A program made the translations under genes and the position numbers. DNA of 64,000 bases from Calothrix brevissima NIES-22 (GTDB lineage: Bacteria; Cyanobacteriota; Cyanobacteriia; Cyanobacteriales; Nostocaceae). Shown piece by piece: positions 1 to 64,000 of the stretch. The notes beneath the pieces were generated by a model. That model was not told the DNA's origin, ran no database searches, and saw nothing but the letters and a program-made list of their open reading frames with translations. The stretch covers positions 1-64,000 of the forward strand of contig NZ_AP018211.1 in assembly GCF_002367995.1 (NCBI RefSeq), given 5' to 3'. How positions within the stretch are numbered: the stretch's first letter is position 1; each line of letters starts with the position of its first letter.

Positions 1-1328
1 CCTTGCCCACCTAGTAAAGTATCAGAAGCTTCACGCACAGCAACCTGTATATTCCCACCATTTGTTATAGACAAAGAACCAGAAGTAATGCCAATATTGC
101 CACCGTTACCGACACCTCCGGTTGCAACATTACTAAACACACCACTGGGAAATCCATTGCTATCTACCCCATCAAAAGTAATTGCATCTCTGGCTTGAAT
201 GGTGATATTTCCAGCATTTCCTTGTCCACGAGTAAAGGAATTTATTTGAGCGCCATCTGTTACCTCAAGAGAGCCAGTTTTAATCGTGATTTTACCCGCA
301 TTACCCACTGCTTGAGATTGTACTGAGTTAAAAATTAGGGTATCTGTCCCAGCTAGCTTAATTTGCCCAGTAGCATCAACTGTAATGTCTCCTGCTTGAG
401 TGTTAGTAGTTCCTAAACCTGACCCTATGCCAGCAAAAAACTCACTACCTGCTAAAATCTCTATATTTTGAGCATTGGCAGAGATGCTACCGCCACCACC
501 ACCGATAACACCAACTATGGCTTTGTTATTGAGAGATATATCTCCCCGTTGTACCCCATCGGGAAAACTTAAACTGAAAATATCCCCATTAGTTTGAATT
601 TCAATACTTCCCGCTGCTTTCAAACCGCCTAACTCGATACGTCCACCATTTGCGATCGCCCATCCTCCATCCATGCTGACATTACCGCCAACCAATAGCA
701 AACTTTTGCCATCAGGAACACGCAACCCAAATACATTCACACCCGCCGGATCTGTGCCCACTGGTACAATAGAATTATTTTGAATCGTTGCATTTTGATT
801 AATTTGGTTAAACAACAACGCTGAAGGATTCACTGTCAATAATGGCGGTGCTTGGGGATTTGTGGCACTAAAAATTCCCCGATTGCCAAACTGTACAGCA
901 TTCGCAGTTGTTCCAATAAATGAACCCCGGATATCTAAACTGGCATTATTTCCAAACACAATGCCATTGGGATTAATTAAAAATAAATTTGCAATTCCAT
1001 TGACCCCCAAAGTCCCTAAAATATTCGATGCATTCCCACCCGTCACCCGTGTCAAAATATTTTGTACCCCAGAGGGATTGCCAAAATACACACGTTGCCC
1101 ATCATTAATATTAAACTCTGTAAAACTATGAAAAAGGTTACTACCCCGTTGAGCGCCACCATTAATTAAATCTGCATTTGCACCATTAATCAGCGTGTTT
1201 GGAGTAATGGTAGAAGCCTCTGTACCCAAGGTATTGTCAGGAGTGATTTGTGCCTTAGCTGGTGTGCTGGCAAGTATAAACAGAGAAGGTATGAAAAATT
1301 TTTTGAAAAAATTTTGGTTCTCAGGCAT
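1..1328 (-). CDS. Two-partner-secretion hemagglutinin-like protein, N-terminal part (runs off window)
   Basis: The minus-strand frame is open from an ATG at 1326-1328 to the window edge, about 442 codons, so the C-terminus is missing. It begins with a signal peptide (MPENQNFFKKFF, then a hydrophobic stretch ending near AKAQ). A filamentous-hemagglutinin-type TPS domain follows, with the hallmark FLINPNGIVFG near residue 100 and the usual glycine/asparagine-rich beta-helix repeats after it (GGNI, GNAGNITI, SLSITNGGNI). Family knowledge: such proteins are exported through a TpsB/Omp85 pore, and in cyanobacteria many carry a C-terminal CHAT or adhesin region. No partner pore is visible here. AAGG lies about 12 bases upstream of the start. 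The family is clear; the specific role is not known. Confidence 0.85.
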   Translation of the reverse strand, partial: MPENQNFFKKFFIPSLFILASTPAKAQITPDNTLGTEASTITPNTLINGANADLINGGAQRGSNLFHSFTEFNINDGQRVYFGNPSGVQNILTRVTGGNASNILGTLGVNGIANLFLINPNGIVFGNNASLDIRGSFIGTTANAVQFGNRGIFSATNPQAPPLLTVNPSALLFNQINQNATIQNNSIVPVGTDPAGVNVFGLRVPDGKSLLLVGGNVSMDGGWAIANGGRIELGGLKAAGSIEIQTNGDIFSLSFPDGVQRGDISLNNKAIVGVIGGGGGSISANAQNIEILAGSEFFAGIGSGLGTTNTQAGDITVDATGQIKLAGTDTLIFNSVQSQAVGNAGKITIKTGSLEVTDGAQINSFTRGQGNAGNITIQARDAITFDGVDSNGFPSGVFSNVATGGVGNGGNIGITSGSLSITNGGNIQVAVREASDTLLGGQ

Positions 1329-2208
1329 TTATGATTACCTTAAGAGATTTATTGATGCACTATCTTATGGGATTAGATATATCACTATTTCTGCCTGAAC
1401 ATCTGCAATAATAAATCATAAAAAATCGTGAAATGCCCACATTTCTACCGCTTTTTGCATTGTTTGTGGGGTTAGTGGTATAAGGTAATTTTTACTACCT
1501 AATTACCAACAAGTCGGAAGTCGGAAGTCGGAAGTAAGAAGAAAAAATAACTTTAGTTGTGGGTAACAGCGCCCCTTAAAAAAAAGATGTGTTACGAGAC
1601 GCGCAGCGCGAGAAACACAGTTTCCTTATTTCAATCCCACGACTGAAGTCGTGGGTACACTTGCGACTTGCGACTTGTAACTTGCGACTTTTGAACTTGA
1701 TTTTTTGCGTCTTGAATAATTGTAATTTGTTTGTACTTCAACTTGAAGTGCGGAATGTAGGTTTTAAACCGTTGAAAATCCTTGTCCAGTCTTGAAAAAC
1801 CGCCAACGAAAGTTTCTAAAAACCACTCTTCCAATGAATTTGCCAACGGTATCACGGTATCCGTATCTCGGCTCAATACGAAATAAAGTTCAACTTTCCA
1901 TAACTTCTTCCCCTCACGGGGATTAAAACCGATTTTTTCTAGAGCGATCGCCTATAAAGTCCGAAGGAGCGATCGCACTATTGGTTCCTGTCCAAGCAAA
2001 GCATTTGCAAAGTCAACAAAAACAGCGATCGCACCCTTTTCCTCTAAGAAATCTGCTTTTGTTTGATAGGTACAACAAAAAGCCCCAGCTTGGTAGCTCT
2101 TGTAATTACAAGAAGTCTTTTGGCTTCATTGCATAAAAGTTTGTCATCAAACCTAATAGCTATTGAATACAAGCTAATACTAGCTTTCTAATTTTTTGGA
2201 GTAGGAAG
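1329..2208. other. Intergenic stretch with short repeats, no convincing gene
   Basis: This 880-bp gap holds low-complexity cyanobacterial repeat material. A heptamer-type run (AAGTCGG repeated) sits near 1510-1540 and related GACTTGC runs near 1663-1695. A short perfect stem (CCCACGACT, GA, AGTCGTGGG) lies at 1636-1655. HIP1-type GCGATCGC sites occur near 1945, 1970 and 2025, and one copy of the dispersed 13-mer TTTCCTCTAAGAA is at 2038-2050. A single CRISPR-repeat-like segment lies at 1894-1929. An 81-codon minus frame (1631-1876) crosses the repeats and matches nothing I recognise. Confidence 0.6.
1894..1929. repeat. Single orphan CRISPR-repeat-like segment
   Basis: The segment contains the stem CCCCTCACGGGG followed by ATTAAAAC, which resembles the 3' half of type III/I-D cyanobacterial CRISPR repeats (CCCC-TCAC-GGGG-ATxxAAAC). 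Only one copy is present. There is no second repeat, no regular spacing and no cas gene, so this is not an array. It may be a chance look-alike or a solitary leftover. Confidence 0.25.
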
Positions 2209-2592
2209 ATGACAGTATTTTCTAATCTTTCTTTGCTGGCTGCTCTAGCGGTAATTGTTACCCCAATTCTCACTATAGATACTGCTAATGCACAACAGAG
2301 CTATCCATTGACCTGTCGTGGTGGTGGTACGCTAAGTATCCAAAATGATGGTAGTAATGGTGTGCGAATCAATTTCCAACCAGGAGCAGGAGCTGTACCC
2401 CAGGGCTTGTCTCCTGGTCAATGTACATGGTCGGATCGGGCGTTGAGGTCTGGTGAACCCACAACTATTTGTGATAGTAGTGCAAGTGCAGCCCAGTACG
2501 TAGGTTTGTTAGTTCAAACAGACCAGTACCCAATTTTGCAAGTTTACAACAATGGTCGTGGCTGTATGCAAGTGACTAGAGTTGGCCCGTGA
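2209..2592 (+). CDS. Small secreted cysteine-containing protein, unknown function
   Basis: The 127-aa product has a clear signal peptide (hydrophobic residues 5-22, cleavage near ANA-QQ at about residue 29). The mature part has four cysteines (in TCRGG, GQCTW, ICDSS and GCMQV) that could form two disulfides in the periplasm or outside. GGAG and AGGA sit 8-12 bases before the ATG, giving a strong start. It stands alone, convergent with the next gene. Small secreted proteins of this look are common in Nostoc genomes, but I recognise no named family and assign no function. Confidence 0.75.
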   Translation: MTVFSNLSLLAALAVIVTPILTIDTANAQQSYPLTCRGGGTLSIQNDGSNGVRINFQPGAGAVPQGLSPGQCTWSDRALRSGEPTTICDSSASAAQYVGLLVQTDQYPILQVYNNGRGCMQVTRVGP

Positions 2593-2617
2593 GATATAGC
2601 CCTATTACACCCCCAAT

Positions 2618-3340
2618 TTACTCAAAATCCCTCAGCCTGCGGACATCCCAAGGTAATGAACGTCTACTTTGTCGCAGTATCGATTCGTAAGCTTCAGGTG
2701 ATAACCAAGAACCATCTTCTAGTTGCTGGTAGCCTTCTGGTATTTGTTCTGGTGGGGTATTCGAGGGAAGAGTCCAGGGGCGTTTGGGTTTAGCTGGTGG
2801 TAGGGCGCTAAGACGCTGCTCGATTTTTTTCAGGCGTAGGTTAATAGGGGTCAGCGCTTGTTCAACGGCGGCAGTGATGGTGGCAGATAATTCTTCTTTG
2901 CTTATTGCACCAGTTGAAGTTATGCTTTTTGGGCTATACCCAGTTTGCGACCAAATAAAGACCCTTAACCCTGCCTTAGCAACCATGCGATAATTGTTGA
3001 TTGCTATTTGTTTTCCTTTATACTTACGAGCTTCCAGTGCGTAATATTCCAGTACTGCATGGCAAACCTCATCAATAATGAATGCCGAACCTGATGGGTC
3101 ATTCGTGAACAGTCTCCAATCATTACCAGCAAATTGTTTCAGACATTCAGCAAGTTCATTCGTGAACGGGTCAGAATCGCTTATTTGATTTAACAGTTGT
3201 GTAATTGCCGATTTACTTGTTCCGCAAAACTCAGATAAAGCTGTTACCGTCATCCCACTTACTCCATCGACATCGCGGGTACAGTAACTTTGGTCATCGT
3301 TGATATTAGATACCAAAATCTGGTCATTATTTTTAGTCAT
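2618..3340 (-). CDS. Phage antirepressor-like DNA-binding protein
   Basis: This is a protein of about 240 aa. The N-terminal 70 residues include an HTH-like stretch (VTALSEFCGTSKSAITQLLNQI). The middle (FIIDEVCHAVLEYYALEARKYKGK then AKAGLRVFIWSQTGY) resembles the core seen in cyanobacterial and phage antirepressor/P63C-like proteins. The C-terminal part holds a predicted coiled coil (LTPINLRLKKIEQRLSAL) and a proline-rich tail. An upstream in-frame ATG exists at 3355, but GGAG at the right spacing favours the ATG at 3340. The likely role is regulation of a mobile-element or plasmid function. The family call is by resemblance only. Confidence 0.6.
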   Translation of the reverse strand: MTKNNDQILVSNINDDQSYCTRDVDGVSGMTVTALSEFCGTSKSAITQLLNQISDSDPFTNELAECLKQFAGNDWRLFTNDPSGSAFIIDEVCHAVLEYYALEARKYKGKQIAINNYRMVAKAGLRVFIWSQTGYSPKSITSTGAISKEELSATITAAVEQALTPINLRLKKIEQRLSALPPAKPKRPWTLPSNTPPEQIPEGYQQLEDGSWLSPEAYESILRQSRRSLPWDVRRLRDFE

Positions 3341-3410
3341 GGTAAAAAACTCCATTGTTTAGGTAAGAGGTACGCTCATAACGCACCTCAAAGTGATGGG
3401 AAAATATTCG

Positions 3411-3716
3411 TTACGCAGCGTCAGCCACAAGCAACCCACTCAGGGCAATAATCATTAGTTGTGCTTGTTCTGGAGTTTCGCACCGGGGGCGCTGTTCAAC
3501 ATTGCACGGCTGGGCTACCCATAACCCATCAACAGCACGGTAGAAAGTGCCCAGCAGCTTCATACCAGACCACACTCGGTAAAGAGTACCGAAGTCACAA
3601 TCACCCACAGAGTCAATCTCAAACTCTGGTGCTACATCCTGGGCTTGCTCGTTGATATACTCTTCCAACTCAAACTGAGCCTGGGCTTGAATATCTCCAG
3701 GTTCTATATGTGTCAT
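3411..3716 (-). CDS. Conserved hypothetical protein, 101 aa
   Basis: This small acidic soluble protein (MTHIEPGD start) has a compact middle resembling a short beta-sheet domain (GTLYRVWSGMKLLGTFYRAVDGLWVAQP) and an alanine-rich C-terminus. It lies upstream of, and in the same direction as, the antirepressor-like gene, 70 bp away, so the two could be co-transcribed. AAGG precedes the ATG by about 12 bases. I recognise no family and assign no function. Confidence 0.6.
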   Translation of the reverse strand: MTHIEPGDIQAQAQFELEEYINEQAQDVAPEFEIDSVGDCDFGTLYRVWSGMKLLGTFYRAVDGLWVAQPCNVEQRPRCETPEQAQLMIIALSGLLVADAA

Positions 3717-3745
3717 GATGTAATTAACCTTTTACTACGGGTTTA

Positions 3746-3789
3746 CAAAGGGCGATCGCAACTTCTTGCCGGGAGAGCGATCGCCTTTG
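3746..3789. repeat. Inverted repeat built from two HIP1 sites
   Basis: Arms CAAAGGGCGATCGC and GCGATCGCCTTTG face each other across about 17 bases, with one base of bulge. The stem lies between the divergently transcribed 101-aa gene and the RHH gene. It could form a hairpin or be an operator. There is no T-tract typical of a terminator. Confidence 0.45.
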
Positions 3790-3882
3790 TTATGCAATTT
3801 ATTATAGTGTGTAGGTGTGTATATATGTAGTTACGTAGTCTAATAGATTTGTAAAGTGTTGAGGTGTTGATGTGTGTATATA

Positions 3883-4089
3883 ATGCCAAGACCAAAACGA
3901 GCGCAAAAAGATAAATATGGCGAGACGAAGCAGCGATATCAGATTATGTTGACTGAAACTGCATCGCTAGAACTAGATGCCATATCTGAGGAGTTGGGGA
4001 TAACCAGAAGTGAGTTGATTGAAAAAGCAATACGGCAGGGGTTATTTAAACAAGTCAAATTAGAACCATCTGAAATAACTGATGGCTAA
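3883..4089 (+). CDS. Ribbon-helix-helix (CopG-like) DNA-binding protein
   Basis: The product is 68 aa from ATG 3883; a GTG at 3874 would add three residues. A basic N-terminus (MPRPKRAQKDKYGE) precedes the RHH signature: a beta strand (KQRYQIMLTETASLEL), then helix-turn-helix (DAISEELGITRSELIEKAIRQGLF). Such proteins bind DNA as dimers and often autoregulate or act as antitoxins or plasmid copy-control factors. Its last 8 bases overlap the next gene, so the two are translationally coupled and probably form a functional pair. Confidence 0.7.
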   Translation: MPRPKRAQKDKYGETKQRYQIMLTETASLELDAISEELGITRSELIEKAIRQGLFKQVKLEPSEITDG

Positions 4090-4273
4090 AACCACAGTTC
4101 ACCTTGTCGTTGGTATTGAGGAATTTACCTTGTTGGTGTTTTATACCGAAGCCCATTGCTGGCAGTTTCGCTTGATTAGCCCTGCTGGTGCGGTGAGGAG
4201 TGAACGCAAGATTTATTACACGGCTGAAGCTGCACAGAAGGCGGGGCGTGAGTGGATAGGTAATGGGAGTTGA
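4082..4273 (+). CDS. Small protein coupled to the RHH gene, unknown function
   Basis: This 63-aa protein starts inside the end of the RHH gene (8-bp overlap). It has a beta-rich N-terminus (TTVHLVVGIEEFTLLVFYTEAHCWQFRLIS) and a short C-terminal helix with AEAAQKAGREW. The overlap with an RHH gene invites a toxin-antitoxin reading, but no known toxin motif is visible, so that is inference only. It is convergent with the 107-aa gene on the other strand, 4 bp away. Confidence 0.55.
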   Translation: MAKTTVHLVVGIEEFTLLVFYTEAHCWQFRLISPAGAVRSERKIYYTAEAAQKAGREWIGNGS

Positions 4274-4277
4274 GCGA

Positions 4278-4601
4278 TCACAAAGCATCAGTGCGAGATA
4301 TGGATTCAATCAACTCCTCAACTTCTTCTTCATCTAGGCATTGTTTGACCTGGGTGTTAAACCACTCAATCTCTTCCGGTTCTGTGTTCGTGACTCGATA
4401 TACCAGTAATGTTCCTGCAACGCGGGCAAGAGTAAGAGGTGATGGGGAAAGCTGGCTGAGTAGATCACACGCATTCTGGTATATTTCCATGACTGATGCT
4501 TCGTCTTCTGGAGATCCCAACTGAGCGGAAAGCTGTTTTAGGTTCTCCTGAATAGACGAATGGAAGCCTGGATCTTCTCCATGTGCAATAGGGTTACTCA
4601 T
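4278..4601 (-). CDS. Hypothetical acidic protein downstream of HNH gene
   Basis: The 107-aa product is acidic and helical (SIQENLKQLSAQLG, VMEIYQNACDLLSQLS, EVEELIESI). It has no membrane segment and no motif I recognise. It begins 31 bp after the end of the HNH nuclease gene on the same strand, which suggests a two-gene operon. Whether it has any functional link to the nuclease is unknown. Confidence 0.6.
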   Translation of the reverse strand: MSNPIAHGEDPGFHSSIQENLKQLSAQLGSPEDEASVMEIYQNACDLLSQLSPSPLTLARVAGTLLVYRVTNTEPEEIEWFNTQVKQCLDEEEVEELIESISRTDAL

Positions 4602-4632
4602 AATTGTCGTTCAAACGTCCATAATTACATAC

Positions 4633-4929
4633 TTACCACAACGATAACTGCCCTGGCGAAACGTTTGATTTACCACCTCTATGGTATAAAAGGTGACATG
4701 CACTACAGAGAGCTATGAGGTTATCTCTGTGGTTATTGGCTGGATTTCTGTCCCAATGATGCACCTGTAGCGTGTACACTCTACGTTTTGAGCGTGTAAG
4801 TTTTGCTGTTTTTTCTCCTGGCGGGATGCACTGCAACCCGCATTTTTGACAGCACCAAGATGCCTCTTGTTTAATGGCAATGGCAATTTCTGACCAATTA
4901 TCTGGGTACAGAGAATGGGTAAACGTCAT
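4633..4929 (-). CDS. HNH endonuclease, small
   Basis: This 98-aa protein has a full HNH fold signature. CQKCG near residue 30 supplies the first zinc-binding pair. LQVHHWDRNPANNHRDNLIALCSACH (split here as LQVHHWDRNP and NNHRDNLIALCSACH) gives the catalytic His, the Asn and the second cysteine pair. The length fits a bare HNH domain, as found in phage and plasmid nucleases. It is followed by the 107-aa gene in a likely operon. The substrate is not predictable from sequence; a nicking or homing role is possible. Confidence 0.8.
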   Translation of the reverse strand: MTFTHSLYPDNWSEIAIAIKQEASWCCQKCGLQCIPPGEKTAKLTRSKRRVYTLQVHHWDRNPANNHRDNLIALCSACHLLYHRGGKSNVSPGQLSLW

Positions 4930-5120
4930 TGTCAGTTAAATATTGCGGTAATTTTATGATTTTAATATGTAGTGATAGTCTTTTTATCTAAATAGGCATG
5001 GGTAGACAATATACGCTGCCTAAACAATATACGCGAGCGATCGCACTCTTTAGCTTAGGGGGTGTATCTACGCACCCTAAAGTTGGGAACACTCTTTATA
5101 GTTGCTTCCCCTTCCTAGAA

Positions 5121-5741
5121 ATGAAATTACTCTTATTCTCTCAACCCAAACCAAAAGAGCTAAAACAGCAAGCCCAGCATGGCTTTACCCTACTAGAAGT
5201 CTTAGTAGTAGTGTTGATAGTAGGGATTTTATCAGCAATTATTGCTCCTAATTGGCTGGCTTTTATGAACCGACAACGCCTAAATAAAGCTAGTGATAAC
5301 ATTGTGGCAGCTTTACAGGAAGCACAGCGACAAGCAAAGAGAAATAAACGTAATTATAGTGTCAGCTTTAGAACTACCAATAGCCTACCAGAAATTGCCA
5401 TTTATTCTGGTACTACACCAAGTAACTGGCAAACTTTCGGCAAAGATGTTGGTATTAAGCAAGGACAAGTAATAATTGGTACAAATCTCAATGGTGCTAA
5501 TACGTTAGCATCCCCTAATACTGTAGTATTTAACAATTTAACTACAGCAAAAACCATTACTTTTGACTACATGGGTGCTTTAGCCGCAAAAACAGATGGT
5601 AGCGCTGCTGATACAGGTTTAAAAGTTGTTGTAGCTTTACCAAGACCAGGTAGTTTGACAACAGCCGATAATTTGAAGCGATGCGTTGTTTTTGAAACCC
5701 TGATTGGGGGAATGCGAACAGCTAAAGATACCCAATGCTAA
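5121..5741 (+). CDS. Type IV pilin-like / GspH-FimT minor pseudopilin
   Basis: The product is 206 aa. A prepilin leader ends at QHG, followed by the class III signal FTLLEVLVVVLIVGILSAII: glycine before the cut, phenylalanine at +1, glutamate at +5 and a hydrophobic helix. The rest fits a GspH/FimT minor pilin: a helix (NKASDNIVAALQEAQRQAKRN), then a beta-rich globular domain with a late cysteine pair (KRCVVF, KDTQC). A longer frame starts at 4998, but the ATG at 5121 gives a normal leader of about 21 residues. Such proteins prime type IV pilus or type II-like assembly at the inner membrane. No other pilus gene is nearby. Confidence 0.8.
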   Translation: MKLLLFSQPKPKELKQQAQHGFTLLEVLVVVLIVGILSAIIAPNWLAFMNRQRLNKASDNIVAALQEAQRQAKRNKRNYSVSFRTTNSLPEIAIYSGTTPSNWQTFGKDVGIKQGQVIIGTNLNGANTLASPNTVVFNNLTTAKTITFDYMGALAAKTDGSAADTGLKVVVALPRPGSLTTADNLKRCVVFETLIGGMRTAKDTQC

Positions 5742-5863
5742 ATAAAGATTAGTAGCGAACTCCTCAATCACCTGCTTTTTTAAGAGAACCAAAAAGCGAT
5801 CTCTTCCTCTCATGGTTGCGATCGCCCATTTCTTCCCCAGAACCAGAAACAAGCGATCGCATT

Positions 5864-6277
5864 TTAATCAATGACCTGCCTTCTAGCGGATTTAATCTGT
5901 CCGCGCTTAGTTTTACTATCTAGGCGTTTTTTTTGAGAACTGCGCGTTGGCTTAGTAGATTTGCGTTTTTTCTTCAATACAACTGCGCTTTTAATAAGTT
6001 CTTTAAGTCGTTCTAAAGCCTCCTCCCGGTTTTGCTCCTGGCTGCGGTGTTCTTGAGCTTTAATGACAATTACTCCCTCTTGGGTAATGCGTCTGTCGTT
6101 TAGCTTCAAAAGCTGCTCTTTATAGAAAGCGGGTAATGATGAAGCCTCAATGTCAAAGCGTAAGTGGATGGCAGTAGCAACCTTGTTAACATTTTGACCA
6201 CCTGCTCCTTGGGAGCGAATCGCGCTAATTTCGAGTTCGCTATCTGAGATGAGAATTTTATGAGAAATTTGCAGCAT
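5864..6277 (-). CDS. arfB: Peptidyl-tRNA hydrolase ArfB (ribosome rescue factor)
   Basis: The 137-aa protein matches the ArfB/YaeJ family in length and layout. The GGQ catalytic loop is at residues 26-28 within SAIRSQGAGGQNVNK. The release-factor-like fold follows, and a long basic C-terminal tail (from about KKKRKSTKPTR onward) would enter the mRNA channel of stalled ribosomes. The family hydrolyses peptidyl-tRNA on non-stop ribosomes. It stands alone. Family assignment is firm. Confidence 0.93.
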   Translation of the reverse strand: MLQISHKILISDSELEISAIRSQGAGGQNVNKVATAIHLRFDIEASSLPAFYKEQLLKLNDRRITQEGVIVIKAQEHRSQEQNREEALERLKELIKSAVVLKKKRKSTKPTRSSQKKRLDSKTKRGQIKSARRQVID

Positions 6278-6308
6278 ATCTTATATATAGCGTAGCGCGA
6301 TTGCTTAT

Positions 6309-6378
6309 TTAAAACCTTGGCAGCACTGTACCCGTCCCTGCGTCTTTTTTCGTGCGGACATAAGCCTTTGTTGTATCC
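6309..6378 (-). pseudogene. Relic of an integrase 3' end
   Basis: Read on the minus strand, this segment ends in DTTKAYVRTKKDAGTG followed by TVLPRF and a stop. That is almost the same as the last 22 residues of the intact integrase ending at 7619 (DTTKGYVRPKKDAGTG...). Nothing upstream of it is integrase-like. It is therefore a severed copy of the integrase tail, placed so that the AT-rich gene at 6436 lies between the two tails. Confidence 0.8.
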
Positions 6379-6435
6379 GATAAATTATCCCTCCTTATGT
6401 GGTATAAAAGGTGACTATAAAGACATAAGGAATTT

Positions 6436-7476
6436 ATGAATTATTTGAGAACAGATATTATTTCGATTTTTGATTTAGATTTTGTAGGAGATTCAATTTC
6501 TTCATCAACTATGCACAAGCTGGAGAAAATGAATGAAAAAACAGAGATTGAAACTATTTATAAATCAAGCTACCGATGGATATTTTATCAAGGTTTATTT
6601 CGAGATTTTCAGAGATTTTACTTTAAGATACCAATATCAACCTCTACAGGTAAAGATTGTTCTATTCTTGTAAATCAAGAATATGGTATTGGAATTGTTT
6701 CAATATGGCAAACATTTAGAAATGTTAATAATCCAATAGAATCTAAACAGAAAGTTTGGAATTTTGACGGTACTAGGTGTTCAGAAATTGATTCTGTATT
6801 TAAATTATTTTCTGATTTAGATATTGAAGGAATAGAACGCCATTATCCTTTTGCTTCTATCCAAATCAACTCAGATAATATTTCGCAATTCTGTTCTGAA
6901 AATGCAGCAATGCTTGGAAGATTATTTACAGGTGGTTATGAGCATGAGGAGGAGGAAAGGCTCGAAAAATACATAAAACATAATAATATTAGTAGCCGCC
7001 ACTATGAGAGACTTTTTATTCGTTGGACAGATGCACTAGCTGTTTATAGTAATTATATTAAAGATAATGAATATGAGTTATCTTTATTTCGTGCAGCCCA
7101 AATTTTTGAAACCTGTATTCTTTTACGCAGAGTGTTTAAAAATATTTCTGCAAAAAGTGAGAAAATTTCTTCTTCTTTATCAGTAATAAACCCTAATCCT
7201 TGGGCTGTCAATAAACTGCAAAGCTCTTTTTCTAGGCTAGAGAGAAACTTTGTAATAGCTCCTCCCATTAGCTCGGTAGAAGCTGAAGGACTTCTAAAAG
7301 CTGCTTATAAAAATTTTGGTATTTTTGAAATGATAGAATCTACTAGAAAAGAATGTGAGTTTATGGAAAGACGCTTTCAATGGGTAAAAACTCAATTTAT
7401 TGTTAGTCTTGCTATACTTACATATTTCTTAGATAAAATCTGGGATATTGTTAAAGAGTTATTGATAAAGAAATAA
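6436..7476 (+). CDS. AT-rich cargo gene, membrane-tail protein of unknown function
   Basis: The 346-aa product is mostly soluble, with several helices (for example LERNFVIAPPISSVEAEGLLKAAY) and a single hydrophobic segment at the very C-terminus (FIVSLAILTYFLDKIW, about residues 322-338), so it is probably tail-anchored. Its DNA is clearly more AT-rich than the neighbours and lacks HIP1 sites, which suggests recent transfer. It sits between two copies of the integrase 3' end. I recognise no family. A defence or phage-related role is possible from the context but unproven. Confidence 0.65.
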   Translation: MNYLRTDIISIFDLDFVGDSISSSTMHKLEKMNEKTEIETIYKSSYRWIFYQGLFRDFQRFYFKIPISTSTGKDCSILVNQEYGIGIVSIWQTFRNVNNPIESKQKVWNFDGTRCSEIDSVFKLFSDLDIEGIERHYPFASIQINSDNISQFCSENAAMLGRLFTGGYEHEEEERLEKYIKHNNISSRHYERLFIRWTDALAVYSNYIKDNEYELSLFRAAQIFETCILLRRVFKNISAKSEKISSSLSVINPNPWAVNKLQSSFSRLERNFVIAPPISSVEAEGLLKAAYKNFGIFEMIESTRKECEFMERRFQWVKTQFIVSLAILTYFLDKIWDIVKELLIKK

Positions 7477-7618
7477 GTAAATTTCTGTAGATTACCTGAC
7501 AGACAACCCTTTTAAATGTGCGAACCTACATAAACGAACCAACACAATTTTTAACGTATAATCATGCTTGTGCATCCACACTGCAATAGAAGATGCGATC
7601 GCACCTGCGGAATGTGGG

Positions 7619-8701
7619 TTAAAACCTTGGCAGCACTGTACCCGTCCCAGCATCCTTTTTGGGACGAACATATCCCTTGGTAGTATCAGACTTTCTATGC
7701 CCCAACTGGTCTTGCACCTCAAAAATTGATTTACTATCCACCGCCCTGGTTGCATGAGAGTGCCTTAGCCAGTGACAAGAAAATTCTATTTTGGCCACTT
7801 CAGATATATCCTGAATCAACCGTTTAATTGCGCGATCGCTTAACGGCAAGCCCCGTTTTTTTGGGTCAGGTGACATATTGGGAAACACTGGCATTTTGTC
7901 ACTAGCCATACCCCGATACTTCTTAAACTGCGATGATGTCTGGTGGTCTAATCCTATTTCCCGGTACTTCCCACCCTTACCCCGAAACTTAATTGTGTAA
8001 TACCCCCTTTGCCTATCCTCCGGTGTTGGGTCAAATTGCCATTGAAAGTTGTGCCAATACAAACCCGGATAATCTTCTTTGGGTTTAAGAGGTTCATCAC
8101 CTGGAACAGTTACCCGACCAACTTCACCAACCCGCATCCCACTATAAAAAAGCAAACTAAAAACTAGCCAATGCTTCCCTCCCAACTGCTTGGCTGCTTG
8201 GGCTAGTTTCGCCATCTCCCAATCTTCTAGATATCGCTCTGCCTTCGGTAACTCACTGAAATTATCGTAATTTATCGTACTTGCAATATTCCGCAAAAAG
8301 TAGCCAACATTCTCCCCACTCCCGTAACTCCAGAGCGAACGTAACATCAATATTTGGTTCGATTTAGTATAAGGGGAAACCTCACCCCAAGAAGCAATAA
8401 ATTCGAGTAATTTTGGTTGCTGTAGCAATCTTAAATCGGGTATACCTTCATTACGTACCCAATCGAGTAATTTTTGACCAAAATGATAGTATTTACGCTT
8501 AGTTTGTTCGCGTTTTTGACTGCCAGCCCAGGCTAAAATTAATTCCTCATCATCAGCCACCGCAGGAGTACGGTAATAATATTGCCGGATGACTTCCGAT
8601 ACCAACTCTGGAGTTACTTGTTGAGTATTTTGCGTTACAACTTTGGGTGAGTTTGTCCTCAGAATTTCTACGGAGCTAACCTCAATATTAGTAACATCCA
8701 T
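7619..8701 (-). CDS. Tyrosine recombinase / integrase (copy A)
   Basis: The 360-aa product has an N-terminal SAM-like core-binding domain (about 45-150) and a C-terminal catalytic domain. Visible catalytic residues are Arg in SGMRVGEV (about 190), Lys in KFRGKGGKYREIG, His/Arg in HWLRHSHATR (about 315), and the Tyr nucleophile in SDTTKGYVRP (about 343). It lies downstream of the coiled-coil gene at 9043-9558 on the same strand. A homologous pair occurs at 52022-53835. It probably mobilises or resolves this DNA. A truncated extra copy of its tail lies at 6309-6378. Confidence 0.9.
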   Translation of the reverse strand: MDVTNIEVSSVEILRTNSPKVVTQNTQQVTPELVSEVIRQYYYRTPAVADDEELILAWAGSQKREQTKRKYYHFGQKLLDWVRNEGIPDLRLLQQPKLLEFIASWGEVSPYTKSNQILMLRSLWSYGSGENVGYFLRNIASTINYDNFSELPKAERYLEDWEMAKLAQAAKQLGGKHWLVFSLLFYSGMRVGEVGRVTVPGDEPLKPKEDYPGLYWHNFQWQFDPTPEDRQRGYYTIKFRGKGGKYREIGLDHQTSSQFKKYRGMASDKMPVFPNMSPDPKKRGLPLSDRAIKRLIQDISEVAKIEFSCHWLRHSHATRAVDSKSIFEVQDQLGHRKSDTTKGYVRPKKDAGTGTVLPRF

Positions 8702-9042
8702 TGGGGAAATAAGGATTACGCGACTATAAACATATAGCTTCCTGGAAGTGCAGTTTCAGGAAGCTTTTATATTCTACAATGCAAGCGTGGATATGCCGGC
8801 ATTGCTCCCAACTGTATTTGTGGTCAAAGTGCGCCCTGGCTAATGGATTTTTTAGAGCAGGATAAAGTAGCAATTTCAAAGAGGATGAGGAACAATAGGA
8901 GCGATCTGCCGTAGGCGGCAGCGCTTCTCTACGAGACGCTCCGCGAACGCTATCGCACCCCTTCAGCAAGTACGACTCAACAGCAACAAAAAACCCCAGC
9001 GTAAACCGAGGTGAGGGGGAGAAATCCAATATTCGCTGGAAG
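8702..9042. other. Gap with hairpin and Nostoc interspersed repeat
   Basis: This 341-bp gap separates integrase A from the coiled-coil gene. It holds a stem at 8737-8769 (AGCTTCCTG against CAGGAAGCT, then TTTT on the plus strand). GC-rich Nostoc interspersed repeats lie near 8908-8960 (GTAGGCGGCAGCGC, then GAGACGCTCCGCGAACGC). A 101-codon frame here is made of repeat sequence and is not a gene. Confidence 0.6.
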
Positions 9043-9558
9043 TTATTTCACTGGATGGTAGCGTTCAGTTTTAGCGTTCCATTCCCATCCTGTACTCATG
9101 GGGTCGCGGTTACGTGACCAACTGATAAATTCTTGGGCAGTTTTGGTTTCCCTTTCAGTGATGATGCTTTGGGCCGTAACACCGAGTCTTTGAGCTAAAC
9201 TTTCATTTGTCCTGGGTAGCAGTTCAACTTGGGGTTGTTGGTGCGAGTACACTTGTCTGCGAGGTCGAGTGTTACTGTACTTGCCAGAAGCAATAGCTTT
9301 CTCCATCTGCTCCAGCTTCTTGGTAATTGTTTCTAGTTTGTTGCCTAGATGGGATTCCAGCTTTTCTAGCTTCTCCTCTAGTTTGCCGGAATTATCGATA
9401 TCAATATTGCTATCAAATTGAGATACTAATTCTTCTAAAGCTTGCAGTAAGGCAATTGTATGACCTTGACGATGCAGTTTAGATAGTTGGCGTACTACTG
9501 GAATTAAAGCAGTAGGTACACGAATCATTTCGCTTGGTGGGGTCTTATCCTCAGTCAT
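9043..9558 (-). CDS. Coiled-coil, RHH-like integrase-associated protein (copy A)
   Basis: The N-terminus of this 171-aa product (PSEMIRVPTALIPVVRQLSKLHR) resembles a ribbon-helix-helix DNA-binding strand and helix. A coiled coil (about 55-95, LEEKLEKLESHLGNKLETITKK) follows. The conserved C-terminus (SLAQRLGVTAQSI, then FISWSRNRDPMSTGWEWN) ends in an aromatic box. The 191-aa protein at 53260-53835 shares all three regions and is also next to an integrase. An inverted repeat, GATATCAATTTTGATAGC, abuts the start codon. I infer a DNA-binding accessory or regulator of the integrase; the family has no name known to me. Confidence 0.7.
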   Translation of the reverse strand: MTEDKTPPSEMIRVPTALIPVVRQLSKLHRQGHTIALLQALEELVSQFDSNIDIDNSGKLEEKLEKLESHLGNKLETITKKLEQMEKAIASGKYSNTRPRRQVYSHQQPQVELLPRTNESLAQRLGVTAQSIITERETKTAQEFISWSRNRDPMSTGWEWNAKTERYHPVK

Positions 9559-9576
9559 GATATCAATTTTGATAGC
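9559..9576. promoter_or_regulatory. Putative autoregulatory operator
   Basis: GATATCAATTTTGATAGC lies directly next to the ATG of the coiled-coil gene. The paralogue at 53835 has GATATCATTTTTGATATC in the same position (53838-53855). Conservation in a non-coding position upstream of two diverged paralogues supports a binding site, probably for the gene product itself. Confidence 0.55.
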
Positions 9577-9944
9577 AATGAACTGATTGTAAAGTGAAAG
9601 CGATACCTACGGTAAGCTATGCTAACGCCTCCGCCAAATTCTTAGAGGAAACTTGAGCAATAGGGGAAGCGATCGCCTGATGATGGTTTTCCTCTAAGAA
9701 AAAATCACCAACAAAGTGCGATACCAAAGGCGACAAGCAACGCTGCTCATCAACAGGCCAGTTTTAAAAGTTTCCTATTCCCTGTTTTCTGTTTACCTAC
9801 ACAATTAATTGAACTTGTAGCGATTAGAGGTTGTCATATTCTATGGAGCGATCCCTGCACCGAGTCATTCATCTATTGGTTGCAAAGGAGGACGCGCCGC
9901 ACATACTATGCACTCTTATAATTCATTATTAAAAGGAAAACCAA
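9577..9944. other. Intergenic region with inverted pair of the dispersed 13-mer
   Basis: No gene is seen here. The dispersed element occurs as TTCTTAGAGGAAA at 9639-9651 and, inverted, as TTTCCTCTAAGAA at 9688-9700, on either side of a HIP1 site, so the pair could form a hairpin. Other copies in the window lie at 2038, 14151, 16832, 19507, 31546, 35015, 39533, 39560, 41079, 45989, 46082 and 48614. Near copies are at 26635, 34862 and 40744. The promoter of nucA must lie in the right half of this gap. Confidence 0.6.
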
Positions 9945-10829
9945 TTGAAGACTATTAAATTTAAGTTGACTCTAGGTCACAAGCTAAGAGCAATAATTGC
10001 TACAGCGTTCATGATTGCATTGCTGGTTGGATGCACGCCGACAACCCAAGCACCGCCAACACAAAGACCAGCGCCTTCATTTAAGCCAACAACGCCCAAT
10101 ACATCAAAGAGCGTACATTTGCTTTTAGGCAATCCCAGTAAGGCAACAGAGAATGTTGCAAATCCTGATAATTATTTAATGATTAAACCCCAGTATGTAC
10201 TTTCCTACAACAACACTAAAGGGACTCCCAACTGGGTAAGCTGGCAGTTGAATCAGTCATGGTTGGGAAGTGCTGACCGTCAAAACAACTTTCGCCCTGA
10301 CAGTACACTTCCAACAGGTTTTGTGCGAGTGACTCCTACTATGTATGCTGGCTCTGGGTACGATAAGGGTCATGTTGCGCCGTCGGCCGACCGCACCAAG
10401 ACGGCTGATGATAACTCTGCCACATTTTTAATGACAAATATGATGCCCCAGACACCGGACAACAACCGGAACACTTGGGGAAATTTAGAAGATTATTGTC
10501 GAGAACTGGTAAGCCAAGGCAAAGAACTTTATATTGTCGCAGGGCCTAGTGGCAATCTTGGTGAACCTCTTAAAGGTAAAGTAACAATTCCCAAATCAAC
10601 TTGGAAGGTAGTTGTGGTTTTAGATAAACCTGGTTCTGGGCTTAACGGTATTACTGCAAGCACTCGCGTTATAGCGGTGAACATACCAAATGAGCAGCAA
10701 CTAGACAATAATTGGAGAACTTATAAAGTCAGTGTTGATGAATTAGAAAAGTTGACGGGTTATGATTTTCTGTCTAATGTTTCCCCCAATATTCAAGCAA
10801 GTATTGAGAGTAAAGTTGATAATCAGTAA
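9945..10829 (+). CDS. nucA: Sugar-non-specific DNA/RNA endonuclease, lipoprotein (NucA-like)
   Basis: The 294-aa product starts at a TTG preceded by AAAAGGA. An export signal with lipobox LVGC (about residues 27-30) makes it a predicted lipoprotein. The catalytic signature reads DKGHVAPSADR, followed by MTNMMPQTPDNNRNTW, as in the beta-beta-alpha-metal nucleases (DRGHxAPS, then N..PQ...N...W). Here Lys replaces the usual Arg of DRGH. NucA of Anabaena degrades DNA and RNA outside the cytoplasm. The cognate inhibitor gene nuiA follows in convergent orientation, one base away. Function is confident; activity with the Lys variant is untested. Confidence 0.9.
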   Translation: MKTIKFKLTLGHKLRAIIATAFMIALLVGCTPTTQAPPTQRPAPSFKPTTPNTSKSVHLLLGNPSKATENVANPDNYLMIKPQYVLSYNNTKGTPNWVSWQLNQSWLGSADRQNNFRPDSTLPTGFVRVTPTMYAGSGYDKGHVAPSADRTKTADDNSATFLMTNMMPQTPDNNRNTWGNLEDYCRELVSQGKELYIVAGPSGNLGEPLKGKVTIPKSTWKVVVVLDKPGSGLNGITASTRVIAVNIPNEQQLDNNWRTYKVSVDELEKLTGYDFLSNVSPNIQASIESKVDNQ

Positions 10830-10830
10830 A

Positions 10831-11235
10831 TCAAGTTTCTACAACTTTAGTAGAAAGCCCCGCTAGATTTCCTGCCGGGGTTTCACCAACAACATAAACA
10901 TCAATCTCTTTGCTGCCGAGGCGGTACACCTGTAAATTGCTCAGGTTTTCTTTAAGTGTTTGCACAAGAGATTGAAATCGTTTGACAGTAGCCTTTTCTT
11001 GCTCCTCATACCAATCTTGGGGGGTGGTCGCTACTCTAAAAAAATCATCAACTGTGATGACTTGGACGGATGTATCTTGGGAGTGATTTGTCTGTTGTAC
11101 GACTTTTTGAGGTGTTATAGGTGCATTATCTTCCCAGAGAAAAATTTCAACCGGGTACTCAGACTCGCTCATGAATAACAAGCCATCTGATGCTTGTTTT
11201 AGCTGCTCAACAATTTCTGAATTGGTTTTAGTCAT
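10831..11235 (-). CDS. nuiA: Nuclease A inhibitor (NuiA)
   Basis: The start is taken at ATG 11233-11235 (MTKTNSEIVEQLKQASDGLL), giving 134 aa, close to the length of Anabaena NuiA, which it resembles along its whole length. Recognisable parts are FMSESEYPVEIFLWE, TTPQDWYEEQE and the C-terminal VYVVGETPAGNLAGLSTKVVET region. NuiA binds NucA tightly and protects the cytoplasm if export fails. A longer frame reaches 11436 but overlaps recD2 and lacks similarity there. The gene is convergent with nucA. A GC-rich stem (GCCCCG...CGGGGTTTC, 10857-10884) inside its 3' end could stop nucA transcription. Confidence 0.93.
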   Translation of the reverse strand: MTKTNSEIVEQLKQASDGLLFMSESEYPVEIFLWEDNAPITPQKVVQQTNHSQDTSVQVITVDDFFRVATTPQDWYEEQEKATVKRFQSLVQTLKENLSNLQVYRLGSKEIDVYVVGETPAGNLAGLSTKVVET

Positions 11236-11311
11236 AACTAATAAAAAGCGATGTTCCTTGAGAATGCGATCGCATGTTAGCAATTGCAGCTTGTCTTGAG
11301 TGCGATCGCAA

Positions 11312-13555
11312 TTATTGTAACGATACTTGAACCAACCTCTGTTGCAATCGAGTATATCTTTCCTGGGACTTAGTGGAGCGCACACACATCTGTATTGCCT
11401 TTTTACTACCAATAATAATCGCCAACTTCTTGGCACGAGTTAGCCCAGTGTAGAGTAAATTACGAGTCAGCATCATGTAATGTTGCGTATACAAAGGCAA
11501 AATCACTACTGGGTATTCAGATCCCTGTGACTTATGAATGCTAACAGACCAAGCAAGGGCTATTTCATTCAGGTCAGCGTAATCATAAATAACATCCCGT
11601 TCTTGATACTGTACGATTACTTCTTGTTCCTCGGTATCTATTGTGCTGATGAATCCTACATCACCATTAAAAACTTCGCGCTGGTAATCGTTGGTGAGTT
11701 GGATAATGCGATCGCCCGTTCTAAAAATAGTCCCACCCCTAGTAATCTCTACTTTGTCGGGACTAGGTGGATTAATTAATTGTTGCAGTACATTATTGAG
11801 ATTGCGTGTACCCACTAATCCCCTTATCATTGGTGCAAGCACTTGGACATCGGTAGCAGGATTAAAACCTAAATTGGGAATAAAATCACTAATCAACTCG
11901 CTAATTGCCTGTACTCCATGTTCTGGTTGAAATCCGCCACCATGCCAAAGACAATCAGATTGAGGTGTATCGGAAATTGATTCAATATTGGGATATTGCC
12001 CCTGGTTAATTTGGTGGGCGGCGGTAATAATTTTGCTAGTAGCAGCTTGGCGAAATACTTGAGTAAGGCGGACTACAGGTACTTTACCAGAATTAATCAA
12101 ATCAGCAAGTACATTACCCGCACCTACCGATGGCAATTGGTCAATATCTCCCACCAGCAGGAGTTGAGCATTGTCGGCAACTGCTTCAACCAAGGAATAT
12201 GCTAGAAATAAATCCTGCATACTAGCTTCGTCTACAATAATTGCACTTTGGGGTAAGGGGTTAGTGCGATCGCGCTTAAAACTCCGACTCCTGGGGTCAA
12301 ATTCTAATAGGCGATGAATAGTTTTAGCTTCTAGTCCCGTCATTTCACTTAACCGTTGTGCCGCCCGTCCAGTAGGTGCGCACAAGGCAATTGATTTACC
12401 CATCGCTTTCCACAGTGAAACAATGGTGTGAGTGGTAAAAGTTTTTCCCACACCAGGGCCACCTGTAATGACGGTGAATCTAGAGTAAGCTGCAACTTCT
12501 ACTGCTTGTTGCTGTTCGGCAGATAACGAAACTTGGCGACTAGTGCAAAAACGCTCAAGCCAAGCGCGAACGCGGGGAATATCAGGATTGATGGGGTAGG
12601 TGAGGCGATTTCTCACCAATTGGGCTAAGTTTTGTTCTGTATGAAAATAAGTAGGTTTGTAACAATTGAGCGTTTTATCGCTATCACGTTCTCTAATTAG
12701 CTCATCTTTGAGCGCCATATCTTTGATAGACTGTGTGATGGCATCTGCTGTTGGTTGATGGTCAGCAGTAGTGAGCAGTTTAGTTACCGATTCAATTAAT
12801 TCTGTTTGCGGTAAGTAGCAGTGTCCATCTTCTGCGGCTTCACTCAAAGCATGAACAAGTCCAGCACAGTAACGAAACTGAGAATCGGCGGGAACTCCCA
12901 AATTACGGGCTATTTTATCAGCAGTTAAAAAACCAATGCCGTAAATGTCAGTTGCCAACTGGTAGGGGTTTTCGGTGACGGTGGCGATCGCTTTGTCTTG
13001 GTATTGCTTGTAGATTTTTACGGCATAGGTGGTTGATACACCGTGGCTTTGCAGAAATACCATCACTTCCTTGATGGCTTTTTGGGTTTCCCAGGCGTTT
13101 TTGATTAACTTGATTCGTTTTTTGGCGATGCCGTTGACTTCAATTAGTCGGTCAATTTGGGTTTCAATAATATCTAAAGTCTCTGTACCAAAATGAGTAA
13201 CTATCCGTTTAGCAGTCACAGGCCCCACACCTTTAATTAGACCGCTACCTAAATACTTCTCAATGCCTGTGAGAGTGGCAGGTTTGGTTTCTTTATAATT
13301 AACAACTTGAAACTGCAAACCATACTGGGGATGTTCGCGCCAAAATCCAGTTAGTTGCAGCGTTTGTCCGGGTTGAATATCAGCAAAGCTGCCAGTAATC
13401 GTAGTTAGTTCCTTCGCACCAGGGCGTTGTAGTCGCGCCACAGTATAACCTGACTCTTGCGAGTAATAGGTCAGACGTTCCACTACTCCCGTAATTGATT
13501 CGTGCTTGGGAGTAGCGTTGACTTGCTGCTGCTGGTTTGGGGGTGCTGTGGACAT
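11312..13555 (-). CDS. recD2: RecD2-like ATP-dependent DNA helicase
   Basis: The 747-aa product has the usual RecD2 length. It has an N-terminal OB-like domain (ITGVVERLTYYSQESGYTVARL), tandem helix-hairpin-helix region (YLGSGLIKGVGPVTAKRI; GIGFLTADKIARNLG), Walker A GGPGVGKT, Walker B IIVDEASM, motif III GDIDQLPSVGAGNVL, and a C-terminal UvrD-like motif (ALAWSVSIHKSQGSEYP, LLYTGLTRAKK). The family is a 5'-3' helicase in repair and recombination, and such genes occur in accessory DNA and some conjugative systems. A perfect 10-bp-arm palindrome and a TATAAT box lie just upstream. Confidence 0.93.
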   Translation of the reverse strand: MSTAPPNQQQQVNATPKHESITGVVERLTYYSQESGYTVARLQRPGAKELTTITGSFADIQPGQTLQLTGFWREHPQYGLQFQVVNYKETKPATLTGIEKYLGSGLIKGVGPVTAKRIVTHFGTETLDIIETQIDRLIEVNGIAKKRIKLIKNAWETQKAIKEVMVFLQSHGVSTTYAVKIYKQYQDKAIATVTENPYQLATDIYGIGFLTADKIARNLGVPADSQFRYCAGLVHALSEAAEDGHCYLPQTELIESVTKLLTTADHQPTADAITQSIKDMALKDELIRERDSDKTLNCYKPTYFHTEQNLAQLVRNRLTYPINPDIPRVRAWLERFCTSRQVSLSAEQQQAVEVAAYSRFTVITGGPGVGKTFTTHTIVSLWKAMGKSIALCAPTGRAAQRLSEMTGLEAKTIHRLLEFDPRSRSFKRDRTNPLPQSAIIVDEASMQDLFLAYSLVEAVADNAQLLLVGDIDQLPSVGAGNVLADLINSGKVPVVRLTQVFRQAATSKIITAAHQINQGQYPNIESISDTPQSDCLWHGGGFQPEHGVQAISELISDFIPNLGFNPATDVQVLAPMIRGLVGTRNLNNVLQQLINPPSPDKVEITRGGTIFRTGDRIIQLTNDYQREVFNGDVGFISTIDTEEQEVIVQYQERDVIYDYADLNEIALAWSVSIHKSQGSEYPVVILPLYTQHYMMLTRNLLYTGLTRAKKLAIIIGSKKAIQMCVRSTKSQERYTRLQQRLVQVSLQ

Positions 13556-13579
13556 CGCATGAGTGGAAATGGCGCAGCT

Positions 13580-13627
13580 ATTATACTCGATACTCGCTGC
13601 TTTGTATAGTATTTATGTACTATACAA
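13580..13627 (-). promoter_or_regulatory. recD2 promoter with strong palindrome
   Basis: Reading the minus strand toward recD2, a TATAAT (plus-strand ATTATA, 13580-13585) lies about 25 bases before the start. Upstream of it, over the -35 region, is a perfect inverted repeat with arms TTGTATAGTA and TACTATACAA and a 6-base spacer (13602-13627). A repressor binding there would block transcription. The operator's protein is unknown. Confidence 0.55.
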
Positions 13628-13700
13628 GAAATTAGAGAAAATAGCGTCGCTGCTGTTCAGTCCAAACAAGTGGCTTTCCCAATGCCCAATGCCCCATGCC

Positions 13701-14123
13701 CTACACGCTATCATCCATCCAGCCGCACTCACAATCCCAATGTACCCGTGCGGTATAGTCACGGTCAAACTCAGCACCACAAGCAGGACACCTGCCAGTA
13801 AACATGGGATGCCAATCGAGTAACCATAACTGCTGTTCCCTTGTCCAACGCTGCGGCGGCTGCCTGATTTCCTCGCCGTTATAGGTCACGCGCTCTATAA
13901 CTAGTTCATCATCAATGTATCTGGCCCCTTGAGGTTCCCACTGTTGTTGGTCATCGCTCTCACCAATGCCCAAAAAGTCCACAAACTGTTTACTTTCTAG
14001 TTCGGGGTCAGGGCGAAAATCAAGGCAGGTGTTATTATCTGGCCCCCCAGGATGGACTGCACAGACAATGTAGGGGTCATGGGCGCAGAATAAACAGCGA
14101 TCGCACTGGTTGATTTTTGGCAT
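13701..14123 (-). CDS. Zinc-ribbon-type hypothetical protein
   Basis: The 140-aa product has cysteine groups at both ends: CDRCLFC then CAVH near the N-terminus, and CPACGAEFD then WDCECGW near the C-terminus. They probably form one or two zinc sites. The middle is hydrophilic (RYIDDELVIERVTYNG; WTREQQLWLLDWHP). I recognise the pattern as typical of Nostoc plasmid hypotheticals but know no function. The gene stands alone between recD2 and the 92-aa gene. Confidence 0.65.
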   Translation of the reverse strand: MPKINQCDRCLFCAHDPYIVCAVHPGGPDNNTCLDFRPDPELESKQFVDFLGIGESDDQQQWEPQGARYIDDELVIERVTYNGEEIRQPPQRWTREQQLWLLDWHPMFTGRCPACGAEFDRDYTARVHWDCECGWMDDSV

Positions 14124-14241
14124 AGTACTATTTTACTAATACACCCAGCTTTTCCTCTAAGAATATCAGGCATAGTACGATAACTGTTTAGAGCGATCGC
14201 CCTTTAGTGTTAACCTTTATACCAAAAACTATTAACTAATA

Positions 14242-14520
14242 TTATTTGGAATCTGCAATTAAATTTTGAAGGTAGTCCCGCGTTTCTAACAAGGTTAGAT
14301 ACAGAAAATTCCCGTTTTTATCAAGTATTTCGTATTCATCGATAATGACATGATTAGCATCTTGCCCCCACCCAAGACCAGAAATTAGCCCTAAAGAACA
14401 AGCCTTGCTTCCAAGCTCACCGATTTCTAAAAGTATGTCTTTATATTCTGCTTTTAGTTTCCCTGTCCTAATCATCTCATCAAGTCTGGCTTGATATTCA
14501 GCATTAGTTTCACTCATCAA
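14242..14520 (-). CDS. Hypothetical protein, 92 aa
   Basis: This small acidic protein has an N-terminal helix (NAEYQARLDEMIRTGKLKAEYKDILLEIGELG) and a C-terminal part ending LLETRDYLQNLIADS. There is no signal, membrane segment or known motif. Two ATGs open the frame (14520 and 14517). It lies downstream of the NucS-like nuclease gene on the same strand, 86 bp away, and could be co-transcribed. No function assigned. Confidence 0.5.
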   Translation of the reverse strand: MMSETNAEYQARLDEMIRTGKLKAEYKDILLEIGELGSKACSLGLISGLGWGQDANHVIIDEYEILDKNGNFLYLTLLETRDYLQNLIADSK

Positions 14521-14606
14521 CTTAACTAATTGAAAGTCATAGGTGCAAAATCAACAGCAATCGCATTTAATATCATGCTCATGAACTAAATAGGAGTCCT
14601 ATATAA

Positions 14607-15623
14607 TTAAATCTTAGCTAGCCACTTTGTAAGTGCTAAATCTGTTAGTGATTCTAGAGTACTGGGAACATTGTTGTAACTATCAGAAAGTGATACTGGT
14701 ATAAATGATTTATGCGAACGACTCCAATACAAATTCCCAGGTCGTTTTTCTGTTGGTATAGCGTCCCATTCAGATTGAAGTTTCATTCGTCCAAAACCTT
14801 CAGGAACATGACCAACATGAGTAACTGTTTCACCATCTATCCATAGCCGCAACCTACCAATCGCTTCTTTTTGGCGTGATGTAGGAGTTGGCAGCCACAA
14901 AAATATGACTGGTTTATTAATCTTTCTGTAAAAGCAAAGTTCCGCTATTGGTTTAGATCTACCTCTACCATACCTAATAGTATTTCTACCTTCAATTTCT
15001 TCCTTGATGCGCCCATCAAAACTTAATATCTTATCTCTCAGATTGAGAATTGCTTGCTGTTCTTCCCCAGTACAACTGCCCAGCCAGTCTAACAGTATTT
15101 GTGGCGGTTCTGGAATATTGCTTGACGCAACGCTAATATCCAGTTCTTGGTAGGGAATCGGAATTGACCAACTTTGATTATTATCAATGTCTTGTAGCTG
15201 TAAGTGAAAATTTTGATTGATTTTGGCAACATTAACTAGCAAAAAGTTTACTATCAATTTTGTATATTTACGGTCAATCAAATTATGTCGATGAAATGAA
15301 GGTGTTGCTGCTATGAGGCGAACTGGCTGACTGTAATCGATTTGTTCTGCAAACGGTTTTTCATCTAACAAGTTGTCATAATAGCGAGTTAACTGCTGCA
15401 CAACATATCTATCTTCAGCATTTTTAAGTTCTAGAATAACTAATCGTTTTGTTTCATCCAATGCCAAAATATCGCAGACTTCGCCCTTAGCAGCATACTG
15501 TCGCTTGAGTGGAGTAAAGCCTAATAACTGCTGTAGGTTATCCCAAATAAAATCTTCAAGTGCAGCTTCCGATGCAAATTCCCACCCCTCACCTGTTTTT
15601 CGTAAAGCAGCACCAGCTAGCAT
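14607..15623 (-). CDS. NucS/DUF91-like PD-(D/E)XK endonuclease
   Basis: The N-terminal half of this 338-aa product has a nuclease core: LEDFIWDNLQQLLG (the early Glu/Asp helix), then EVCDILALDE, LVILELKNAE (the catalytic D and E-x-K) and VVQQLTRYYDNL. This is the order seen in NucS/DUF91 enzymes that cut branched or mismatched DNA. The C-terminal half carries a possible substrate-binding region (IFLWLPTPTSRQKEAIGRLRLWID; YWSRSHKSFIPVSLSD). The combination is common in cyanobacteria. The role could be repair or defence. Confidence 0.75.
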   Translation of the reverse strand: MLAGAALRKTGEGWEFASEAALEDFIWDNLQQLLGFTPLKRQYAAKGEVCDILALDETKRLVILELKNAEDRYVVQQLTRYYDNLLDEKPFAEQIDYSQPVRLIAATPSFHRHNLIDRKYTKLIVNFLLVNVAKINQNFHLQLQDIDNNQSWSIPIPYQELDISVASSNIPEPPQILLDWLGSCTGEEQQAILNLRDKILSFDGRIKEEIEGRNTIRYGRGRSKPIAELCFYRKINKPVIFLWLPTPTSRQKEAIGRLRLWIDGETVTHVGHVPEGFGRMKLQSEWDAIPTEKRPGNLYWSRSHKSFIPVSLSDSYNNVPSTLESLTDLALTKWLAKI

Positions 15624-15931
15624 ATTTGACTAATCAAAATTCAATGCAACTATCTTACCCTGAAATTCTTGAGAACTGCGATCGCCCCCTCAAAACTTTT
15701 CAAACACCCTCTAACTGCTTGCTGGTCTGGCAAATGATTTGAGTAAGTCTGAGGTAATGTGTAACTAAATTTTTGCTGCTTTATTAATGGGCTGTTTTTA
15801 CGTAATTATATGTATAGAACACATTACCTCGATCAATTTATAACAGCTAGTGGCTGTAGTTAAAATCTGCACACACAAACTGCAAACACATATGATTCTC
15901 CGAAGCCAGCCATATGCGTCCGGGTTGATTT
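15624..15931. other. Gap with a long-range 12-bp inverted repeat
   Basis: GAGGTAATGTGT at 15751-15762 and ACACATTACCTC at 15819-15830 are perfect inverted copies 56 bp apart, around AT-rich sequence. They could be the ends of a tiny mobile element or paired protein-binding sites. I see no gene in this 308-bp region. Confidence 0.55.
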
Positions 15932-16285
15932 TTATCCCCGACGAATACTGGAGCGCGTTACATTTACTTCTTGGATTAAGTCGATGATACGCTTTTTCGT
16001 GTCCCGTGCAGAACTTTTTTCTTTGCCTCCTAAACCCAGCCTTGCTTCAGTCCAATCACGGATGATTTGTTCTTCCTCTGCTTCATCTCCCTCATCCAGA
16101 ATCATGAACCGACGGAAATAGGGTACATCCCACTCGATCATGTGTGTCCATACGTCATAGGGGGCGATCGTCCAATCAATTTGCCAAACTTGTTTCAGTA
16201 GCCTAAGGAAGACTGTTTCTTCAGGAGTGCGATTGCCGCTATCTATTAATGATTGAATCTCTTCGCTTAATCGTTGTTTATCCAT
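15932..16285 (-). CDS. Hypothetical protein, 117 aa
   Basis: ATG 16285 (MDKQRLSEE) is chosen because AGG precedes it by about 8 bases; an upstream TTG would add four residues. The protein is hydrophilic and helical, with a tryptophan-rich middle (WQIDWTIAPYDVWTHMIEWDVPYFRRFM), an acidic stretch and a basic C-terminus. It may be a regulator or small adaptor, but no family is recognised and no partner gene is adjacent. Confidence 0.55.
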   Translation of the reverse strand: MDKQRLSEEIQSLIDSGNRTPEETVFLRLLKQVWQIDWTIAPYDVWTHMIEWDVPYFRRFMILDEGDEAEEEQIIRDWTEARLGLGGKEKSSARDTKKRIIDLIQEVNVTRSSIRRG

Positions 16286-16414
16286 TCCAACCTGCAAAAA
16301 AAATACGGATTAATGTTTCCGTCTCCTAATGTAGCATCAGTAACTCAGAATTTGACATTGGGTCATCTTACCGCATTGCCAGTCCCATCTCCCCCGAAAA
16401 AAATCGCTCTCCTA

Positions 16415-16765
16415 TTACTCCCCATCTTTTATCTCTAATTGATAAATCCGGGATAATGGATGCTCTGTCATCATTCGCCAATAGTAGCCCTGGGGCAGTG
16501 GCATTGTCCTAGCACAGCGATACAAAAAGATTGGCTCGTCCCGCTTCATCACTTTCTTAACAGTTTGCTCCAGGCTGGGGTCGGGGTTATCGCTGTCGTA
16601 CCAAATGATATGGGACTTCCCAGCATAACCAGCTGCCATTAAACTAGCAAACAGCCATTCCATCACCAATTGAATCTGCTCTTGGGGGACACCGCAGCTA
16701 TGTTGAGCGTAGCTTTCGATAGTTGGCTGTGTCGGTTTGGGTTTGAGGAAGTTTAAGAATTTCAT
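16415..16765 (-). CDS. Hypothetical protein, 116 aa
   Basis: The basic N-terminus (MKFLNFLKPKPTQP) is followed by a helix with MEWLFASLMAAGYAG and a more acidic middle. A C-terminal strand-rich part (EPIFLYRCARTMPLPQGYYWRMM) ends the protein. There is no obvious signal or membrane segment. I do not recognise it. It is separated by 129 bp from the 117-aa gene downstream on the same strand. Confidence 0.5.
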   Translation of the reverse strand: MKFLNFLKPKPTQPTIESYAQHSCGVPQEQIQLVMEWLFASLMAAGYAGKSHIIWYDSDNPDPSLEQTVKKVMKRDEPIFLYRCARTMPLPQGYYWRMMTEHPLSRIYQLEIKDGE

Positions 16766-17285
16766 GACGGTGAGAAACGCAACTATTACCAGGGTTCCCA
16801 GATGAAGGGGTGCGATCGCCTGTCTGCTAGTTTTCCTCTAAGAATTTTTTAGGGGCGATCGCTCCAAGGGTGCAACTTTTCCTCTGTAAATACGGAATCA
16901 AGCCAAAAAGTGACCTGAAAGCCTAATATTAATTTGATAAGGTGAAGGAATAAATGGCTTGTAGGTGCGACCAATGTTTAAGATGTCATCAATTGCTGGC
17001 TTGTTAAATTCAGCCACCGTTACAACTACCTTGGCACTGGCAACAATTATTTTCTCTCCATCAAAAACTCTGTCACAAACACCAAGCGACGGGCACAACA
17101 CAATTCCCCAGGCTGGTTGCTTATCTGGGTATCCTGATGGCACATATCAAGGTTCGCGCCCAGTTACACGCTATGAATTTGCTGCTGGCTTGAATACGTG
17201 TCTAAATCAGCTAAGGGACTTCCAAGAAATAAATTACTCAGCAAAATCATAAGTTCACATCCAAAAGATAATGATAATCATTCTA

Positions 17286-17330
17286 AAGGGGTGAGAAGTG
17301 GTTGCCATTGGCAACCACTTCTCACCCCTT
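17286..17330. repeat. Left subterminal hairpin of the IS
   Basis: Two perfect 21-bp arms starting AAGGGGTGAGAAGTGG are separated by 3 bases. The stem lies just inside the palindrome AATGATAATCATT. With the right hairpin it may insulate the transposase gene from outside transcription or be part of the transposition ends. Confidence 0.8.
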
Positions 17331-17427
17331 CAAATTCGAGAGAGAAAATTCTGCACTCTGTAAATCATGTCAGGTGCAATATCATAATTAATATGAATAT
17401 TTTTATATTTAAAACAACTAATAAAAA

Positions 17428-18632
17428 TTAAGTACTGCCACAACAAATATCAACAAACCACTTGCCTAAATTGGAAAATTTTTCATGTGTAGAGTTAGTG
17501 AGGCGCTCAATTTGTTCTTCAAGAGAAGACATGGCTTGATTCGTTAGTTTAACTCCAGTTTCATAAGTTTGGGTCACCAATTTAACTACAGGATATTTAC
17601 CTTTCCATGTCATGGTCTTAGCAAAGTTTAAAGCGGTTTCTATTTCATCCAAAATACTACCGTTCCAATGATTTTCTAGCATTGCCCATGTTCGCTCAAT
17701 TGGATTATATTTACTATGATATGGTGGATAGTATGCTAAACGTATATTCAGATGATGAGAATGAGCAAATTCTACAATGCGTTTCATGAACTGGGTACGT
17801 CGAGAATTATTTTCCACACCATTATCCTGATTCAGAATAAGTGTTTTTGTATCTGGAAATCGCCAACTCTCGCTTTTCCAAAAATCTGATAAAACATCAA
17901 CAATAAAATCACTCGTTACCTTAGACTCTGTAAAGTATAAAAATAGTTCATCTAACTCTGGAAGAAAGATACCATAAGGAGTTAAGGTGGTTTTTGGATG
18001 ATAATCATGGTCTTCAGTTGCCGTAGGAACACGGGTTCTACCTCCACGGTCAAATGACCCTATATTCACACGAGCTTTAGCATCAAGACTTAAACGTAAA
18101 ACACTTTTATCATCAATAGCTGATTGATTAACTATTGCTAACTGCTCGAAGATTGCATCAGTTTCTGGAATTTTTTTTGAGGAAGTACTTTTGCTACTCG
18201 TTTGAGTTTATAACCCAAACAATTCAATTTAATACGAATTGTTTCTGCGGTCGGTAATTGTTCATCACTATAGCCACATTTTTCAATCAACAGCTTTCTT
18301 ACTTCGCTAGCAGTTAAGCGCGTATATAACCTCTGGCTTTTAAAACTTGGGTCAGTTTGACTTTGTGAATCAACCAGTTTTTTAATATCTTCTAATAAAT
18401 AAGGTAGGTGTTCTTCTACTTTCCTTCGACCTTTAGCTGAATAATTATCTATACAAGTAATCCCAGTAGTTAATTCTTTAATCCCTTTACGAATAGTTTT
18501 TCTATCCCATCCTAACTCGTTTTGAGCTATTAGCTGTCCTCCATGACCTAACGAAATCACTGTTTGCGCCTGAAAACGTCGTTTCGCTGCTCCTTTCAAT
18601 TGAGTTGCTGTTTCCTTTAGTAAACTTTTCAC
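17428..18632 (-). CDS. ISAzo13-family transposase, two frames joined by -1 slippage at A8
   Basis: Frame one (18632 to 18138) carries the N-terminal HTH region (IAQNELGWDRKTIRKGIKEL). The second frame is open from before 18178 to 17428 and carries the DDE catalytic part (RVNIGSFDRGGRTRVP, TLILNQDNGVENNSRRTQF, YYPPYHSKYNPIERTWAMLE). The frames overlap at eight As (plus-strand T8, 18171-18178). A -1 shift there reads KKIPETDAIFEQL, as expected for the family, giving a product of about 400 aa. The run could support programmed slippage or be a disabling indel. Confidence 0.85.
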
Positions 18633-18705
18633 TCTCGTCAGTTAATTCAATTGACACTCAAACACACCTCGAAACTCGAACCATACATTGAATTTACTAC
18701 AAAAA

Positions 18706-18742
18706 GGGAAGTCAGGGCTGCCATCCGCAGCCCTGACTTCCC
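18706..18742. repeat. Right subterminal hairpin of the IS
   Basis: Perfect 16-bp arms GGGAAGTCAGGGCTGC and its complement are separated by 5 bases. The stem sequence differs from the left hairpin, so it is conserved in shape and position but not in sequence. Confidence 0.8.
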
Positions 18743-18967
18743 CCTCTATAATGATTATCATTCTTATATATTGGGGATTTTATTTCTTGGTAGTCCCTAA
18801 ATCAAATTATTCCCGCTAATAGGGCAGATTTAGCAACAAAGGAAGATTTAGAAATTTTGCTCAAACGACAAAGGGAATTAAACCAACAACTTCGAGAACT
18901 CAACGAGCGAGTTGACACCCCAAGAGCTACCAAATAGTTTATGCGAGCGATCGCTCTATCACTCCCG

Positions 18968-19408
18968 TTAGTAACTGTTTATTAATTGTTCTATCAGTTG
19001 CAGCAGGTTTTTCTCAATTTGTCCAAGAGCTTCTGAGGGAGAAGTTTTATCTATGTCATGAACAAGCCAATATTCAATAGCATCTGCCCATTGCGGAAAA
19101 CGCTCATTCATCAGTGGCCGATGTTCAAATTCATCTAGGGCAATGATTTTGGTAGCCGATTGAAAATCAAGCTCAGTTGCTGGCAGTGGAAACCGTTCAT
19201 CATCAGGTAGGTTCACTAAGCGCACAGCTAAAGCATCAAGCGCATACCGAGAAATTGCACCTACATTGTTGATACCTTGCTCAAGTGCTAACCCTCGTGA
19301 ATCAGCCTCCCAATCTAACCCCTGTTTGGTGGCTAGCCAATTAAAAAGATGTTCAGCAAAGCGACTGCGGTAGTAATTGCCTGTACACAAGAACAAGATT
19401 TTATTCAT
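18968..19408 (-). CDS. Low-molecular-weight protein tyrosine phosphatase-like protein
   Basis: ATG 19408 (MNKILFLCTGN) gives 146 aa. The P-loop CTGNYYRSR matches the LMW-PTP/arsenate-reductase CX5R signature at the N-terminus. The later part holds a possible general acid Asp (VHDIDKTSP). The family dephosphorylates phosphotyrosine or reduces arsenate. No arsenic gene is nearby, so phosphatase is the safer name. The gene is unlinked to an operon. Confidence 0.8.
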   Translation of the reverse strand: MNKILFLCTGNYYRSRFAEHLFNWLATKQGLDWEADSRGLALEQGINNVGAISRYALDALAVRLVNLPDDERFPLPATELDFQSATKIIALDEFEHRPLMNERFPQWADAIEYWLVHDIDKTSPSEALGQIEKNLLQLIEQLINSY

Positions 19409-19420
19409 TGAGTTGACCAA

Positions 19421-19619
19421 ATAAGCCTACGGGCTTTGTACTTGGAAATGGGGTGATTTGCAAGATATCTAGGCTACTTTTTAATCAGATGGTTGCGGTG
19501 GGGTGATTTCCTCTAAGAATCGGAGGGGCGATCCCTGTCATCTAGTAACGCAGCCTCAATATTTTTGAAGCAAGTGTTTAGACCAAAATAAAAGATTAAA
19601 AATTTTTCTTAATCTCTTA
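19421..19619. other. Short gap with one dispersed 13-mer
   Basis: One copy of TTTCCTCTAAGAA lies at 19507-19519. No gene is seen. Confidence 0.5.
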
Positions 19620-20414
19620 CTATCCGGTATACTCACACATATAGCCAGCTATGACACTTGTATGGTCAATTAAAAATGCTGTATGGCATGAAATACCTTT
19701 AAAATTTGAACTACCAATTGAAATGGTAGATTTATTTGGAGCAGTTACTTTAAATCCATTTTTATCCCCAAAAATTCTAGCTCCTTTATAATACATATCA
19801 ATTTTAGTGATATTTATGTTACTGGGTGGTGTGTATTGGAGTTCAAGAGCAATATCATGTAATTTTCTTCTTATAGTTACTCGACCTCCAGAAAATGTTA
19901 TATCCCAGTTTTTAATCAAACCAATCCACTCATTCTTAACAATACGAAAAAGCTCATTACCTTCTTGAACACAGAAAAGACCTGTTATTAGGTAAGGCGT
20001 ATTAGGTTGTTCAGGTGGTTCAATTTGAAGAATAGGCTCTCCCAATACTTCAAATATAGTTACCGTTTTTTCCCACCTTGCTGTGCCTACCACTATAACT
20101 GGATAATCATTATCCATTTTTAATTTATGAGAAGTAAAACCTTTTCTTAAACAAAATGGATTTTTTGAGGCATGAGAAACTTTAATATTTGACGCAAAGC
20201 CAGTTGAAACTTCATTATGACAACTACCACAAAGTAAGGCAATACCTTCTGGATTATGTTCTTTTGCGTCTTTAAAAGGAGGAGCAAAATGATGATATTG
20301 GACTATTGCATTCCCACATATCACACAACCAAATCCGCACCTCTTTCTTATTGCTCTTTTAATGGATTCATCTATGTATCGTTTGAGTCCGTGTTCGTTA
20401 ATTGTCTCTGACAA
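19620..20414 (-). CDS. HNH nuclease with C-terminal unknown domain
   Basis: The N-terminal 90 residues of this 264-aa product form an HNH domain: CVICGN, YHHFAP, HNPEGIALLCGSCH. The remaining 170 residues are beta-rich (VTIFEVLGEPILQIEPP; KNWDITFSGGRVTIRRK; STISIGSSNFKGIS) and match no domain I know. This HNH plus sensor-like C-terminus is found in accessory regions and could be a defence effector, but that is inference. It is AT-rich and lacks HIP1 sites, consistent with transfer. Confidence 0.75.
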   Translation of the reverse strand: MSETINEHGLKRYIDESIKRAIRKRCGFGCVICGNAIVQYHHFAPPFKDAKEHNPEGIALLCGSCHNEVSTGFASNIKVSHASKNPFCLRKGFTSHKLKMDNDYPVIVVGTARWEKTVTIFEVLGEPILQIEPPEQPNTPYLITGLFCVQEGNELFRIVKNEWIGLIKNWDITFSGGRVTIRRKLHDIALELQYTPPSNINITKIDMYYKGARIFGDKNGFKVTAPNKSTISIGSSNFKGISCHTAFLIDHTSVIAGYMCEYTG

Positions 20415-20460
20415 AGTGATATTTCCTTAATTTTTTAGAAATGCCTAATGACAGTATTAA

Positions 20461-20874
20461 AACAGATTATTTATTGCAGAGGCAATTGATTTCATCCATA
20501 TTTACCAACGCCGCGATGTTGACCTCATCTGGACAACACAGACAGGGTAAATTTTAATTGAGATTAAGGGCGACAGGTGGAATAAAACTCGTAACTTATT
20601 TTTTGAAACTCACAGCAACCTAGAGAAAGGAACCCCCGGCTGCTTTATGTACACTGAGGCAGATTGACTATTTTATTACTTTGTCAACACCCGCCAGCTG
20701 TACAGACTACCAATGCCCAAAACGCGGGATTGGTTTTTGATTACTATGCGGCGGTTTCGGGAACGCTCGACTACAACGCCTGTGGGGAGTAGCTATTACA
20801 CAACTGTGGGACGACTTGTGCCAATTACTACGGTGATGCTGGAAGTGCCAGGGGTGAAGATGGAGCAGCTGTAG
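20461..20874 (+). pseudogene. PD-(D/E)XK-like nuclease gene with two nonsense codons
   Basis: One reading frame runs through the segment and looks like protein throughout: AEAIDFIHIYQRRDVDLIWT, then stop, ILIEIKGDRWNKTRN, CFMYTEAD, stop, LFYYFVNTRQLYRLPMP, ending at TAG 20872. Stops are TAA at 20548 and TGA at 20665; the second probably replaced Trp. The D...ILIEIKGD pattern fits a PD-(D/E)XK nuclease core. The gene is dead unless the stops are read through. Confidence 0.65.
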
Positions 20875-20996
20875 GGGCGATGGGGAGTATTAGCTAGGAT
20901 TGCCCAATTGCAAGAATGCAACCTTTGAAGCAGCTTTGACTAAATCAAGTAAAAAAAGTTCTCCGAATATTTCCGGATCACATACAAGCCTGAGTG

Positions 20997-21038
20997 TAGC
21001 TAAGATGTATCAAATGATATATCAAGTGTTACATTAAG
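20997..21038. promoter_or_regulatory. Conserved upstream region of XRE gene 1
   Basis: TAGCTAAGATGTATCAAAT here matches TAGCTAGGATGTAGCAAAT at 25490 upstream of the paralogous XRE gene 2, and both end in a TTAAG block at similar spacing. Shared upstream DNA before two paralogous regulators suggests a common operator. Confidence 0.5.
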
Positions 21039-21063
21039 TTTGTTATTTGAGTTCAGAGGCTAG

Positions 21064-21312
21064 ATGACAATAAAAAAGCCCCTAGTCATTAATCAGCCAA
21101 CTGTTGGCAAACTCATTCGTGAACTCAGGCTTTTGACTGGGCTAACGCAAGAACAGTTTGCGGCTACTTTAGGTGTTACTTATCCCACAATTAACCGTTG
21201 GGAGAATGGGCGATCTAAACCATCGCCACTAGCAATGGAGAAGATTGAAGCGCAATTACTCCAGATGGGCGATCGCGGTAAAGATTTGTTAGAGAAGTAT
21301 TTGGAAAATTAA
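21064..21312 (+). CDS. XRE-family HTH regulator 1
   Basis: The 82-aa product consists of a single XRE helix-turn-helix (VGKLIRELRLLTGLTQEQFA, ATLGVTYPTINRWENGRSKP). It lies 66 bp upstream of the HerA gene and probably regulates that operon. A paralogue, XRE 2, at 25541 shares the MTIKKPL start and most of the HTH, so the HerA-NurA block is bracketed by two similar regulators. Confidence 0.85.
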   Translation: MTIKKPLVINQPTVGKLIRELRLLTGLTQEQFAATLGVTYPTINRWENGRSKPSPLAMEKIEAQLLQMGDRGKDLLEKYLEN

Positions 21313-21378
21313 CTGATATTTTTAGAATATTTGAAATTTTTAATGCTAAAAGCAGCAATTTTTTAGAGGTAACTATCT

Positions 21379-23394
21379 ATGACTCTAAGTTTTACTAACA
21401 TAATAGCTAAAATCGCATCCGTTGATTTATTTAAAAGAAATAATAGTACAGGCAATATAGAGACTGGTATTTTTATTGGTCGTCCTTTTCACATTGATTA
21501 TGAAAAAGCATATATTTTAGTTGCTGATTCTTGGAAGTTAAAAGCTAAAGGAATTCCCCAAGGGTCTTTTTTGCTAGCTTATTACGAGAATGAAAATGAT
21601 GTTTATGAGGTATTGCTTCTCAGGGTTGTGAAACCAGCAAAGTTACCAACTGATAATGATGTTATCAGTTCAATGATTGAGTATTACAAAGATAATTTGA
21701 AAACTAGTGGTAAAGAAAGTCAGTTAGATAGCTACACAAAATATGAATTTAGCTTTTCTGGGCTAGAATGCAGAATTTTAGGAACGTTTTATAAGGATGA
21801 TAAGGAAGGTACACGTTTTGGTGCTGATGTTGAGAACTTTTATAGCGCTCATAACTATAGGGTAATTAAGCCAAATCCAGACGTATTAGAACTTATCGTC
21901 AACTTCCGTGAAGAAGGCATTACAGGTAAGCCAACTGATATCAAAATTGGCAAGGTTCGCTATAGCTCTAGCCTTCGTTTTCAAGCACAGGAAGATGATG
22001 TACCTGTATTTGTCAGCCCAAAAGACTTTCTTGGTAAACGTACTGCTCTATTTGGAATGACCCGCACAGGTAAGTCAAACACAGTTAAAAAGGTCATTCA
22101 AGCTACTGTTTCGATGAGCGATAAGGCCGCTTCTACACTGAACAGTAAGTTAAATGGTAGTGCTGTAGCGAACTTAGAACCTTTAACTGAAGATGGTTTA
22201 CCAAAGTATCCAGTCGGTCAAATCATATTTGACATCAATGGCGAGTATGCAAATGCAAATATGCAGGATGAAGGTACAGCAATATTTGAAATATACAAAG
22301 ACCGAACCATTAGGTACAGCACTCTCAATAAAGATGGCTTCAAAGTGATGAAGGTGAACTTTTACAGAGATGTAGAATCTGGATTTGAATTAATACGCAG
22401 CCATTTAGGACTAGAAACTGCCGATTATGTAAAAAGCTTCTTGTCAATTGACCTTGAAGAACCAAAGGATAAAACCGATTTTTCAGCTACTACGCGATAT
22501 GAGCGTAAAAAAGCTGCTTACTTGTGCTGCTTGTATAAAGCTGGATTTACTGTGCCTGATAATTATAAAGTCAAGTTCCAGGGACAAAAGGAACTAAATC
22601 AATTGGTAAAGGAAGATGGAAGTATAGATCCAAGCAAAGGTATATCGCTTGAAGAAGCGAGCAATTGGTTTACTACCATTTGGGAAAACTACAATCATGA
22701 GTTATTTACTAATTATAAAAAAAGTAAAGGACGTGAGTGGGCTGATGAAGATTTAAAAGCTCTGCTTATTTTTTTAACACGGAAAACTCAACCCGGCAGC
22801 AAAGCAACTATTAATGGATATATCAAATTACGGGATATTGCTATTCTTCATACAGAAACAGTTGGTAAACCCTTTGAAGCAGAAATTATTGAGGAACTTC
22901 GCAAGGGTCAGATTATCATCGTAGATTTATCGCAAGGCGACCCAGAGATTCAACGCTTATATTCCGAGCGCATTTGCCGCCAAATTTTTGCAGATGCAAT
23001 GAATCGCTTCATTCAAAATATACCTAACAACTTCATTCAGTTTTACTTTGAAGAAGCCCATAATCTTTTTCCAAAGAAAGATGATAAGGACTTAAGCCAG
23101 GTCTATAACCGGATTGCCAAGGAAGGTGCAAAGCTCAATCTTGGTTTAATTTATGCTACTCAGGAAGTCAGTTCAATAAGTTCCAATATTCTGAAAAATA
23201 CTCAAAATTGGTTTATTGCCCATTTAAATAACGAGGACGAAACAAAAGAAATTAAAAAGTATTATGATTTTGGAGACTTTACCGAGTCTCTAGTTAGGTT
23301 TAGTGCAGATAGTGATAAAGGTTTTGTACGCATGAAAACCTACTCCAATGCCTTCGTAGTTCCTACTCAAATTGACCGTTTCTCTAAAATTTAA
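21379..23394 (+). CDS. herA: HerA-like hexameric ATPase (DUF87)
   Basis: The 671-aa product has an N-terminal HAS-barrel-like region (about 15-120), then a RecA/FtsK-type core: Walker A FGMTRTGKSNTVKK at about 225-238, Walker B FIQFYFEEAHNLFP at about 552-565, and LNLGLIYATQEVSSIS, a sensor region of the HerA class. HerA pumps DNA with the NurA nuclease during end resection in archaea, and HerA homologues serve in bacterial defence with various nucleases. AGAGG precedes the ATG. The NurA-like gene follows after 15 bp, so they form an operon. Confidence 0.88.
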   Translation: MTLSFTNIIAKIASVDLFKRNNSTGNIETGIFIGRPFHIDYEKAYILVADSWKLKAKGIPQGSFLLAYYENENDVYEVLLLRVVKPAKLPTDNDVISSMIEYYKDNLKTSGKESQLDSYTKYEFSFSGLECRILGTFYKDDKEGTRFGADVENFYSAHNYRVIKPNPDVLELIVNFREEGITGKPTDIKIGKVRYSSSLRFQAQEDDVPVFVSPKDFLGKRTALFGMTRTGKSNTVKKVIQATVSMSDKAASTLNSKLNGSAVANLEPLTEDGLPKYPVGQIIFDINGEYANANMQDEGTAIFEIYKDRTIRYSTLNKDGFKVMKVNFYRDVESGFELIRSHLGLETADYVKSFLSIDLEEPKDKTDFSATTRYERKKAAYLCCLYKAGFTVPDNYKVKFQGQKELNQLVKEDGSIDPSKGISLEEASNWFTTIWENYNHELFTNYKKSKGREWADEDLKALLIFLTRKTQPGSKATINGYIKLRDIAILHTETVGKPFEAEIIEELRKGQIIIVDLSQGDPEIQRLYSERICRQIFADAMNRFIQNIPNNFIQFYFEEAHNLFPKKDDKDLSQVYNRIAKEGAKLNLGLIYATQEVSSISSNILKNTQNWFIAHLNNEDETKEIKKYYDFGDFTESLVRFSADSDKGFVRMKTYSNAFVVPTQIDRFSKI

Positions 23395-23409
23395 CAAAGC
23401 AAGTAGTTT

Positions 23410-24744
23410 ATGGGATATACAAGCAAGCGTGGACGACGGCCTAATGAGTATGCCAGTAAGTCTGCACACAGTCACATAATTAATGATGAATCATTACAGG
23501 AGTTTCTTAGTCAATGTAATCTCCCTAAATCAGCAGATGAAGTAACTATTTCCGACTGCCTCAACTTTTCCTATGAACCTGTAATAAAAAATCCAATCCG
23601 CAATATTATCGCTATTGATGGTGGATACAGTGAAGTATCTGTACAAACTGGTTTCCCATCCTCAACTGTCTGCTTTTTTCAAATAGGGGCGCTCATCTTT
23701 AGTATTGATGACCTTGATGGACTTGGTAAACAGCCTTTCATAGACCCAGAGGATATGGCGAAGTTAAAGCAAATTCAACGTTTAAAACTAACTCTGCCTG
23801 TTCGCAATATCCAATTTAAAAGTGAAAGTACGCTGATAGACTCAGTACGTAGAACTATTCATAACTTTTTCTGTCAGAAAGTAGACAATGAAGAATTGAT
23901 TGCAACACTACGATGGTTTATCTTTCAGGAATATGATGTAAGTTTACCAACTTGGAATTTAGCAAGTTGTCCAGTTTGCGGAAATGCAGGTATTCCCCTT
24001 AATCTGCGAGAAATGACAAAGGACTATACCTTTTCTTGTAATCATTGCAGCACTGAGATTTTTCTAACAGATGTATTTCGGCTACATGAAGCTATTGATG
24101 AAGAATTAGGTGCTGGTGGTATTTTAGGATATTTGATGACTACGTTAGAGCAGATTGTCCTAGTTCACCTTATTCGACTCGTTCTTAAAATGAAGCCTGC
24201 TTTATTGGAAGAAATCTTGTTTGTTAAGGATGGCCCGCTTGCCTTTTTCGGGCAAACAGCAAATATGTACAAGCCTATGCGATCGCTTGTTAACTTTCTG
24301 TTTAAACATCACAACTTATACCTGGCTGGATTAGAAAAAAGTGGAGCCTTTGTAGAACACGCCGATGAAATATCTGAGAAGCTTGCAAACGGAACTGTAC
24401 TAATTCTAAATAATGATTACATTTACAAATACATTCTCCCTGGTAAGGCTGACCCAAGTAGACCTTATGGCTCTACAACTTATTACAGCAATAAGTTTAT
24501 TTTTAAAACATTAGCAGGTGGGATGTATATTGTTTCCCTACCAACTCCAAAGAATATGACGAATCCCAAAGAAGCAGATTTTCAAAATTTGGGTGCAATT
24601 TTAACCAACATTGAAAAGCTTAAGTGCGATATGTACGATAGTTCTCTCATTCCTATTGCCTTAGCAAACAAACTTGTCTCTTTAGCTGACCATCCTAGCT
24701 CTAGAATTCTCCAAAAGTTCGCTAAAGGTGCAATTCTTAGTTGA
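23410..24744 (+). CDS. nurA: NurA-domain nuclease with zinc-ribbon insertion
   Basis: The 444-aa product shows NurA motifs in order: IIAIDGGYSEV (about 67-77; first metal-binding Asp), ILFVKDGPL (about 270-278; second Asp) and the C-terminal AGLEKSGAF followed by LAGGMYIVSLP. An inserted zinc ribbon has CPVCG near 186 and CNHC near 210. NurA is a 5'-3' nuclease that works with HerA. It starts 15 bp after HerA, and a secreted-protein gene follows 24 bp on. Pair function is inferred from the families; the insertion is an unusual feature. Confidence 0.8.
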   Translation: MGYTSKRGRRPNEYASKSAHSHIINDESLQEFLSQCNLPKSADEVTISDCLNFSYEPVIKNPIRNIIAIDGGYSEVSVQTGFPSSTVCFFQIGALIFSIDDLDGLGKQPFIDPEDMAKLKQIQRLKLTLPVRNIQFKSESTLIDSVRRTIHNFFCQKVDNEELIATLRWFIFQEYDVSLPTWNLASCPVCGNAGIPLNLREMTKDYTFSCNHCSTEIFLTDVFRLHEAIDEELGAGGILGYLMTTLEQIVLVHLIRLVLKMKPALLEEILFVKDGPLAFFGQTANMYKPMRSLVNFLFKHHNLYLAGLEKSGAFVEHADEISEKLANGTVLILNNDYIYKYILPGKADPSRPYGSTTYYSNKFIFKTLAGGMYIVSLPTPKNMTNPKEADFQNLGAILTNIEKLKCDMYDSSLIPIALANKLVSLADHPSSRILQKFAKGAILS

Positions 24745-24768
24745 AAGATTATTAAAAATAGGAAAAAT

Positions 24769-25227
24769 ATGAAAAACATTTTATCTACTAGTAGAGTATT
24801 ATTAATCGGTGCTGTATTTGCTTTGAGTATACAAAACTATGCAATTGCTCAGGACACATCAAAGCTTGTGGATTCAATCAAATCTGTTGCACAAGTTAAA
24901 AAAGAGCTAAAAGAGACATTTGAAAATTTAGACCAATGTGGTGCAGGGTCTTGTTTTAATTCTACAAGCACTTATATTTGTGAATTAGTTGGTGCCTTGG
25001 ATGTGAAGGTAAATGGAAGAATTGTTGGACAAATGTCTGGTGGAAAAAGTGAACTTGCCATTTCAGCATCTGATTTAAAACTAATGAAAAAAATATTCAG
25101 CCAGTGCAAACCAACTAATTATCAATACTGGAATTGGGATTATGTACTCCATGTCAGCTATTTGCCCAGCGATAGTGTAGATCGAGAGGTTCGCGCTGCT
25201 TTAGGGGTGCGTAGCAGACGCAGATAA
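24769..25227 (+). CDS. Secreted cysteine-containing protein in the HerA-NurA operon
   Basis: This 152-aa protein has a signal peptide (hydrophobic residues 9-22, cleavage near AIAQ-DT). The mature part has cysteines (QCGAGSC, ICELV, QCKP) and an acidic and lysine-rich early helix (LVDSIKSVAQVKKELKETF). AGGA precedes the ATG and the gap to NurA is 24 bp, so it is probably co-transcribed. A periplasmic protein is an odd companion for a DNA-translocase and nuclease pair. No family is recognised. Confidence 0.65.
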   Translation: MKNILSTSRVLLIGAVFALSIQNYAIAQDTSKLVDSIKSVAQVKKELKETFENLDQCGAGSCFNSTSTYICELVGALDVKVNGRIVGQMSGGKSELAISASDLKLMKKIFSQCKPTNYQYWNWDYVLHVSYLPSDSVDREVRAALGVRSRRR

Positions 25228-25387
25228 TAATTGAGGATGAAAATCAAATAGTCCTAGACATCACCATAGGCTTTTTCTGCATTGAAGTATAGATACGTCT
25301 GCAAGCTGCCATGAACTAACTCACCAGCCTGCGGTTACTCCTTTCTTTGGGCGTAACCCTACCATTCAAGCAGCACAGAGCGATCGC

Positions 25388-25421
25388 GTACTTTAAGAAT
25401 ATTACCAGTGTCTTAAAGTAC
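25388..25421. repeat. Inverted repeat upstream of XRE gene 2
   Basis: Perfect 10-bp arms GTACTTTAAG and CTTAAAGTAC are separated by 14 bases. The stem lies 120 bp before the second XRE gene and after the secreted-protein gene. It could be an operator; no T-tract follows. Confidence 0.5.
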
Positions 25422-25489
25422 TAATTCTCTCTAAACGTTTTATTTACGAGTGATTACTGATGATTACTAGGTTTAAGCATAGCTAGGAT

Positions 25490-25523
25490 GTAGCAAATAA
25501 CATAGCATCCGCTACTTAAGCTA
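25490..25523. promoter_or_regulatory. Conserved upstream region of XRE gene 2
   Basis: The block opens TAGCTAGGATGTAGC and closes GCTACTTAAGCTA, itself an imperfect inverted repeat. It matches the region upstream of XRE gene 1 (20997-21038). Confidence 0.5.
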
Positions 25524-25540
25524 GTGGGTCGAAAAGGTAG

Positions 25541-25762
25541 ATGACTATCAAAAAACCCTTGGCTATCAAGCAGCCAGAGGTGGGGCGAATCATTCGTGAT
25601 TCGCGGCTTGCCTTCGGGCTAACACAAGAACAGTTTGCAAATACTCTTGGTGTGACTTATTCCACAATTAACCGTTGGGAAAATGGACACACTAAGCCAT
25701 CACCACTGGCGATGGAGAAGATTGAGAGAATGTTGCAGGAAATAGGCGAACAGTTTAATTAG
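25541..25762 (+). CDS. XRE-family HTH regulator 2
   Basis: This 73-aa protein is one XRE HTH (VGRIIRDSRLAFGLTQEQFA, NTLGVTYSTINRWENGHTKP). It is paralogous to the regulator at 21064, with the same MTIKKPL opening and a shared upstream box. It stands alone after the HerA-NurA-secreted-protein operon. Duplicate regulators around one block suggest an old duplication or an immunity-type arrangement. Confidence 0.8.
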   Translation: MTIKKPLAIKQPEVGRIIRDSRLAFGLTQEQFANTLGVTYSTINRWENGHTKPSPLAMEKIERMLQEIGEQFN

Positions 25763-26024
25763 TTCTACGAAATCAACCAATTAGTTTTAGGGAGTAAGCC
25801 ATGCTTGCTCAGTTTTGATATGGCGACGCTTTGAGGATGCGATCGCTTTACTTTAGCTGGCAATTCAAAATTAATGAATGAGTGGCTTTGTTCTAGTTTT
25901 GGCAGCAACCGGATGCGATCGCAGAAATTATTGAATCCTTAGCAACTAAAACGTTACACAACAGTAATTGAGAAGTTAGCGCAGTTTATCTAGTTCATGT
26001 TTTTCAGATCAGGTGAGGCATCTA

Positions 26025-26543
26025 ATGAACGGTAATACAAACATGAGAACTACTCAGCAAGTCATAGAAATCACAGGCGCTCCTGCCCAAGTATGGGGGA
26101 ATGTTTTAGTTCCCGCAAAAGGAACAATTACTGTCAAAGTTACAGGTGACACCCTTCAAGGAACAACAAAAACTGGGTTAGAAAAGAGAGAGACTTGGAT
26201 ACGCATTCAAAATATTGATTCAGCAGAAACATTAGAAGCCCCTATTTATGCATTATTGGGTTTTGGAGTATTTCTAGCTTTTTCAGCTTTGGGTGCATTC
26301 AGTAACTCTTCTGGACTAGGTTTAATTTTACTTGTTGTAGCAGTAGCCTTAATTGTCTATGCAATAACTAATAAACGGCGGTATTTAGCAATCTACAGCC
26401 ATCGCAATGCAATTGTTGTTTTCATGAAGAAGTCCCCAGAAATTTATCAGCAGTTTGCTATGAATGTATTGGCATTATCTCGGAAACTCAACACACCCAT
26501 CAACACACAAACAAAACAAGCTCAAACCCAAATTCAAGCTTAG
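26025..26543 (+). CDS. Two-TM membrane protein, unknown
   Basis: ATG 26025 is preferred, with AGGTGAGG upstream; the product is 172 aa. A soluble beta-rich N-terminus (VIEITGAPAQVWGNVLV; TITVKVTGDTLQGT; WIRIQNIDSAETLEAP) is followed by two hydrophobic helices (about 68-90 and 95-112) and a basic C-terminal part resembling the second half of a PH-like fold (RYLAIYSHRNAIVVFMKKS). It lies 220 bp upstream of the NERD operon, on the same strand. The role is unknown. Confidence 0.6.
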   Translation: MNGNTNMRTTQQVIEITGAPAQVWGNVLVPAKGTITVKVTGDTLQGTTKTGLEKRETWIRIQNIDSAETLEAPIYALLGFGVFLAFSALGAFSNSSGLGLILLVVAVALIVYAITNKRRYLAIYSHRNAIVVFMKKSPEIYQQFAMNVLALSRKLNTPINTQTKQAQTQIQA

Positions 26544-26763
26544 TTGATGAATATGTATACGAACATCAGGATAGAGAATAGAAATTGAAGCTCCACTGAA
26601 AAAAGTACGTATGCCTAGACATCGTTCTCCCCATTTTTAGAGGAAACCTCAAGCAATCGCACACAGTAATCAATGTCATGCATTCAGTATTGTTCAGAGT
26701 ATTTTTATCCTGATATTAACTAATAGTGTATCGCTCACAAAACATAAATTTCAGGAGCATCAA

Positions 26764-28704
26764 ATGGTCAACAGCACAGATACCCAAGCAACTCAAACAT
26801 CCAATAGAGGAGGAATATTAAAAGTATTAGCTAGACTAGCAACAACAGGAATAATTAGTTTTGGGATTGGTGGAGCAGTAACTTTTGACCGTTATAACAA
26901 CTATTGGAATCAAACAATATTTCGTGTTCAAACTGTCGATTTTAATATCTTATCTCATACTTTACCAACGAAACTTTCTTATGCAATTGCTAAAAACCAA
27001 CCTGAAGAAGTACAGCGTACATTAGATAGTAATTATAACTTATTTGGATTAATTATTACAGATTCTAGTGGACAAAAAATTATTGCTCATTCAGGTAAAA
27101 ATTCTGGACGTTCCCTATCTTGGAAAGCAGCACTAGATCCGCAACAATTACAAAATCATCCTTATGATGTGTTGCTTGATCCTCCACCTCTATTTGCACA
27201 GTGGACTTATAGTAAACCCCAAGCTACTGAACGCAGTGCTACAAGTTTAACTAATCGAGGTCGTGTTATAGGCAGGGTTTACTATGTGAGGGGTGTTAGA
27301 CCAACATTTCAAGAGGATATTGCAACATTTTTAAGTAATCCTTTCTCTGGAAGTAGTAGGATTCAAACTTACGCAACTACTCTAGCAGCGTGTTTTGGTG
27401 GGACTTTTCTTATCTGGAGTATTTTGGAGTTTATTCTTTATAAAAGACGAGTTGAAATAAGGATAGCTAGGGAAAAAGAAGAGACACTAAATAACAATAA
27501 CAGAATTTTACAATTTCAATTAACTGAGAGAATTCATGAACTTCAATTACTACAAAATCAGAGAGAAGATGAACGTAACGAATTCAATAAAGAAGCCGAT
27601 AAGCTCCATAGCCTAAATAACAGACTAAAAAACGAAATTTTTAACCTCAGGGATTTAATTAAGAATTTATCAACAAATACAGATTCAACAAATTTACAAA
27701 TTGAATTAAAAAATACTAGATTACAATCACAAGAAAATTTAGACAAGAAAAAACAATATGAGCAAGATATTAAAGAATTAAATAAAAAATTACAAATCAT
27801 TCAAAATAAACAATTAGAAACTCTTAAAAAAAATGAACAAAAAGAAAATGAATTACAAGAAATTCAACAACAAATACAGGAGATAGAAACTTCTCGCTCT
27901 TTAGCTGAATCTCAATTAGAAGAATTACGAAGCCATGAAGAAAATTACAAAAAAATTGTTGCTGAGTTGGAAGAACAGCTAAATCAAAAAAACTTTAAAG
28001 AAGAAGAACTTCAAAAGCAATTAGAGAATCTACAAAATTCATTATCAGAATATCAAGAACGAGAACAACTATTAGAAAAACTTGCTGAACAGGCAAAAGC
28101 TGAATCTGAGGCTTTGGGTAAAGAGATTGCACGTTATAAAGAGGACACAGGTAAACATCCTTTAAATGATTTTGAGGTGTCCATTTTGAATTATCTACAA
28201 CAGAAATTCTCAGATAAGAAAGTTTTTGTACAATTTGATGTAGGAAATGGTAGGCAAGGAAGTATGTCTACAGATTTTATAATTGCAATGAATAACTGCT
28301 GTATTGTTATAGAAGCTAAATCTTACACAGGAAAAATTAAAGCTATTGGTTATCCACGTAATACTGGATGGATTTGTATAACCAATACTAAAATTGAAAA
28401 TATTAATGCTTGTTGGGGCAAAAATCCATATGAACAAATCTGGACATATAGTGTTTCTTTATATGGGCGAATTAAAATATCAAATCGAAATAAGTTACCT
28501 GTATTTGGTATTGTTGTATTTCCAAAAGATGCAGTCGTTGATAATAATATTCAATCTAATATAAGTAATTTTTACAGAGTGACAACCCTAGATAATTTAA
28601 GCACTGCTATTCAGGAATTAGAAAATCAAGCTAGGTTTCAAAATAAAACTCGATTAACCTATGAGCAAATTTTGGAAAAACTTACAGGTATATCGGATCA
28701 ATAA
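26764..28704 (+). CDS. Membrane-anchored coiled-coil protein with C-terminal NERD-like nuclease domain
   Basis: The 646-aa product has TM1 at about 20-40, a periplasmic region of about 160 residues resembling a Cache-type sensor (VQTVDFNILSHTLPTKLSYA; LFGLIITDSSGQKII), and TM2 at about 202-226. A long coiled coil (about 234-450) and then a nuclease domain follow: NDFEVSILNYLQQKF, STDFIIAMNNCCIVIEAKSY with the D and E-x-K of a NERD/PD-(D/E)XK core. The layout implies signalling from the periplasm to a cytoplasmic nuclease. GGAG precedes the start. It heads a tight operon with the two genes downstream (31 and 44 bp gaps). Confidence 0.7.
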   Translation: MVNSTDTQATQTSNRGGILKVLARLATTGIISFGIGGAVTFDRYNNYWNQTIFRVQTVDFNILSHTLPTKLSYAIAKNQPEEVQRTLDSNYNLFGLIITDSSGQKIIAHSGKNSGRSLSWKAALDPQQLQNHPYDVLLDPPPLFAQWTYSKPQATERSATSLTNRGRVIGRVYYVRGVRPTFQEDIATFLSNPFSGSSRIQTYATTLAACFGGTFLIWSILEFILYKRRVEIRIAREKEETLNNNNRILQFQLTERIHELQLLQNQREDERNEFNKEADKLHSLNNRLKNEIFNLRDLIKNLSTNTDSTNLQIELKNTRLQSQENLDKKKQYEQDIKELNKKLQIIQNKQLETLKKNEQKENELQEIQQQIQEIETSRSLAESQLEELRSHEENYKKIVAELEEQLNQKNFKEEELQKQLENLQNSLSEYQEREQLLEKLAEQAKAESEALGKEIARYKEDTGKHPLNDFEVSILNYLQQKFSDKKVFVQFDVGNGRQGSMSTDFIIAMNNCCIVIEAKSYTGKIKAIGYPRNTGWICITNTKIENINACWGKNPYEQIWTYSVSLYGRIKISNRNKLPVFGIVVFPKDAVVDNNIQSNISNFYRVTTLDNLSTAIQELENQARFQNKTRLTYEQILEKLTGISDQ

Positions 28705-28735
28705 CCCGCTTAAGTATCAACATTTGGTATCTATT

Positions 28736-30457
28736 ATGTTTAATTCTCATAATCATCAGTATTTTATAAAGTTTTTAGTATTTATTGGAATTTTGGGTTT
28801 ATCAGGTTGTAATCCTAGCAAACCAACAAAATCCCTAACACCCACAATTTCTCCAACGTCTTCTAGTAGTGGGATTAAAGAACAGAAGTTAAATGCAAGC
28901 ACTTTAACCATAGGTATTTTAAGCAAACCAAGTTACTACCAAGAATTAACTACTTACCTACGTGAGCAATTTGGTAATAAAGTCCAGATAATTCTTGATG
29001 GTGATGACTCAATTTCTTATGAAGAAGCCAGAAAAAGAATGATAAATAAAGAATGGGATATTGCTTTTACTTTATCACCAATTCTTTCTGTAGCTGCTAA
29101 AAATAACGATTATCACTTTGCAGCTAAAATGTTTCCAAATAACCCTCCATATTATCAAGCTACTTTATTTACAAAATCCAATAGTAGTATTCAATCTATT
29201 AATGATTTAAAACATACAAATACTATTGCTATGGGAGATTTCAATTCAGCATCTAGTTTCTATGTACCTGCCTATGACTTATTTGGTAAAAGTTTAAGGG
29301 TAGATATGGGGCATCGAGGAAAGGATATTAAAGACTTAGTTAAAACTGGAAAAGCTGATATAGGTGCTGCGGCTTACGAAGCTGTTGCAAATGACAAAGA
29401 TTTAAAAATAATTCATTTAAGTAAGCAAATTCCTGGTGCTAATGTTTATTTATCACCTAAGCTTTCTGAATCTGACCGCCAGATAATTACAAAAGTTTTG
29501 CTAAATGCACCAGAGAATATTAGAAAGCAAGCTAATTATGGTGGTGGTGAAGAACATGATTATTCACAATTAATAAAAATATCTCAAAGAACTGAAGAGA
29601 TATTAAAATGTGCAGATTTTAAACAACAAACAGTTAATTTTTACTGCACTGGTAGCTCCGAAAAACAAAAACCTAGCAATTCTAATAACACATCAGAAAT
29701 ATTAGGGCGAATTAATGGATGGACTCGCCAAAATAATGAAATTGAAACTTTCAAGTTGTCAGGAAAAGATAATCAAGTTTACCAGATAACTATACCTCGA
29801 AAAATCCTTTATCAAGTTCCTGGTGCTTCTAGCCCAATTGCTTTACAAGGTAAAGAAGTCAAAATCATCAATGTTGCACCTCAAAAAGCGCAAGCAGGAA
29901 TATTTGAACTAAAACTTACACAGCCTAATCAATTAAATGTATTAGAAGATACACAAAAGTCTTCAATTCAGTCAAATTATCAAGTCAAGCAAGTCGATGA
30001 CGGCGATACAATCACCGTCACTGATATATCTAATCAAAAAATCAGAGTGAGGTTTGCTTGTATAGATACCGCAGAAGTACCTCATTCGGATACAGAAAAA
30101 AACAGTGATAACCCTGCTGATAAGAATCAGTTTCTATGGGGCAATAAAGCTAAAGAGCGACTGGAATCTATCATCAAAATTGGCGATCGGGTAAAACTAA
30201 ATATCGTAGATACTGACCGCTATGGGCGCAAAGTTGCTGAGGTACGCTTAGAGGATGGTACTTTCATACAACAGATATTAGTGAAAGAAGGGTTAGCGAT
30301 GGTTTATCGCCAATACCTAAAAAACTGTGCTAGTGCTGCTCTTGTTGAAAAAGCTGAAGCTGAAGCTAAACAACAACGTTTAAATATTTGGGCAGATTCA
30401 CAATTTACTGCACCTTGGGATTGGCGATCGCAGAAAAAATCTTCAAAAAAATCCTGA
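28736..30457 (+). CDS. Lipoprotein fusing a PhnD-like binding domain to a thermonuclease (SNase) domain
   Basis: The product is 573 aa from ATG 28736; an earlier in-frame start overlaps the upstream gene. Lipobox LSGC at residues 22-25. Residues about 55-285 resemble the PhnD/phosphonate-type periplasmic binding fold (LTIGILSKPSYYQEL; AAYEAVANDKDLKII). A middle OB-like region (about 330-400) and an SNase domain (about 420-570) follow with intact catalytic elements: VDDGDTITV, RVRFACIDTAE (Arg, Asp, Thr, Glu) and DTDRYGRKVAEV (second Arg). A Ca-dependent extracytoplasmic nuclease tethered to a ligand-binding domain is expected; the fusion is uncommon to my knowledge. Confidence 0.8.
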   Translation: MFNSHNHQYFIKFLVFIGILGLSGCNPSKPTKSLTPTISPTSSSSGIKEQKLNASTLTIGILSKPSYYQELTTYLREQFGNKVQIILDGDDSISYEEARKRMINKEWDIAFTLSPILSVAAKNNDYHFAAKMFPNNPPYYQATLFTKSNSSIQSINDLKHTNTIAMGDFNSASSFYVPAYDLFGKSLRVDMGHRGKDIKDLVKTGKADIGAAAYEAVANDKDLKIIHLSKQIPGANVYLSPKLSESDRQIITKVLLNAPENIRKQANYGGGEEHDYSQLIKISQRTEEILKCADFKQQTVNFYCTGSSEKQKPSNSNNTSEILGRINGWTRQNNEIETFKLSGKDNQVYQITIPRKILYQVPGASSPIALQGKEVKIINVAPQKAQAGIFELKLTQPNQLNVLEDTQKSSIQSNYQVKQVDDGDTITVTDISNQKIRVRFACIDTAEVPHSDTEKNSDNPADKNQFLWGNKAKERLESIIKIGDRVKLNIVDTDRYGRKVAEVRLEDGTFIQQILVKEGLAMVYRQYLKNCASAALVEKAEAEAKQQRLNIWADSQFTAPWDWRSQKKSSKKS

Positions 30458-30501
30458 TACTTGCACAAAGAAACCCAATTATTATAATCACCAAAATAGA
30501 A

Positions 30502-31452
30502 ATGTCTATATTACGCTCTAAATTCTTTGCTGTTCCTGCTTTATTACCAGTGCTACTCCTGTCACAATTGCAGCAAGATACACAAGGGGAACAAGGGGGA
30601 ATTAGTAACCAACAATTAAACGAGCAATCAATATTGGCAGTTAATTGGGTGCAACAATCTGGAGAATACAGGGCTTTAACTTATCAAGCATTCAATCTAG
30701 CTCAACTGAATTTTGATAAAGCTAAGTCAAAAAGAATTGCCCACCCTGCCATTATCGTTGATATTGATGAGACAGTGCTTGATAATAGCCCTTATCAAGC
30801 TGGTTTAGTGGATAGTAATAATATTTTTCAACCTGCAACTTGGAATCAATGGATTAAAGAGGAGAAAGCAAAAGCTATACCAGGAGCAGTTGAATTCATT
30901 AATTATGTAAATAAAAAAGGTGGTAAGGTATTTTTCATTTCCAATCGAGATGAAAAGAGTGTTAAAACTTCTAAAAATAATGATTTAAAAATAGCTACTA
31001 TTAATAATTTAAAAGCAGTGGGATTTACAGGAGTTGATGAACAGACAGTATTGTTAAAAGGAGAGTTTACCAAAAAGATTGACGGCCAAGAAAATACCTC
31101 TAAACAATGGCGAGTAGACGCTGTTAAAAATGGCAGTGCTGATGGAAAAAGATATACAGTAATTGCCTTGATTGGTGATAACCTCAATGACTTTGATGAA
31201 ACAGTAGGCAAGAGTAATCAACAACGCCGCACTAGTGTAGACAATTATCGTAATTCTTACGGTATGTTTAATATCACAAAAGGAATAGTTAAACCTGCTT
31301 ATATTGCAATACCTAATCCTATGTATGGCAACTGGGAAACAGGAATGTATAACCCACAAGCATTTAAAAAACAAAGTCCTTTTGAAATGACCCCAACACA
31401 AAAAAACCAACAACGCAAGGAATCTTTAACTCGTTGGTTGCCAAAGGAATAA
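30502..31452 (+). CDS. Acid phosphatase of the e(P4)/class C HAD family
   Basis: ATG 30502 gives 316 aa with an N-terminal signal sequence (FFAVPALLPVLLLSQ); the lipobox cysteine normal for the family is missing. HAD motifs are present: IIVDIDETVLDNSPYQ (about 87-101), VFFISNRDE (about 143-151) and LIGDNLNDFDE (about 222-232). Such enzymes remove phosphate from nucleotides in the periplasm. Following a nuclease lipoprotein by 44 bp, it may finish degradation of oligonucleotides to nucleosides and phosphate. Confidence 0.85.
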   Translation: MSILRSKFFAVPALLPVLLLSQLQQDTQGEQGGISNQQLNEQSILAVNWVQQSGEYRALTYQAFNLAQLNFDKAKSKRIAHPAIIVDIDETVLDNSPYQAGLVDSNNIFQPATWNQWIKEEKAKAIPGAVEFINYVNKKGGKVFFISNRDEKSVKTSKNNDLKIATINNLKAVGFTGVDEQTVLLKGEFTKKIDGQENTSKQWRVDAVKNGSADGKRYTVIALIGDNLNDFDETVGKSNQQRRTSVDNYRNSYGMFNITKGIVKPAYIAIPNPMYGNWETGMYNPQAFKKQSPFEMTPTQKNQQRKESLTRWLPKE

Positions 31453-31684
31453 AATATTCAAGTTAATTCGTTAAATTTACCCTTTGTATAGAAGCCACCA
31501 CACCTCAGATGCCGAGTACAACTATTTAGCGATCGCTCCCCCAAATTCTTAGAGGAAAAATAAAGTATGCGATCGCTCCCATTCAAGCGAGGAAATTTAC
31601 GAAACAGGCATACTGGATATTTCAAGGACATCCCAAATATTACCCCATTGAATAAAATATGCGATCGCTATTCAGGAGCTAAAA
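31453..31684. other. Gap with HIP1 sites and both dispersed motifs
   Basis: TTCTTAGAGGAAA at 31546-31558 and ATTCAAGCGAGGAAA at 31581-31595 occur between HIP1-type sites. No gene. Confidence 0.5.
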
Positions 31685-32152
31685 ATGAGAAAGAATTTTT
31701 TGTTTACATTAATATTTAGTTTGGCTGTCGTTTTATCTTTATTAACTAGCAATGCAGTTGCTTCCTTGAATCAGCAAGAGTTACCATCAGCCCTCATAGC
31801 TGCTATTCGTCAAGATTTATTACAGTATCGGGAAAGTTTTACATCTGATAAAAGTGAAAGTGGTTATGCCCGTCATAAAGTTTTTTTGTTGATCTCAATA
31901 ACGATCGTGTCAAAGAAGCAATTGTATATCCAATCGGTGGAATAAAAATTTGCAGCAGCCGTAGCTGTGGAATTTTTATCTATACGAAGGTAGGTAATAA
32001 TTATAGAAAAATCTCTGGTGAACGAAATGGTCTATCTTCTGCTGTTTCTGGATCGCGCAATGAACCGTCAATCGGGGTTTTGACTACGAACCACCAAGGA
32101 TGGCGTGACATAGCAACTCGATTTTTTGACTATGAAACTAGAACAGAGAAAT
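31685..32152 (+). pseudogene. Secreted protein gene, frameshifted at T7 and ended by an IS
   Basis: A signal peptide (to about VASLNQ) and about 65 residues read well up to GYARHKVF. There, a run of seven Ts (31881-31887) breaks the frame. With an eighth T the frame continues as FVDLNNDRVKEAIVYPIGG, then ICSSRSCGIFIYTKVGNNYR and onward to the IS1380 edge, a normal secreted-domain look. So the gene carries a 1-base homopolymer deletion and its 3' end is bounded by the IS. No family is known to me. Confidence 0.6.
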
Positions 32153-33099
32153 CCCGGATTTCTCACAAGTGAGAAATCCGGGTTAAGTACTGGTTCAATT
32201 TTTCTCGAGTATTCTTGGGATGCACGATACTTTATTGACTTAGTTGCTTGGATAAGACGATTATTTTCACTCAGTCCAAATACATAATCAATTCCAGTTT
32301 GAGATTCACACCATGCCATAATCTCTTCTCTAGAATATGCACTATCTCCTCGAATAATAATTTTGACATTCTGCCATCGCAGGCGGATTATTTTTATGAC
32401 TCGTTGTAATTCTTCTAATCCCCATGCTGCTGGGTCTAAGTTGGATGCACGAAGTTTTGCTGCTATGATTTTTTTACCACAGAAAATATACAATGGAGCG
32501 TAACAATATCCCTTATAATAAGGGTTAAAAAATGTTTCTTCTTGATTACCATGTATTAAATTATCCGTAACATCTAAATCCAAAATTATCTGCCGTGGTG
32601 GCTTTTGATAAGATTCTAAAAATAGCTCAACTAAAAGTCTTTCTATCGCTGCTCCATCATATTCAATCCGGTGATATCGACTATTTTCTCTTGAAGATAC
32701 ATCTTCTGGACAATGTTCCAGACGATTTAAGGTACTTTTTCCGGCTAAAGTAATCAATTTTTGATCTGAGTTAATTACTTTTCCCACTGCGAGCGCAAAT
32801 ATTGGATCGTGACGCAGGGTTTCATGGTCATTTATATCTTCATAGCCCATGATTAAGCCATATATTCTTTGTGCGATTAAGCTCTGTACTGGATGTGAAA
32901 TTTTCTTTGGGTCTCGGTAGTCTTTGAAACATGCTGCGAATCTTGATGTTATGTCTCTTTTTTTATCTAATTCCGCAATTAATATTAACCCTGCATCCGA
33001 TGTTACAGGCTCACCCTTGAAATTAACTATAACTGGACATGACTTTACTTGTCCAAATACGAACTGTTCCGTTATACAATGATTTTTATTTGGGGTCAT
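32153..33099 (-). pseudogene. IS1380-family transposase, C-terminally truncated
   Basis: The frame from ATG 33099 reads VTSDAGLILIAELDKKRDI, ISHPVQSLIAQRIYGLIMGYEDINDH, QIILDLDVTDNLIHG, IIIRGDSAYSREEIMAWCES and IDYVFGLSENNRL, all typical of IS1380 transposases. Family members are usually above 400 aa. Here homology ends about residue 315 at the 30-bp terminal-repeat palindrome, and the open frame then runs into flanking DNA to 32068. The last catalytic acidic region is probably lost, so it is inactive. Confidence 0.85.
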
Positions 33100-33183
33100 A
33101 CTTTCAACTGCTGGAATGCTTGTGCAATATACATTTTGGCAGTTTTTGACCCCTCTTTTTTCAAGTCTTGTGAGAAATCCGGG
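32153..33183 (-). mobile_element. IS1380-family relic, 1031 bp
   Basis: Inverted ends CCCGGATTTCTCACAAG (32153-32169) and its complement (33167-33183) bound it. At the left end the terminal repeat is met head-on by a second inward copy (TGAGAAATCCGGG, 32170-32182), making a 30-bp near-palindrome. The transposase is cut there. The two flanks belong to different broken genes and show no clear target duplication, so the element marks a rearrangement. Confidence 0.75.
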
Positions 33184-34138
33184 TAAAGTACGACACTTTC
33201 ATGGCTGGTGCATGGATTTACTCAAAAAATACAACATCCCCAGACCTGATTCTAAAGAGTACCAAGGAGAAGCTTACACAAATGAACTGGTTCAAAGAGT
33301 AATTACAGCTGTAGATGCTAAGAAAATACCCGCCGGAACTTACGATGCAGTGATGCTTGATGAAGGTCACGACTTTAAACTGGAGTGGTTAAAACTGGTT
33401 GCACAGATGGTCAATCCAGAAACAAACTCACTGCTCGTCTTGTACGACGATGCCCAAAACCTTTACGGTGAAAAACGCACTCAAAAATTTAGCTTTAAGA
33501 GTGTGGGCATCCAGGCACAGGGACGCACCACCATTTTAAAACTCAATTACCGCAATACAGAACAGGTATTAAGGGTAGCCTATGAGTTTGCCAAGGAAGT
33601 AATGCAACCCACCACCGGGGATGATGACCAAGTGGTATTGGTAGAACCTGCTAGTGCAGGACGGCAGGGGCCAGTACCAGATTTAATTAAACTCCCCAGT
33701 TTTAAACATGAGGTAGATTATTTAGCCGAACGGGTGCAACAGTTACACGAGCGTGGTACAGCTTGGAATGAAATAGCAATTTTTTATCGCTCTAAGTTTA
33801 TGGGCGATCGCATTTACAATCACTTCCAACAAGCCCAAATACCAATCGAATGGGTAAATGCCAATAGTGACAGCCGCAACTATCACCCAGCCGAATTAAG
33901 TATCAAACTCATGACTATGCATTCATCTAAAGGGCTAGAGTTCCCAGTTGTGTTGATTCCCGGTATTGGTTATATGCCTTACCAGTACGGACACGGCACA
34001 TCTGAAGAAGAAGCGCGATTACTTTATGTGGGAATGACAAGGGCGATTGAGCAGTTGATTATGAGTTGCGATCGCTCATCAGAATTTACCAGTCGTTTGG
34101 AGATAGCATTAGGTAAAGTGGTAGCTAAAGTAGTTTAA
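33184..34138 (+). pseudogene. UvrD/Rep-like helicase, 5' end lost at the IS1380 junction
   Basis: The remaining 317 residues begin KVRHFHGWCMDLLKKYNIPR right at the IS end. They include the Walker B-like AVMLDEGHDF, LNYRNTEQVLRVAYEFA, and the C-terminal motifs LMTMHSSKGLEFPVVLIPGIG and EEARLLYVGMTRA. The Walker A segment and N-terminal domain are absent, so it cannot be a working helicase. Its last 55 bases recur as relics at 34942, 46042 and 48541. Confidence 0.85.
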
Positions 34139-34223
34139 TTGGTAGTTGTCCATAGGCAAGCATTTATCGCAAGTATCGCACCCCATCCTTTAGTAAGATA
34201 AAACCCTAGAGGCAAATTTAAAT

Positions 34224-34547
34224 ATGTCAAAGAAAGAAAGGAGATTTAAGGCAGTTAGTTCTCTTGATGATGTGGAAATTATTATTCAAGAGCCATGTCA
34301 GGTTCGTTGGGCAGATATGGAAGGTGATAATGATGTGAGAAAATGTCACTATTGTCAATTAAATGTTTACAACTTTTTAAGCAAGTCTCCTCATGAAATT
34401 CTCAATTTAATTAATCTCCATGAAGGCAAACTTTGCGCTCAGTTTTTTGCTCGCTCTGATGGGACAATGACGATGGAATCTTGTCAAGAAAAACAAAAAA
34501 ATCATGGAATTGCTAGAGGGGGAATTCAGGTGATAAAGAAAGAATGA
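34224..34547 (+). CDS. Small Cys-rich conserved protein with C-x2-C pattern
   Basis: The 107-aa product has a distinctive motif set: IIQEPCQVRWADMEGDNDVRKC, HYCQLNVYNFLS, EGKLCAQFFARSDGTMTMESC. I have seen this PC...W..M.GD...R.C..C...VYN pattern as a stand-alone domain or N-terminal module in cyanobacteria, myxobacteria and planctomycetes. The five cysteines could bind metal or a cluster. Role unknown. It follows the broken helicase by 86 bp. Confidence 0.7.
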   Translation: MSKKERRFKAVSSLDDVEIIIQEPCQVRWADMEGDNDVRKCHYCQLNVYNFLSKSPHEILNLINLHEGKLCAQFFARSDGTMTMESCQEKQKNHGIARGGIQVIKKE

Positions 34548-35155
34548 TACGAAAAGTTGCTTAGTAAAGATTTAGGAGTGTGAAACCCTGTCACAGAGCC
34601 AGTTTCAAAAATGACTTTGGCTTATTAACATACCTTTAGTCGCAATAAGGCACGAGAATATAGTGGTTACGCAATTCTTATTGAGAATACAAATTTGGGG
34701 CTAATCCCTGGAAACCGTTATCAGGAAACGATTGTAGAGATTTTGATATGACCTGAATCCTTACGTTGCTTAAATGTGCTGTAGTACTCAAAAGCAAGGA
34801 AGTAGATAAATAGTGGAATTGATGGATGAGCGTAGTTTACTGCCGCAGACATCGCCCTTAATTCTTAGAGGAAGTATGGCTTAGGGGCGATCGCTTCTTG
34901 TTCAATCGAGGAAAAAACCGTATGTAGGCGATCGCCCTTCAAAATTTACCAATCGTTTGGAGACGGCATTAGGTAAACTGAGCGCGAAAGTAATTTGATT
35001 GTGTTGACAATATATTCTTAGAGGAAAATGGGAAAGCGATCGCCCATTCAAGAAAGGAAATTGTCCAAGCGATCGCTTCTGCTGCATTTAGCAGTGTTTA
35101 GCTCAGGTTATGCGATGTCTAATGACAGGAATTCAAAAACAAGCTGCTTTGAGAG
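34548..35155. other. 608-bp non-coding region with helicase relic and dispersed motifs
   Basis: No gene. It holds a 13-mer variant at 34862, an ATTCAAGCGAGGAAA-like copy at 34901, a helicase 3'-end relic at 34942-35000, an exact 13-mer at 35015, another ATTCAAG..AGGAAA at 35046, and several HIP1 sites. The first 300 bases show nothing recognisable. Confidence 0.6.
34942..35000 (+). pseudogene. Relic of UvrD-like helicase 3' end (copy B)
   Basis: It reads KFTNRLETALGKLSAKVI-stop, against EFTSRLEIALGKVVAKVV-stop at the end of the helicase gene (34138). About 95 bases spanning it, through the 13-mer to a HIP1 site, are nearly the same as 48545-48643. Confidence 0.75.
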
Positions 35156-36913
35156 CTACACTGTAAAAGAGTCGCCAATCACACTAGAGAACCTAAAAGC
35201 GGTAGCAGGATCGCTGGCATCACCAATAAACTCGAAGTTCTTGACGAACATATTGGTAGATCCAAGACTTATTGTGTAGAAGCCATCGCCATTTGTGCTA
35301 CCTGAGACTCTGTAGGTTCCAGTGCCGAAAAGCAGCGTATCTCTGTTATTTCCACCATCAAAGCGTCCGGTTCCAAATCCTTTGATGATATCTTTACCAT
35401 CTCCGAGCCTGGTAGTGCCATTGCCACCAAAGCCACCAGTGAGAGCATCGACGATATCGTTACCAGTGCCAGTATTGATGGTGCCGTTATTGAAGATACC
35501 GATGTACCCATCGCCTAAGATGGAGTCGTTTCCGTTGCCGCTATTGATGATGCCATCGTTGTAGATGCCAAAAGATCCGCGAGAAGACCCAGCGATGGAG
35601 TCATTACCATCCCCCGTATCGATTTTGGGCGTTTCATTGTTGAAAATACTGTTGAAGATGCCTATTTGGTTGCCAGTCCCGATGATAGAGTCATCGCCAG
35701 CCCCCGTATCGATTTTGGCAGTTCCAAAGTTGTTGATGCCGATGGATCTATCATCTTTCAAGCCAAAACCATTAATAGAATCATTACCATTCCCCGTATT
35801 AATCGTGCCACTACCAGAAATGCCAATGGAGCCTCCAAAGCCATTAATAGAGTCGTTACCATTTCCAGTATTAATTGTGCCTGTGGTGTTCTCGATGCCA
35901 CCACCAGATCCCTCCCCGAAGATATAGTCATCCCCTGCTCCTGTATCAATTTTGGACATTTCAAAGTTGAGGATGCCTAATTGTTGGTTGCCAAAGCCAG
36001 TGATTTTGTCGTTACCAGCACCAGTATCGATAGTACCTTGATTGAAGATGCCGGTGGTGCTGCCAGTGCCAGTGATTTTGTCGTTACCAGTGCCAGTATT
36101 GATGGTGCCGCCGCTTTGATTGACAATGCCGAAGTCGCCGCCAGTGGCAGTGATTTTGTCGTTACCATCGCCGGTTTTTATAATGCCGTAGTTATCTATG
36201 CCGTTAGTACCAGTGGCAGTGATGGTGTCGCTACCATCGCCAGTATTGATGGTGCCGCCTTGTGCGTTGCGGATGCCGATATTGTTAGTGCTAGTGGCAG
36301 TGATTGTGTCGTTGCCATTACCTGTATTGATTGTTCCGCCTGCACCCTGCTCTATGCCTTCGCCCTCATTGAAGCCACCATTGCCAGTACCACTAGCAGT
36401 GATTGTGTCGTTGCCATCGCCAGTGTTGATGGTGGCGTTGAAGCTGCCAAAGCCGTTAAAGAGTCCGATTTGACCAGTGGCAGTGATTATGTCGCTGCCA
36501 GTACCAGTATCAATAGTGCCTTTTGTGTTGTAAATACCAAAATCTCCTTTGCCTATAACCTGGTCGTTACCATTACCCGTATTAATGGTGTGGAAGTTGT
36601 AAATGCCGACAGTGGCACCAGTGGCAGTGATTATGTCATTACCATCATCGGTATTAATGGTGCTGTTATCAGTGTTTATGAGGGCGGAGCCGTTAGCAGA
36701 AGTCGCGGCGATTGTATCATTGCCAGAGCGAGTATTTATGATGCCATTGTTGGTGATGCCGATGCCGAAGGAAGTATTATCGCCAGTGCCAGTGATTTTG
36801 TCATTACCACCAAGAGTATTGGCGGTGCCAGTATTAACTATTGCCTCAGTCCCTGATACCGGGACGATATCAGCCTTGTTGGTAAATCTTAGGGTGGAAA
36901 GATTTATAGCCAT
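35156..36913 (-). CDS. RTX/hemolysin-type repeat protein
   Basis: The 585-aa product is built almost wholly of repeats of about 20-25 residues, of the type TINTGNGNDTITATG and TIDTGAGNDKITGFG, a beta-roll-like Ca-binding pattern. The C-terminus changes to a non-repeat segment (RVSGSTNGDGFYTISLGSTN; VKNFEFIGDASDP), which could be the export signal of a type I secretion substrate. No signal peptide and no type I transporter nearby. The repeats create long false frames on the other strand. Confidence 0.8.
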   Translation of the reverse strand: MAINLSTLRFTNKADIVPVSGTEAIVNTGTANTLGGNDKITGTGDNTSFGIGITNNGIINTRSGNDTIAATSANGSALINTDNSTINTDDGNDIITATGATVGIYNFHTINTGNGNDQVIGKGDFGIYNTKGTIDTGTGSDIITATGQIGLFNGFGSFNATINTGDGNDTITASGTGNGGFNEGEGIEQGAGGTINTGNGNDTITATSTNNIGIRNAQGGTINTGDGSDTITATGTNGIDNYGIIKTGDGNDKITATGGDFGIVNQSGGTINTGTGNDKITGTGSTTGIFNQGTIDTGAGNDKITGFGNQQLGILNFEMSKIDTGAGDDYIFGEGSGGGIENTTGTINTGNGNDSINGFGGSIGISGSGTINTGNGNDSINGFGLKDDRSIGINNFGTAKIDTGAGDDSIIGTGNQIGIFNSIFNNETPKIDTGDGNDSIAGSSRGSFGIYNDGIINSGNGNDSILGDGYIGIFNNGTINTGTGNDIVDALTGGFGGNGTTRLGDGKDIIKGFGTGRFDGGNNRDTLLFGTGTYRVSGSTNGDGFYTISLGSTNMFVKNFEFIGDASDPATAFRFSSVIGDSFTV

Positions 36914-37431
36914 ATTAAAAACCTTGATAACTATTAGTTTTAATTACTTAGGAAAGACTGTACTAAATGGGCATTCCGGTACACTCAAAAAAACTCAAAA
37001 TTCTGAAATTAATACCTATTAAAGGTTTCAGTAAGTATCAAAAAAATGGAAAATTGTCGCGTCGCCCAAATTTATTTGAACAAATTAAAAACCTATGCAC
37101 TAAAAGTCTTTATTGTTAACACTTTTAACGATTAGTGCAATTTATTTACAAAAATTTTCCAGCACAGTCCCACCTAATTTGACATTAGATAAAAATTGTG
37201 AGGAACTTGTGACGGAACTAAAAAAATTAAGTAATTACATGAGTTCGATGGGGCCAATTGACTGTGGTAAGTTAATATGCAAATTGCTTTTATCCTCATC
37301 ATCAGCCGATGCGATCGCACAGGGTTATGTTATGAATTTAAATTTAAAGGAGTCGTAATCATGGATGAAATAGTCGTAATCATGGATGAAATTGTTAGAA
37401 AATTAGCAAATTGCGATCGCCCCCAACTCCT
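36914..37431. other. Mostly non-coding, one doubtful small ORF
   Basis: A TTG-started 81-codon plus frame (37113-37358) has a hydrophobic N-terminus and three cysteines, but no ribosome site; it may be a gene or chance. Just after it, GTCGTAATCATGGATGAAAT occurs twice in tandem (about 37353-37391). The rest shows nothing. Confidence 0.4.
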
Positions 37432-37644
37432 ATGACTAACATCCACGACCTTGGCATGACCGATACCGAATATGCTGCTCTTGTTGCCAAAGGATACGAC
37501 CCAAATTTAGAAGTTGAGCTAATAGAACTGGGCGAAAGTCCAGCTATAGCAAGGAAGTTAAGCCTAATTGTAGGGCTGACCAAAGATAAACCACCCCAGA
37601 CTGACCAGGAATGGGAAGAATTTATGGCAGTGTGGGAGGATTAG
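37432..37644 (+). CDS. 70-aa conserved small protein (copy 1)
   Basis: ATG 37432 (MTNIHDLGMTDTEYAALVAKGYDP) is used. The product is almost the same as that at 47274-47486 (Gly/Lys, Val/Leu and Glu/Gly differences and few others). Both follow a HIP1 site and a CCCCAAC stretch directly before the ATG. Short acidic protein ending QTDQEWEEFMAVW. Selection has kept the frame in both copies, so it is a real gene. Function unknown. Confidence 0.65.
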   Translation: MTNIHDLGMTDTEYAALVAKGYDPNLEVELIELGESPAIARKLSLIVGLTKDKPPQTDQEWEEFMAVWED

Positions 37645-37795
37645 TTTTCTTGGAAGCTTGAGGAGATGCGATCGCTAAAACGATAAAAAACGATAATTAG
37701 TTTTTTTGACCTTTATGCTTTTAACGCTATTGAACAATGGAAGGTACCTTTTCTAAACTAAACTGTGCGCGTTTGCCCCTGGGCGCAGCTTCCGT

Positions 37796-38278
37796 TTAGC
37801 CTGGGCGCGTTTCAGACATTTTTGGCGAAAAAGCCCGTTGGATTTTGAGTTTTACTTTGAATTCAGATTCTCTCTTGTGCTTAAAACTCAGCACATAGTC
37901 TTCTGAGCATCTTAGCTTACGCCTAACATCCAGCAGCACATCATTTAGAAAGCAGCAAATCCGTCTTAAGCGCCTGCGGTAAGAATACCTATTCGGTCTT
38001 CCCTCTGGGATCTTTTCATCCGCCAGCACTGCACGAAATCGTGCAATAAGAACGTCTCTGCTTGGGGATAAATTTTTACTTTGAAAACTATGCTTGATGG
38101 CACAATCTAGAGTTTCTTCGAGGCTAGGCATCGCTTTCTTGTTGTAAGAAGCTAATTCGCGAAGGTCAGCAAACGCCTCAAACATTCGCTCAAAAATATA
38201 AGCATCAAACAAATTTAGCCCTTCCAAGCTTTCAATCAATTTTTCGTCTTTCATAAGAGAATTTACGTTTACGAACAT
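37796..38278 (-). CDS. Hypothetical basic protein, 160 aa
   Basis: It is an all-helical-looking protein (SLEGLNLFDAYIFERMFEAFADL; SRDVLIARFRAVLADEKI) with an arginine-rich middle (RYSYRRRLRRICCF) and a basic C-terminus. An internal ATG at 38254 is an alternative start; neither has a clear ribosome site. It could bind nucleic acid from its basic patch, but no family is recognised. Confidence 0.55.
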   Translation of the reverse strand: MFVNVNSLMKDEKLIESLEGLNLFDAYIFERMFEAFADLRELASYNKKAMPSLEETLDCAIKHSFQSKNLSPSRDVLIARFRAVLADEKIPEGRPNRYSYRRRLRRICCFLNDVLLDVRRKLRCSEDYVLSFKHKRESEFKVKLKIQRAFSPKMSETRPG

Positions 38279-38332
38279 TCAAACATCAAGCCAAGGGTGC
38301 GATCGCTCCGACAATCCTCGCTTGAAAATGCC

Positions 38333-38896
38333 CTACCCAAACGGTTGTCCCCAACGCTCCCACATTTCTTTATTAAAAGGCGATCGCCACTTCTGAATCA
38401 TTGCCTGTTCTAAAGTTTGCCGTGCTTTTCTCTCCACTGGAGCATCCCACCAAAAGCCAATATTAATCGCCGTCTCCATCTGATAGCGATAATGCAAATC
38501 CTGGTAACTGCTGATGTAATCTTTGCAACCATGAGTCCCACGCCAGCGTTTGTTACTGCGGCAGGTTTCTCCCACATACAGTAAAAGAGAAGCAGCACTA
38601 TCAATCACAAAATACAAAGCTGCTTGACCAAAATCATCTGGCATCCGATAAAAGGCCATTGGTTGTAAATGCAGCTTAAACGGATCTATAGTGTCTGGGT
38701 CACAGTGCATGGGGGCTAGGTCGAAGAGTGTCACCTGCTCTGGTGGCTTGCTCTCTCTAACCTTCTGCTGATAGTCAAAAATCCGCGATTTCCATTTCAC
38801 CAGGGCATCGGCATCCATTACCAGTGCATCGGCTCTGCTGTTACGGGTAGGCTGAATTGTATTATCTGCAAACAGGTTTAGTTGCTGGGGTTCCAC
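38333..38896 (-). CDS. GIY-YIG nuclease-like protein
   Basis: The C-terminal part of this 187-aa product is a GIY-YIG domain: ALYFVIDSAASLLLYVGET (the two-strand GIY...YIG), CRSNKRWRGTHGC with the conserved Arg, then ETAINIGFWWDAP, LEQAMIQKWRSPFNKE with the catalytic Glu and Asn. The N-terminal 80 residues (QQLNLFADNTIQPTRNSRAD; VKWKSRIFDYQQKVRE) are unknown. Domains of this kind nick DNA in repair or mobility. It stands alone. Confidence 0.8.
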   Translation of the reverse strand: MEPQQLNLFADNTIQPTRNSRADALVMDADALVKWKSRIFDYQQKVRESKPPEQVTLFDLAPMHCDPDTIDPFKLHLQPMAFYRMPDDFGQAALYFVIDSAASLLLYVGETCRSNKRWRGTHGCKDYISSYQDLHYRYQMETAINIGFWWDAPVERKARQTLEQAMIQKWRSPFNKEMWERWGQPFG

Positions 38897-39086
38897 AGTG
38901 CAATGTAATGAATCTGTCTAGAGGACATAATAAAGCATTACCGGAAAGTGCGTAGGCGTAGCCCGCCTTTGGCATCGCTCCAGGGAAAACTTTGCGATTT
39001 ACTGATTATCTAAAAGGAGGATGGCAAAGGAAGATTTAACAAGTCATGCTGGAAGTAACACCAATAAGTTTTTTATGAGGTGTAAC

Positions 39087-39452
39087 ATGACTATTACTTT
39101 AAATCACACTATTGTACCTGCACGGGATAAACAAGCTTCGGCACAGTTTTTTGCCAGTATTTTTGGTTTGAAGGTAGAAAAAGGTGTAGGTCACTTCGCT
39201 GCTGTTCAGGTTAATGACACCTTAACTTTGGACTTTGCTGATAGTGACGAGTTTGAGTCACATCACTATGCGTTTCATGTTAGTGATGAAGAATTTGATG
39301 TCATATTTGCACGGGTAAAAGACAAAGGCATTGAATATAGTAGTGACCCCATGCACCACAATAAAGGTGAAATTAACCATAGAAAAGGAGGGCGTGGATT
39401 TTATTTTTATGACCCCAACGGCCATAACTTAGAACTTTTGACCCGTGTGTAA
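39087..39452 (+). CDS. VOC (glyoxalase/bleomycin-resistance) family protein
   Basis: ATG 39087 (MTITLNHTIVPARDKQAS) follows GAGGTGT; the product is 121 aa, one full VOC domain. Metal-binding positions look present: His in LNHTIV, and His/Glu in HHYAFHV and NLELL (with GRGFYFYDPNGHNLELL). The enzyme family covers glyoxalase, dioxygenase and resistance proteins; the substrate cannot be told. Single gene. Confidence 0.8.
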   Translation: MTITLNHTIVPARDKQASAQFFASIFGLKVEKGVGHFAAVQVNDTLTLDFADSDEFESHHYAFHVSDEEFDVIFARVKDKGIEYSSDPMHHNKGEINHRKGGRGFYFYDPNGHNLELLTRV

Positions 39453-39804
39453 ATATTTACTGGACTATCTAAGCGATTAACACCACAGGCATCCCTCCGG
39501 TTTTTAACTTTTTAAAAATCAGCCGCTCCTCATTCTTAGAGGAAAGTTGAGTTACCAGTTTTCCTCTAAGAAATTTTGCAGTATTAATTTACACTAATTA
39601 CACTCATCTTTTAAGAGGGGAAACGGGCGTAACCCAGAATTTCTAAATCGCAAGAGTTGCTTGTGATGGTATTGGAAACATTTAACTAAATATTTTGTCT
39701 TTCCATTTAAATACTATTGCAAGCACAGCAGATGTGAAATCGCATTAGAATTATCTGCAAATCAAAAATAAAACTATCAAGAAATTTATTTTTACATTAG
39801 TAGC
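39453..39804. other. Gap with inverted pair of the dispersed 13-mer
   Basis: TTCTTAGAGGAAA (39533-39545) and TTTCCTCTAAGAA (39560-39572) face each other with 14 bases between, forming a good 13-bp stem. The remaining 230 bases show nothing. Confidence 0.6.
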
Positions 39805-40143
39805 ATGAGATTAAAAGTTAATCTTCACAATTCTCACACACAAGAGGTAATTATCTTCACTGATTATGGAATGGAGTTTCCAGCCGATTCAATTCCAGAA
39901 CCCAAGCCCAATGATTTTTATATAAGTTATGAGGAAAGCTTTCCGACAATATTTAAGTTTATTGCTTACCGTACATTTTCAGAGTTTACTATTTGCCAGC
40001 TAAGGCAGACTATTTATCAAATAAATTTTTTTCCCAAGCAACACCCCAACAATGATTTACCATCTGGGTGGAGTATCACCATAAATTGTGACCCAGATAA
40101 ATTGGAGCAGATAAAGGCTGCCGCGATGGCAAAAATGAGTTAA
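39805..40143 (+). CDS. Hypothetical protein, 112 aa
   Basis: It is a soluble mixed alpha/beta protein with many aromatic residues (DFYISYEESFPTIFKFIAYRTFSEF). It ends in a helix with CDPDKLEQIKAAAMAK. No signal peptide or known motif. It is a plausible gene by its composition and open frame, but no family is recognised. Confidence 0.5.
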   Translation: MRLKVNLHNSHTQEVIIFTDYGMEFPADSIPEPKPNDFYISYEESFPTIFKFIAYRTFSEFTICQLRQTIYQINFFPKQHPNNDLPSGWSITINCDPDKLEQIKAAAMAKMS

Positions 40144-40217
40144 TAGTTAATTGCGATCGCACCCCTACCCAATTTGCATCACAATCAATAGTGCAGAAAC
40201 AAACAGGGTATTTGTAC

Positions 40218-40715
40218 ATGATGAATAAAACTGTACTAGTAGGGGCGATCGCGCTTATTGTCGCTGGCTGTGAACCAGCCCCACAACCATTAACATCACC
40301 TGTATCACCACAAACAACCACAGTTCCTACAACTTCTCCTAGTCCAACACCTGTATCACCACAAACAACCACAGTTCCTACAACCGCTTCTAGCCCAACA
40401 CTTTCACCAACCCCGGCATCAAGGACTTCACCCACATCTAAGCCAGCAGTAAAACCGACTATTAAACCCACCGCCGTCAAACAGTCGCGTCCTGTGGCTA
40501 CCTCAAAGCCCAAGGCAATAGTTTCAACTCCTCGCCCAATATCGAAACCTGCTGTTACTCGCTCACCTGTAACTTCTGGAGCAGCCATACCAGCGCAATC
40601 AGGTAACTGCAAAGAATTACGCGCTAGGGGAATTGAAAATATTGATGTGAAGGCTAACCCTTGGGCTAGTAAATTAGATAGAGATAAAGATGGAATTGCT
40701 TGCGAGTCAAATTAA
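40218..40715 (+). CDS. Lipoprotein with proline/threonine linker and Excalibur domain
   Basis: The product is about 165 aa. Two adjacent ATGs (40218, 40221) precede a short signal with lipobox VAGC. A long disordered PT/PS-rich stretch follows and contains a near-perfect tandem repeat of about 51 bases (VSPQTTTVPTT twice). The C-terminal 35 residues are an Excalibur-type Ca-binding domain: NCKELRARGIENIDV, then LDRDKDGIACE. Probably a surface lipoprotein; Excalibur domains often accompany nucleases. Single gene. Confidence 0.8.
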   Translation: MMNKTVLVGAIALIVAGCEPAPQPLTSPVSPQTTTVPTTSPSPTPVSPQTTTVPTTASSPTLSPTPASRTSPTSKPAVKPTIKPTAVKQSRPVATSKPKAIVSTPRPISKPAVTRSPVTSGAAIPAQSGNCKELRARGIENIDVKANPWASKLDRDKDGIACESN

Positions 40716-40755
40716 TGGGTCTGGGATAACGCGATCGCCCCTCATCCTCTAAGAT

Positions 40756-41586
40756 TTATTTTTTGGCTTTTGACTTTTTAATAAAAGCGATTATTTCCTC
40801 AAGTGCAACTCCTTGATTTTGCATTGATTTAATAATTGCGATCGCACCCACAGGAATGCTGCCAATACTTCTGCCCTTCCACTCGCCGTCTATTTTCTCT
40901 TCCCAATTAAACCCCCAGCGCCAATGCTGAGGCTTATCAGGGTCGCGTTTGTCCTCTATGATACGAGGGTAAGAAACAATACTGCCATTTTTCAACTTCT
41001 TATTTTCAAGGTATTTATACAAACAACCCTTTTGCTTACTGGGTTTGAGAGACTGTGCAGGGGCCACAGCTTCCTGATTTTCCTCTAAGAAATTTTTAGG
41101 TATTACTTCATACCATCCCTGCTTGAGAGTAAGGTGCTTTTTCTCCCTACCCTCACCAGCTAATACGCTGATAGTTTCCTCATTGATGCCTGTTACTGTG
41201 GCTTCATGCCCTATCCAATGGCTAAGGTTTTGGGTTCTAGTTTTAGTAATGCAGATTCGCTGACCTATCTGCAATTGATGTGTACACTCGATATTTGCAG
41301 ATAAAGCAGTGGTTAATTGCTTCTTAGACTTATGTTTATCCTCGCTTGAATTTTCGAGTATCAATTCAGACGAACTATTATCAAGCTCAAAAGTATCTGC
41401 GTGATTGCTCAGTTGTAATTGCTGTGTACACTCGATAGAAGGATTGGGAGCGTGAAGAGACAGGCGATCGCCAACCGAAGAGTCATCATCTACCTGTAAT
41501 TGGTCTGTACGCTCCATAGGTTCTAATCCACATACACCGCAGCCGCCACTTAAATAGATGTGCTGTGAATTGCAGCTAGGCATCAC
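40756..41586 (-). CDS. Cyanobacterial basic C-terminal-domain protein, 5' end at a transposon end
   Basis: The 276-aa frame ends with a domain (KQKGCLYKYLENKKLKNGSI, YPRIIEDKRDPDKPQHW, WGFNWEEKIDGEWKGRSIGS) also found at 51573-51914. The N-terminal half has three ECT/ERT-x-QLQ motifs (MERTDQLQV, IECTQQLQL, IECTHQLQI). Its GTG/ATG start codons lie inside the Tn3 end (41579-41625), so the native start was probably lost on insertion. One in-frame 13-mer (41079-41091) codes for FLEEN. Function unknown. Confidence 0.6.
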   Translation of the reverse strand: MMPSCNSQHIYLSGGCGVCGLEPMERTDQLQVDDDSSVGDRLSLHAPNPSIECTQQLQLSNHADTFELDNSSSELILENSSEDKHKSKKQLTTALSANIECTHQLQIGQRICITKTRTQNLSHWIGHEATVTGINEETISVLAGEGREKKHLTLKQGWYEVIPKNFLEENQEAVAPAQSLKPSKQKGCLYKYLENKKLKNGSIVSYPRIIEDKRDPDKPQHWRWGFNWEEKIDGEWKGRSIGSIPVGAIAIIKSMQNQGVALEEIIAFIKKSKAKK

Positions 41587-41642
41587 CGTGCCAAAACGGG
41601 AAAATTGTACGCTAAGGCTGAAAGCTATATTGCATAAGCATT

Positions 41643-43786
41643 TCAGCGATACTTATTTTCCTTAACCCGTAAAGGGCGCAACTTGTCCAAACTAGTCGCC
41701 TGCTTCAAATTCCACACATAATCGCCAGTGAGATTGATATGCTCCCACTCCAATGGCGACAAATGTTGCAAATATTCTTCACTGATATCCATTCCCTGTT
41801 GTTTCAAATAATCCACGGCTTTTTCTAAGTACACTGTATTCCACAAAACAATAGCCGCAATCACCAAATTCAACCCACTGGCCCGATAAAACTGATCTTC
41901 ATAAGAGCGATCGCGAATCTCGCCCAGCCGATTAAAAAACACCGCTCTTTTGAGGGTATGTTTAGCCTCACCCTTGTTTAGCCCCGCCGTCGCTCGCCGC
42001 CGCAATTCTGGACTCTGCAACCATTCCAAAGTAAAAACAAATCAGTCAACTTAATTCTTGGCAGTAAACTATGAACTTTTCTGCTAAATCCATCAACCTC
42101 CTTCGGCACAGCATTGGTGAGAGGAGTAATAATTAACATCTCGTTTTCTATCCTGACATCAACTAGTTTCTTCTCTGCCATTAAAGAAGAAACTAGCGAT
42201 AATTGTTCAGACAATTCGAGTGACCGTTGTTCAATATAGGTACTAAAATCTGTCGCTACTGCCACAGGTATTGTGTGAGAAGAACGCATTGACTGCCATG
42301 CACTATCTGCTAACAGATAATCCTCGAAATCTTGAAACTGCTTCGACCCTGCTACCCAAATATCCCCAGAACGCAAACCACTGCGTAACTCAGCTAAAGC
42401 ACACATCTCATAGTAGTGACGGTCAATAGTATCGCCCTTAATTACATGTTTTAACCAACGAGGTTTAACGAAACTAGTGTCCGCAGATTCCGGCACTTTT
42501 CGACCGCCTGATATATTTAATTCTTTAATAACCTCCAAAGCTTTTATCACTGGTAAACTGGCTTTGGTAGCTTTAAACTCAAAAGCTTCTAACAATTTGG
42601 GTGTATAACGCCGCAACTGTGAATAACGGTTATCAAGCAATTCAAGATAATCAAAATCTGCTGGTCTGGCTAGCTTTTCAGCTTCAGCAACACTACTAAT
42701 AAATTTTTCCCAATTCAATACAGATTCAATCGCTTGATAGGCATCATTTGACTCATCTCTAGCCGCAATTAGCGCCTTACCCACTTGAGCATACAATCGC
42801 ACTTTCTCATTAATTGCTTTGCCATCACGTTGAAACTTATCACCATGCTGATGCTCACTTTTATTAAACAATTTACTCATCATTTTATCGTGCATCCCTA
42901 TGGCATAATCGACCAATGAGGCACTCCATTCAATGAGAAAAGCACCTAAAATAGCATAGCGTCTCAATTCATCCAACCTAGATAAGTGAGCAGGTGTAGA
43001 TTTCGCACCAGTTCTGGTAAATTGTAGCAGGCGATTTTGGTGTACTCTTTTCAAGCATCCAGAGTCGAGATTGAGATGGCGAATAAACTCTAGTCGTTCC
43101 ACTAATTTTAAAAAGTTTCTCGGATTAGCTTGACCTGGTGGTTGACGCAGCCAAATTAAATCAGTCAGCTTTTTATCAGGCTCGACAACTAATAATTTAT
43201 CCAGTGCTGTCTTTTGTAATGTTGTTAAACTTTTAGTTAACTCAAGACATACTAATTTTTGAGCGCGATTTCTGACTTCCCAGGCTAAACGTTCTACTGT
43301 AGAAATAGCTGGAATAATAATTTGGCGCAAGCGCATCTCATCCATTAACGCTCCCACAAGTGCCATCCCTTTATCTGAGGATATGGCAAATGGTAATAAC
43401 CATTTTGAGAGTTGTTTGTATATAGATGTATTAAAAGTCCGAAATCCAAAATAATTTTGAATTTCTGCTAAATGTTCGCGTCGAGTTGTATCTCTTTGGG
43501 AATACTCTGTTATTATTGCTGGGTCAAGTTTTAATTGAGATGCAATATAAAATAGTACAGATTCCGGTACTATTTCTCCTAGATTCCAAACACGACCAGG
43601 AAAGCGTAGGTAGCACAACTGTACGGCAAAACCCAGACGATTATGTGGTCTACGACGCTCTTTGATAATTTTGAGTTCGTCATTACTAAAAGTATAGTAG
43701 CGAGCTATATCTCTTGTGGTAATAGAATCGGGAATTTCAGTAAATTGTAGTCGCTGTGTTGGAGATAAAAGTTCGCGCGTTGCCAA
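41643..43786 (-). pseudogene. tnpA: Tn3 transposase TnpA, internally deleted and frameshifted
   Basis: From ATG 43786 it reads about 590 residues of a Tn3 TnpA with the DUF4158-type N-terminus (LLSPTQRLQFTEIPDSI; RYYTFSNDELKIIKERR). Near 42030, LTDLFLLW jumps to [20 protein letters not shown] in another frame. That is the family's C-terminus, ending [17 protein letters not shown]. Full TnpA is close to 1000 aa, so roughly 250-300 residues including most of the DDE catalytic core are missing. The element cannot move without a helper. Confidence 0.85.
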
Positions 43787-43808
43787 TTAAATACCTGTAT
43801 ATTTGATT

Positions 43809-44273
43809 TCAAGCAGTAGTTTGATTTTGTTTGTAATTCGCGCCGCAGTAAGGGCAAAATTTGAATTTCAGCGACATAATTGGTTCATTGCAACTGACAC
43901 AGCGATTTCGTAAGGCTGTACCACAAGCAAAGCAATACTTTGACCGTAAGTCAGTCCACATTGGGTCAGGGGTAGTTCCTGGAGTCCAACATCTGGGGCA
44001 AAACTTGAGTGAAGTTATGGTTTCTGGAGAGACTTTCTTAGCTGCTGCATCCAAGTACTCTGGTGGTATCCCCAACGCCGAAGCCAGACCACCTTTAGCC
44101 TTTTGATTGAGCCTTGAAGTTTGTCCACCTTCAATTTTGCGGATGGTCTGGATATGTATCCCCGCTTTGAAACTCAACTCTTTTTGGGTTAAAGAAAGAT
44201 GACCTCGCAATCTCTGGACGTAATTAGCAAGCCCTTCTTCCCCTGTGGGAAGCGTCGAATGTTCTGTTATCAC
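43809..44273 (-). CDS. XRE regulator with C-terminal zinc ribbons
   Basis: The 154-aa product has an N-terminal XRE HTH (LANYVQRLRGHLSLTQKELS, IHIQTIRKIEGGQTSRL). The C-terminus carries paired CxxC groups (FCPRCW, YCFACG, RCVSCN, FCPYCG), two zinc ribbons. It lies 22 bp upstream of tnpA on the same strand and divergent from the recombinase. I infer it represses tnpA and the recombinase from the shared control region at 44274-44362. HTH plus ribbons is a typical mobile-element regulator layout. Confidence 0.75.
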   Translation of the reverse strand: MITEHSTLPTGEEGLANYVQRLRGHLSLTQKELSFKAGIHIQTIRKIEGGQTSRLNQKAKGGLASALGIPPEYLDAAAKKVSPETITSLKFCPRCWTPGTTPDPMWTDLRSKYCFACGTALRNRCVSCNEPIMSLKFKFCPYCGANYKQNQTTA

Positions 44274-44362
44274 TATTAAAATATATCTAAAAGTATATTT
44301 ATTAATAATAATTATATATTTACACTTTTATTCAAATAAATTGCCAAAAGCTCTCTAAAGTA
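44274..44362. promoter_or_regulatory. Divergent control region with recombinase core-like site
   Basis: Between the regulator and the recombinase lies a very AT-rich 89 bp. It contains an inverted repeat AAATATA, 8 bases, TATATTT (44279-44300), the size of a tyrosine-recombinase core site, and a further TAATAATAATTATATATT stretch. It may serve both as resolution site and as operator. Confidence 0.5.
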
Positions 44363-45256
44363 ATGATAACTTTAGCTGCTTTAGCCACCAAGTTTTTAGA
44401 ACGTCCAGGACTAGCCAAAAGTACTCTGCGTTCTTATGAGTCTACGATTCTCCCCTTACTCAAGGAGTATGGGCGATGGTCAATAGAAATCATTGACAGA
44501 CAAGTTTTAGTGGAATATCTCAATCATTTAACCGATGTTTCCTATACTACACACCACCGTCATCAAGCTGTAATCACGGCTTTATTCAACTTCGCTGTTG
44601 ATATGGGATATCTCAAATCCAATCCAGTTGCAGGACTCGCAAGACGCAAACCCATTCGAGAGCAAGGAGAACATACTACAGATGAACTGGTGCGTTATCT
44701 TACACCTGCTCAGTTAAGTGTCCTGTATCAAATTATCAAAACAGATGTGCGAATGTCTGCGTTAGTGCGTTTGTTGCATACTAGTGGCGCTAGGATTGCT
44801 GAGGTACTGGCTCTAAATTTAGATCACATAGACCTCAACGCCCGGAAATTTCAGGTTATTGGCAAAGGTAATAAGCAACGGTGGTGTTTTTACAGTGAAG
44901 TAGCTTCTTTCAGTCTAAATCACTACATTAAATATTATAGACATCCCAACCATACAGCACTATTTACAGCTCAACAGCCAAAAAGTTTGGTTGTCTCCCG
45001 TCTGTCATACCGGATGGCGCATAAATCTTGGAAAAGCTTAATTGAGAACATTCCAGAACTCCAGGGGATTCGACTTCATGACCTCCGACATACTTTTGCT
45101 ACAGAGCGAGTGGGATTAATGGGCATTGAAGAACTTAGGGCGCTCATGGGACATGAAAGCATTCAGACAACATTACGGTATCAAAAAGTCACGTCACAAC
45201 GTGCAGAAGTTGTGGCACAATTTGCGTTTAAAAACCTACCAAATTTTTCTGAATAA
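44363..45256 (+). CDS. Tyrosine recombinase of the transposon (TnpI-like)
   Basis: The 297-aa product has a SAM-like N-terminal domain (about 10-95) and a catalytic domain with Arg in TSGARIAEVLAL (about 142), Lys in IGKGNKQRW, HDLRHTFAT (about 238) and GHESIQTTLRYQKV with the Tyr at about 273. It is inside the Tn3-family element, where a TnpI-type enzyme resolves cointegrates (as in Tn4430). The probable site is the inverted repeat at 44279-44300. Confidence 0.85.
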   Translation: MITLAALATKFLERPGLAKSTLRSYESTILPLLKEYGRWSIEIIDRQVLVEYLNHLTDVSYTTHHRHQAVITALFNFAVDMGYLKSNPVAGLARRKPIREQGEHTTDELVRYLTPAQLSVLYQIIKTDVRMSALVRLLHTSGARIAEVLALNLDHIDLNARKFQVIGKGNKQRWCFYSEVASFSLNHYIKYYRHPNHTALFTAQQPKSLVVSRLSYRMAHKSWKSLIENIPELQGIRLHDLRHTFATERVGLMGIEELRALMGHESIQTTLRYQKVTSQRAEVVAQFAFKNLPNFSE

Positions 45257-45371
45257 TTTCAGCATCTAACTGACTAAGTGTGATAATAAAAAAATACTTT
45301 TGCCAAAACATACCATCCTTGGTGCAAAGAATACATACTACTCTGCACCAATAAAATTAGGGTAATCAACA

Positions 45372-45653
45372 ATGTTTAGTAATTACAGTGAGTACGTGAA
45401 ATTTCGTAATTCTGCCCCTGTTGGTAAAAATTATGATGCGGCAGAATTAGCAAATCGCCTAAGACCTTTGTATGTTGATGGCTGGAATTCTAAAAAGATA
45501 GCTGAAAAGGCAGGAATATCTTCTATAGCATCCATCCATAAAGCATCTCAAGGGCAAGTAATGACTAAAAATGAATTTATTGATGGACAGTGGATAAAAA
45601 TCGTAGACGAGGAAAATTTATTTAAGCTAGTGAACTTTTTAAATGGGTACTAA
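45372..45653 (+). CDS. Small HTH-like cargo protein
   Basis: The middle of this 93-aa protein, GWNSKKIAEKAGISSIASIHKAS, looks like a helix-turn-helix. The N-terminus is hydrophilic (YSEYVKFRNSAPVGKNYD) and the C-terminus ends LFKLVNFLNGY. It is the last gene inside the Tn3-family element, 115 bp after the recombinase. It could help target or regulate the transposon. No named family is recognised. Confidence 0.55.
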   Translation: MFSNYSEYVKFRNSAPVGKNYDAAELANRLRPLYVDGWNSKKIAEKAGISSIASIHKASQGQVMTKNEFIDGQWIKIVDEENLFKLVNFLNGY

Positions 45654-46125
45654 AAGTGGGGTGTTAGATGAAGGCTGTTGGCAGTTTTTAGATTGTGAGA
45701 TGCTCTTCGGTGTTCCTGCTAAAGAATGCCCAAATGCTGAATCTTGCAAGCAAAACGCGCTAGAAAGCTAAAATACATGGTGCAGTACTTTCAGCCTATC
45801 TTGCCTCTGCTGACAGCTTCGTTGTATCTACGTATCTATGCCAAATTACACCTATCTTGGCTCAATCTCACTTACGGGTGTTATTGAAAAATGAGTGGCT
45901 AAGATGCTTATGGGGGAACGCTTTTAGCCTTAGCGTACAATTTTCCCGTTTTGGCACGGTGATGCCACTTGTGCGATCACCCATCCAATTCTTAGAGGAA
46001 AAGTTAACTCTGCGTAGTTTACCGCCTTCGGCATCGCCCATCAGAATTTACCAACCGTTTGGAGATGGCATTACAGCATAATTCTTAGAGGAAACCAAGC
46101 GATCGCACTTGTTACACATTCATGT
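45654..46125. other. Transposon right end and repeat-rich gap
   Basis: It includes the right 47-bp end (45920-45966), then dispersed 13-mers at 45989-46001 and 46082-46094 on either side of a helicase relic (46042-46072) and HIP1-type sites. No gene is seen. Confidence 0.6.
46042..46072 (+). pseudogene. Relic of UvrD-like helicase 3' end (copy C)
   Basis: CAGAATTTACCAACCGTTTG opens a 31-base match to the end of the helicase gene; it then diverges and meets a 13-mer at 46082. Confidence 0.6.
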
Positions 46126-46380
46126 TCATGATTTTTGATTTTGTGACTTAAACCTACCTGCAATAAACTCTCGCTTACTTAAATGTTTTGTCTTGCGTTT
46201 GGTAACTCGCTCTCGCCACATACGGAAACTGGATTCTTTCATTTGCTGCCGCATTAAGGCAATTACCTGTTTCTCTTGTAGCCCAAACTGAGTTTGAATA
46301 ACATCAAAAGGTGTTCTATCTTCCCATGCCATTTCAATGATGCGATCAATAGTTTGGGGATCAAGGTTTGGTAACTTCAT
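46126..46380 (-). CDS. TIGR03643/DUF2805 family protein
   Basis: The 84-aa product matches the short DUF2805 proteins over its full length: TIDRIIEMAWEDRTPFDVI, QFGLQEKQVIALMRQQMK, SSFRMWRERVTKRKTKH. An HTH-like helix pair and a basic C-terminus suggest nucleic-acid binding. The family is widespread in bacteria without a known function. It is a single gene. Confidence 0.85.
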   Translation of the reverse strand: MKLPNLDPQTIDRIIEMAWEDRTPFDVIQTQFGLQEKQVIALMRQQMKESSFRMWRERVTKRKTKHLSKREFIAGRFKSQNQKS

Positions 46381-46604
46381 GATGGGAGGTTGTAATTGGT
46401 CAATTCGATCGTAGTCTATTTTACTTTTTGTCTTAAAGAATTACGGCGTTGCAGAAAAAGCGGTGTGATTTAGCAACTAATAAAATCTCTTCCCCTGCTT
46501 TACCTGCTAAAATCTGTGTATTCAAACACCTACTACCATTAAATGATGCCTTGCTGCAAGAACTGACCGTGAGCCAAGAGTAGTGTAATTAATTAAGTAA
46601 ACAA

Positions 46605-47114
46605 GTGGCTAACTTTAATGAAAAACTAGCATGGGAACGACTGCATCAAATGCAAGCAGAAAATGTTACTGTCTACTCTAAAGTTGTTGCTATGAATGCA
46701 AACGATGTATTAGTAGAGGTGGAGGGCTTGCTTGGCAGCATTGATATATCAGAATTCATTAGTGACCAACCAATACAAAACTTAATGGCAGAAGAATTGC
46801 CTCTTAAGTTTCATGAGGTTGATTCGGATAAGAAACGTTTGATTTTGAGCCATAAGAAAGCGTTAGTTGTTTCTAAAATGAAACAACTGAGAGTTGGGGA
46901 AGTAGTTAAAGGTAATATCAAAGAAATAAAGCACTTTGGAGTATTAATTGATATTGGAGATGTGATTGCTCTGTTGAGCATTGCAGAAATTACTCATGCT
47001 CATATCGATTCACCTAACGAGATTTTTCATGTAAATGATGAAGTAAAAGCAATCATCATTGACCTGGATTTTGAACGATGTAGAATCTCACTTTCAACTA
47101 AGCAACTAGTATAA
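46605..47114 (+). CDS. Two-S1-domain RNA-binding protein
   Basis: The 169-aa product, starting at GTG, holds two S1-type OB domains: about 15-80 (VTVYSKVVAMNANDVLVEVEG; GSIDISEFI) and about 95-165 (GEVVKGNIKEIKHFGVLIDIG; ALLSIAEIT; RISLSTKQL). It resembles a truncated form of ribosomal protein S1. Possibly an accessory mRNA-binding or stress protein. It is a single gene with no operon partner. Confidence 0.85.
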   Translation: MANFNEKLAWERLHQMQAENVTVYSKVVAMNANDVLVEVEGLLGSIDISEFISDQPIQNLMAEELPLKFHEVDSDKKRLILSHKKALVVSKMKQLRVGEVVKGNIKEIKHFGVLIDIGDVIALLSIAEITHAHIDSPNEIFHVNDEVKAIIIDLDFERCRISLSTKQLV

Positions 47115-47273
47115 TTATAAGTCACATAGCAACACATCCATAAAAGCTTCTGAATAGTAATTTTTAGTTTATAGATGCAATTACTAACTACATGGTGATA
47201 TGTAATAAGCCTACAGGGATAGAGTGTTACTGGCAATGACTATGCTCACCAGATGCGATCGCCCCCAACCCCC

Positions 47274-47486
47274 ATGACTAACATCCATGACCTCAAAATG
47301 ACAGATACCGAATATGCTGCTCTTGTTGCCAAAGGATACGACCCAAATTTAGAACTTGAGCTAATAGAACTGGGCGAAAGTCCAGCTATAGCAAGGAAGT
47401 TAAGCCTAATTGTAGGGCTGACCAAAGACAAACCGCCCCAAACTGATCAGGAGTGGGAAGAATTTATGGCAGTGTGGGGGGATTAG
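47274..47486 (+). CDS. 70-aa conserved small protein (copy 2)
   Basis: Starts MTNIHDLKMTDTEYAALVAK and is nearly the same as the product at 37432-37644, including the DNA just before the start (HIP1 site and CCCCCAAC). The ten-kilobase separation and strong identity point to a recent duplication or gene conversion. Function unknown. Confidence 0.65.
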   Translation: MTNIHDLKMTDTEYAALVAKGYDPNLELELIELGESPAIARKLSLIVGLTKDKPPQTDQEWEEFMAVWGD

Positions 47487-47676
47487 TTCTCTTAGAAAGT
47501 GGCAAAGGAGCGATCGCTAAAACGGTAATTTGTTGTGTGACTTTTATCGTTACCGTTGATATAACAAAGTGTGTTAACTCTCAATTAACTGGTATCTTAA
47601 ATAAAGAACTTGCATTCTTGCAACAAAGCCGTTTCGGACAGATATTTTCAACCCAATAACCACAGGGATCGCAGGC

Positions 47677-48426
47677 ATGACAAAACTAGAGGGGAAAGTC
47701 GCAATTGTTACAGGTGCGTCTAAAGGCATCGGTGCGTCGATTGCCAAACATCTGGCAGCTGAAGGTGCAGCAGTGGTTGTCAATTACGCCTCTAGCAAAC
47801 AAGGGGCTGATCGCGTAGTGGATGAGATTATTAGCACCGGTGGAAAGGCGATCACAGTTCAGGCAAATGTTGCCAAAAAAGCAGAGATTGAACATCTGTT
47901 TACAGAAACACAGCAAGCATTTGGCAGGGTTGATATTTTGGTCAACAATGCGGGAATTTATGAATTTTCACCACTTGAAGACATCACAGAAGCGCACTTC
48001 CATAAGCAATTCGATATCAATGTCCTGGGATTAATCCTCACCTCACAGCAAGCTGTAAAGCACTTCGACTCGGCAGGCGGCAGCATTATCAATATCAGTT
48101 CCATCGTCAGCACCCTCGCGCCCCCGAAGGCTTCAATCTATAGCGCTACCAAAGCAGCTGTTGATGCCATCACGAAGTCCCTAGCTAAAGAGTTAGGACC
48201 CCGCCGCATCCGTGTCAACTCCATCAATCCTGGCATGGTGGAAACAGAAGGTGCACACACAGCAGGAATTACCGAAAGCGAAGGTCGCCAACAAACTGAA
48301 GCGCAAACACCACTAGGTCGCATTGGACAGCCACAGGACATCGCCCCTGCCGTTGTCTTTCTTGCTTCCTCTGATTCCGCCTGGATTACTGGCGAAACGC
48401 TGTACATCACCGGTGGGCTTCGCTAG
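47677..48426 (+). CDS. SDR-family oxidoreductase (FabG-like)
   Basis: The 249-aa classical SDR has the NAD(P) motif VTGASKGIGASIA (about 11-23), NNAG (about 89-92), catalytic Ser in INISSIVS and YSATK (about 151-155), and NPGMVETEG. The C-terminal FLASSDSAWITGETLYITGG is the usual SDR ending. It acts as a cytoplasmic alcohol/keto reductase of unknown substrate; annotation as 3-oxoacyl-ACP reductase would be overreach without context. It stands alone. Confidence 0.9.
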   Translation: MTKLEGKVAIVTGASKGIGASIAKHLAAEGAAVVVNYASSKQGADRVVDEIISTGGKAITVQANVAKKAEIEHLFTETQQAFGRVDILVNNAGIYEFSPLEDITEAHFHKQFDINVLGLILTSQQAVKHFDSAGGSIINISSIVSTLAPPKASIYSATKAAVDAITKSLAKELGPRRIRVNSINPGMVETEGAHTAGITESEGRQQTEAQTPLGRIGQPQDIAPAVVFLASSDSAWITGETLYITGGLR

Positions 48427-48772
48427 TTTTCAAGTTTAGTTGTAGTAATAAAAGTATGGTTTTCAAGGGGGCGTAGTTTACCGCCGCAAGCATCACCTCT
48501 CCCATTCAAGCAAGGAAAACATAGGAGCGATCGCTCCTCCCAATTCACCCGCCGTTTGGAGACGGCATTAGGTAAAGTAGTAGCGAAAGTAATTTGATTG
48601 TGTTCACGATTTATTCTTAGAGGAAAATGGGAAAGCGATCGCCCAAGCTGGTTGGGGCAGCCATCGCTGTTCTAATTCAAGCGAGGAAAAGACGAGCGTA
48701 AGCCCCCACCCAATTCAAGCAAGGGGAAAACCCAGCAGCGTAGGTGCAGACCCTTAAAGTAGACATCGCATA
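48427..48772. other. Repeat-rich gap with helicase relic and dispersed motifs
   Basis: No gene. It holds ATTCAAGC-type motif copies at 48504, 48675 and 48713, the relic at 48541-48597, a 13-mer at 48614-48626 and HIP1 sites. From 48552 to 48643 it is nearly the same as 34950-35045. Confidence 0.65.
48541..48597 (+). pseudogene. Relic of UvrD-like helicase 3' end (copy D)
   Basis: It reads QFTRRLETALGKVVAKVI-stop, matching the C-terminus of the helicase at 34138. The same flanking bases and 13-mer follow as at 34942. Confidence 0.75.
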
Positions 48773-48806
48773 CAAAAAAGCCCAGTTATCATAACTGGGC
48801 TTTTTA
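48773..48806. terminator. Bidirectional rho-independent terminator
   Basis: AAAAAAGCCCAGTTAT, 1-2 base loop, ATAACTGGGCTTTTT: a GC-rich stem with A- and T-tracts on both sides. It ends the hsp20 transcript (minus) and would stop anything from the left. Confidence 0.9.
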
Positions 48807-48852
48807 CTATCTCAATCAATTATTGGAGGACTCGTAGTCTCATTACAACCAA

Positions 48853-49272
48853 TTAGGCAGCAGGTTGTTCGAGATTAACCTTGACGACTTTGTTCTTTTC
48901 TTCTTCAGCTTTTGGCAATGTCAAATTCAAAATGCCATCTTTGTAATCTGCGGTGACATTGGTATTTTGAATTCTGGTTTTTAGCGGAATTACACGCTGG
49001 AATTTACCGTAGTAAAACTCAGAACGAGTATTATATTTATGTTCTAATTTGCGTTCTGCAAACACTTTGACTGCGCTTTCAGTAACTTCAATATCTACAT
49101 CTTTTGCTGAGACACCAGGAAGTTCAAGTTTTAGGTGCAATGCATCTTCAGTCTCAGTCAACTCGGCTGCTGGAGTTCTAAATGTTGGTACTTGTAAATC
49201 TTCAAACATTCTGTCAATTTGATTTCGTAGTGCAGTCATTTCAGCCCAGGGGTTGTAACGTACAATAGCCAT
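48853..49272 (-). CDS. Small heat-shock protein Hsp20
   Basis: The 139-aa product has a short N-terminus (MAIVRYNPWAEMTALRNQIDRMF), an alpha-crystallin domain (about 33-135) with LKLELPGVSAKDVDIEV, and the closing DGILNLTLPK, the conserved ACD signature. It is an ATP-independent holdase that binds unfolding proteins. A good terminator follows at 48773. It resembles the HspA/Hsp17 class of cyanobacteria. No CIRCE element is evident upstream. Confidence 0.92.
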   Translation of the reverse strand: MAIVRYNPWAEMTALRNQIDRMFEDLQVPTFRTPAAELTETEDALHLKLELPGVSAKDVDIEVTESAVKVFAERKLEHKYNTRSEFYYGKFQRVIPLKTRIQNTNVTADYKDGILNLTLPKAEEEKNKVVKVNLEQPAA

Positions 49273-49620
49273 ATTATGTTTAATCTCTAACTAGTTTATC
49301 TACTTAATCTGTGGATTTGATTTGTTGCTTTGATTCTTATATTAATCATGGCAAAAAGCTGTGTAAATTCGGTTATTATTACCGAATAAGTGATGATTAC
49401 CACACTAAGTTAAGCAGGAAAATATATTACGGGTAACTCTAATTTAGCGGTTCGGTAAACTAGAATAAAAACTATTAGGACTAATAATAAACAACCAATA
49501 AATCTGCTGTTGAAGCGGGTAGTGTAGTTAGGCGTAGACGCGGAGCGGCTTGTCCTTTGACATCGCTTCTCCAATCCTCGCTTGAAACTGGAACTGAAGG
49601 GCGATCGCCTTATCAAATGC
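49273..49620. other. Gap with Nostoc interspersed repeat, no gene
   Basis: It holds the hsp20 promoter region near 49273-49400 and, at 49530-49590, a GC-rich repeat (GGCGTAGACGCGGAGCGGC) followed by the motif AATCCTCGCTTGAA (49572). Nothing else is recognised. Confidence 0.5.
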
Positions 49621-51057
49621 TTACCTTGGACTTAAAACCGGAGGGCGATCGCCAAAAATTGCACCTCGACTCTCTAGGTCATGCCTCATATCCTTTGTAA
49701 GACCTATACTTCCTCCAAACAAGGCATTCGCAACAATAGCACGGTTCAGGTTGACACCGCTCAGGTCGGCACCGCTCAGGTCGGCATCGCTCAGGTCGGC
49801 ACTTCTCAGGTCGGCACTTCTCAGGTCGGCACTTCTCAGGTAGGTACGGCTCAGGTTGGCATCGCTCAGGTCGGCACCGCTCAGGTCAGCACCCCTCAGG
49901 TTGGCACTTCTCAGGTCGGCACTTCTCAGGTAGGTACGGCTCAGGTTGGCACCTCTCAGGTTGGCATCGCTCAGGTTGGCATCGCTCAAGTTGGCATAAA
50001 TCAGGTTGACACCGCTCAGGTTGTCATCGCTCAGGTCGGCACCGCTCAGGTCGGCACCGCTCAGGTTGACACCGCTCAGGTTGACACCGCTCAGGTTGAC
50101 ACCGCTCAGGTTGACACCGCTCAGGTTGACACCGCTCAGGTCGGCACCGCTCAGGTCGGCACCTCTCAGGTTGACACCGCTCAGGTCGGCACCTCTCAGG
50201 TCGGCATTGCTCAGGTCGGCATCGCTCAGGTCGGCATCGCTCAGGTCGGCATCACTCAGGTCGGCATCGCTCAGGTCGGCACCTCTCAGGTTGGCATCTC
50301 TCAGGTTGGCATCGCTCAGGTCAACGCCACTTAAATTTCGATCCTTAACTGCTTGACTAACAATCTCCTGTACTAAACGCCATTTCTCATCAGGCTCGGT
50401 ACTTTCGTCTTCCTCTGAACTTTTGCTTAAAACTTGAATACCTTTAACAGGGAAACCGCCAATTGTTGTTAATTGTCCTGATTCAATTTGAGTTTCAAGC
50501 CATTGGATACTCTCTGGAGAACCTTCTATAAATAATTTGATACTGCCTTCTTTAATAGCAGTAACTTTTATAGGATCTCCTGGGAATTGTTGTGCAATGA
50601 ATTCAAAAGTTGCCTTTAAATCATTATTAATTGAATTAATATCACCTTCTAAATCAATAACTGCTTTAATTGTTTGCTTTTGTTTATCTATTACACTCAC
50701 TTGACGACGAAGTGTCTTTACTGACTCCACCTTATCATCAGTATCTGAACTACTGCAATTATTTTTTATTGCCTTATTAGATTTTAATTCTGGTAATTCT
50801 GCAATCTCTCCCCAATCTACAATTTCTTCCCAATTTGATAACTTCAGGTCTTCACATATTTTTTTAAAAGAATCAATTTGAAGCGGCTGGCGCTGAAAAA
50901 ATTTTGTAATCGTGCTACGAGATAATATAGTAGAATTTGCAAAATTGGTTTTTGTCTTTCCTAGCCTTTTCAAAGCTTGATTAGCTCTATCTAAACCTTC
51001 TATAGAAGCTTTATAAGTTATTTTACCGCTTTTTTTGATTGGGCTAGATTTTGTCAT
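49621..51057 (-). CDS. HTH-like plus pentapeptide-repeat protein
   Basis: The 478-aa product has a cyanobacterial HTH-like domain at about 17-80 (LDRANQALKRLGKTKTNFA; LSRSTITKFFQRQPLQIDSF), the type found at the N-terminus of NACHT/STAND and similar proteins. A middle domain (about 130-210; AVIDLEGDINSINNDLKATF, VTAIKEGSIKLFIEGSPES, also common in those proteins) follows. Then come about 38 pentapeptide units (A(N/D)LS type) to about 455. It may regulate or sense, with the pentapeptide helix mimicking DNA or acting as a scaffold. No operon partner. Confidence 0.8.
   Translation of the reverse strand: MTKSSPIKKSGKITYKASIEGLDRANQALKRLGKTKTNFANSTILSRSTITKFFQRQPLQIDSFKKICEDLKLSNWEEIVDWGEIAELPELKSNKAIKNNCSSSDTDDKVESVKTLRRQVSVIDKQKQTIKAVIDLEGDINSINNDLKATFEFIAQQFPGDPIKVTAIKEGSIKLFIEGSPESIQWLETQIESGQLTTIGGFPVKGIQVLSKSSEEDESTEPDEKWRLVQEIVSQAVKDRNLSGVDLSDANLRDANLRGADLSDADLSDADLSDADLSDADLSNADLRGADLSGVNLRGADLSGADLSGVNLSGVNLSGVNLSGVNLSGVNLSGADLSGADLSDDNLSGVNLIYANLSDANLSDANLRGANLSRTYLRSADLRSANLRGADLSGADLSDANLSRTYLRSADLRSADLRSADLSDADLSGADLSGVNLNRAIVANALFGGSIGLTKDMRHDLESRGAIFGDRPPVLSPR
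49741..50330. repeat. Tandem 15-bp repeats coding the pentapeptides
   Basis: About 38-40 copies of a 15-base unit (plus strand GCTCAGGTCGGCACC and variants) encode the pentapeptide part of the 478-aa protein. Near-identical neighbouring units suggest recent slippage and copy-number change. They create long spurious plus-strand frames. Confidence 0.9.
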
Positions 51058-51269
51058 GGTTTAGTTGATTTTTATTTATATAAAGTATTTACACAGTCAA
51101 AACTAAGGCATAGGGCAATCAGAAAATAATCACAAATAAGTTACAACAAAATCATTGTGTAGTCAATGTTTCAGAAGATTGGTTCCATAGTAGAAGTGTA
51201 AGGAAAAAGCCTAGATCTTAGCTAGGCTGACTTACAAAATACAAAAACTTCTTTGTGGATTATAAACCC

Positions 51270-51497
51270 ATGACCATTAGAAAAGTTAACTCTTCCTTAC
51301 CACGCAATAACAATCTTCTACGCAGAGGATATGCCTACTTACTTATTGCTGTTTTGGTTATTGTTCCTATAATTTCCTCTCTTTGGCTATCAAGATGCAA
51401 CTCTGTCACCCTTCGATTAAAAGCTTGGGAGATTGAGTACATATTTGAAAAGGGAGCTTGTGTAACTCCGTCAGATAATCAAACTAGTCAGCCGTGA
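51270..51497 (+). CDS. Small membrane protein, 75 aa
   Basis: ATG 51270 (MTIRKVNSSL) is used; a GTG at 51255 is possible. One hydrophobic helix (YAYLLIAVLVIVPIISSLWL, about 24-43) divides a basic N-terminus from a C-terminal tail with two cysteines. No ribosome site is clear. It is followed by a strong hairpin at 51530. No family is recognised. Confidence 0.5.
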   Translation: MTIRKVNSSLPRNNNLLRRGYAYLLIAVLVIVPIISSLWLSRCNSVTLRLKAWEIEYIFEKGACVTPSDNQTSQP

Positions 51498-51529
51498 ATA
51501 GAACAGCAGAAATAAAGTGATGAATAAAG

Positions 51530-51558
51530 ATGCAAGCGCGCATCATACGCGCTTGCAT
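51530..51558. terminator. Terminator-like hairpin
   Basis: ATGCAAGCGCG, 7-base loop, CGCGCTTGCAT forms a perfect 11-bp stem between convergent genes. The T-tract is weak. Confidence 0.6.
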
Positions 51559-51572
51559 AATATAAGATAAGA

Positions 51573-51914
51573 TCAGTTTTTAGCTTTCGCCCTCTTAATA
51601 AATCCAATTATTTCCTGAAGTGGCACACCCTTATTTTGCATTTCCTGAATCATAGGAATCGCACCCACTGGTACAGAGCCAATGCTTCTGCCCTTCCACT
51701 CGCCGTCTATTTTCTCTTCCCAATTAAACCCCCATGGCCAATGCTGAGGCTTATCAGGGTCGCGTTTGTCCTCTATGATACGAGGATAAGTTACAATCCT
51801 CCCATCCTTTAATTTCTTATTCTCAAGATACTTATATAAACAACCCTTTTGCTTACTGAGTTTGAGAGGCTGTGCGGGGGACACAGCTTCCAGGCATAGC
51901 GGCCAGGCTCCCAT
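51573..51914 (-). CDS. 3' paralogue fragment of the 40756 gene
   Basis: The 113-aa frame repeats the C-terminal domain of the protein at 40756-41586 (KQKGCLYKYLENKKLKDGRI, YPRIIEDKRDPDKPQHW, WGFNWEEKIDGEWKGRSIGS). Its first 15 residues differ, and the ECTxQLQ half is missing. DNA identity is highest over about 51680-51860. It could be a working short form or a remnant. It lies 107 bp from integrase B on the other strand. Confidence 0.55.
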   Translation of the reverse strand: MGAWPLCLEAVSPAQPLKLSKQKGCLYKYLENKKLKDGRIVTYPRIIEDKRDPDKPQHWPWGFNWEEKIDGEWKGRSIGSVPVGAIPMIQEMQNKGVPLQEIIGFIKRAKAKN

Positions 51915-51961
51915 AATCTACACCTTAGCTCTATTGGTGTCTGGGAAAGAACTATCATAAA

Positions 51962-51989
51962 GATACCGGGAATTGTGATTCTCGGCATC
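51962..51989. promoter_or_regulatory. Imperfect inverted repeat upstream of integrase B
   Basis: GATACCGGGAAT, TGTG, ATTCTCGGCATC: 12-bp arms with 10 matches. It lies 33 bases before the integrase start, divergent from the 51573 gene. It may be an operator or a recombination core. Confidence 0.45.
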
Positions 51990-52021
51990 ATAATTATCAG
52001 TGGGAGTTGGGGATTTAGATT

Positions 52022-53101
52022 ATGGAAAATTTACCCGTCAAAAGCGTGGAATCACTTGCTGTGGAGGTGGTGACGCTACCGCTTGATGAAGCTCGTGTTG
52101 CGCTTGTGGATTATTATTTTCCCAACCGCCAGAAAATTAATTCGACACAGCAGCTAATTGAGCTATGGGTGCATTCTGTCACTATCAAAAGCGACCAAAC
52201 GCGACGGGCATATCGGCAAATTGGTTATGAGCTTGTCGATTATATGCAGTCGCGGTTTGGGATATCTGATTTGAGGATGGTAACGTTATTCCATCTACAC
52301 GCTTATCTGGCTTGGCTCAAAGATGAAAAGCCAGTACGCGGAAAGAAAAATACTTATGGAATTAGTAAAAATACTGCGGCTAAGTACACGGCAGCGATTA
52401 AAAGTTTGTGGGAGTGGGGTACTAGAGCTTCTATTGGTTATTTTGCTATCGACTTGGGCAAGGACTTAAGCATCCAGTGGGACGATAAGCTCGCAGAGCG
52501 CATTCTCTCGGAACGCGAGATTGCTAAGTTGGAAAAAGCGGCGATTGAAGTAGACTTGCAACATAACACTAATAAGATGCATTGGCTGCTGTTTACTCTC
52601 ATGTTTTACAGTGGGGTGAGGGCAGGAGAAATTGCCCGACAAACTTCTGATTATGGTAAGCGCGTAATTACGCCGGGGTTATTTTGGCGGCAGTTTCGGG
52701 AGGATGGGGACTGTCTGTTGTTAACTGTGACGGGGAAACGAAATAAAACTAGAACTATTAGTCTCGATCCGGAAACTAGTGCGGTGTTACTGAATTATCG
52801 TGGCGATGCAGGCAACGATCAGCCGGTGTTTCCTAGTCCCAGCCGGCGGGATAGGGGTAAACCTTTAAGCGATCGCGGGTTGCGACTGATGATGGAGGAA
52901 ATTTCTGCTTGTGCGGGAATTAAGTTCAGCGCCCACTTTTTGCGCCACACTCACGCAACGCTGGCTAAAAAAAATGGAGCTTCTGATTTTGACTTGCAAG
53001 CAGATTTGGGTCATGCTTCCCCAGCGACAACTGCAAAATACATTCACCATGTCGGGCGTGTTGGGACTTCTCACGCACTGCGTAAAAAAAGCAAACATTA
53101 G
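52022..53101 (+). CDS. Tyrosine recombinase / integrase (copy B)
   Basis: The 359-aa product has the same length and layout as integrase A (7619-8701). Catalytic residues: Arg in SGVRAGEIA (about 201), Lys in TVTGKRNKTRTI, HFLRHTHATL (about 310) and ATTAKYIHHVG with the Tyr. Similarity to copy A is moderate, so it is an older duplicate or a separate arrival. The coiled-coil partner gene follows on the opposite strand at 53260-53835. Confidence 0.9.
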   Translation: MENLPVKSVESLAVEVVTLPLDEARVALVDYYFPNRQKINSTQQLIELWVHSVTIKSDQTRRAYRQIGYELVDYMQSRFGISDLRMVTLFHLHAYLAWLKDEKPVRGKKNTYGISKNTAAKYTAAIKSLWEWGTRASIGYFAIDLGKDLSIQWDDKLAERILSEREIAKLEKAAIEVDLQHNTNKMHWLLFTLMFYSGVRAGEIARQTSDYGKRVITPGLFWRQFREDGDCLLLTVTGKRNKTRTISLDPETSAVLLNYRGDAGNDQPVFPSPSRRDRGKPLSDRGLRLMMEEISACAGIKFSAHFLRHTHATLAKKNGASDFDLQADLGHASPATTAKYIHHVGRVGTSHALRKKSKH

Positions 53102-53259
53102 CTAAATTTTTTTTGTGCGAACTCCAGAAGAGAATTTGAACTATATCCTGGCCGCTTTTAGGCTATTGTTTTGTATTGGCTGTTGGGGTTGTTGGTAGCG
53201 GTGGTGCAGGAAGTTTCAAGCGATCGCTATGTTGCCATTAATCAGGAGATGAGTATTCT

Positions 53260-53835
53260 CTACCGTTGGGGGTAGTATAGTCCGTCTTTAGCATTCCATT
53301 CCCAAGCTGTACTCATTGGGTCGCGGTTCCGTGACCAACTCAAAAATTCTTTGGTGCTGAGTTTTTCTCTTTCTGCAATCAAGCTTTGGGGGCTAACACC
53401 AAGTCTTGGGGCAAGATTTTCGTTTGTCCTGGGTTGTAATTCAACTTGGGGTTGCTGGTGTGAGTATGTTTGTCTGCGAGGTCGAGAGTTGTTGTATCTA
53501 CCAGAGGCGTTAGCGGAGCTTATCGTAGATATCGCCCGTTCGATTTGCTCTAGCTTCTTGGTAATCGTTTCAAGTTTTGTTTCTACCGAGGAGCCTTGAT
53601 CTGCAAGATGGGATTCCAGTTTCAACAGCTGCTTCTCTAGCTGTTTAACTGATTTACTACCTGCTGTTATATCGATATCATTTTTGCTATCAAATTCTCC
53701 TATTAATTCCTCTAAGGCTTGCAGCAAGGCAATTGTATGCCCTTGCCTATGTAGTTTTGATAGTCGCCGAACCACCTTAATTAGTGGAACGGGCACGCGG
53801 ATCATCTCGCTGGGTGGGGACTTTTGCTCAGGCAT
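53260..53835 (-). CDS. Coiled-coil, RHH-like integrase-associated protein (copy B)
   Basis: The 191-aa product is a close paralogue of the 171-aa protein at 9043: PSEMIRVPVPLIKVVRRLSKLHRQGHT, coiled coil (about 58-110, longer than copy A), then RTNENLAPRLGVSPQSL and FLSWSRNRDPMSTAWEWN. Here it is convergent with its integrase rather than co-directional. An inverted repeat (53838-53855) touches the start. Likely a DNA-binding accessory protein. Confidence 0.75.
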   Translation of the reverse strand: MPEQKSPPSEMIRVPVPLIKVVRRLSKLHRQGHTIALLQALEELIGEFDSKNDIDITAGSKSVKQLEKQLLKLESHLADQGSSVETKLETITKKLEQIERAISTISSANASGRYNNSRPRRQTYSHQQPQVELQPRTNENLAPRLGVSPQSLIAEREKLSTKEFLSWSRNRDPMSTAWEWNAKDGLYYPQR

Positions 53836-53837
53836 TT

Positions 53838-53855
53838 GATATCATTTTTGATATC
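53838..53855. promoter_or_regulatory. Operator-like palindrome of copy B
   Basis: GATATCATTTTTGATATC directly before the start codon; it matches the site at 9559-9576 of copy A. Confidence 0.55.
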
Positions 53856-53966
53856 GACGTACTGATTGTACAAGGTTTGGCAGAAGGCTGGAATCTACTG
53901 AGTATTAATTGCGTCTATCTTTTTCAAGATTGTCACATATCGACACAATTTTGACAGGAGCAATGT

Positions 53967-53990
53967 AAAAAACCCCTAGTAAATTAGGGG
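53967..53990 (-). terminator. Rho-independent terminator
   Basis: On the minus strand: CCCCTA, AATTTAC-type loop, TAGGGG, then TTTTTT. It follows the 84-aa gene (54020-54274) on that strand. Confidence 0.85.
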
Positions 53991-54019
53991 CATAAATGGC
54001 GATTGCGTGGTGGTAGAGG

Positions 54020-54274
54020 CTATTGCACTAAAATTTGACGGCTTAAAATACTCATGAATTCACCAGGGTTACCAGTTGGTAGAAGTTTGCTCCAATCACC
54101 AACCTGGGCATAACCAATAACCTCTAAGTAGTGGATTGTGCTGGTCACAGCTTTAGAAGAACCAATCAAGAGATGTTTGAGTGGTTCTCTTTGAGGAACT
54201 GTATTGTCAGACGCTTGATTTTGTCCGGGTGGATTTGGATCTTCGACACCGGATAGGAAGCTTTGGGTAATCAT
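54020..54274 (-). CDS. Hypothetical protein, 84 aa
   Basis: The N-terminal 30 residues are disordered (GVEDPNPPGQNQASDN). The rest reads LKHLLIGSSKAVTSTIHYLEVIGYAQV, then WSKLLPTGNPGEFMSILSRQI. The latter pattern is frequent in small cyanobacterial genes, but I know no function. A palindrome lies 50 bp upstream and a strong terminator follows, so it is a single transcription unit. Confidence 0.6.
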   Translation of the reverse strand: MITQSFLSGVEDPNPPGQNQASDNTVPQREPLKHLLIGSSKAVTSTIHYLEVIGYAQVGDWSKLLPTGNPGEFMSILSRQILVQ

Positions 54275-54323
54275 GATTCACCTGTGTTGAGCAGGAACAG
54301 CTATCACCCACAATAAAATCTCT

Positions 54324-54340
54324 GTTGTCATGGTGACAAC
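54324..54340. promoter_or_regulatory. Perfect palindrome GTTGTCATGGTGACAAC
   Basis: The 17-bp palindrome lies between the 84-aa gene and the HTH gene. Half-sites TTGTCACC recur twice just upstream of the HTH gene (complement of 54694-54701 and 54717-54724). This pattern suggests binding by the HTH protein. Confidence 0.55.
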
Positions 54341-54352
54341 TAAATCATGCAC

Positions 54353-54691
54353 CTATGACAACGAATCATTACAGTTTATATCGTTTTTGCGGCGACGCTT
54401 TCTTGCCCAGATTTCTCTGAGGTGAGCAGGTTCATTTTCAAATTGAGTCCACAGAGCATGAATTTCTGCCAGTCTGCGTTTGTCAGCTTCTGACGGTTCT
54501 CTACGATGTTCACCTTGGGAAAACCAATGAGCTACTGTGCTTTTAGAGCGTCCACATAACTCTGCAAGTTCTTCGTAATTGACAGCCCAATGCTTTAGGA
54601 ACTCTTCAGGCTCCATCTGTTGCTCAACCTTAGCTTGATAAACCTTAAACAGTTCCCAGTGTCTTCTAGTAGGGGTTTTGGCTGCAATCAT
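54353..54691 (-). CDS. Helix-turn-helix regulator
   Basis: ATG 54691 (MIAAKTPTRRHWELF) gives 112 aa; a TTG upstream would add five residues. The HTH reads VNYEELAELCGRSKSTVAHWF, with a basic C-terminus (ARKRRRKND). Two TTGTCACC half-sites lie before the start and a full palindrome lies after the gene, so it is probably autoregulated and controls the 84-aa gene downstream. Confidence 0.7.
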   Translation of the reverse strand: MIAAKTPTRRHWELFKVYQAKVEQQMEPEEFLKHWAVNYEELAELCGRSKSTVAHWFSQGEHRREPSEADKRRLAEIHALWTQFENEPAHLREIWARKRRRKNDINCNDSLS

Positions 54692-54693
54692 GG

Positions 54694-54725
54694 TGACAAT
54701 TGGCAAAATGCACGGGTGACAACAT
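54694..54725. promoter_or_regulatory. Two direct half-sites upstream of the HTH gene
   Basis: GGTGACAA occurs at 54694-54701 and 54717-54724, the same half-site as in the palindrome at 54324-54340. Confidence 0.5.
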
Positions 54726-54880
54726 AATAATCATCATATCCTGCTGGGCAACAAAGCAGAGTCACCGAAGATGTTCCCAAGCTTCAACCAGTACTGTTAA
54801 GGGCGATCGCACACTGGTTGTTTGTTTTGAGGCTTACGCCTCTTGGGGTAATGAAAGTATTATCTTATGAGCTTAAAGCC

Positions 54881-55243
54881 ATGAAAAATGCTGAACAAAT
54901 AACTGCTGAACTCAAATATTTTACGGGTTCGGAACTCATCTACAAACACTGGCTAGGTATTCAATACACTGAAGGGGTTAAATATCTAGCTGATGCGGCT
55001 AAAGCTTACTGGCTAATTGATGCAATTGCTTCATATCAAACTCAAAAGTTTCTCTCTAATTCCCAGCTACAAGATTTCCAAATTTGGAGTTTGTTAGTAG
55101 AGAATCAATCAGGCACGTTAATTTGTGAGTGGGATACAGATCAGGAAGTACTACGCCAAGAAATTGAATATACGGACTTCCCACTTGCTACCACTAAACT
55201 TTATCTAGTGCAGAAAGTTTTAATGTTACCTACTGAAAATTGA
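54881..55243 (+). CDS. DUF6876-type protein
   Basis: ATG 54881 (MKNAEQITAELKYF) is chosen from family alignment; longer frames start at 54818. The 120-aa product has the family core: LKYFTGSELIYKHWLGIQYTEGVKYLADAAKAYWLIDAIAS (given here in parts: FTGSEL, YTEGVKYLAD, YWLIDAIAS) and a strand-rich C-terminus. Found on plasmids and in phages; function unknown. A terminator follows at 55338. Confidence 0.7.
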   Translation: MKNAEQITAELKYFTGSELIYKHWLGIQYTEGVKYLADAAKAYWLIDAIASYQTQKFLSNSQLQDFQIWSLLVENQSGTLICEWDTDQEVLRQEIEYTDFPLATTKLYLVQKVLMLPTEN

Positions 55244-55337
55244 TTTCAAATAAGCTAATGCGCGTTCCAATTTAAGGGCGTAACAGCTTAAGACCACAAA
55301 AAGTGACATTACTGAACTGCACATTAATTTGAAATTC

Positions 55338-55385
55338 AACTCGCTCTTATGTTGAAAATTACACAACAGCTAAGAGCGAGTTTTT
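55338..55385 (+). terminator. Terminator with long-loop stem
   Basis: AACTCGCTCTTA and TAAGAGCGAGTT form a perfect 12-bp stem with a 21-base loop, followed by TTT. It lies between the DUF6876 gene and the 98-aa gene. Confidence 0.75.
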
Positions 55386-55400
55386 GTTAAGCAATCAGTT

Positions 55401-55697
55401 ATGAAAAAGAACGACATAACTCAGCTAGAGCTTGATTTCTCTGTCATTAAAGATGGTACAAAAGTTAGGGTCAAGGGATATGATTGCCATCACTTATTAG
55501 ACCTTACAGATATTATTGGAGTAGTTGATTCTTATTGCCAAAGAACGGGCGATTATTTCATCTATTTCAAAGGAATGCGAGGAATAGTCCCTAATACTCG
55601 TCTCATTCTCATTTATAGGCGTGAGCAATTGCAAGTTATTCCAGGTCGTCGTGGCAGATGTAGTTGGGAACGTTTAGTCAAGAAGAAATCGAATTAA
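55401..55697 (+). CDS. Hypothetical protein, 98 aa
   Basis: A small beta-rich domain: VIKDGTKVRVKGYDCHHLLDL, IIGVVDSYCQRTGDYFIYFKG, RLILIYRREQLQVIP. The tail is basic (RRGRCSWERLVKKK). The strand pattern resembles KOW/SH3-like binding domains, but this is only a resemblance. First gene after the terminator and perhaps the start of the unit leading to the AAA operon. Confidence 0.5.
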   Translation: MKKNDITQLELDFSVIKDGTKVRVKGYDCHHLLDLTDIIGVVDSYCQRTGDYFIYFKGMRGIVPNTRLILIYRREQLQVIPGRRGRCSWERLVKKKSN

Positions 55698-55796
55698 GAA
55701 TCTTCACCCGAAATTAGATGTGAAAGTGCCGTTCCGTAGGTTAGCGCAGTAAATGCGTTTACACGCATCAGTCAAAAGAATTTTATTGCAGGAAAA

Positions 55797-55985
55797 ATGA
55801 ACATTATCACACCGAAGAGAATACAAGATTTAGCAGTGTGTAACAAAAACTTGGAGTCAGTAGGACAAGAAACAATGACTGATTCCAATTCACAAGAATC
55901 ACGAGAATTAGCAGTTAAGGAAGCACTTTGGCAGGAAGAACAAGCTTATTACCATGACCGATTTATTTACGATGACAGATTTTAG
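55797..55985 (+). CDS. Small protein, probably truncated by an amber codon
   Basis: The 62-aa product starts after AGGA (5 bases before the ATG). After the TAG at 55983-55985 the same frame stays open with protein-like sequence (LQNGAQVIWCSKKENPYFIA, GIDIDDLEQ) up to the next gene. I infer that a protein of about 100 aa was cut by a nonsense mutation, or that the stop is natural and the next stretch a relic. No family recognised. Confidence 0.45.
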   Translation: MNIITPKRIQDLAVCNKNLESVGQETMTDSNSQESRELAVKEALWQEEQAYYHDRFIYDDRF

Positions 55986-56101
55986 TTTTCTGACCATTTG
56001 CAAAATGGCGCTCAAGTAATTTGGTGTTCAAAAAAAGAAAATCCGTACTTTATCGCTAACGCGATTAAAGGAATTGATATTGATGATTTGGAGCAAAAAA
56101 T

Positions 56102-57007
56102 ATGGCAAAAACAATTGAATTTAGTGCGGCTTCGTTTCCTTCCATCGTGCTGCGAGAAGACTTGGCTCATACCTGGAACGATATTGGTATTTCTCAACTT
56201 TCAGATGCTGAACAAGGTGCTTTGTTGAACTTACTCGAACACTTTGGAACAGAGTTATTACGGGATTTCGATGTTGAGCGAGTGCTGTTGGTGAAAGCAG
56301 CTAACGGTGTTCCTCAAGGTGTATATGGCCCCGCTATCTTTCGGGATGATGATTCTATAGTCCTGAAACTGGGAGCTAATCTCTTTCGGGTGCAACAGAT
56401 GAGCGATCGCCTGATACTCGGAAACTTGAGAGGCAAAGTCACGGTGACAGAGGAGAAAGATGCTGCCGGAGTAACCTATCCTAAAGCTTTCTGTTCTTTT
56501 GTTGCTCCCTCTAGAGATGTCTTTAAAATTAGCATCTCACTGGCGACAAAGGAATTAAACCTCACATCGGCAGACCTGAATGCAACCTTAATTAACGAAG
56601 AATCCCTAGTCCCTTTCTTACGGCAAGTTCCTTGTGGCTCTTGCATGAAAATGCATGAATTGGGCTTGGGCGAATTTCAGGTTCAAGGTATCACGGAAAC
56701 CGAGGGAGAGTACGGCACAAGTTACAAACTTCACCTTGCTGATGGTCAGTCTGTCTGGGCTAGGGGTAACGTTGCGTTGCTTCTAGATTCTGGATGGCGA
56801 CCTACTCCTGGTGAAGCTTTGTGTCTGGTGATTTCTCATATTGAGCAAACAGGAGATAAGTACAGTGTCGATTGCGCTTTGAGATTGCGGCTTCCCAGCT
56901 TACCTAATACTAGTAGCAGCAATCATCACTATCACAATACAGCGATCGCTATAGAAGCTTCACCTGTCATAGATGACGAAGACATCGAAGACGATATAGG
57001 TTTCTAG
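56102..57007 (+). CDS. Hypothetical protein, 301 aa, first large gene of the AAA-WGR region
   Basis: GGAG lies before the ATG. A soluble mixed protein: helical N-terminus (ISQLSDAEQGALLNLLEHFG), beta-rich middle (RLILGNLRGKVTVTEEKD), a CGSC motif (QVPCGSCMKMHELG, about 180-190), another OB-like stretch and an acidic tail (IDDEDIEDDIGF). A CGSC and OB-like layout may mean nucleic-acid or metal binding. A stem (57061-57091) follows. No family is known to me. Confidence 0.6.
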   Translation: MAKTIEFSAASFPSIVLREDLAHTWNDIGISQLSDAEQGALLNLLEHFGTELLRDFDVERVLLVKAANGVPQGVYGPAIFRDDDSIVLKLGANLFRVQQMSDRLILGNLRGKVTVTEEKDAAGVTYPKAFCSFVAPSRDVFKISISLATKELNLTSADLNATLINEESLVPFLRQVPCGSCMKMHELGLGEFQVQGITETEGEYGTSYKLHLADGQSVWARGNVALLLDSGWRPTPGEALCLVISHIEQTGDKYSVDCALRLRLPSLPNTSSSNHHYHNTAIAIEASPVIDDEDIEDDIGF

Positions 57008-57060
57008 CTGGTTTATCTCTGTTCTTGTTCAGGTTTCGTTTCACAACTTGCTAAGAAAAA

Positions 57061-57091
57061 ATCACTCCGTTAAGGGCAATAACGGAGTGAT
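57061..57091. terminator. Stem-loop after the 301-aa gene
   Basis: ATCACTCCGTTA, AGGGCAA loop, TAACGGAGTGAT: a perfect 12-bp stem with A-rich 5' side and short T-run. A likely terminator or RNA processing site. Confidence 0.6.
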
Positions 57092-57226
57092 TTGGTTTGG
57101 CGGTGCTTACGCACCAAAGATTTTGAAAATTCTCCTTTTAGCTTAAAAAGTGAGCAATGAACTAACAACATATATGCGCTCACTTATTGGGGGAATTTTG
57201 CTGACTAATTTACAAAAATCAGAACG

Positions 57227-58360
57227 ATGACACAAGTAATAACCTCTCCCACATTAACCGAAACTTCATCGAGTCTACTAAATGTTGCTACCGTCAGAAA
57301 TCATGACTTGAGAACCTTAAATAAAACCAAGGTGCGATTCAAAATTAGCTTGAAAAATGCCACAAAGAAAAAAGCACCGTCCTGGCATCAGGTACTTTCC
57401 GGTAAAAGTTCTTTCCCAGCAGATTCTACTGTTACTACAGACCAAAATACACAAGACCTGGAATCAGACCTGGAAAAAGTTACACGCAGTGAAGTAGGAT
57501 TGCGTGGTATTCCAGTATTCAGAGCTTTAGAAGATGCTGCTGCGGTTTTGCGAACAGAAATTGAATCTGTCAAAGAATGGACTACCCCAGATGGCTCTGT
57601 CATGGTTTGTGCTATTGAATTGGCGCAAATTGTGTGGACTCAACTACTGCATATTCGTGACGAACTTGCGCCAGCACTTCGCACTGAATTACATACAAAA
57701 TACGAGCAAGGATTGGCAGAATATACTGGGCGACTTGATAAGTTCCTTCAGTTACAAGCATGGAATTTAAATGCTGAAGATTATGAATTAGCTCGCAACG
57801 AAATGCTGTCAGCTTATCCATCCAGAGAAGAAATTGATGATTATCTTCAAGTTACCATTGCTAGACCGGAAATCGTTAAACCACTAGCAACGCAATTATC
57901 AGAAGAACAGGCTCGTATCTTAGGAGAAATTAATCGTTATATCGAGCAGTATGACCAAAATCTGGAAAGAAGTTTAGCAACAGCAGCAATCTCATCTGGA
58001 GAGAAACTTGCAGGAGAACTTATTGAGGCATTAGCAGCATGGGAACCAGGAAGAAAGCCAGTACGTTTTCGCAAGTTCATTGAAAAACAACTTAAGAAAG
58101 CACGAGTATTACTGCTCAATGCTGATAACAGTGCTGTGCCTTCATTAACTGTCTTAATGAACAACATTGAACAGATAGTTGAGGACACGAAAATCTCATC
58201 AAAAGAGCAATTATCAAGACGGTCAGAACTGGAAAATAAAATTGCTGAAATTTCGGCTTTGATGCTGCTAGAACAACAAAAACTGAGAGAAATTGCAATT
58301 ACTGAAAGTTCCTTGGATGACCGTTCTGATTGGGTAGTGTTCGCCACTTCTGAAGATTAG
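57227..58360 (+). CDS. Hypothetical coiled-coil protein, 377 aa
   Basis: The first 90 residues are basic and disordered (KFHISLKN-type; KNATKKKAPSWHQVLSGKSS). The rest is mostly helical with heptad-like stretches (EQARILGEINRYIEQYDQNLE; LSRRSELENKIAEISALMLL). No signal or membrane part. It lies 474 bp before the DUF1257 gene and may be a structural partner of the AAA module. No family recognised. Confidence 0.55.
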   Translation: MTQVITSPTLTETSSSLLNVATVRNHDLRTLNKTKVRFKISLKNATKKKAPSWHQVLSGKSSFPADSTVTTDQNTQDLESDLEKVTRSEVGLRGIPVFRALEDAAAVLRTEIESVKEWTTPDGSVMVCAIELAQIVWTQLLHIRDELAPALRTELHTKYEQGLAEYTGRLDKFLQLQAWNLNAEDYELARNEMLSAYPSREEIDDYLQVTIARPEIVKPLATQLSEEQARILGEINRYIEQYDQNLERSLATAAISSGEKLAGELIEALAAWEPGRKPVRFRKFIEKQLKKARVLLLNADNSAVPSLTVLMNNIEQIVEDTKISSKEQLSRRSELENKIAEISALMLLEQQKLREIAITESSLDDRSDWVVFATSED

Positions 58361-58834
58361 GGATTGGGTACTGGGAATTGAGATTTCGCCAGTCCACTAG
58401 TACAACACAGCGTAAATAGCGCAAAGTTGAGCCAGTGTGTTGGAGGGGTTAAGAGGCTTAAAGGAGGCAGTGCGTTCGGTCGCCAGACTTGTTCGCGCAG
58501 CGTCTCCCCTTGGAAGAAGCAACTGCCGTCAACTGGCGTGGCGGTGTCGGTTTCCGTCCCCGAAGTTTACTCAACGCTCTTAACCCGCGCACGCAACTTC
58601 TCTTCGCCAAACTTTGTAAGAGAAACCACCTATTCCAAATCAACGAAACGCTTACGCTGTATTGATTTTGAATTTTGAATTCACGGCGGTACTAGTCCCC
58701 TAGCTCTGGGGAATGGGGCATGGGAAAGAACATACCAATGCCCCATGCGGCGGGGCGGCTGTCCCTCTCCACCCACGGATCGGAGTTTCCCGCCGCTTTC
58801 AATAAATCACCAAATGTAAGGACGGAAATAATTT
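58361..58834. other. Repeat-derived gap, no gene
   Basis: GC-rich Nostoc interspersed repeats (TGTTCGCGCAGCGTCTCC; CCGTCAACTGGCGTGGCGG) and the ATGCCCCATGC heptamer family near 58735 fill this gap. Frames here are repeat shadows. The DUF1257 ribosome site AAGGA is at its right end. Confidence 0.55.
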
Positions 58835-59341
58835 ATGAGCCATTTTTCGAGCATAAAAACAACATTAATAGACAAGCAAGCTCTTGTCGAAGGACTAAAG
58901 TCACTACTGGCATCTCATCAGATAGATATTCCACTTGAAATCTATGAATCTCCAATGCAACTATTCAATGATTACGACAGGCGGAATACAGATGAAGCAG
59001 AAATCATTATCCGTCGCACTTACTTAAAGACTCGGAATCGTAATGCTTTAGTTGATGTTGGATTTGCCAATAACCCAACATTAAATGCCTACGAAATTAA
59101 AGTAGATGCTTGGGATTTCAATCAAAATTTATTGGGTAGCGTCTTTGGCAATGTGCGAAATTTCCAAGAATCAGTGCAACTTGCTCATAACCAAGCTTAC
59201 ATCAATATCCACTACCCTCCAGAAATTTGGAATTATCAACAATCTACTCTCGATGATGGCAGCTTACAAACAACTCTTACTAAGAAAGTAAGTTTAACTG
59301 TCTCAAATTCAAATGGTAACGATTGGAACAATTGGCAGTAA
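58835..59341 (+). CDS. DUF1257 (Ycf35-like) protein
   Basis: The 168-aa product opens MSHFSSIKTTLIDKQALVEGL, the signature opening of Ycf35/DUF1257. The usual core continues with AEIIIRRTYLKTRNRNALVDVGF and YEIKVDAWDFNQ. In chromosomes it neighbours DUF2997 and Ycf46-type genes, as here. Function is unsettled. The C-terminal NGNDWNNWQ tail is unlike the chromosomal type. Twelve bases separate it from the next gene. Confidence 0.85.
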   Translation: MSHFSSIKTTLIDKQALVEGLKSLLASHQIDIPLEIYESPMQLFNDYDRRNTDEAEIIIRRTYLKTRNRNALVDVGFANNPTLNAYEIKVDAWDFNQNLLGSVFGNVRNFQESVQLAHNQAYINIHYPPEIWNYQQSTLDDGSLQTTLTKKVSLTVSNSNGNDWNNWQ

Positions 59342-59353
59342 CGGGAGTGAAAA

Positions 59354-59551
59354 ATGTCACAAACTCAAATTATTATCAAACAGAAAAAGGGGCAACCTTT
59401 ACAGGTAGAAGTGGTAGGTGTACCTGACTCTAGTTGTCGAAACCTCACACAACCTTTAGAAGCACTCGGACAGGTTGAGGTGACACCAAAACCACAGATG
59501 TACGTTGAACCTACAATCACTACATTCTCAACCGTTGAAATCGACGGATAA
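59354..59551 (+). CDS. DUF2997 protein
   Basis: The 65-aa product opens MSQTQIIIKQKKGQPLQVEVVGV, followed by SSCRNLTQPLEALGQVE, the DUF2997 pattern. It is nearly always linked to DUF1257, 12 bp upstream here. It begins 76 bp before the AAA gene. I infer that the two small proteins form a complex with the ATPase. Confidence 0.85.
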   Translation: MSQTQIIIKQKKGQPLQVEVVGVPDSSCRNLTQPLEALGQVEVTPKPQMYVEPTITTFSTVEIDG

Positions 59552-59627
59552 GTAGAAGCTAAGAGGAAGCGACTACCTAAGAACGCTTCCTTTTAGCTCA
59601 ATGATGTTTTGAAACCAAACCAAATAT

Positions 59628-61307
59628 ATGACATTTAACACACAAGAAGTCATCACTTCGTTTCACGCTGGTTGCGCTACAGTAGCAATCAATTCTCCAA
59701 CAGCTAGCGAAATCAACATCACTAATCAGCTAATTGTTGATATTGCTCTCCGGCTTGGTATGGAAAGTTACATTTGGGATATAGCTAAGTCTTTGCAGAA
59801 AGTAGAACCAAAAATGCGTTCTGGCAAAGTTACGGGACTTCCTAAAACACCTGCTCCTAATTTTGATGCCAAAGGACATCCCATAGAAGCACTCCTGAAA
59901 CACATTGAGGCTGAGTGTGCTAACAACACGAGTGTCCGAAAACTTTTCATCCTCAAAGATATTTACCCCTTTATTACTGGAATCAACCCCAATCCAGTAT
60001 TTGTGCGTCTGGCGATCGATACTTTCAATGCAGCCAAGCGTAGCTCCCATCGGTTGGTTATCCTGCATGACAATTTGAGGACACCCAAAGTCTTCCAAGA
60101 CTTGATTGCAGATATGCACAATCCTAATCCCACACAACAGGAAACGGAACACATATTTGACACACGAGTAGAAGCATTGAGAAAAAGTGCGATCGCTCAA
60201 GGCGCAGAACTGCCCATACAAATTAGCCCATCAGATAAGAAACGCCTCATCCGCGCTTTGCAGGGGATGTCTTATGAAGCAATAGAAGATGCCATTTCTC
60301 TATGTGCCACATCCTTAAGAAAGGTTGATGTAGGGGCAATTGAATTTCTGTCCAAACACAAGCAAAAGAAATTCGCCGCCAAGGGTATTCGGTATGCAGA
60401 ATCTCCAGATGTGGCTGTACAAGGATTGCCAGCAGTTACAGAATGGGCAGAAACGATGGCTGCACTGCTAGAACCGGAAGCTCAAGAGAAATATAACATC
60501 CCCTTTCCTTCTGGAGCATTATGGGTTGGTGTGGGAGGTACTGGTAAGACTTTGTGCGTCAAAACCATCTCGCAACTGTGGGGTTTACCTAGTTTAATTA
60601 TGGACACTGGCAGTTTGATGAGTCGAGAACTGGGTGCAAGTGAAGAACGATTGCGGGAATACATTCAAGCCGCAGAAGACCTTGCACCTAGTATTCTGTT
60701 CATTGATGAGTTTGACAAGCTCATGCCAGGGGGGAACGCCGTAGAATCTGACAGTGGTACAAGTGCGAGAATGTTTGGCTATTTCCTCACATGGTTTGAG
60801 GAAAAGAAAAGCAGTGTATTTGTAGCAGCTACCTGTAACCGACCTTGGGGAATTAAAGACGAAACTCTCAGGCGATTCACCAAAATATTCTATGTTGATT
60901 TGCCGAATTTAGCAGCCAGAAAAGATATCTGGAATGTACAGCTACATCACTGCAAAGTTGCAATTAAGAAACCTGAAATTGAGAGATTAGCTTCTGTGAG
61001 CGCAGATTATACGGGTGCAGAAATTAGGAAGATAGTTCAACAATGCGCTAGTTACTCCTATGCCAAAACCCGAAAAGTCAATGTGTCTGTTGAAGACCTG
61101 TTAGCAGAACTTCATAGGACTCCAGCACAATTTAAAGCTAACACCAGAGAACTAGAAGAACTGCGAAAATGGGCGCGTTCTGGTGGCGCAACATGGGCTG
61201 CACCGGAAACTGAGGCTGGCGATAGAAATCGCGATCGCTCTGTCACCTTTCATTCCACCAGTGAAAATTCGCACAGCGACATCATCGATTTTTCTGATTT
61301 CAACTAA
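59628..61307 (+). CDS. Ycf46-like AAA ATPase
   Basis: The N-terminal 230 residues of this 559-aa product include an inactive RecA-like region (about 30-180; YPFITGINPNPVFVRLAIDTF; RLVILHDNLRTP). The AAA core has Walker A GVGGTGKT (about 304), Walker B SILFIDEFDKL (about 358), sensor VAATCNRPWG and Arg finger LRRFTKIF. The C-terminal lid is YTGAEIRKIVQQCASYSYA. Ycf46-type ATPases are poorly understood; a CO2-related role is reported for one chromosomal form. The tail is poorly conserved. Confidence 0.85.
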   Translation: MTFNTQEVITSFHAGCATVAINSPTASEINITNQLIVDIALRLGMESYIWDIAKSLQKVEPKMRSGKVTGLPKTPAPNFDAKGHPIEALLKHIEAECANNTSVRKLFILKDIYPFITGINPNPVFVRLAIDTFNAAKRSSHRLVILHDNLRTPKVFQDLIADMHNPNPTQQETEHIFDTRVEALRKSAIAQGAELPIQISPSDKKRLIRALQGMSYEAIEDAISLCATSLRKVDVGAIEFLSKHKQKKFAAKGIRYAESPDVAVQGLPAVTEWAETMAALLEPEAQEKYNIPFPSGALWVGVGGTGKTLCVKTISQLWGLPSLIMDTGSLMSRELGASEERLREYIQAAEDLAPSILFIDEFDKLMPGGNAVESDSGTSARMFGYFLTWFEEKKSSVFVAATCNRPWGIKDETLRRFTKIFYVDLPNLAARKDIWNVQLHHCKVAIKKPEIERLASVSADYTGAEIRKIVQQCASYSYAKTRKVNVSVEDLLAELHRTPAQFKANTRELEELRKWARSGGATWAAPETEAGDRNRDRSVTFHSTSENSHSDIIDFSDFN

Positions 61308-61374
61308 GTGATTATACCCCGCTCAATATCTGACTAAATGATTGAGCGGGTAACAACTTTATTGGTGTTTAATT

Positions 61375-62172
61375 ATGGCAGATAAAACTCAAGCACTCAA
61401 AGTCCAAAAACTCATTTGTGTCCGCCCTGGAACAAACAATAACAAATATTGGTGCGGTTATGTAATGCCCAATGGGGAATTATTCGTAGAGTATGGGCGG
61501 GTAGGAAATACACCCCGTACTCATATTTATGCTTGCGGTTCTAGCAATGCAGCCAATAACAAGCTAGCCACTTTAGTTTGGGAAAAAACTACCCAAAAAG
61601 GCTATACTTTTGCAACGGTAGATACTGACACAAATCCTCAGCTTGATTGGAGTCAATTTCCAGTTGATGCAGTAAATCAACTCCAACAAAAATTATCTCA
61701 AATTCAAGCTATAGGAGATAAAATTTCCAGAGATACGCTAATTAAATTTGACTGCGTTCACGGCTTGTTTATTACTGATTTAGGAGCTATAAATCAATCC
61801 ACAATCAATAGAGCTACTCTGGCATTAAACGCAGTTGAAAGAAGCTATAACCAGGATCATAGCAGCTTTAATGATGCTGTAGGTGATTATCTGCGTTGTA
61901 TCCCGTTACCAGTTGGCAGAAAACTAGATGCTAGAGTCATACTGGGAACAAGACAATTGATTACTCAGCAGCGACAAATCCTGTCTTTACTACAAAATGG
62001 ACTAGAAGCAATAGAGAGTTTACGCCAGGAAATGCTCTCTATACAAACACAGTCTTCATCTGATTTATTAAATGACCGTTCTTGGTGGGTAAGATGGGGA
62101 ATTGACTCAGTAAGTCCATCATTATCTTCCGAAAACTTAGACAATCGTTCCTACTACGTCCAATTTAATTAA
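61375..62172 (+). CDS. WGR-like domain protein
   Basis: The N-terminal 90 residues of this 265-aa product match a divergent WGR domain (NKYWCGYVMPNGELFVEYGRVG, NKLATLVWEKTTQKGYTF), where YGRVG replaces WGRIG. WGR modules bind nucleic acid in PARPs and in several bacterial proteins. The C-terminal half is helical (LTRQQRQILSLLQN-like; AIESLRQEMLSI). It starts 67 bp after the AAA gene and is last in the unit, before a strong terminator. Confidence 0.75.
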   Translation: MADKTQALKVQKLICVRPGTNNNKYWCGYVMPNGELFVEYGRVGNTPRTHIYACGSSNAANNKLATLVWEKTTQKGYTFATVDTDTNPQLDWSQFPVDAVNQLQQKLSQIQAIGDKISRDTLIKFDCVHGLFITDLGAINQSTINRATLALNAVERSYNQDHSSFNDAVGDYLRCIPLPVGRKLDARVILGTRQLITQQRQILSLLQNGLEAIESLRQEMLSIQTQSSSDLLNDRSWWVRWGIDSVSPSLSSENLDNRSYYVQFN

Positions 62173-62197
62173 CTAAAGAAAGGGATAAGTTAAATGT

Positions 62198-62226
62198 AAA
62201 TTGATACCTTCTGTATCAATTTTTTG
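62198..62226 (+). terminator. Rho-independent terminator of the AAA-WGR operon
   Basis: AAATTGATAC, CTTCT loop, GTATCAATTTTTT. It closes the DUF1257-DUF2997-AAA-WGR unit. The 240 bases after it show nothing. Confidence 0.85.
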
Positions 62227-62469
62227 TACTACTGTTTTGGTTATTAATCAGGAGTTGGAATATATCCTTATTCTGACTCTTGCTTCCTTGAGGTTGCTTT
62301 ACTTCATGAGTATGCTTTTTATCAGATATTTCACAGGAATTATATTAATGTAAGGTACTGGATAATAGTGAGTCTAACGACTCAAATCAGCGGCAGTAGA
62401 TAACCTCGAACTCAGCACCAATATATCTCAATTGTCCGCTGCATTTGAATTGTTATGCTGTCGGCAAAC

Positions 62470-63414
62470 TCACTTACCTGTATCTCTTTCATCAGAACCA
62501 AGCAGTATCAAAAAATTAGTGTCATAGATTGCTCCCTTCCAATTATTAGCAGATTGAACTTGCTCGACAGTTAATCCTTTAACTCCTTCCAAATTTGTTT
62601 TTTGAAGATCTGCACCTTGAAGAATGCAGTTTTGCAAATCGGCTCCTCGCAAATCTGCTTCTGCAAGGTCGGCATCGCTAAGATCAGCATCTCGAAACTT
62701 AGATTCAGCGAGGTTAGCCTTCCAGAACCTAGCACTTCGTAAGTTGCACCGATTAAAGTTAGTTTTCCTCAAATCAGAACCGTGAAATTGAGCATAGCTA
62801 TAGTCAGTGTCGGAAAACACAACTCCTCTTAAATCGTTGTAGTTCATATAAAGCACTGCATCATCTGGATCTTGGCTAACATTCCGCCGCCCAATAACAG
62901 ATGCTGCTGACTGAACATCTTTGTCAAACATCATTGATTGAGTTGAAAAGCCTGCCCCTGCTAAACCACGACGATCGCGCACAAAAGCTGTTAAGACTTC
63001 CATAATCATCCAATGATCCTTTGAAGAATCATGAGCAATCCTAGCAAGCGCATAGATGCCACCAATACGAACTGAGGCTTTCTCATGCCCCAGTTGCTCA
63101 ACCGCTTTAGAGAAACGATCAGTAATATTCTGTTCTTGTGAAGCCGCTAGCTGTCGTCGAGAAAGGACAATGTTCCAAAAGATAGCTACGCCACCAATGA
63201 TGGTTGCTATTAGTCGGATTCACTCAATCCCAACTTTAGCGCGTTCTTTAGCATCAATACCCTGCCAAAATTGATAAATATCAATACTGGTTGGGACTCC
63301 TATACTAACTGTCACTATCAATATGAAGACAAAACTGATAGGCGCAGCCCACTTAGTCATTGACTGATCCAGATTTCTAAAAAACCCAGATGAATTAGAT
63401 TTCTTACGCCCCAT
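62470..63414 (-). pseudogene. Membrane pentapeptide-repeat protein with an internal TGA
   Basis: One frame runs from ATG 63414: two membrane helices (WAAPISFVFILIVTVSIGV; LIATIIGGVAIFWNIVL), an RQLAASQEQNITDRFSKAVE segment and KASVRIGGIYALARIAHDS, then pentapeptides (ADLSDADLAEADLRGADLQN, in part) to 62470. A TGA at 63220-63222 (after KVGIE) is the only break. The family is a common cyanobacterial inner-membrane pentapeptide protein. The point mutation probably inactivates it; a restart at 63009 would lack the membrane part. Confidence 0.8.
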
Positions 63415-63527
63415 AAACCTCTATTCATCTGAAACTTTTGACAATCTAACAACTGATAGCTCAAATAGCACACTTAACGGATTGAGAAAACTGCTCAACC
63501 ACTAACTCAGGCAGCATAACTATTTAT

Positions 63528-63739
63528 TATACAGAAACTTTCCGTATATCATACTCAGCGATTCAGGTAGGGAAAGCATTAGAGGCAATCTAATGATAAT
63601 ATCAAGAAATTCTCTGGATATCATCAATATGCGACTATTATACAGAATTTTTTCCGTATAACTACCTGATTTGGGGTGGATATCTAGAATTTTACTTGAT
63701 ACTGTCCAATAAAACATAATATGCAGAATTTTTCGTATC
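63528..63739. repeat. Three copies of a TATACAGAA...CGTATA inverted repeat
   Basis: TATACAGAAA facing TTTCCGTATA (with CT-type centre) at 63528-63548, a close copy at 63639-63660, and a weaker TATGCAGAATTTTTCGTATC at 63720-63739. Spacing is about 110 and 80 bp. They could be operators or iteron-like sites near a partition-type gene fragment. Confidence 0.6.
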
Positions 63740-63886
63740 TTGAACAATACGACTGGAGAGAATTTTACCACTAGCTTGCTCTATTGTCTGTTGCCAAGCA
63801 AGACGTTGTTGTTCTGGTTCCAAGAGAACCAAAGGTCTAACTTGGCGATCGCTCATTGGTAATATTTGGGAACCAATGGTTCCCAT
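63692..63886 (-). pseudogene. Possible ParB-like gene fragment
   Basis: The segment MSDRQVRPLVLLEPEQQRLAW followed by QQTIEQASGKILSSRIV resembles a piece that follows the ParB nuclease-like domain in cyanobacterial plasmid proteins. Nothing of the domain itself is present, and the C-terminus (QDTKNSAYYVLLDSIK) is unrelated. I read it as a fragment left by rearrangement. It could also be a very short gene starting at 63856. Confidence 0.4.
63867..63885. promoter_or_regulatory. Perfect 19-bp palindrome
   Basis: TGGGAACCAATGGTTCCCA has perfect 9-bp arms. It lies 53 bases before the plus-strand gene at 63938 and beside the ParB-like fragment, suitable for an operator or a partition site. Confidence 0.6.
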
Positions 63887-63937
63887 TTGGCATTTTATAA
63901 TGAAATATGGACAATAAATTTTCATGAGGTCAAAAAT

Positions 63938-64000
63938 ATGACACACTCTTCACCAGAAAGAATAGTGAGACGTGGGAGAGTATTTCCGGAAATTCAATGG
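63938..64000 (+). CDS. Start of a gene running off the window
   Basis: ATG at 63938 follows TGAGGT by about 10 bases and opens MTHSSPERIVRRGRVFPEIQ to the window end. Too short to identify. Its position beside a palindrome and a ParB-like fragment suggests a plasmid-maintenance gene, as inference. Confidence 0.5.
   Translation, partial: MTHSSPERIVRRGRVFPEIQW

Follow-up and report, generated by a model that had tools for sequence, protein, structure and literature searches.

A three-gene operon on the forward strand of Calothrix brevissima NIES-22 may well encode an envelope alarm, in which a PhnD-type protein would bind a phosphate-type ligand derived from foreign nucleic acid and would activate the cytoplasmic nuclease of a membrane sensor; the probability of this reading was put at about 0.5. 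An alarm directed against foreign DNA or RNA is favoured because relatives of the operon swap the cutting domains and keep the sensing parts, and because several copies are located near phage-defence genes. Sequence comparisons and structural models show the domains and their order, the intact active-site motifs, a predicted PhnD/ArrX-type fold with a pocket for an oxyanion, and the exchange of outputs among relatives.

The operon was analysed within a stretch of 64,000 nucleotides, here called the window, and consists of gene 1 (26764-28704, 646 aa), gene 2 (28736-30457, 573 aa) and gene 3 (30502-31452, 316 aa), which are adjacent, all on the plus strand and separated by intergenic gaps of 31 and 44 bp. 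The start codons of genes 2 and 3 were set to the ATGs at 28736 and 30502, the mechanical open reading frames beginning at 28661 and 30388, respectively. Gene 1 encodes a membrane sensor with a coiled coil and a NERD domain, gene 2 a lipoprotein with a PhnD domain, a C-terminal beta domain and a staphylococcal nuclease (SNase) domain, and gene 3 a class C acid phosphatase of the e(P4) type, predicted to be exported, whose N terminus has a signal-like segment. The first-pass annotation had described the same anatomy and the same tight spacing on one strand, and both were borne out by the gene calls and by Pfam matches to all three genes; what it missed were the apparent sensing pair, the modularity of both of its parts and the regulator located upstream. 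When loci were collected by their PhnD domain only, 6 of 42 (L031-L036, from five organisms) showed the three-gene order again, and it is also present on a plasmid of Nostoc sp. C052. The order is therefore not due to chance, and the lack of synteny that had been named as a possible refutation did not arise. At least six other genomes share the order, with one instance on a conjugative plasmid. A phage origin was rejected, since gene 1 gave zero matches among 50,697 phage records.

In gene 1, the sensor part (residues 20-226; 26821-27441, plus strand) was delimited from the model and the relatives and comprises a helix, a predicted extracytoplasmic alpha/beta domain and a second membrane helix (TM2). 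It is followed by a coiled coil (residues 230-460; 27451-28143, plus strand; AlphaFold2 model) and by the NERD domain, a putative nuclease (residues 469-641; 28168-28686, plus strand; Pfam PF08378 and model). The AlphaFold2 model, with a mean pLDDT of 85.8, runs from an N-terminal helix through a small alpha/beta domain with strands at 95-175, TM2 and the coiled coil to NERD. The second membrane segment lies within a helix beginning at residue 198 and was placed at residues 207-225 by hydropathy, while the hydropathy scan did not flag the first helix (about residues 15-45); the protein likely crosses the membrane twice. The fold search with the sensor part (Foldseek, VIA-align) was dominated by coiled-coil proteins, and our reading of this part as PAS/Cache-like is taken from the order of secondary-structure elements in the model, not from a fold match. 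For NERD, the Pfam match covers residues 470-587 (E 5.8e-10, 40.1 bits against a cut-off of 22.1), and the D...EAK motif occurs in 58 of the top 64 sensor proteins, gene 1 included. It is this match and this motif that suggest a PD-(D/E)XK fold: the modelled domain is of alpha/beta type, yet no clean fold match was obtained with Foldseek and VIA-align, and nothing meaningful was found among solved sequences (best E 0.06).

At its N terminus, the gene 2 protein has a signal sequence and an LSGC lipobox, recognised by eye, although the hydropathy scan, with the thresholds used, picked out no part of this protein, signal included. The Phosphonate-bd and SNase families of Pfam were matched with E 1.1e-20 and 5e-20. 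The binding domain (residues 51-300; 28886-29635, plus strand) shows the bilobed PhnD fold and carries the pocket of the PhnD/AioX type, that is two Tyr, Ser-x-Ser, His and Asp. Among 63 sequences, Y95, Y140, S171 and S173 are each conserved in 63, H193 in 51 and D208 in 59; the equivalence to AioX (residue list from PMC5908839) was taken from alignments for Tyr, Ser and His and was inferred for Asp. The closest solved folds include ArrX and AioX, and XAC2383 was also matched. A small beta domain follows (residues 318-405; 29687-29950, plus strand; from relatives and model), which occurs elsewhere C-terminal to a kinase lacking PhnD. The SNase domain (29975-30403, plus strand) matches staphylococcal nuclease both in fold and in the aligned catalytic Arg-Glu-Arg.

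Both sensing parts are found with exchangeable partners. In relatives, the gene-1 sensor is joined to NERD, HicA, histidine kinase, CHAT-nSTAND and other outputs, and the PhnD domain to SNase, HEPN, NERD, DUF4145 or Ser/Thr kinase; the PhnD partner swaps are repeated across the tree (quick trees, for PhnD and sensor alike, with SH-aLRT support only). A motif pattern for HEPN/DUF4145 was discarded as too loose. One plasmid-borne gene encodes NERD, a transmembrane segment, PhnD and SNase as a single protein. The PhnD and gene-1 sensor parts thus look like one sensing pair of which both members are modular. They often operate apart, since no gene-1-type sensor is encoded inside 4 kb at 46 of the 53 PhnD loci, some of which end at contig ends, and the retrieved sensor-HicA genes have no PhnD neighbour. 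Additionally, in relatives from Planktothrix and Limnospira, genes for PhnD alone or for a kinase-PhnD fusion stand without a nuclease or phosphatase neighbour. A general cyanobacterial oxyanion-signalling family, responding to phosphate, arsenate or phosphonate through many outputs and dedicated neither to defence nor to nutrition, would agree with the arsenic sensors ArrX and AioX among the closest folds, with the many kinase fusions (24 of 176) and with the histidine kinase and response regulator versions at L103 and L060. It is considered improbable, because the outputs of the gene-1 sensor are mainly nucleases or RNase toxins (NERD 61 and HicA 44 among the 120 matches listed) and the nuclease and phosphatase partners would be left unexplained.

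An XRE/HTH_3 regulator gene is located upstream of the operon (25541-25753, plus strand) and was recognised by tblastn from its similarity (73-76% identity) to HTH genes that precede the relatives L034 and L066; the regulator upstream of L066 was assigned to HTH_3 by Pfam. A small membrane protein with weak likeness to DUF6232 is encoded between this regulator and gene 1 (26013-26543, plus strand), and its homologues occur beside the operon in L031 and L034 and between regulator and viperin genes in L206. Sequence comparison revealed a second copy of the regulator family (21064-21309, plus strand) upstream of genes for a HerA-like ATPase (21379-23394) and a NurA-like protein (23410-24744, just below the Pfam cut-off), which together span 21379-24744 on the plus strand. 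In other genomes, members of the family are located in front of type IIG restriction, viperin, Druantia and HerA-NurA loci. It is broad (95 of 388 genomes), 5 of 16 scanned regulator loci gave zero PADLOC matches, and 48 of the 53 PhnD loci, some of which end at contig ends, have no regulator of the operon type.

Membership of the three genes in a known PADLOC system was rejected: no system model of PADLOC-DB 2.0.0 fitted any of them along its length, as gene 1 matched LmuB and JetC over the coiled coil only, gene 2 matched C3a212 with the SNase part only, and gene 3 had no match. Several relatives of the operon lie near defence-type genes, with seven neighbour matches in PADLOC, of which L031 (twice) and the RecD-type match of L036 are partial or generic. 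Defence neighbours by themselves are weak evidence because PADLOC also matches control genes: at 1e-20, 59 models were matched among 40 control genes, which themselves flank loci of this kind, a count per model and not per gene from which the exact background rate is not derivable. The earlier suggestion of a defence system has gained clear support from the regulator family, the defence-type neighbours and the effector swapping, all of it indirect.

The HAD IIIB family match (Pfam Acid_phosphat_B, E 5.4e-40) and the DxD motif place gene 3 among the class C acid phosphatases, and it matches the solved 3pct, 3et4 and 3ocy (E about 1e-47; 3pct 1.2e-47, with VDIDET and GDNLNDF aligned). Such a phosphatase next to a predicted exported nuclease and a phosphonate-type binding protein would suit phosphorus acquisition, in which SNase and phosphatase free phosphate from extracellular DNA, the PhnD protein reports it as feedback and NERD has a housekeeping role. 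The recurrence of the phosphatase with a second nuclease fold, unrelated to the first, and the annotation of a solved relative as NADP phosphatase point in the same direction. It counts against the alarm that in 5 of 9 phosphatase genomes (G231, G083, G064, G195, G308) no PhnD was found in the retrieved stretch, where contig ends may conceal it. However, no ATPase or permease genes of a phosphonate ABC transporter were found among the scanned genes beside gene 2. For the window and for nine relatives, the 300 bp in front of gene 1 were scanned with a PHO-box consensus. The best box of the window had 2 mismatches, equalled in 9.5% of random stretches, and eight of the nine relatives had 3-4 mismatches, L034 having 2 (11%). 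PHO-box regulation was rejected: the PHO boxes raised by the first-pass annotation were not found in convincing form. Its scavenging reading loses further ground through the patchy spread of the PhnD family (50 of 388 genomes), plasmid-borne in at least three named strains, and it explains neither the swapping of NERD, HicA, HEPN and kinase nor a regulator common to restriction and viperin loci. Scavenging is accordingly judged unlikely, and less likely than an anti-phage envelope system. The same lack of a convincing PHO box, patchiness and plasmid carriage, together with the defence-type genes nearby, argue against a switch in which a low or high periplasmic phosphate level, read by PhnD and sensor, triggers cytoplasmic nucleases and so lets the cell reuse nucleic acid of its own, such as surplus chromosome copies of polyploid cyanobacteria. 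The PhnD-type pocket is conserved, and Synechocystis is among the polyploid prokaryotes that are reported to use genome copies as a phosphate store (PMC10536925); such a switch is nevertheless held to be quite improbable.

For an envelope alarm, the following sequence of events can be envisaged. The trigger would be phage or other foreign nucleic acid, with expression governed by the XRE regulator. Outside the membrane, SNase and phosphatase would cut the nucleic acid to nucleotides and phosphate, making or clearing the ligand, and the gene 2 lipoprotein would contact the gene-1 sensor in the manner of AioX on AioS. The signal would pass via the coiled coil and activate NERD, or in relatives HicA, HEPN, a kinase or a histidine kinase, whereupon DNA or RNA may be cut or growth stopped. 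With somewhat less than even confidence, the operon may stand for a new cyanobacterial immune class that would detect foreign nucleic acid ahead of or during its passage through the envelope. In such a class, an exported nuclease and a nucleotidase would yield a phosphate-type signal that runs from a PhnD receptor through a two-helix sensor and a coiled coil to effectors that destroy DNA or RNA and can be exchanged, with control by an XRE regulator as at restriction, viperin and Druantia loci.

In envelope-sensing defence systems such as Zorya, a membrane part is proposed to detect the invader and to set free a nuclease in the cytoplasm. The operon likewise ties a membrane sensing part to a predicted cytoplasmic nuclease but would sense via a binding protein, and none of its three genes matched a Zorya model in PADLOC. 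The pair XAC2383-XAC2382 of Xanthomonas citri, a binding protein and a diguanylate cyclase, differs in having a cyclase and not a nuclease as output. ArrX and AioX are PhnD-fold binding proteins that serve signalling instead of transport and have a membrane sensor partner, AioX being proposed to act on AioS (PMC5908839). As far as these systems are described there, the operon resembles AioX-AioS-AioR and ArrX-ArrS in combining a PhnD-fold binding protein with a membrane sensor, and the relatives L103, L060 and L061 retain both histidine kinase and response regulator. In the operon, however, a predicted NERD nuclease replaces the histidine kinase, the binding protein has its own SNase and an acid phosphatase as partner, and the adjacent genes gave no match to a response regulator, which sets it apart from the AioXSR/ArrXSR systems. 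HicA Class 14 'SMC-HicA' fusions have a long coiled coil with a C-terminal HicA, as do the sensor-HicA relatives, and some contain NERD (Gerdes 2024, PMC10865869). That paper presents them as fusions with SMC and has 0 occurrences of 'transmembrane' in its text, whereas the relatives have an N-terminal membrane sensor, and neither gene 1 nor the sensor relative P0254 has an SMC ATPase domain by Pfam.

Histidine kinases are a known output of binding-protein/sensor pairs. Among the papers listed by searches of openly licensed PubMed Central literature, pairs driving nucleases or RNase toxins were not found, and nothing on point was found for the domain combination of the operon. If the proposed alarm exists, bacteria read extracellular small molecules in order to arm intracellular nucleases, and the sensing of phage DNA at the envelope before its expression becomes a testable question. 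Moreover, searches that start from the modular sensors or from the XRE regulator family could lead to other uncharacterised defence loci of cyanobacteria.

No RNA elements or tRNAs were detected within the 64-kb window (Rfam gathering scores; ARAGORN). Downstream of the operon, a transposase gene (DDE_Tnp_1_4; 32068-33099, minus strand) precedes the C-terminal remnant of a NERD-UvrD helicase (33185-34138, plus strand), which corresponds to residues 306-613 of the L037 relative and whose remaining sequence is unmatched within the window. Seven related operons share a conserved stretch of roughly 100 bp ahead of gene 1, for which no operator is claimed.

The window is part of contig C5 (190 kb) of G000, a cyanobacterial genome that totals 9.26 Mb over nine contigs. 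Three consecutive genes on the plus strand, separated by gaps of 31 and 44 bp, encode a protein with a NERD domain (gene 1, 26764-28704), a protein with a phosphonate-binding (PhnD) domain and SNase (gene 2, 28736-30457) and a class C acid phosphatase close to e(P4) (gene 3, 30502-31452; E about 1e-47). The AlphaFold2 model of the gene 1 product shows a helix, then a small alpha/beta domain and a second membrane helix, with about 230 residues of coiled coil leading to the NERD domain; the hydropathy scan did not mark the first helix as hydrophobic, and two membrane passes are likely. A signal sequence with a lipobox was read by eye in gene 2, where the same scan flagged no membrane segment, signal sequence included. 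Strand, gaps, domain matches and model agree with the first-pass annotation, which had described genes, spacing and domains correctly. The operon is read here, with a probability of about 0.5, as a binding-protein/sensor pair with nuclease output that likely guards the envelope against foreign nucleic acid. In its mode of action such a pair would resemble AioX-AioS and XAC2383-XAC2382. A phosphonate transporter, the AioXSR system and a PADLOC system were each rejected as the identity of the operon.

For analysis of gene order, a scan keyed on the PhnD domain with one genome per species yielded 42 loci, at which all counts are lower bounds, several stretches ending at contig ends. The order NERD sensor, PhnD-SNase, phosphatase was found at at least six of them (L031-L036, from Nostoc foliaceum, Nostoc KVJ20, Westiellopsis prolifica (twice), Nostoc NMS2 and Anabaena azotica) and Nostoc sp. 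C052 carries the three genes on its conjugative plasmid pC052_A as well, so that the expected synteny was borne out. Gene-2 relatives are likewise plasmid-borne in Nostoc commune SO-36 and Cylindrospermopsis curvispora. The sensor gene adjoins PhnD at at least ten of the 42 loci (L031-L036, L037, L042, L045 and L046), and the stretches contain the phosphatase in at least nine cases, a UvrD-type helicase in at least eight and a small HTH_3 gene in at least eight. In the window, the stretch 32068-34138 holds a transposase and, alongside it, a NERD-UvrD helicase gene (PADLOC candidate C3a187) reduced to its C-terminal half; relatives of this helicase adjoin PhnD in L037, L039, L041 and L057, and in L143 they lie 3' of the phosphatase. 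In L153, L167, L170, L182, L183 and L194 the TM-PhnD gene has a UvrD-family helicase gene overlapping or abutting its start, and the PhnD proteins of L153, L167, L183 and L194 carry an N-terminal region of about 100 residues with no domain assigned. At Planktothrix and related loci (L048, L051-L056, L151-L165), genes for PhnD alone or for kinase-TM-PhnD have neither a nuclease nor a phosphatase as neighbour, and some of them adjoin DUF2499/DUF3593 or WD40-kinase genes.

Of 388 genomes examined from the order, 49 carried the gene-1 sensor and 50 the PhnD family (E 1e-25); 13 had both, versus about six expected by independence with kinship ignored, and in seven of these the two are neighbours (the window, G231, G314, G368, G376, G116 and, decayed, G236). 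The PhnD family has 54 places in these genomes, all of them covered, which make 53 loci because two share one; the sensor lay within 4 kb at seven loci, counting that of the window, and at none in the far parts (368 kb near and 374 kb far examined). In G116 (L103), five genes spaced 0 to 10 bp apart encode in turn kinase-TM-PhnD, a sensor-histidine kinase, a response regulator, an acid phosphatase and an HTH_3 protein. P0296, from a N. commune plasmid, joins the parts seen in the window into a single NERD-TM-PhnD-SNase chain, and an e(P4) phosphatase comes after it. Against pairing, 46 of the 53 loci had no gene-1-type sensor near, and the fetched sensor-HicA genes stand without PhnD. Taken alone, the binding-protein/sensor mechanism is somewhat favoured.

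Both sensing parts are modular. In gene-2 relatives (best 120 of 166 and best 120 of 199), PhnD is joined to Swt1-type HEPN, DUF4145, NERD, Ser/Thr kinase or nothing, the last class possibly inflated by truncated metagenome proteins, the positive classes not. Because a hydrophobic segment lies at most 90 residues N-terminal of PhnD in 39 of 42 N-terminal-effector fusions and C-terminal of it in none, the effector would be inside the membrane and PhnD outside. A quick tree was built from 100 PhnD domains (176 before reduction at 80% identity); on it, the architectures require 37 changes versus a least possible 8, with minima set by well-supported branches (NERD 8, SNase 7, kinase 5, HEPN 4), and the tree of 59 gene-1 sensor domains requires 13 versus 5. 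Among the best 120 of 304 sensor proteins, the partner was NERD in 61, HicA toxin in 44, a PF24161-type end in 5, histidine kinase in 2 and DUF2325-like in 1, with nothing detected in 7. Besides the ten of the 42 loci where the sensor gene adjoins PhnD, a sensor-histidine kinase with a response regulator stands near PhnD in two (L060, L061); general oxyanion signalling, to which such genes are pertinent, is an improbable reading of the operon, and NERD and HicA are the usual sensor partners. Coiled-coil HicA proteins, some with NERD, are called SMC-HicA fusions in Gerdes 2024 (PMC10865869), where abortive infection is suggested. The sensor-HicA proteins may belong to this class; if they do, they would have a membrane sensor at the N-terminus instead of an SMC ATPase, and one of them, P0254, matched HicA and, weakly, DUF4164. 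A 1019-aa protein (L119, 4677-7736, minus strand) combines CHAT, nSTAND1 and a C-terminal gene-1 type sensor, and in L057 (9746-11068) a deletion has apparently fused PhnD to the sensor's N-terminal part.

The gene 3 family is rare (10 places in nine of 388 genomes). It was found near PhnD at five of the 53 loci and in the far parts at none, one of the five, the G329 copy, being more distant and outside the nine genomes; PhnD was not seen in the fetched stretches of the remaining five of the nine. At two of the five loci an exonuclease-endonuclease-phosphatase fold replaces SNase, as its own gene in L149 and joined to the acid phosphatase in one protein in L183 (6594-8234, minus strand). Because the phosphatase is kept while the nuclease is replaced, the sequences suggest that breakdown of nucleic acid to nucleotides and phosphate outside the membrane would be part of the system's job. 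On pC052_A, an S1/P1 nuclease gene lies about 2 kb upstream of the operon on the opposite strand. Phosphate scavenging, which such breakdown would also fit, is an unlikely reading, and phosphate-driven turnover of the cell's own nucleic acid is the least probable one; no convincing PHO boxes were found. The window further encodes a DNA/RNA non-specific endonuclease (9945-10829; PF01223, E 7.4e-60), 16 kb from the operon, and a protein with a NucS_C domain (14610-15623).

Defence is favoured over phosphorus because neighbours of the regulator family and genes near the operon match PADLOC, and PHO boxes are unconvincing; a defence role as such is somewhat more probable than not. The XRE/HTH_3 gene upstream of the operon (25541-25753) has a second copy (21064-21309), behind which a HerA-like ATPase, a NurA-like protein and a small protein whose start is signal-like stand in a row (21064-25227); the regulator-HerA-NurA order recurs in L208. 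Only one further close copy exists in the genome (contig C4, L142), and it precedes a type IIG enzyme. The family occurs in 95 of the 388 genomes, near PhnD at five of 53 loci and far at two. Twenty of the better hits in other genomes, excluding those adjoining PhnD, were fetched, and the genes behind 16 were scanned (PADLOC, 1e-20; L205, L207 and L215 left out). Matches were obtained at 11 of 16 loci (14 of 20 by gene) and none at five: type IIG restriction enzymes at five, UvrD-type helicases at two (one match weak), and viperin with VakA, Druantia E, an AriA/NsnB-type ATPase and a PD-T4-6-type kinase. The PADLOC background is not small, since a control set of 40 genes, drawn from remote stretches of the fetched loci, gave matches to 59 models (counted per model, not per gene), the matches listed including transposon-like Cas12f models (up to three genes), Csx1 (three), PglZ, DrmD-type helicase and JetC (one each). 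Near the operon in six relatives, seven of ten large genes matched, including type IIG restriction and, in Westiellopsis, Cas3 and Cas8; both L031 matches and the RecD-type match in L036 are partial or generic. Of the alternatives in the first-pass annotation, scavenging with feedback or envelope defence, the second gained indirect support and the first became less likely. The regulator family, repeatedly ahead of restriction, viperin, Druantia and HerA-NurA loci (L199-L218 and the window), could mark new cyanobacterial defence loci. A relative of the small membrane protein at 26013-26543 lies between regulator and VakA-viperin genes in L206 (825-2979), and this family may be a shared defence accessory. 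Elsewhere in the window, on the minus strand, are a pentapeptide-repeat protein with a TRADD-like N-terminal domain (49624-51057) and a 585-aa protein built of GNGNDTITATG-type repeats (35156-36913).
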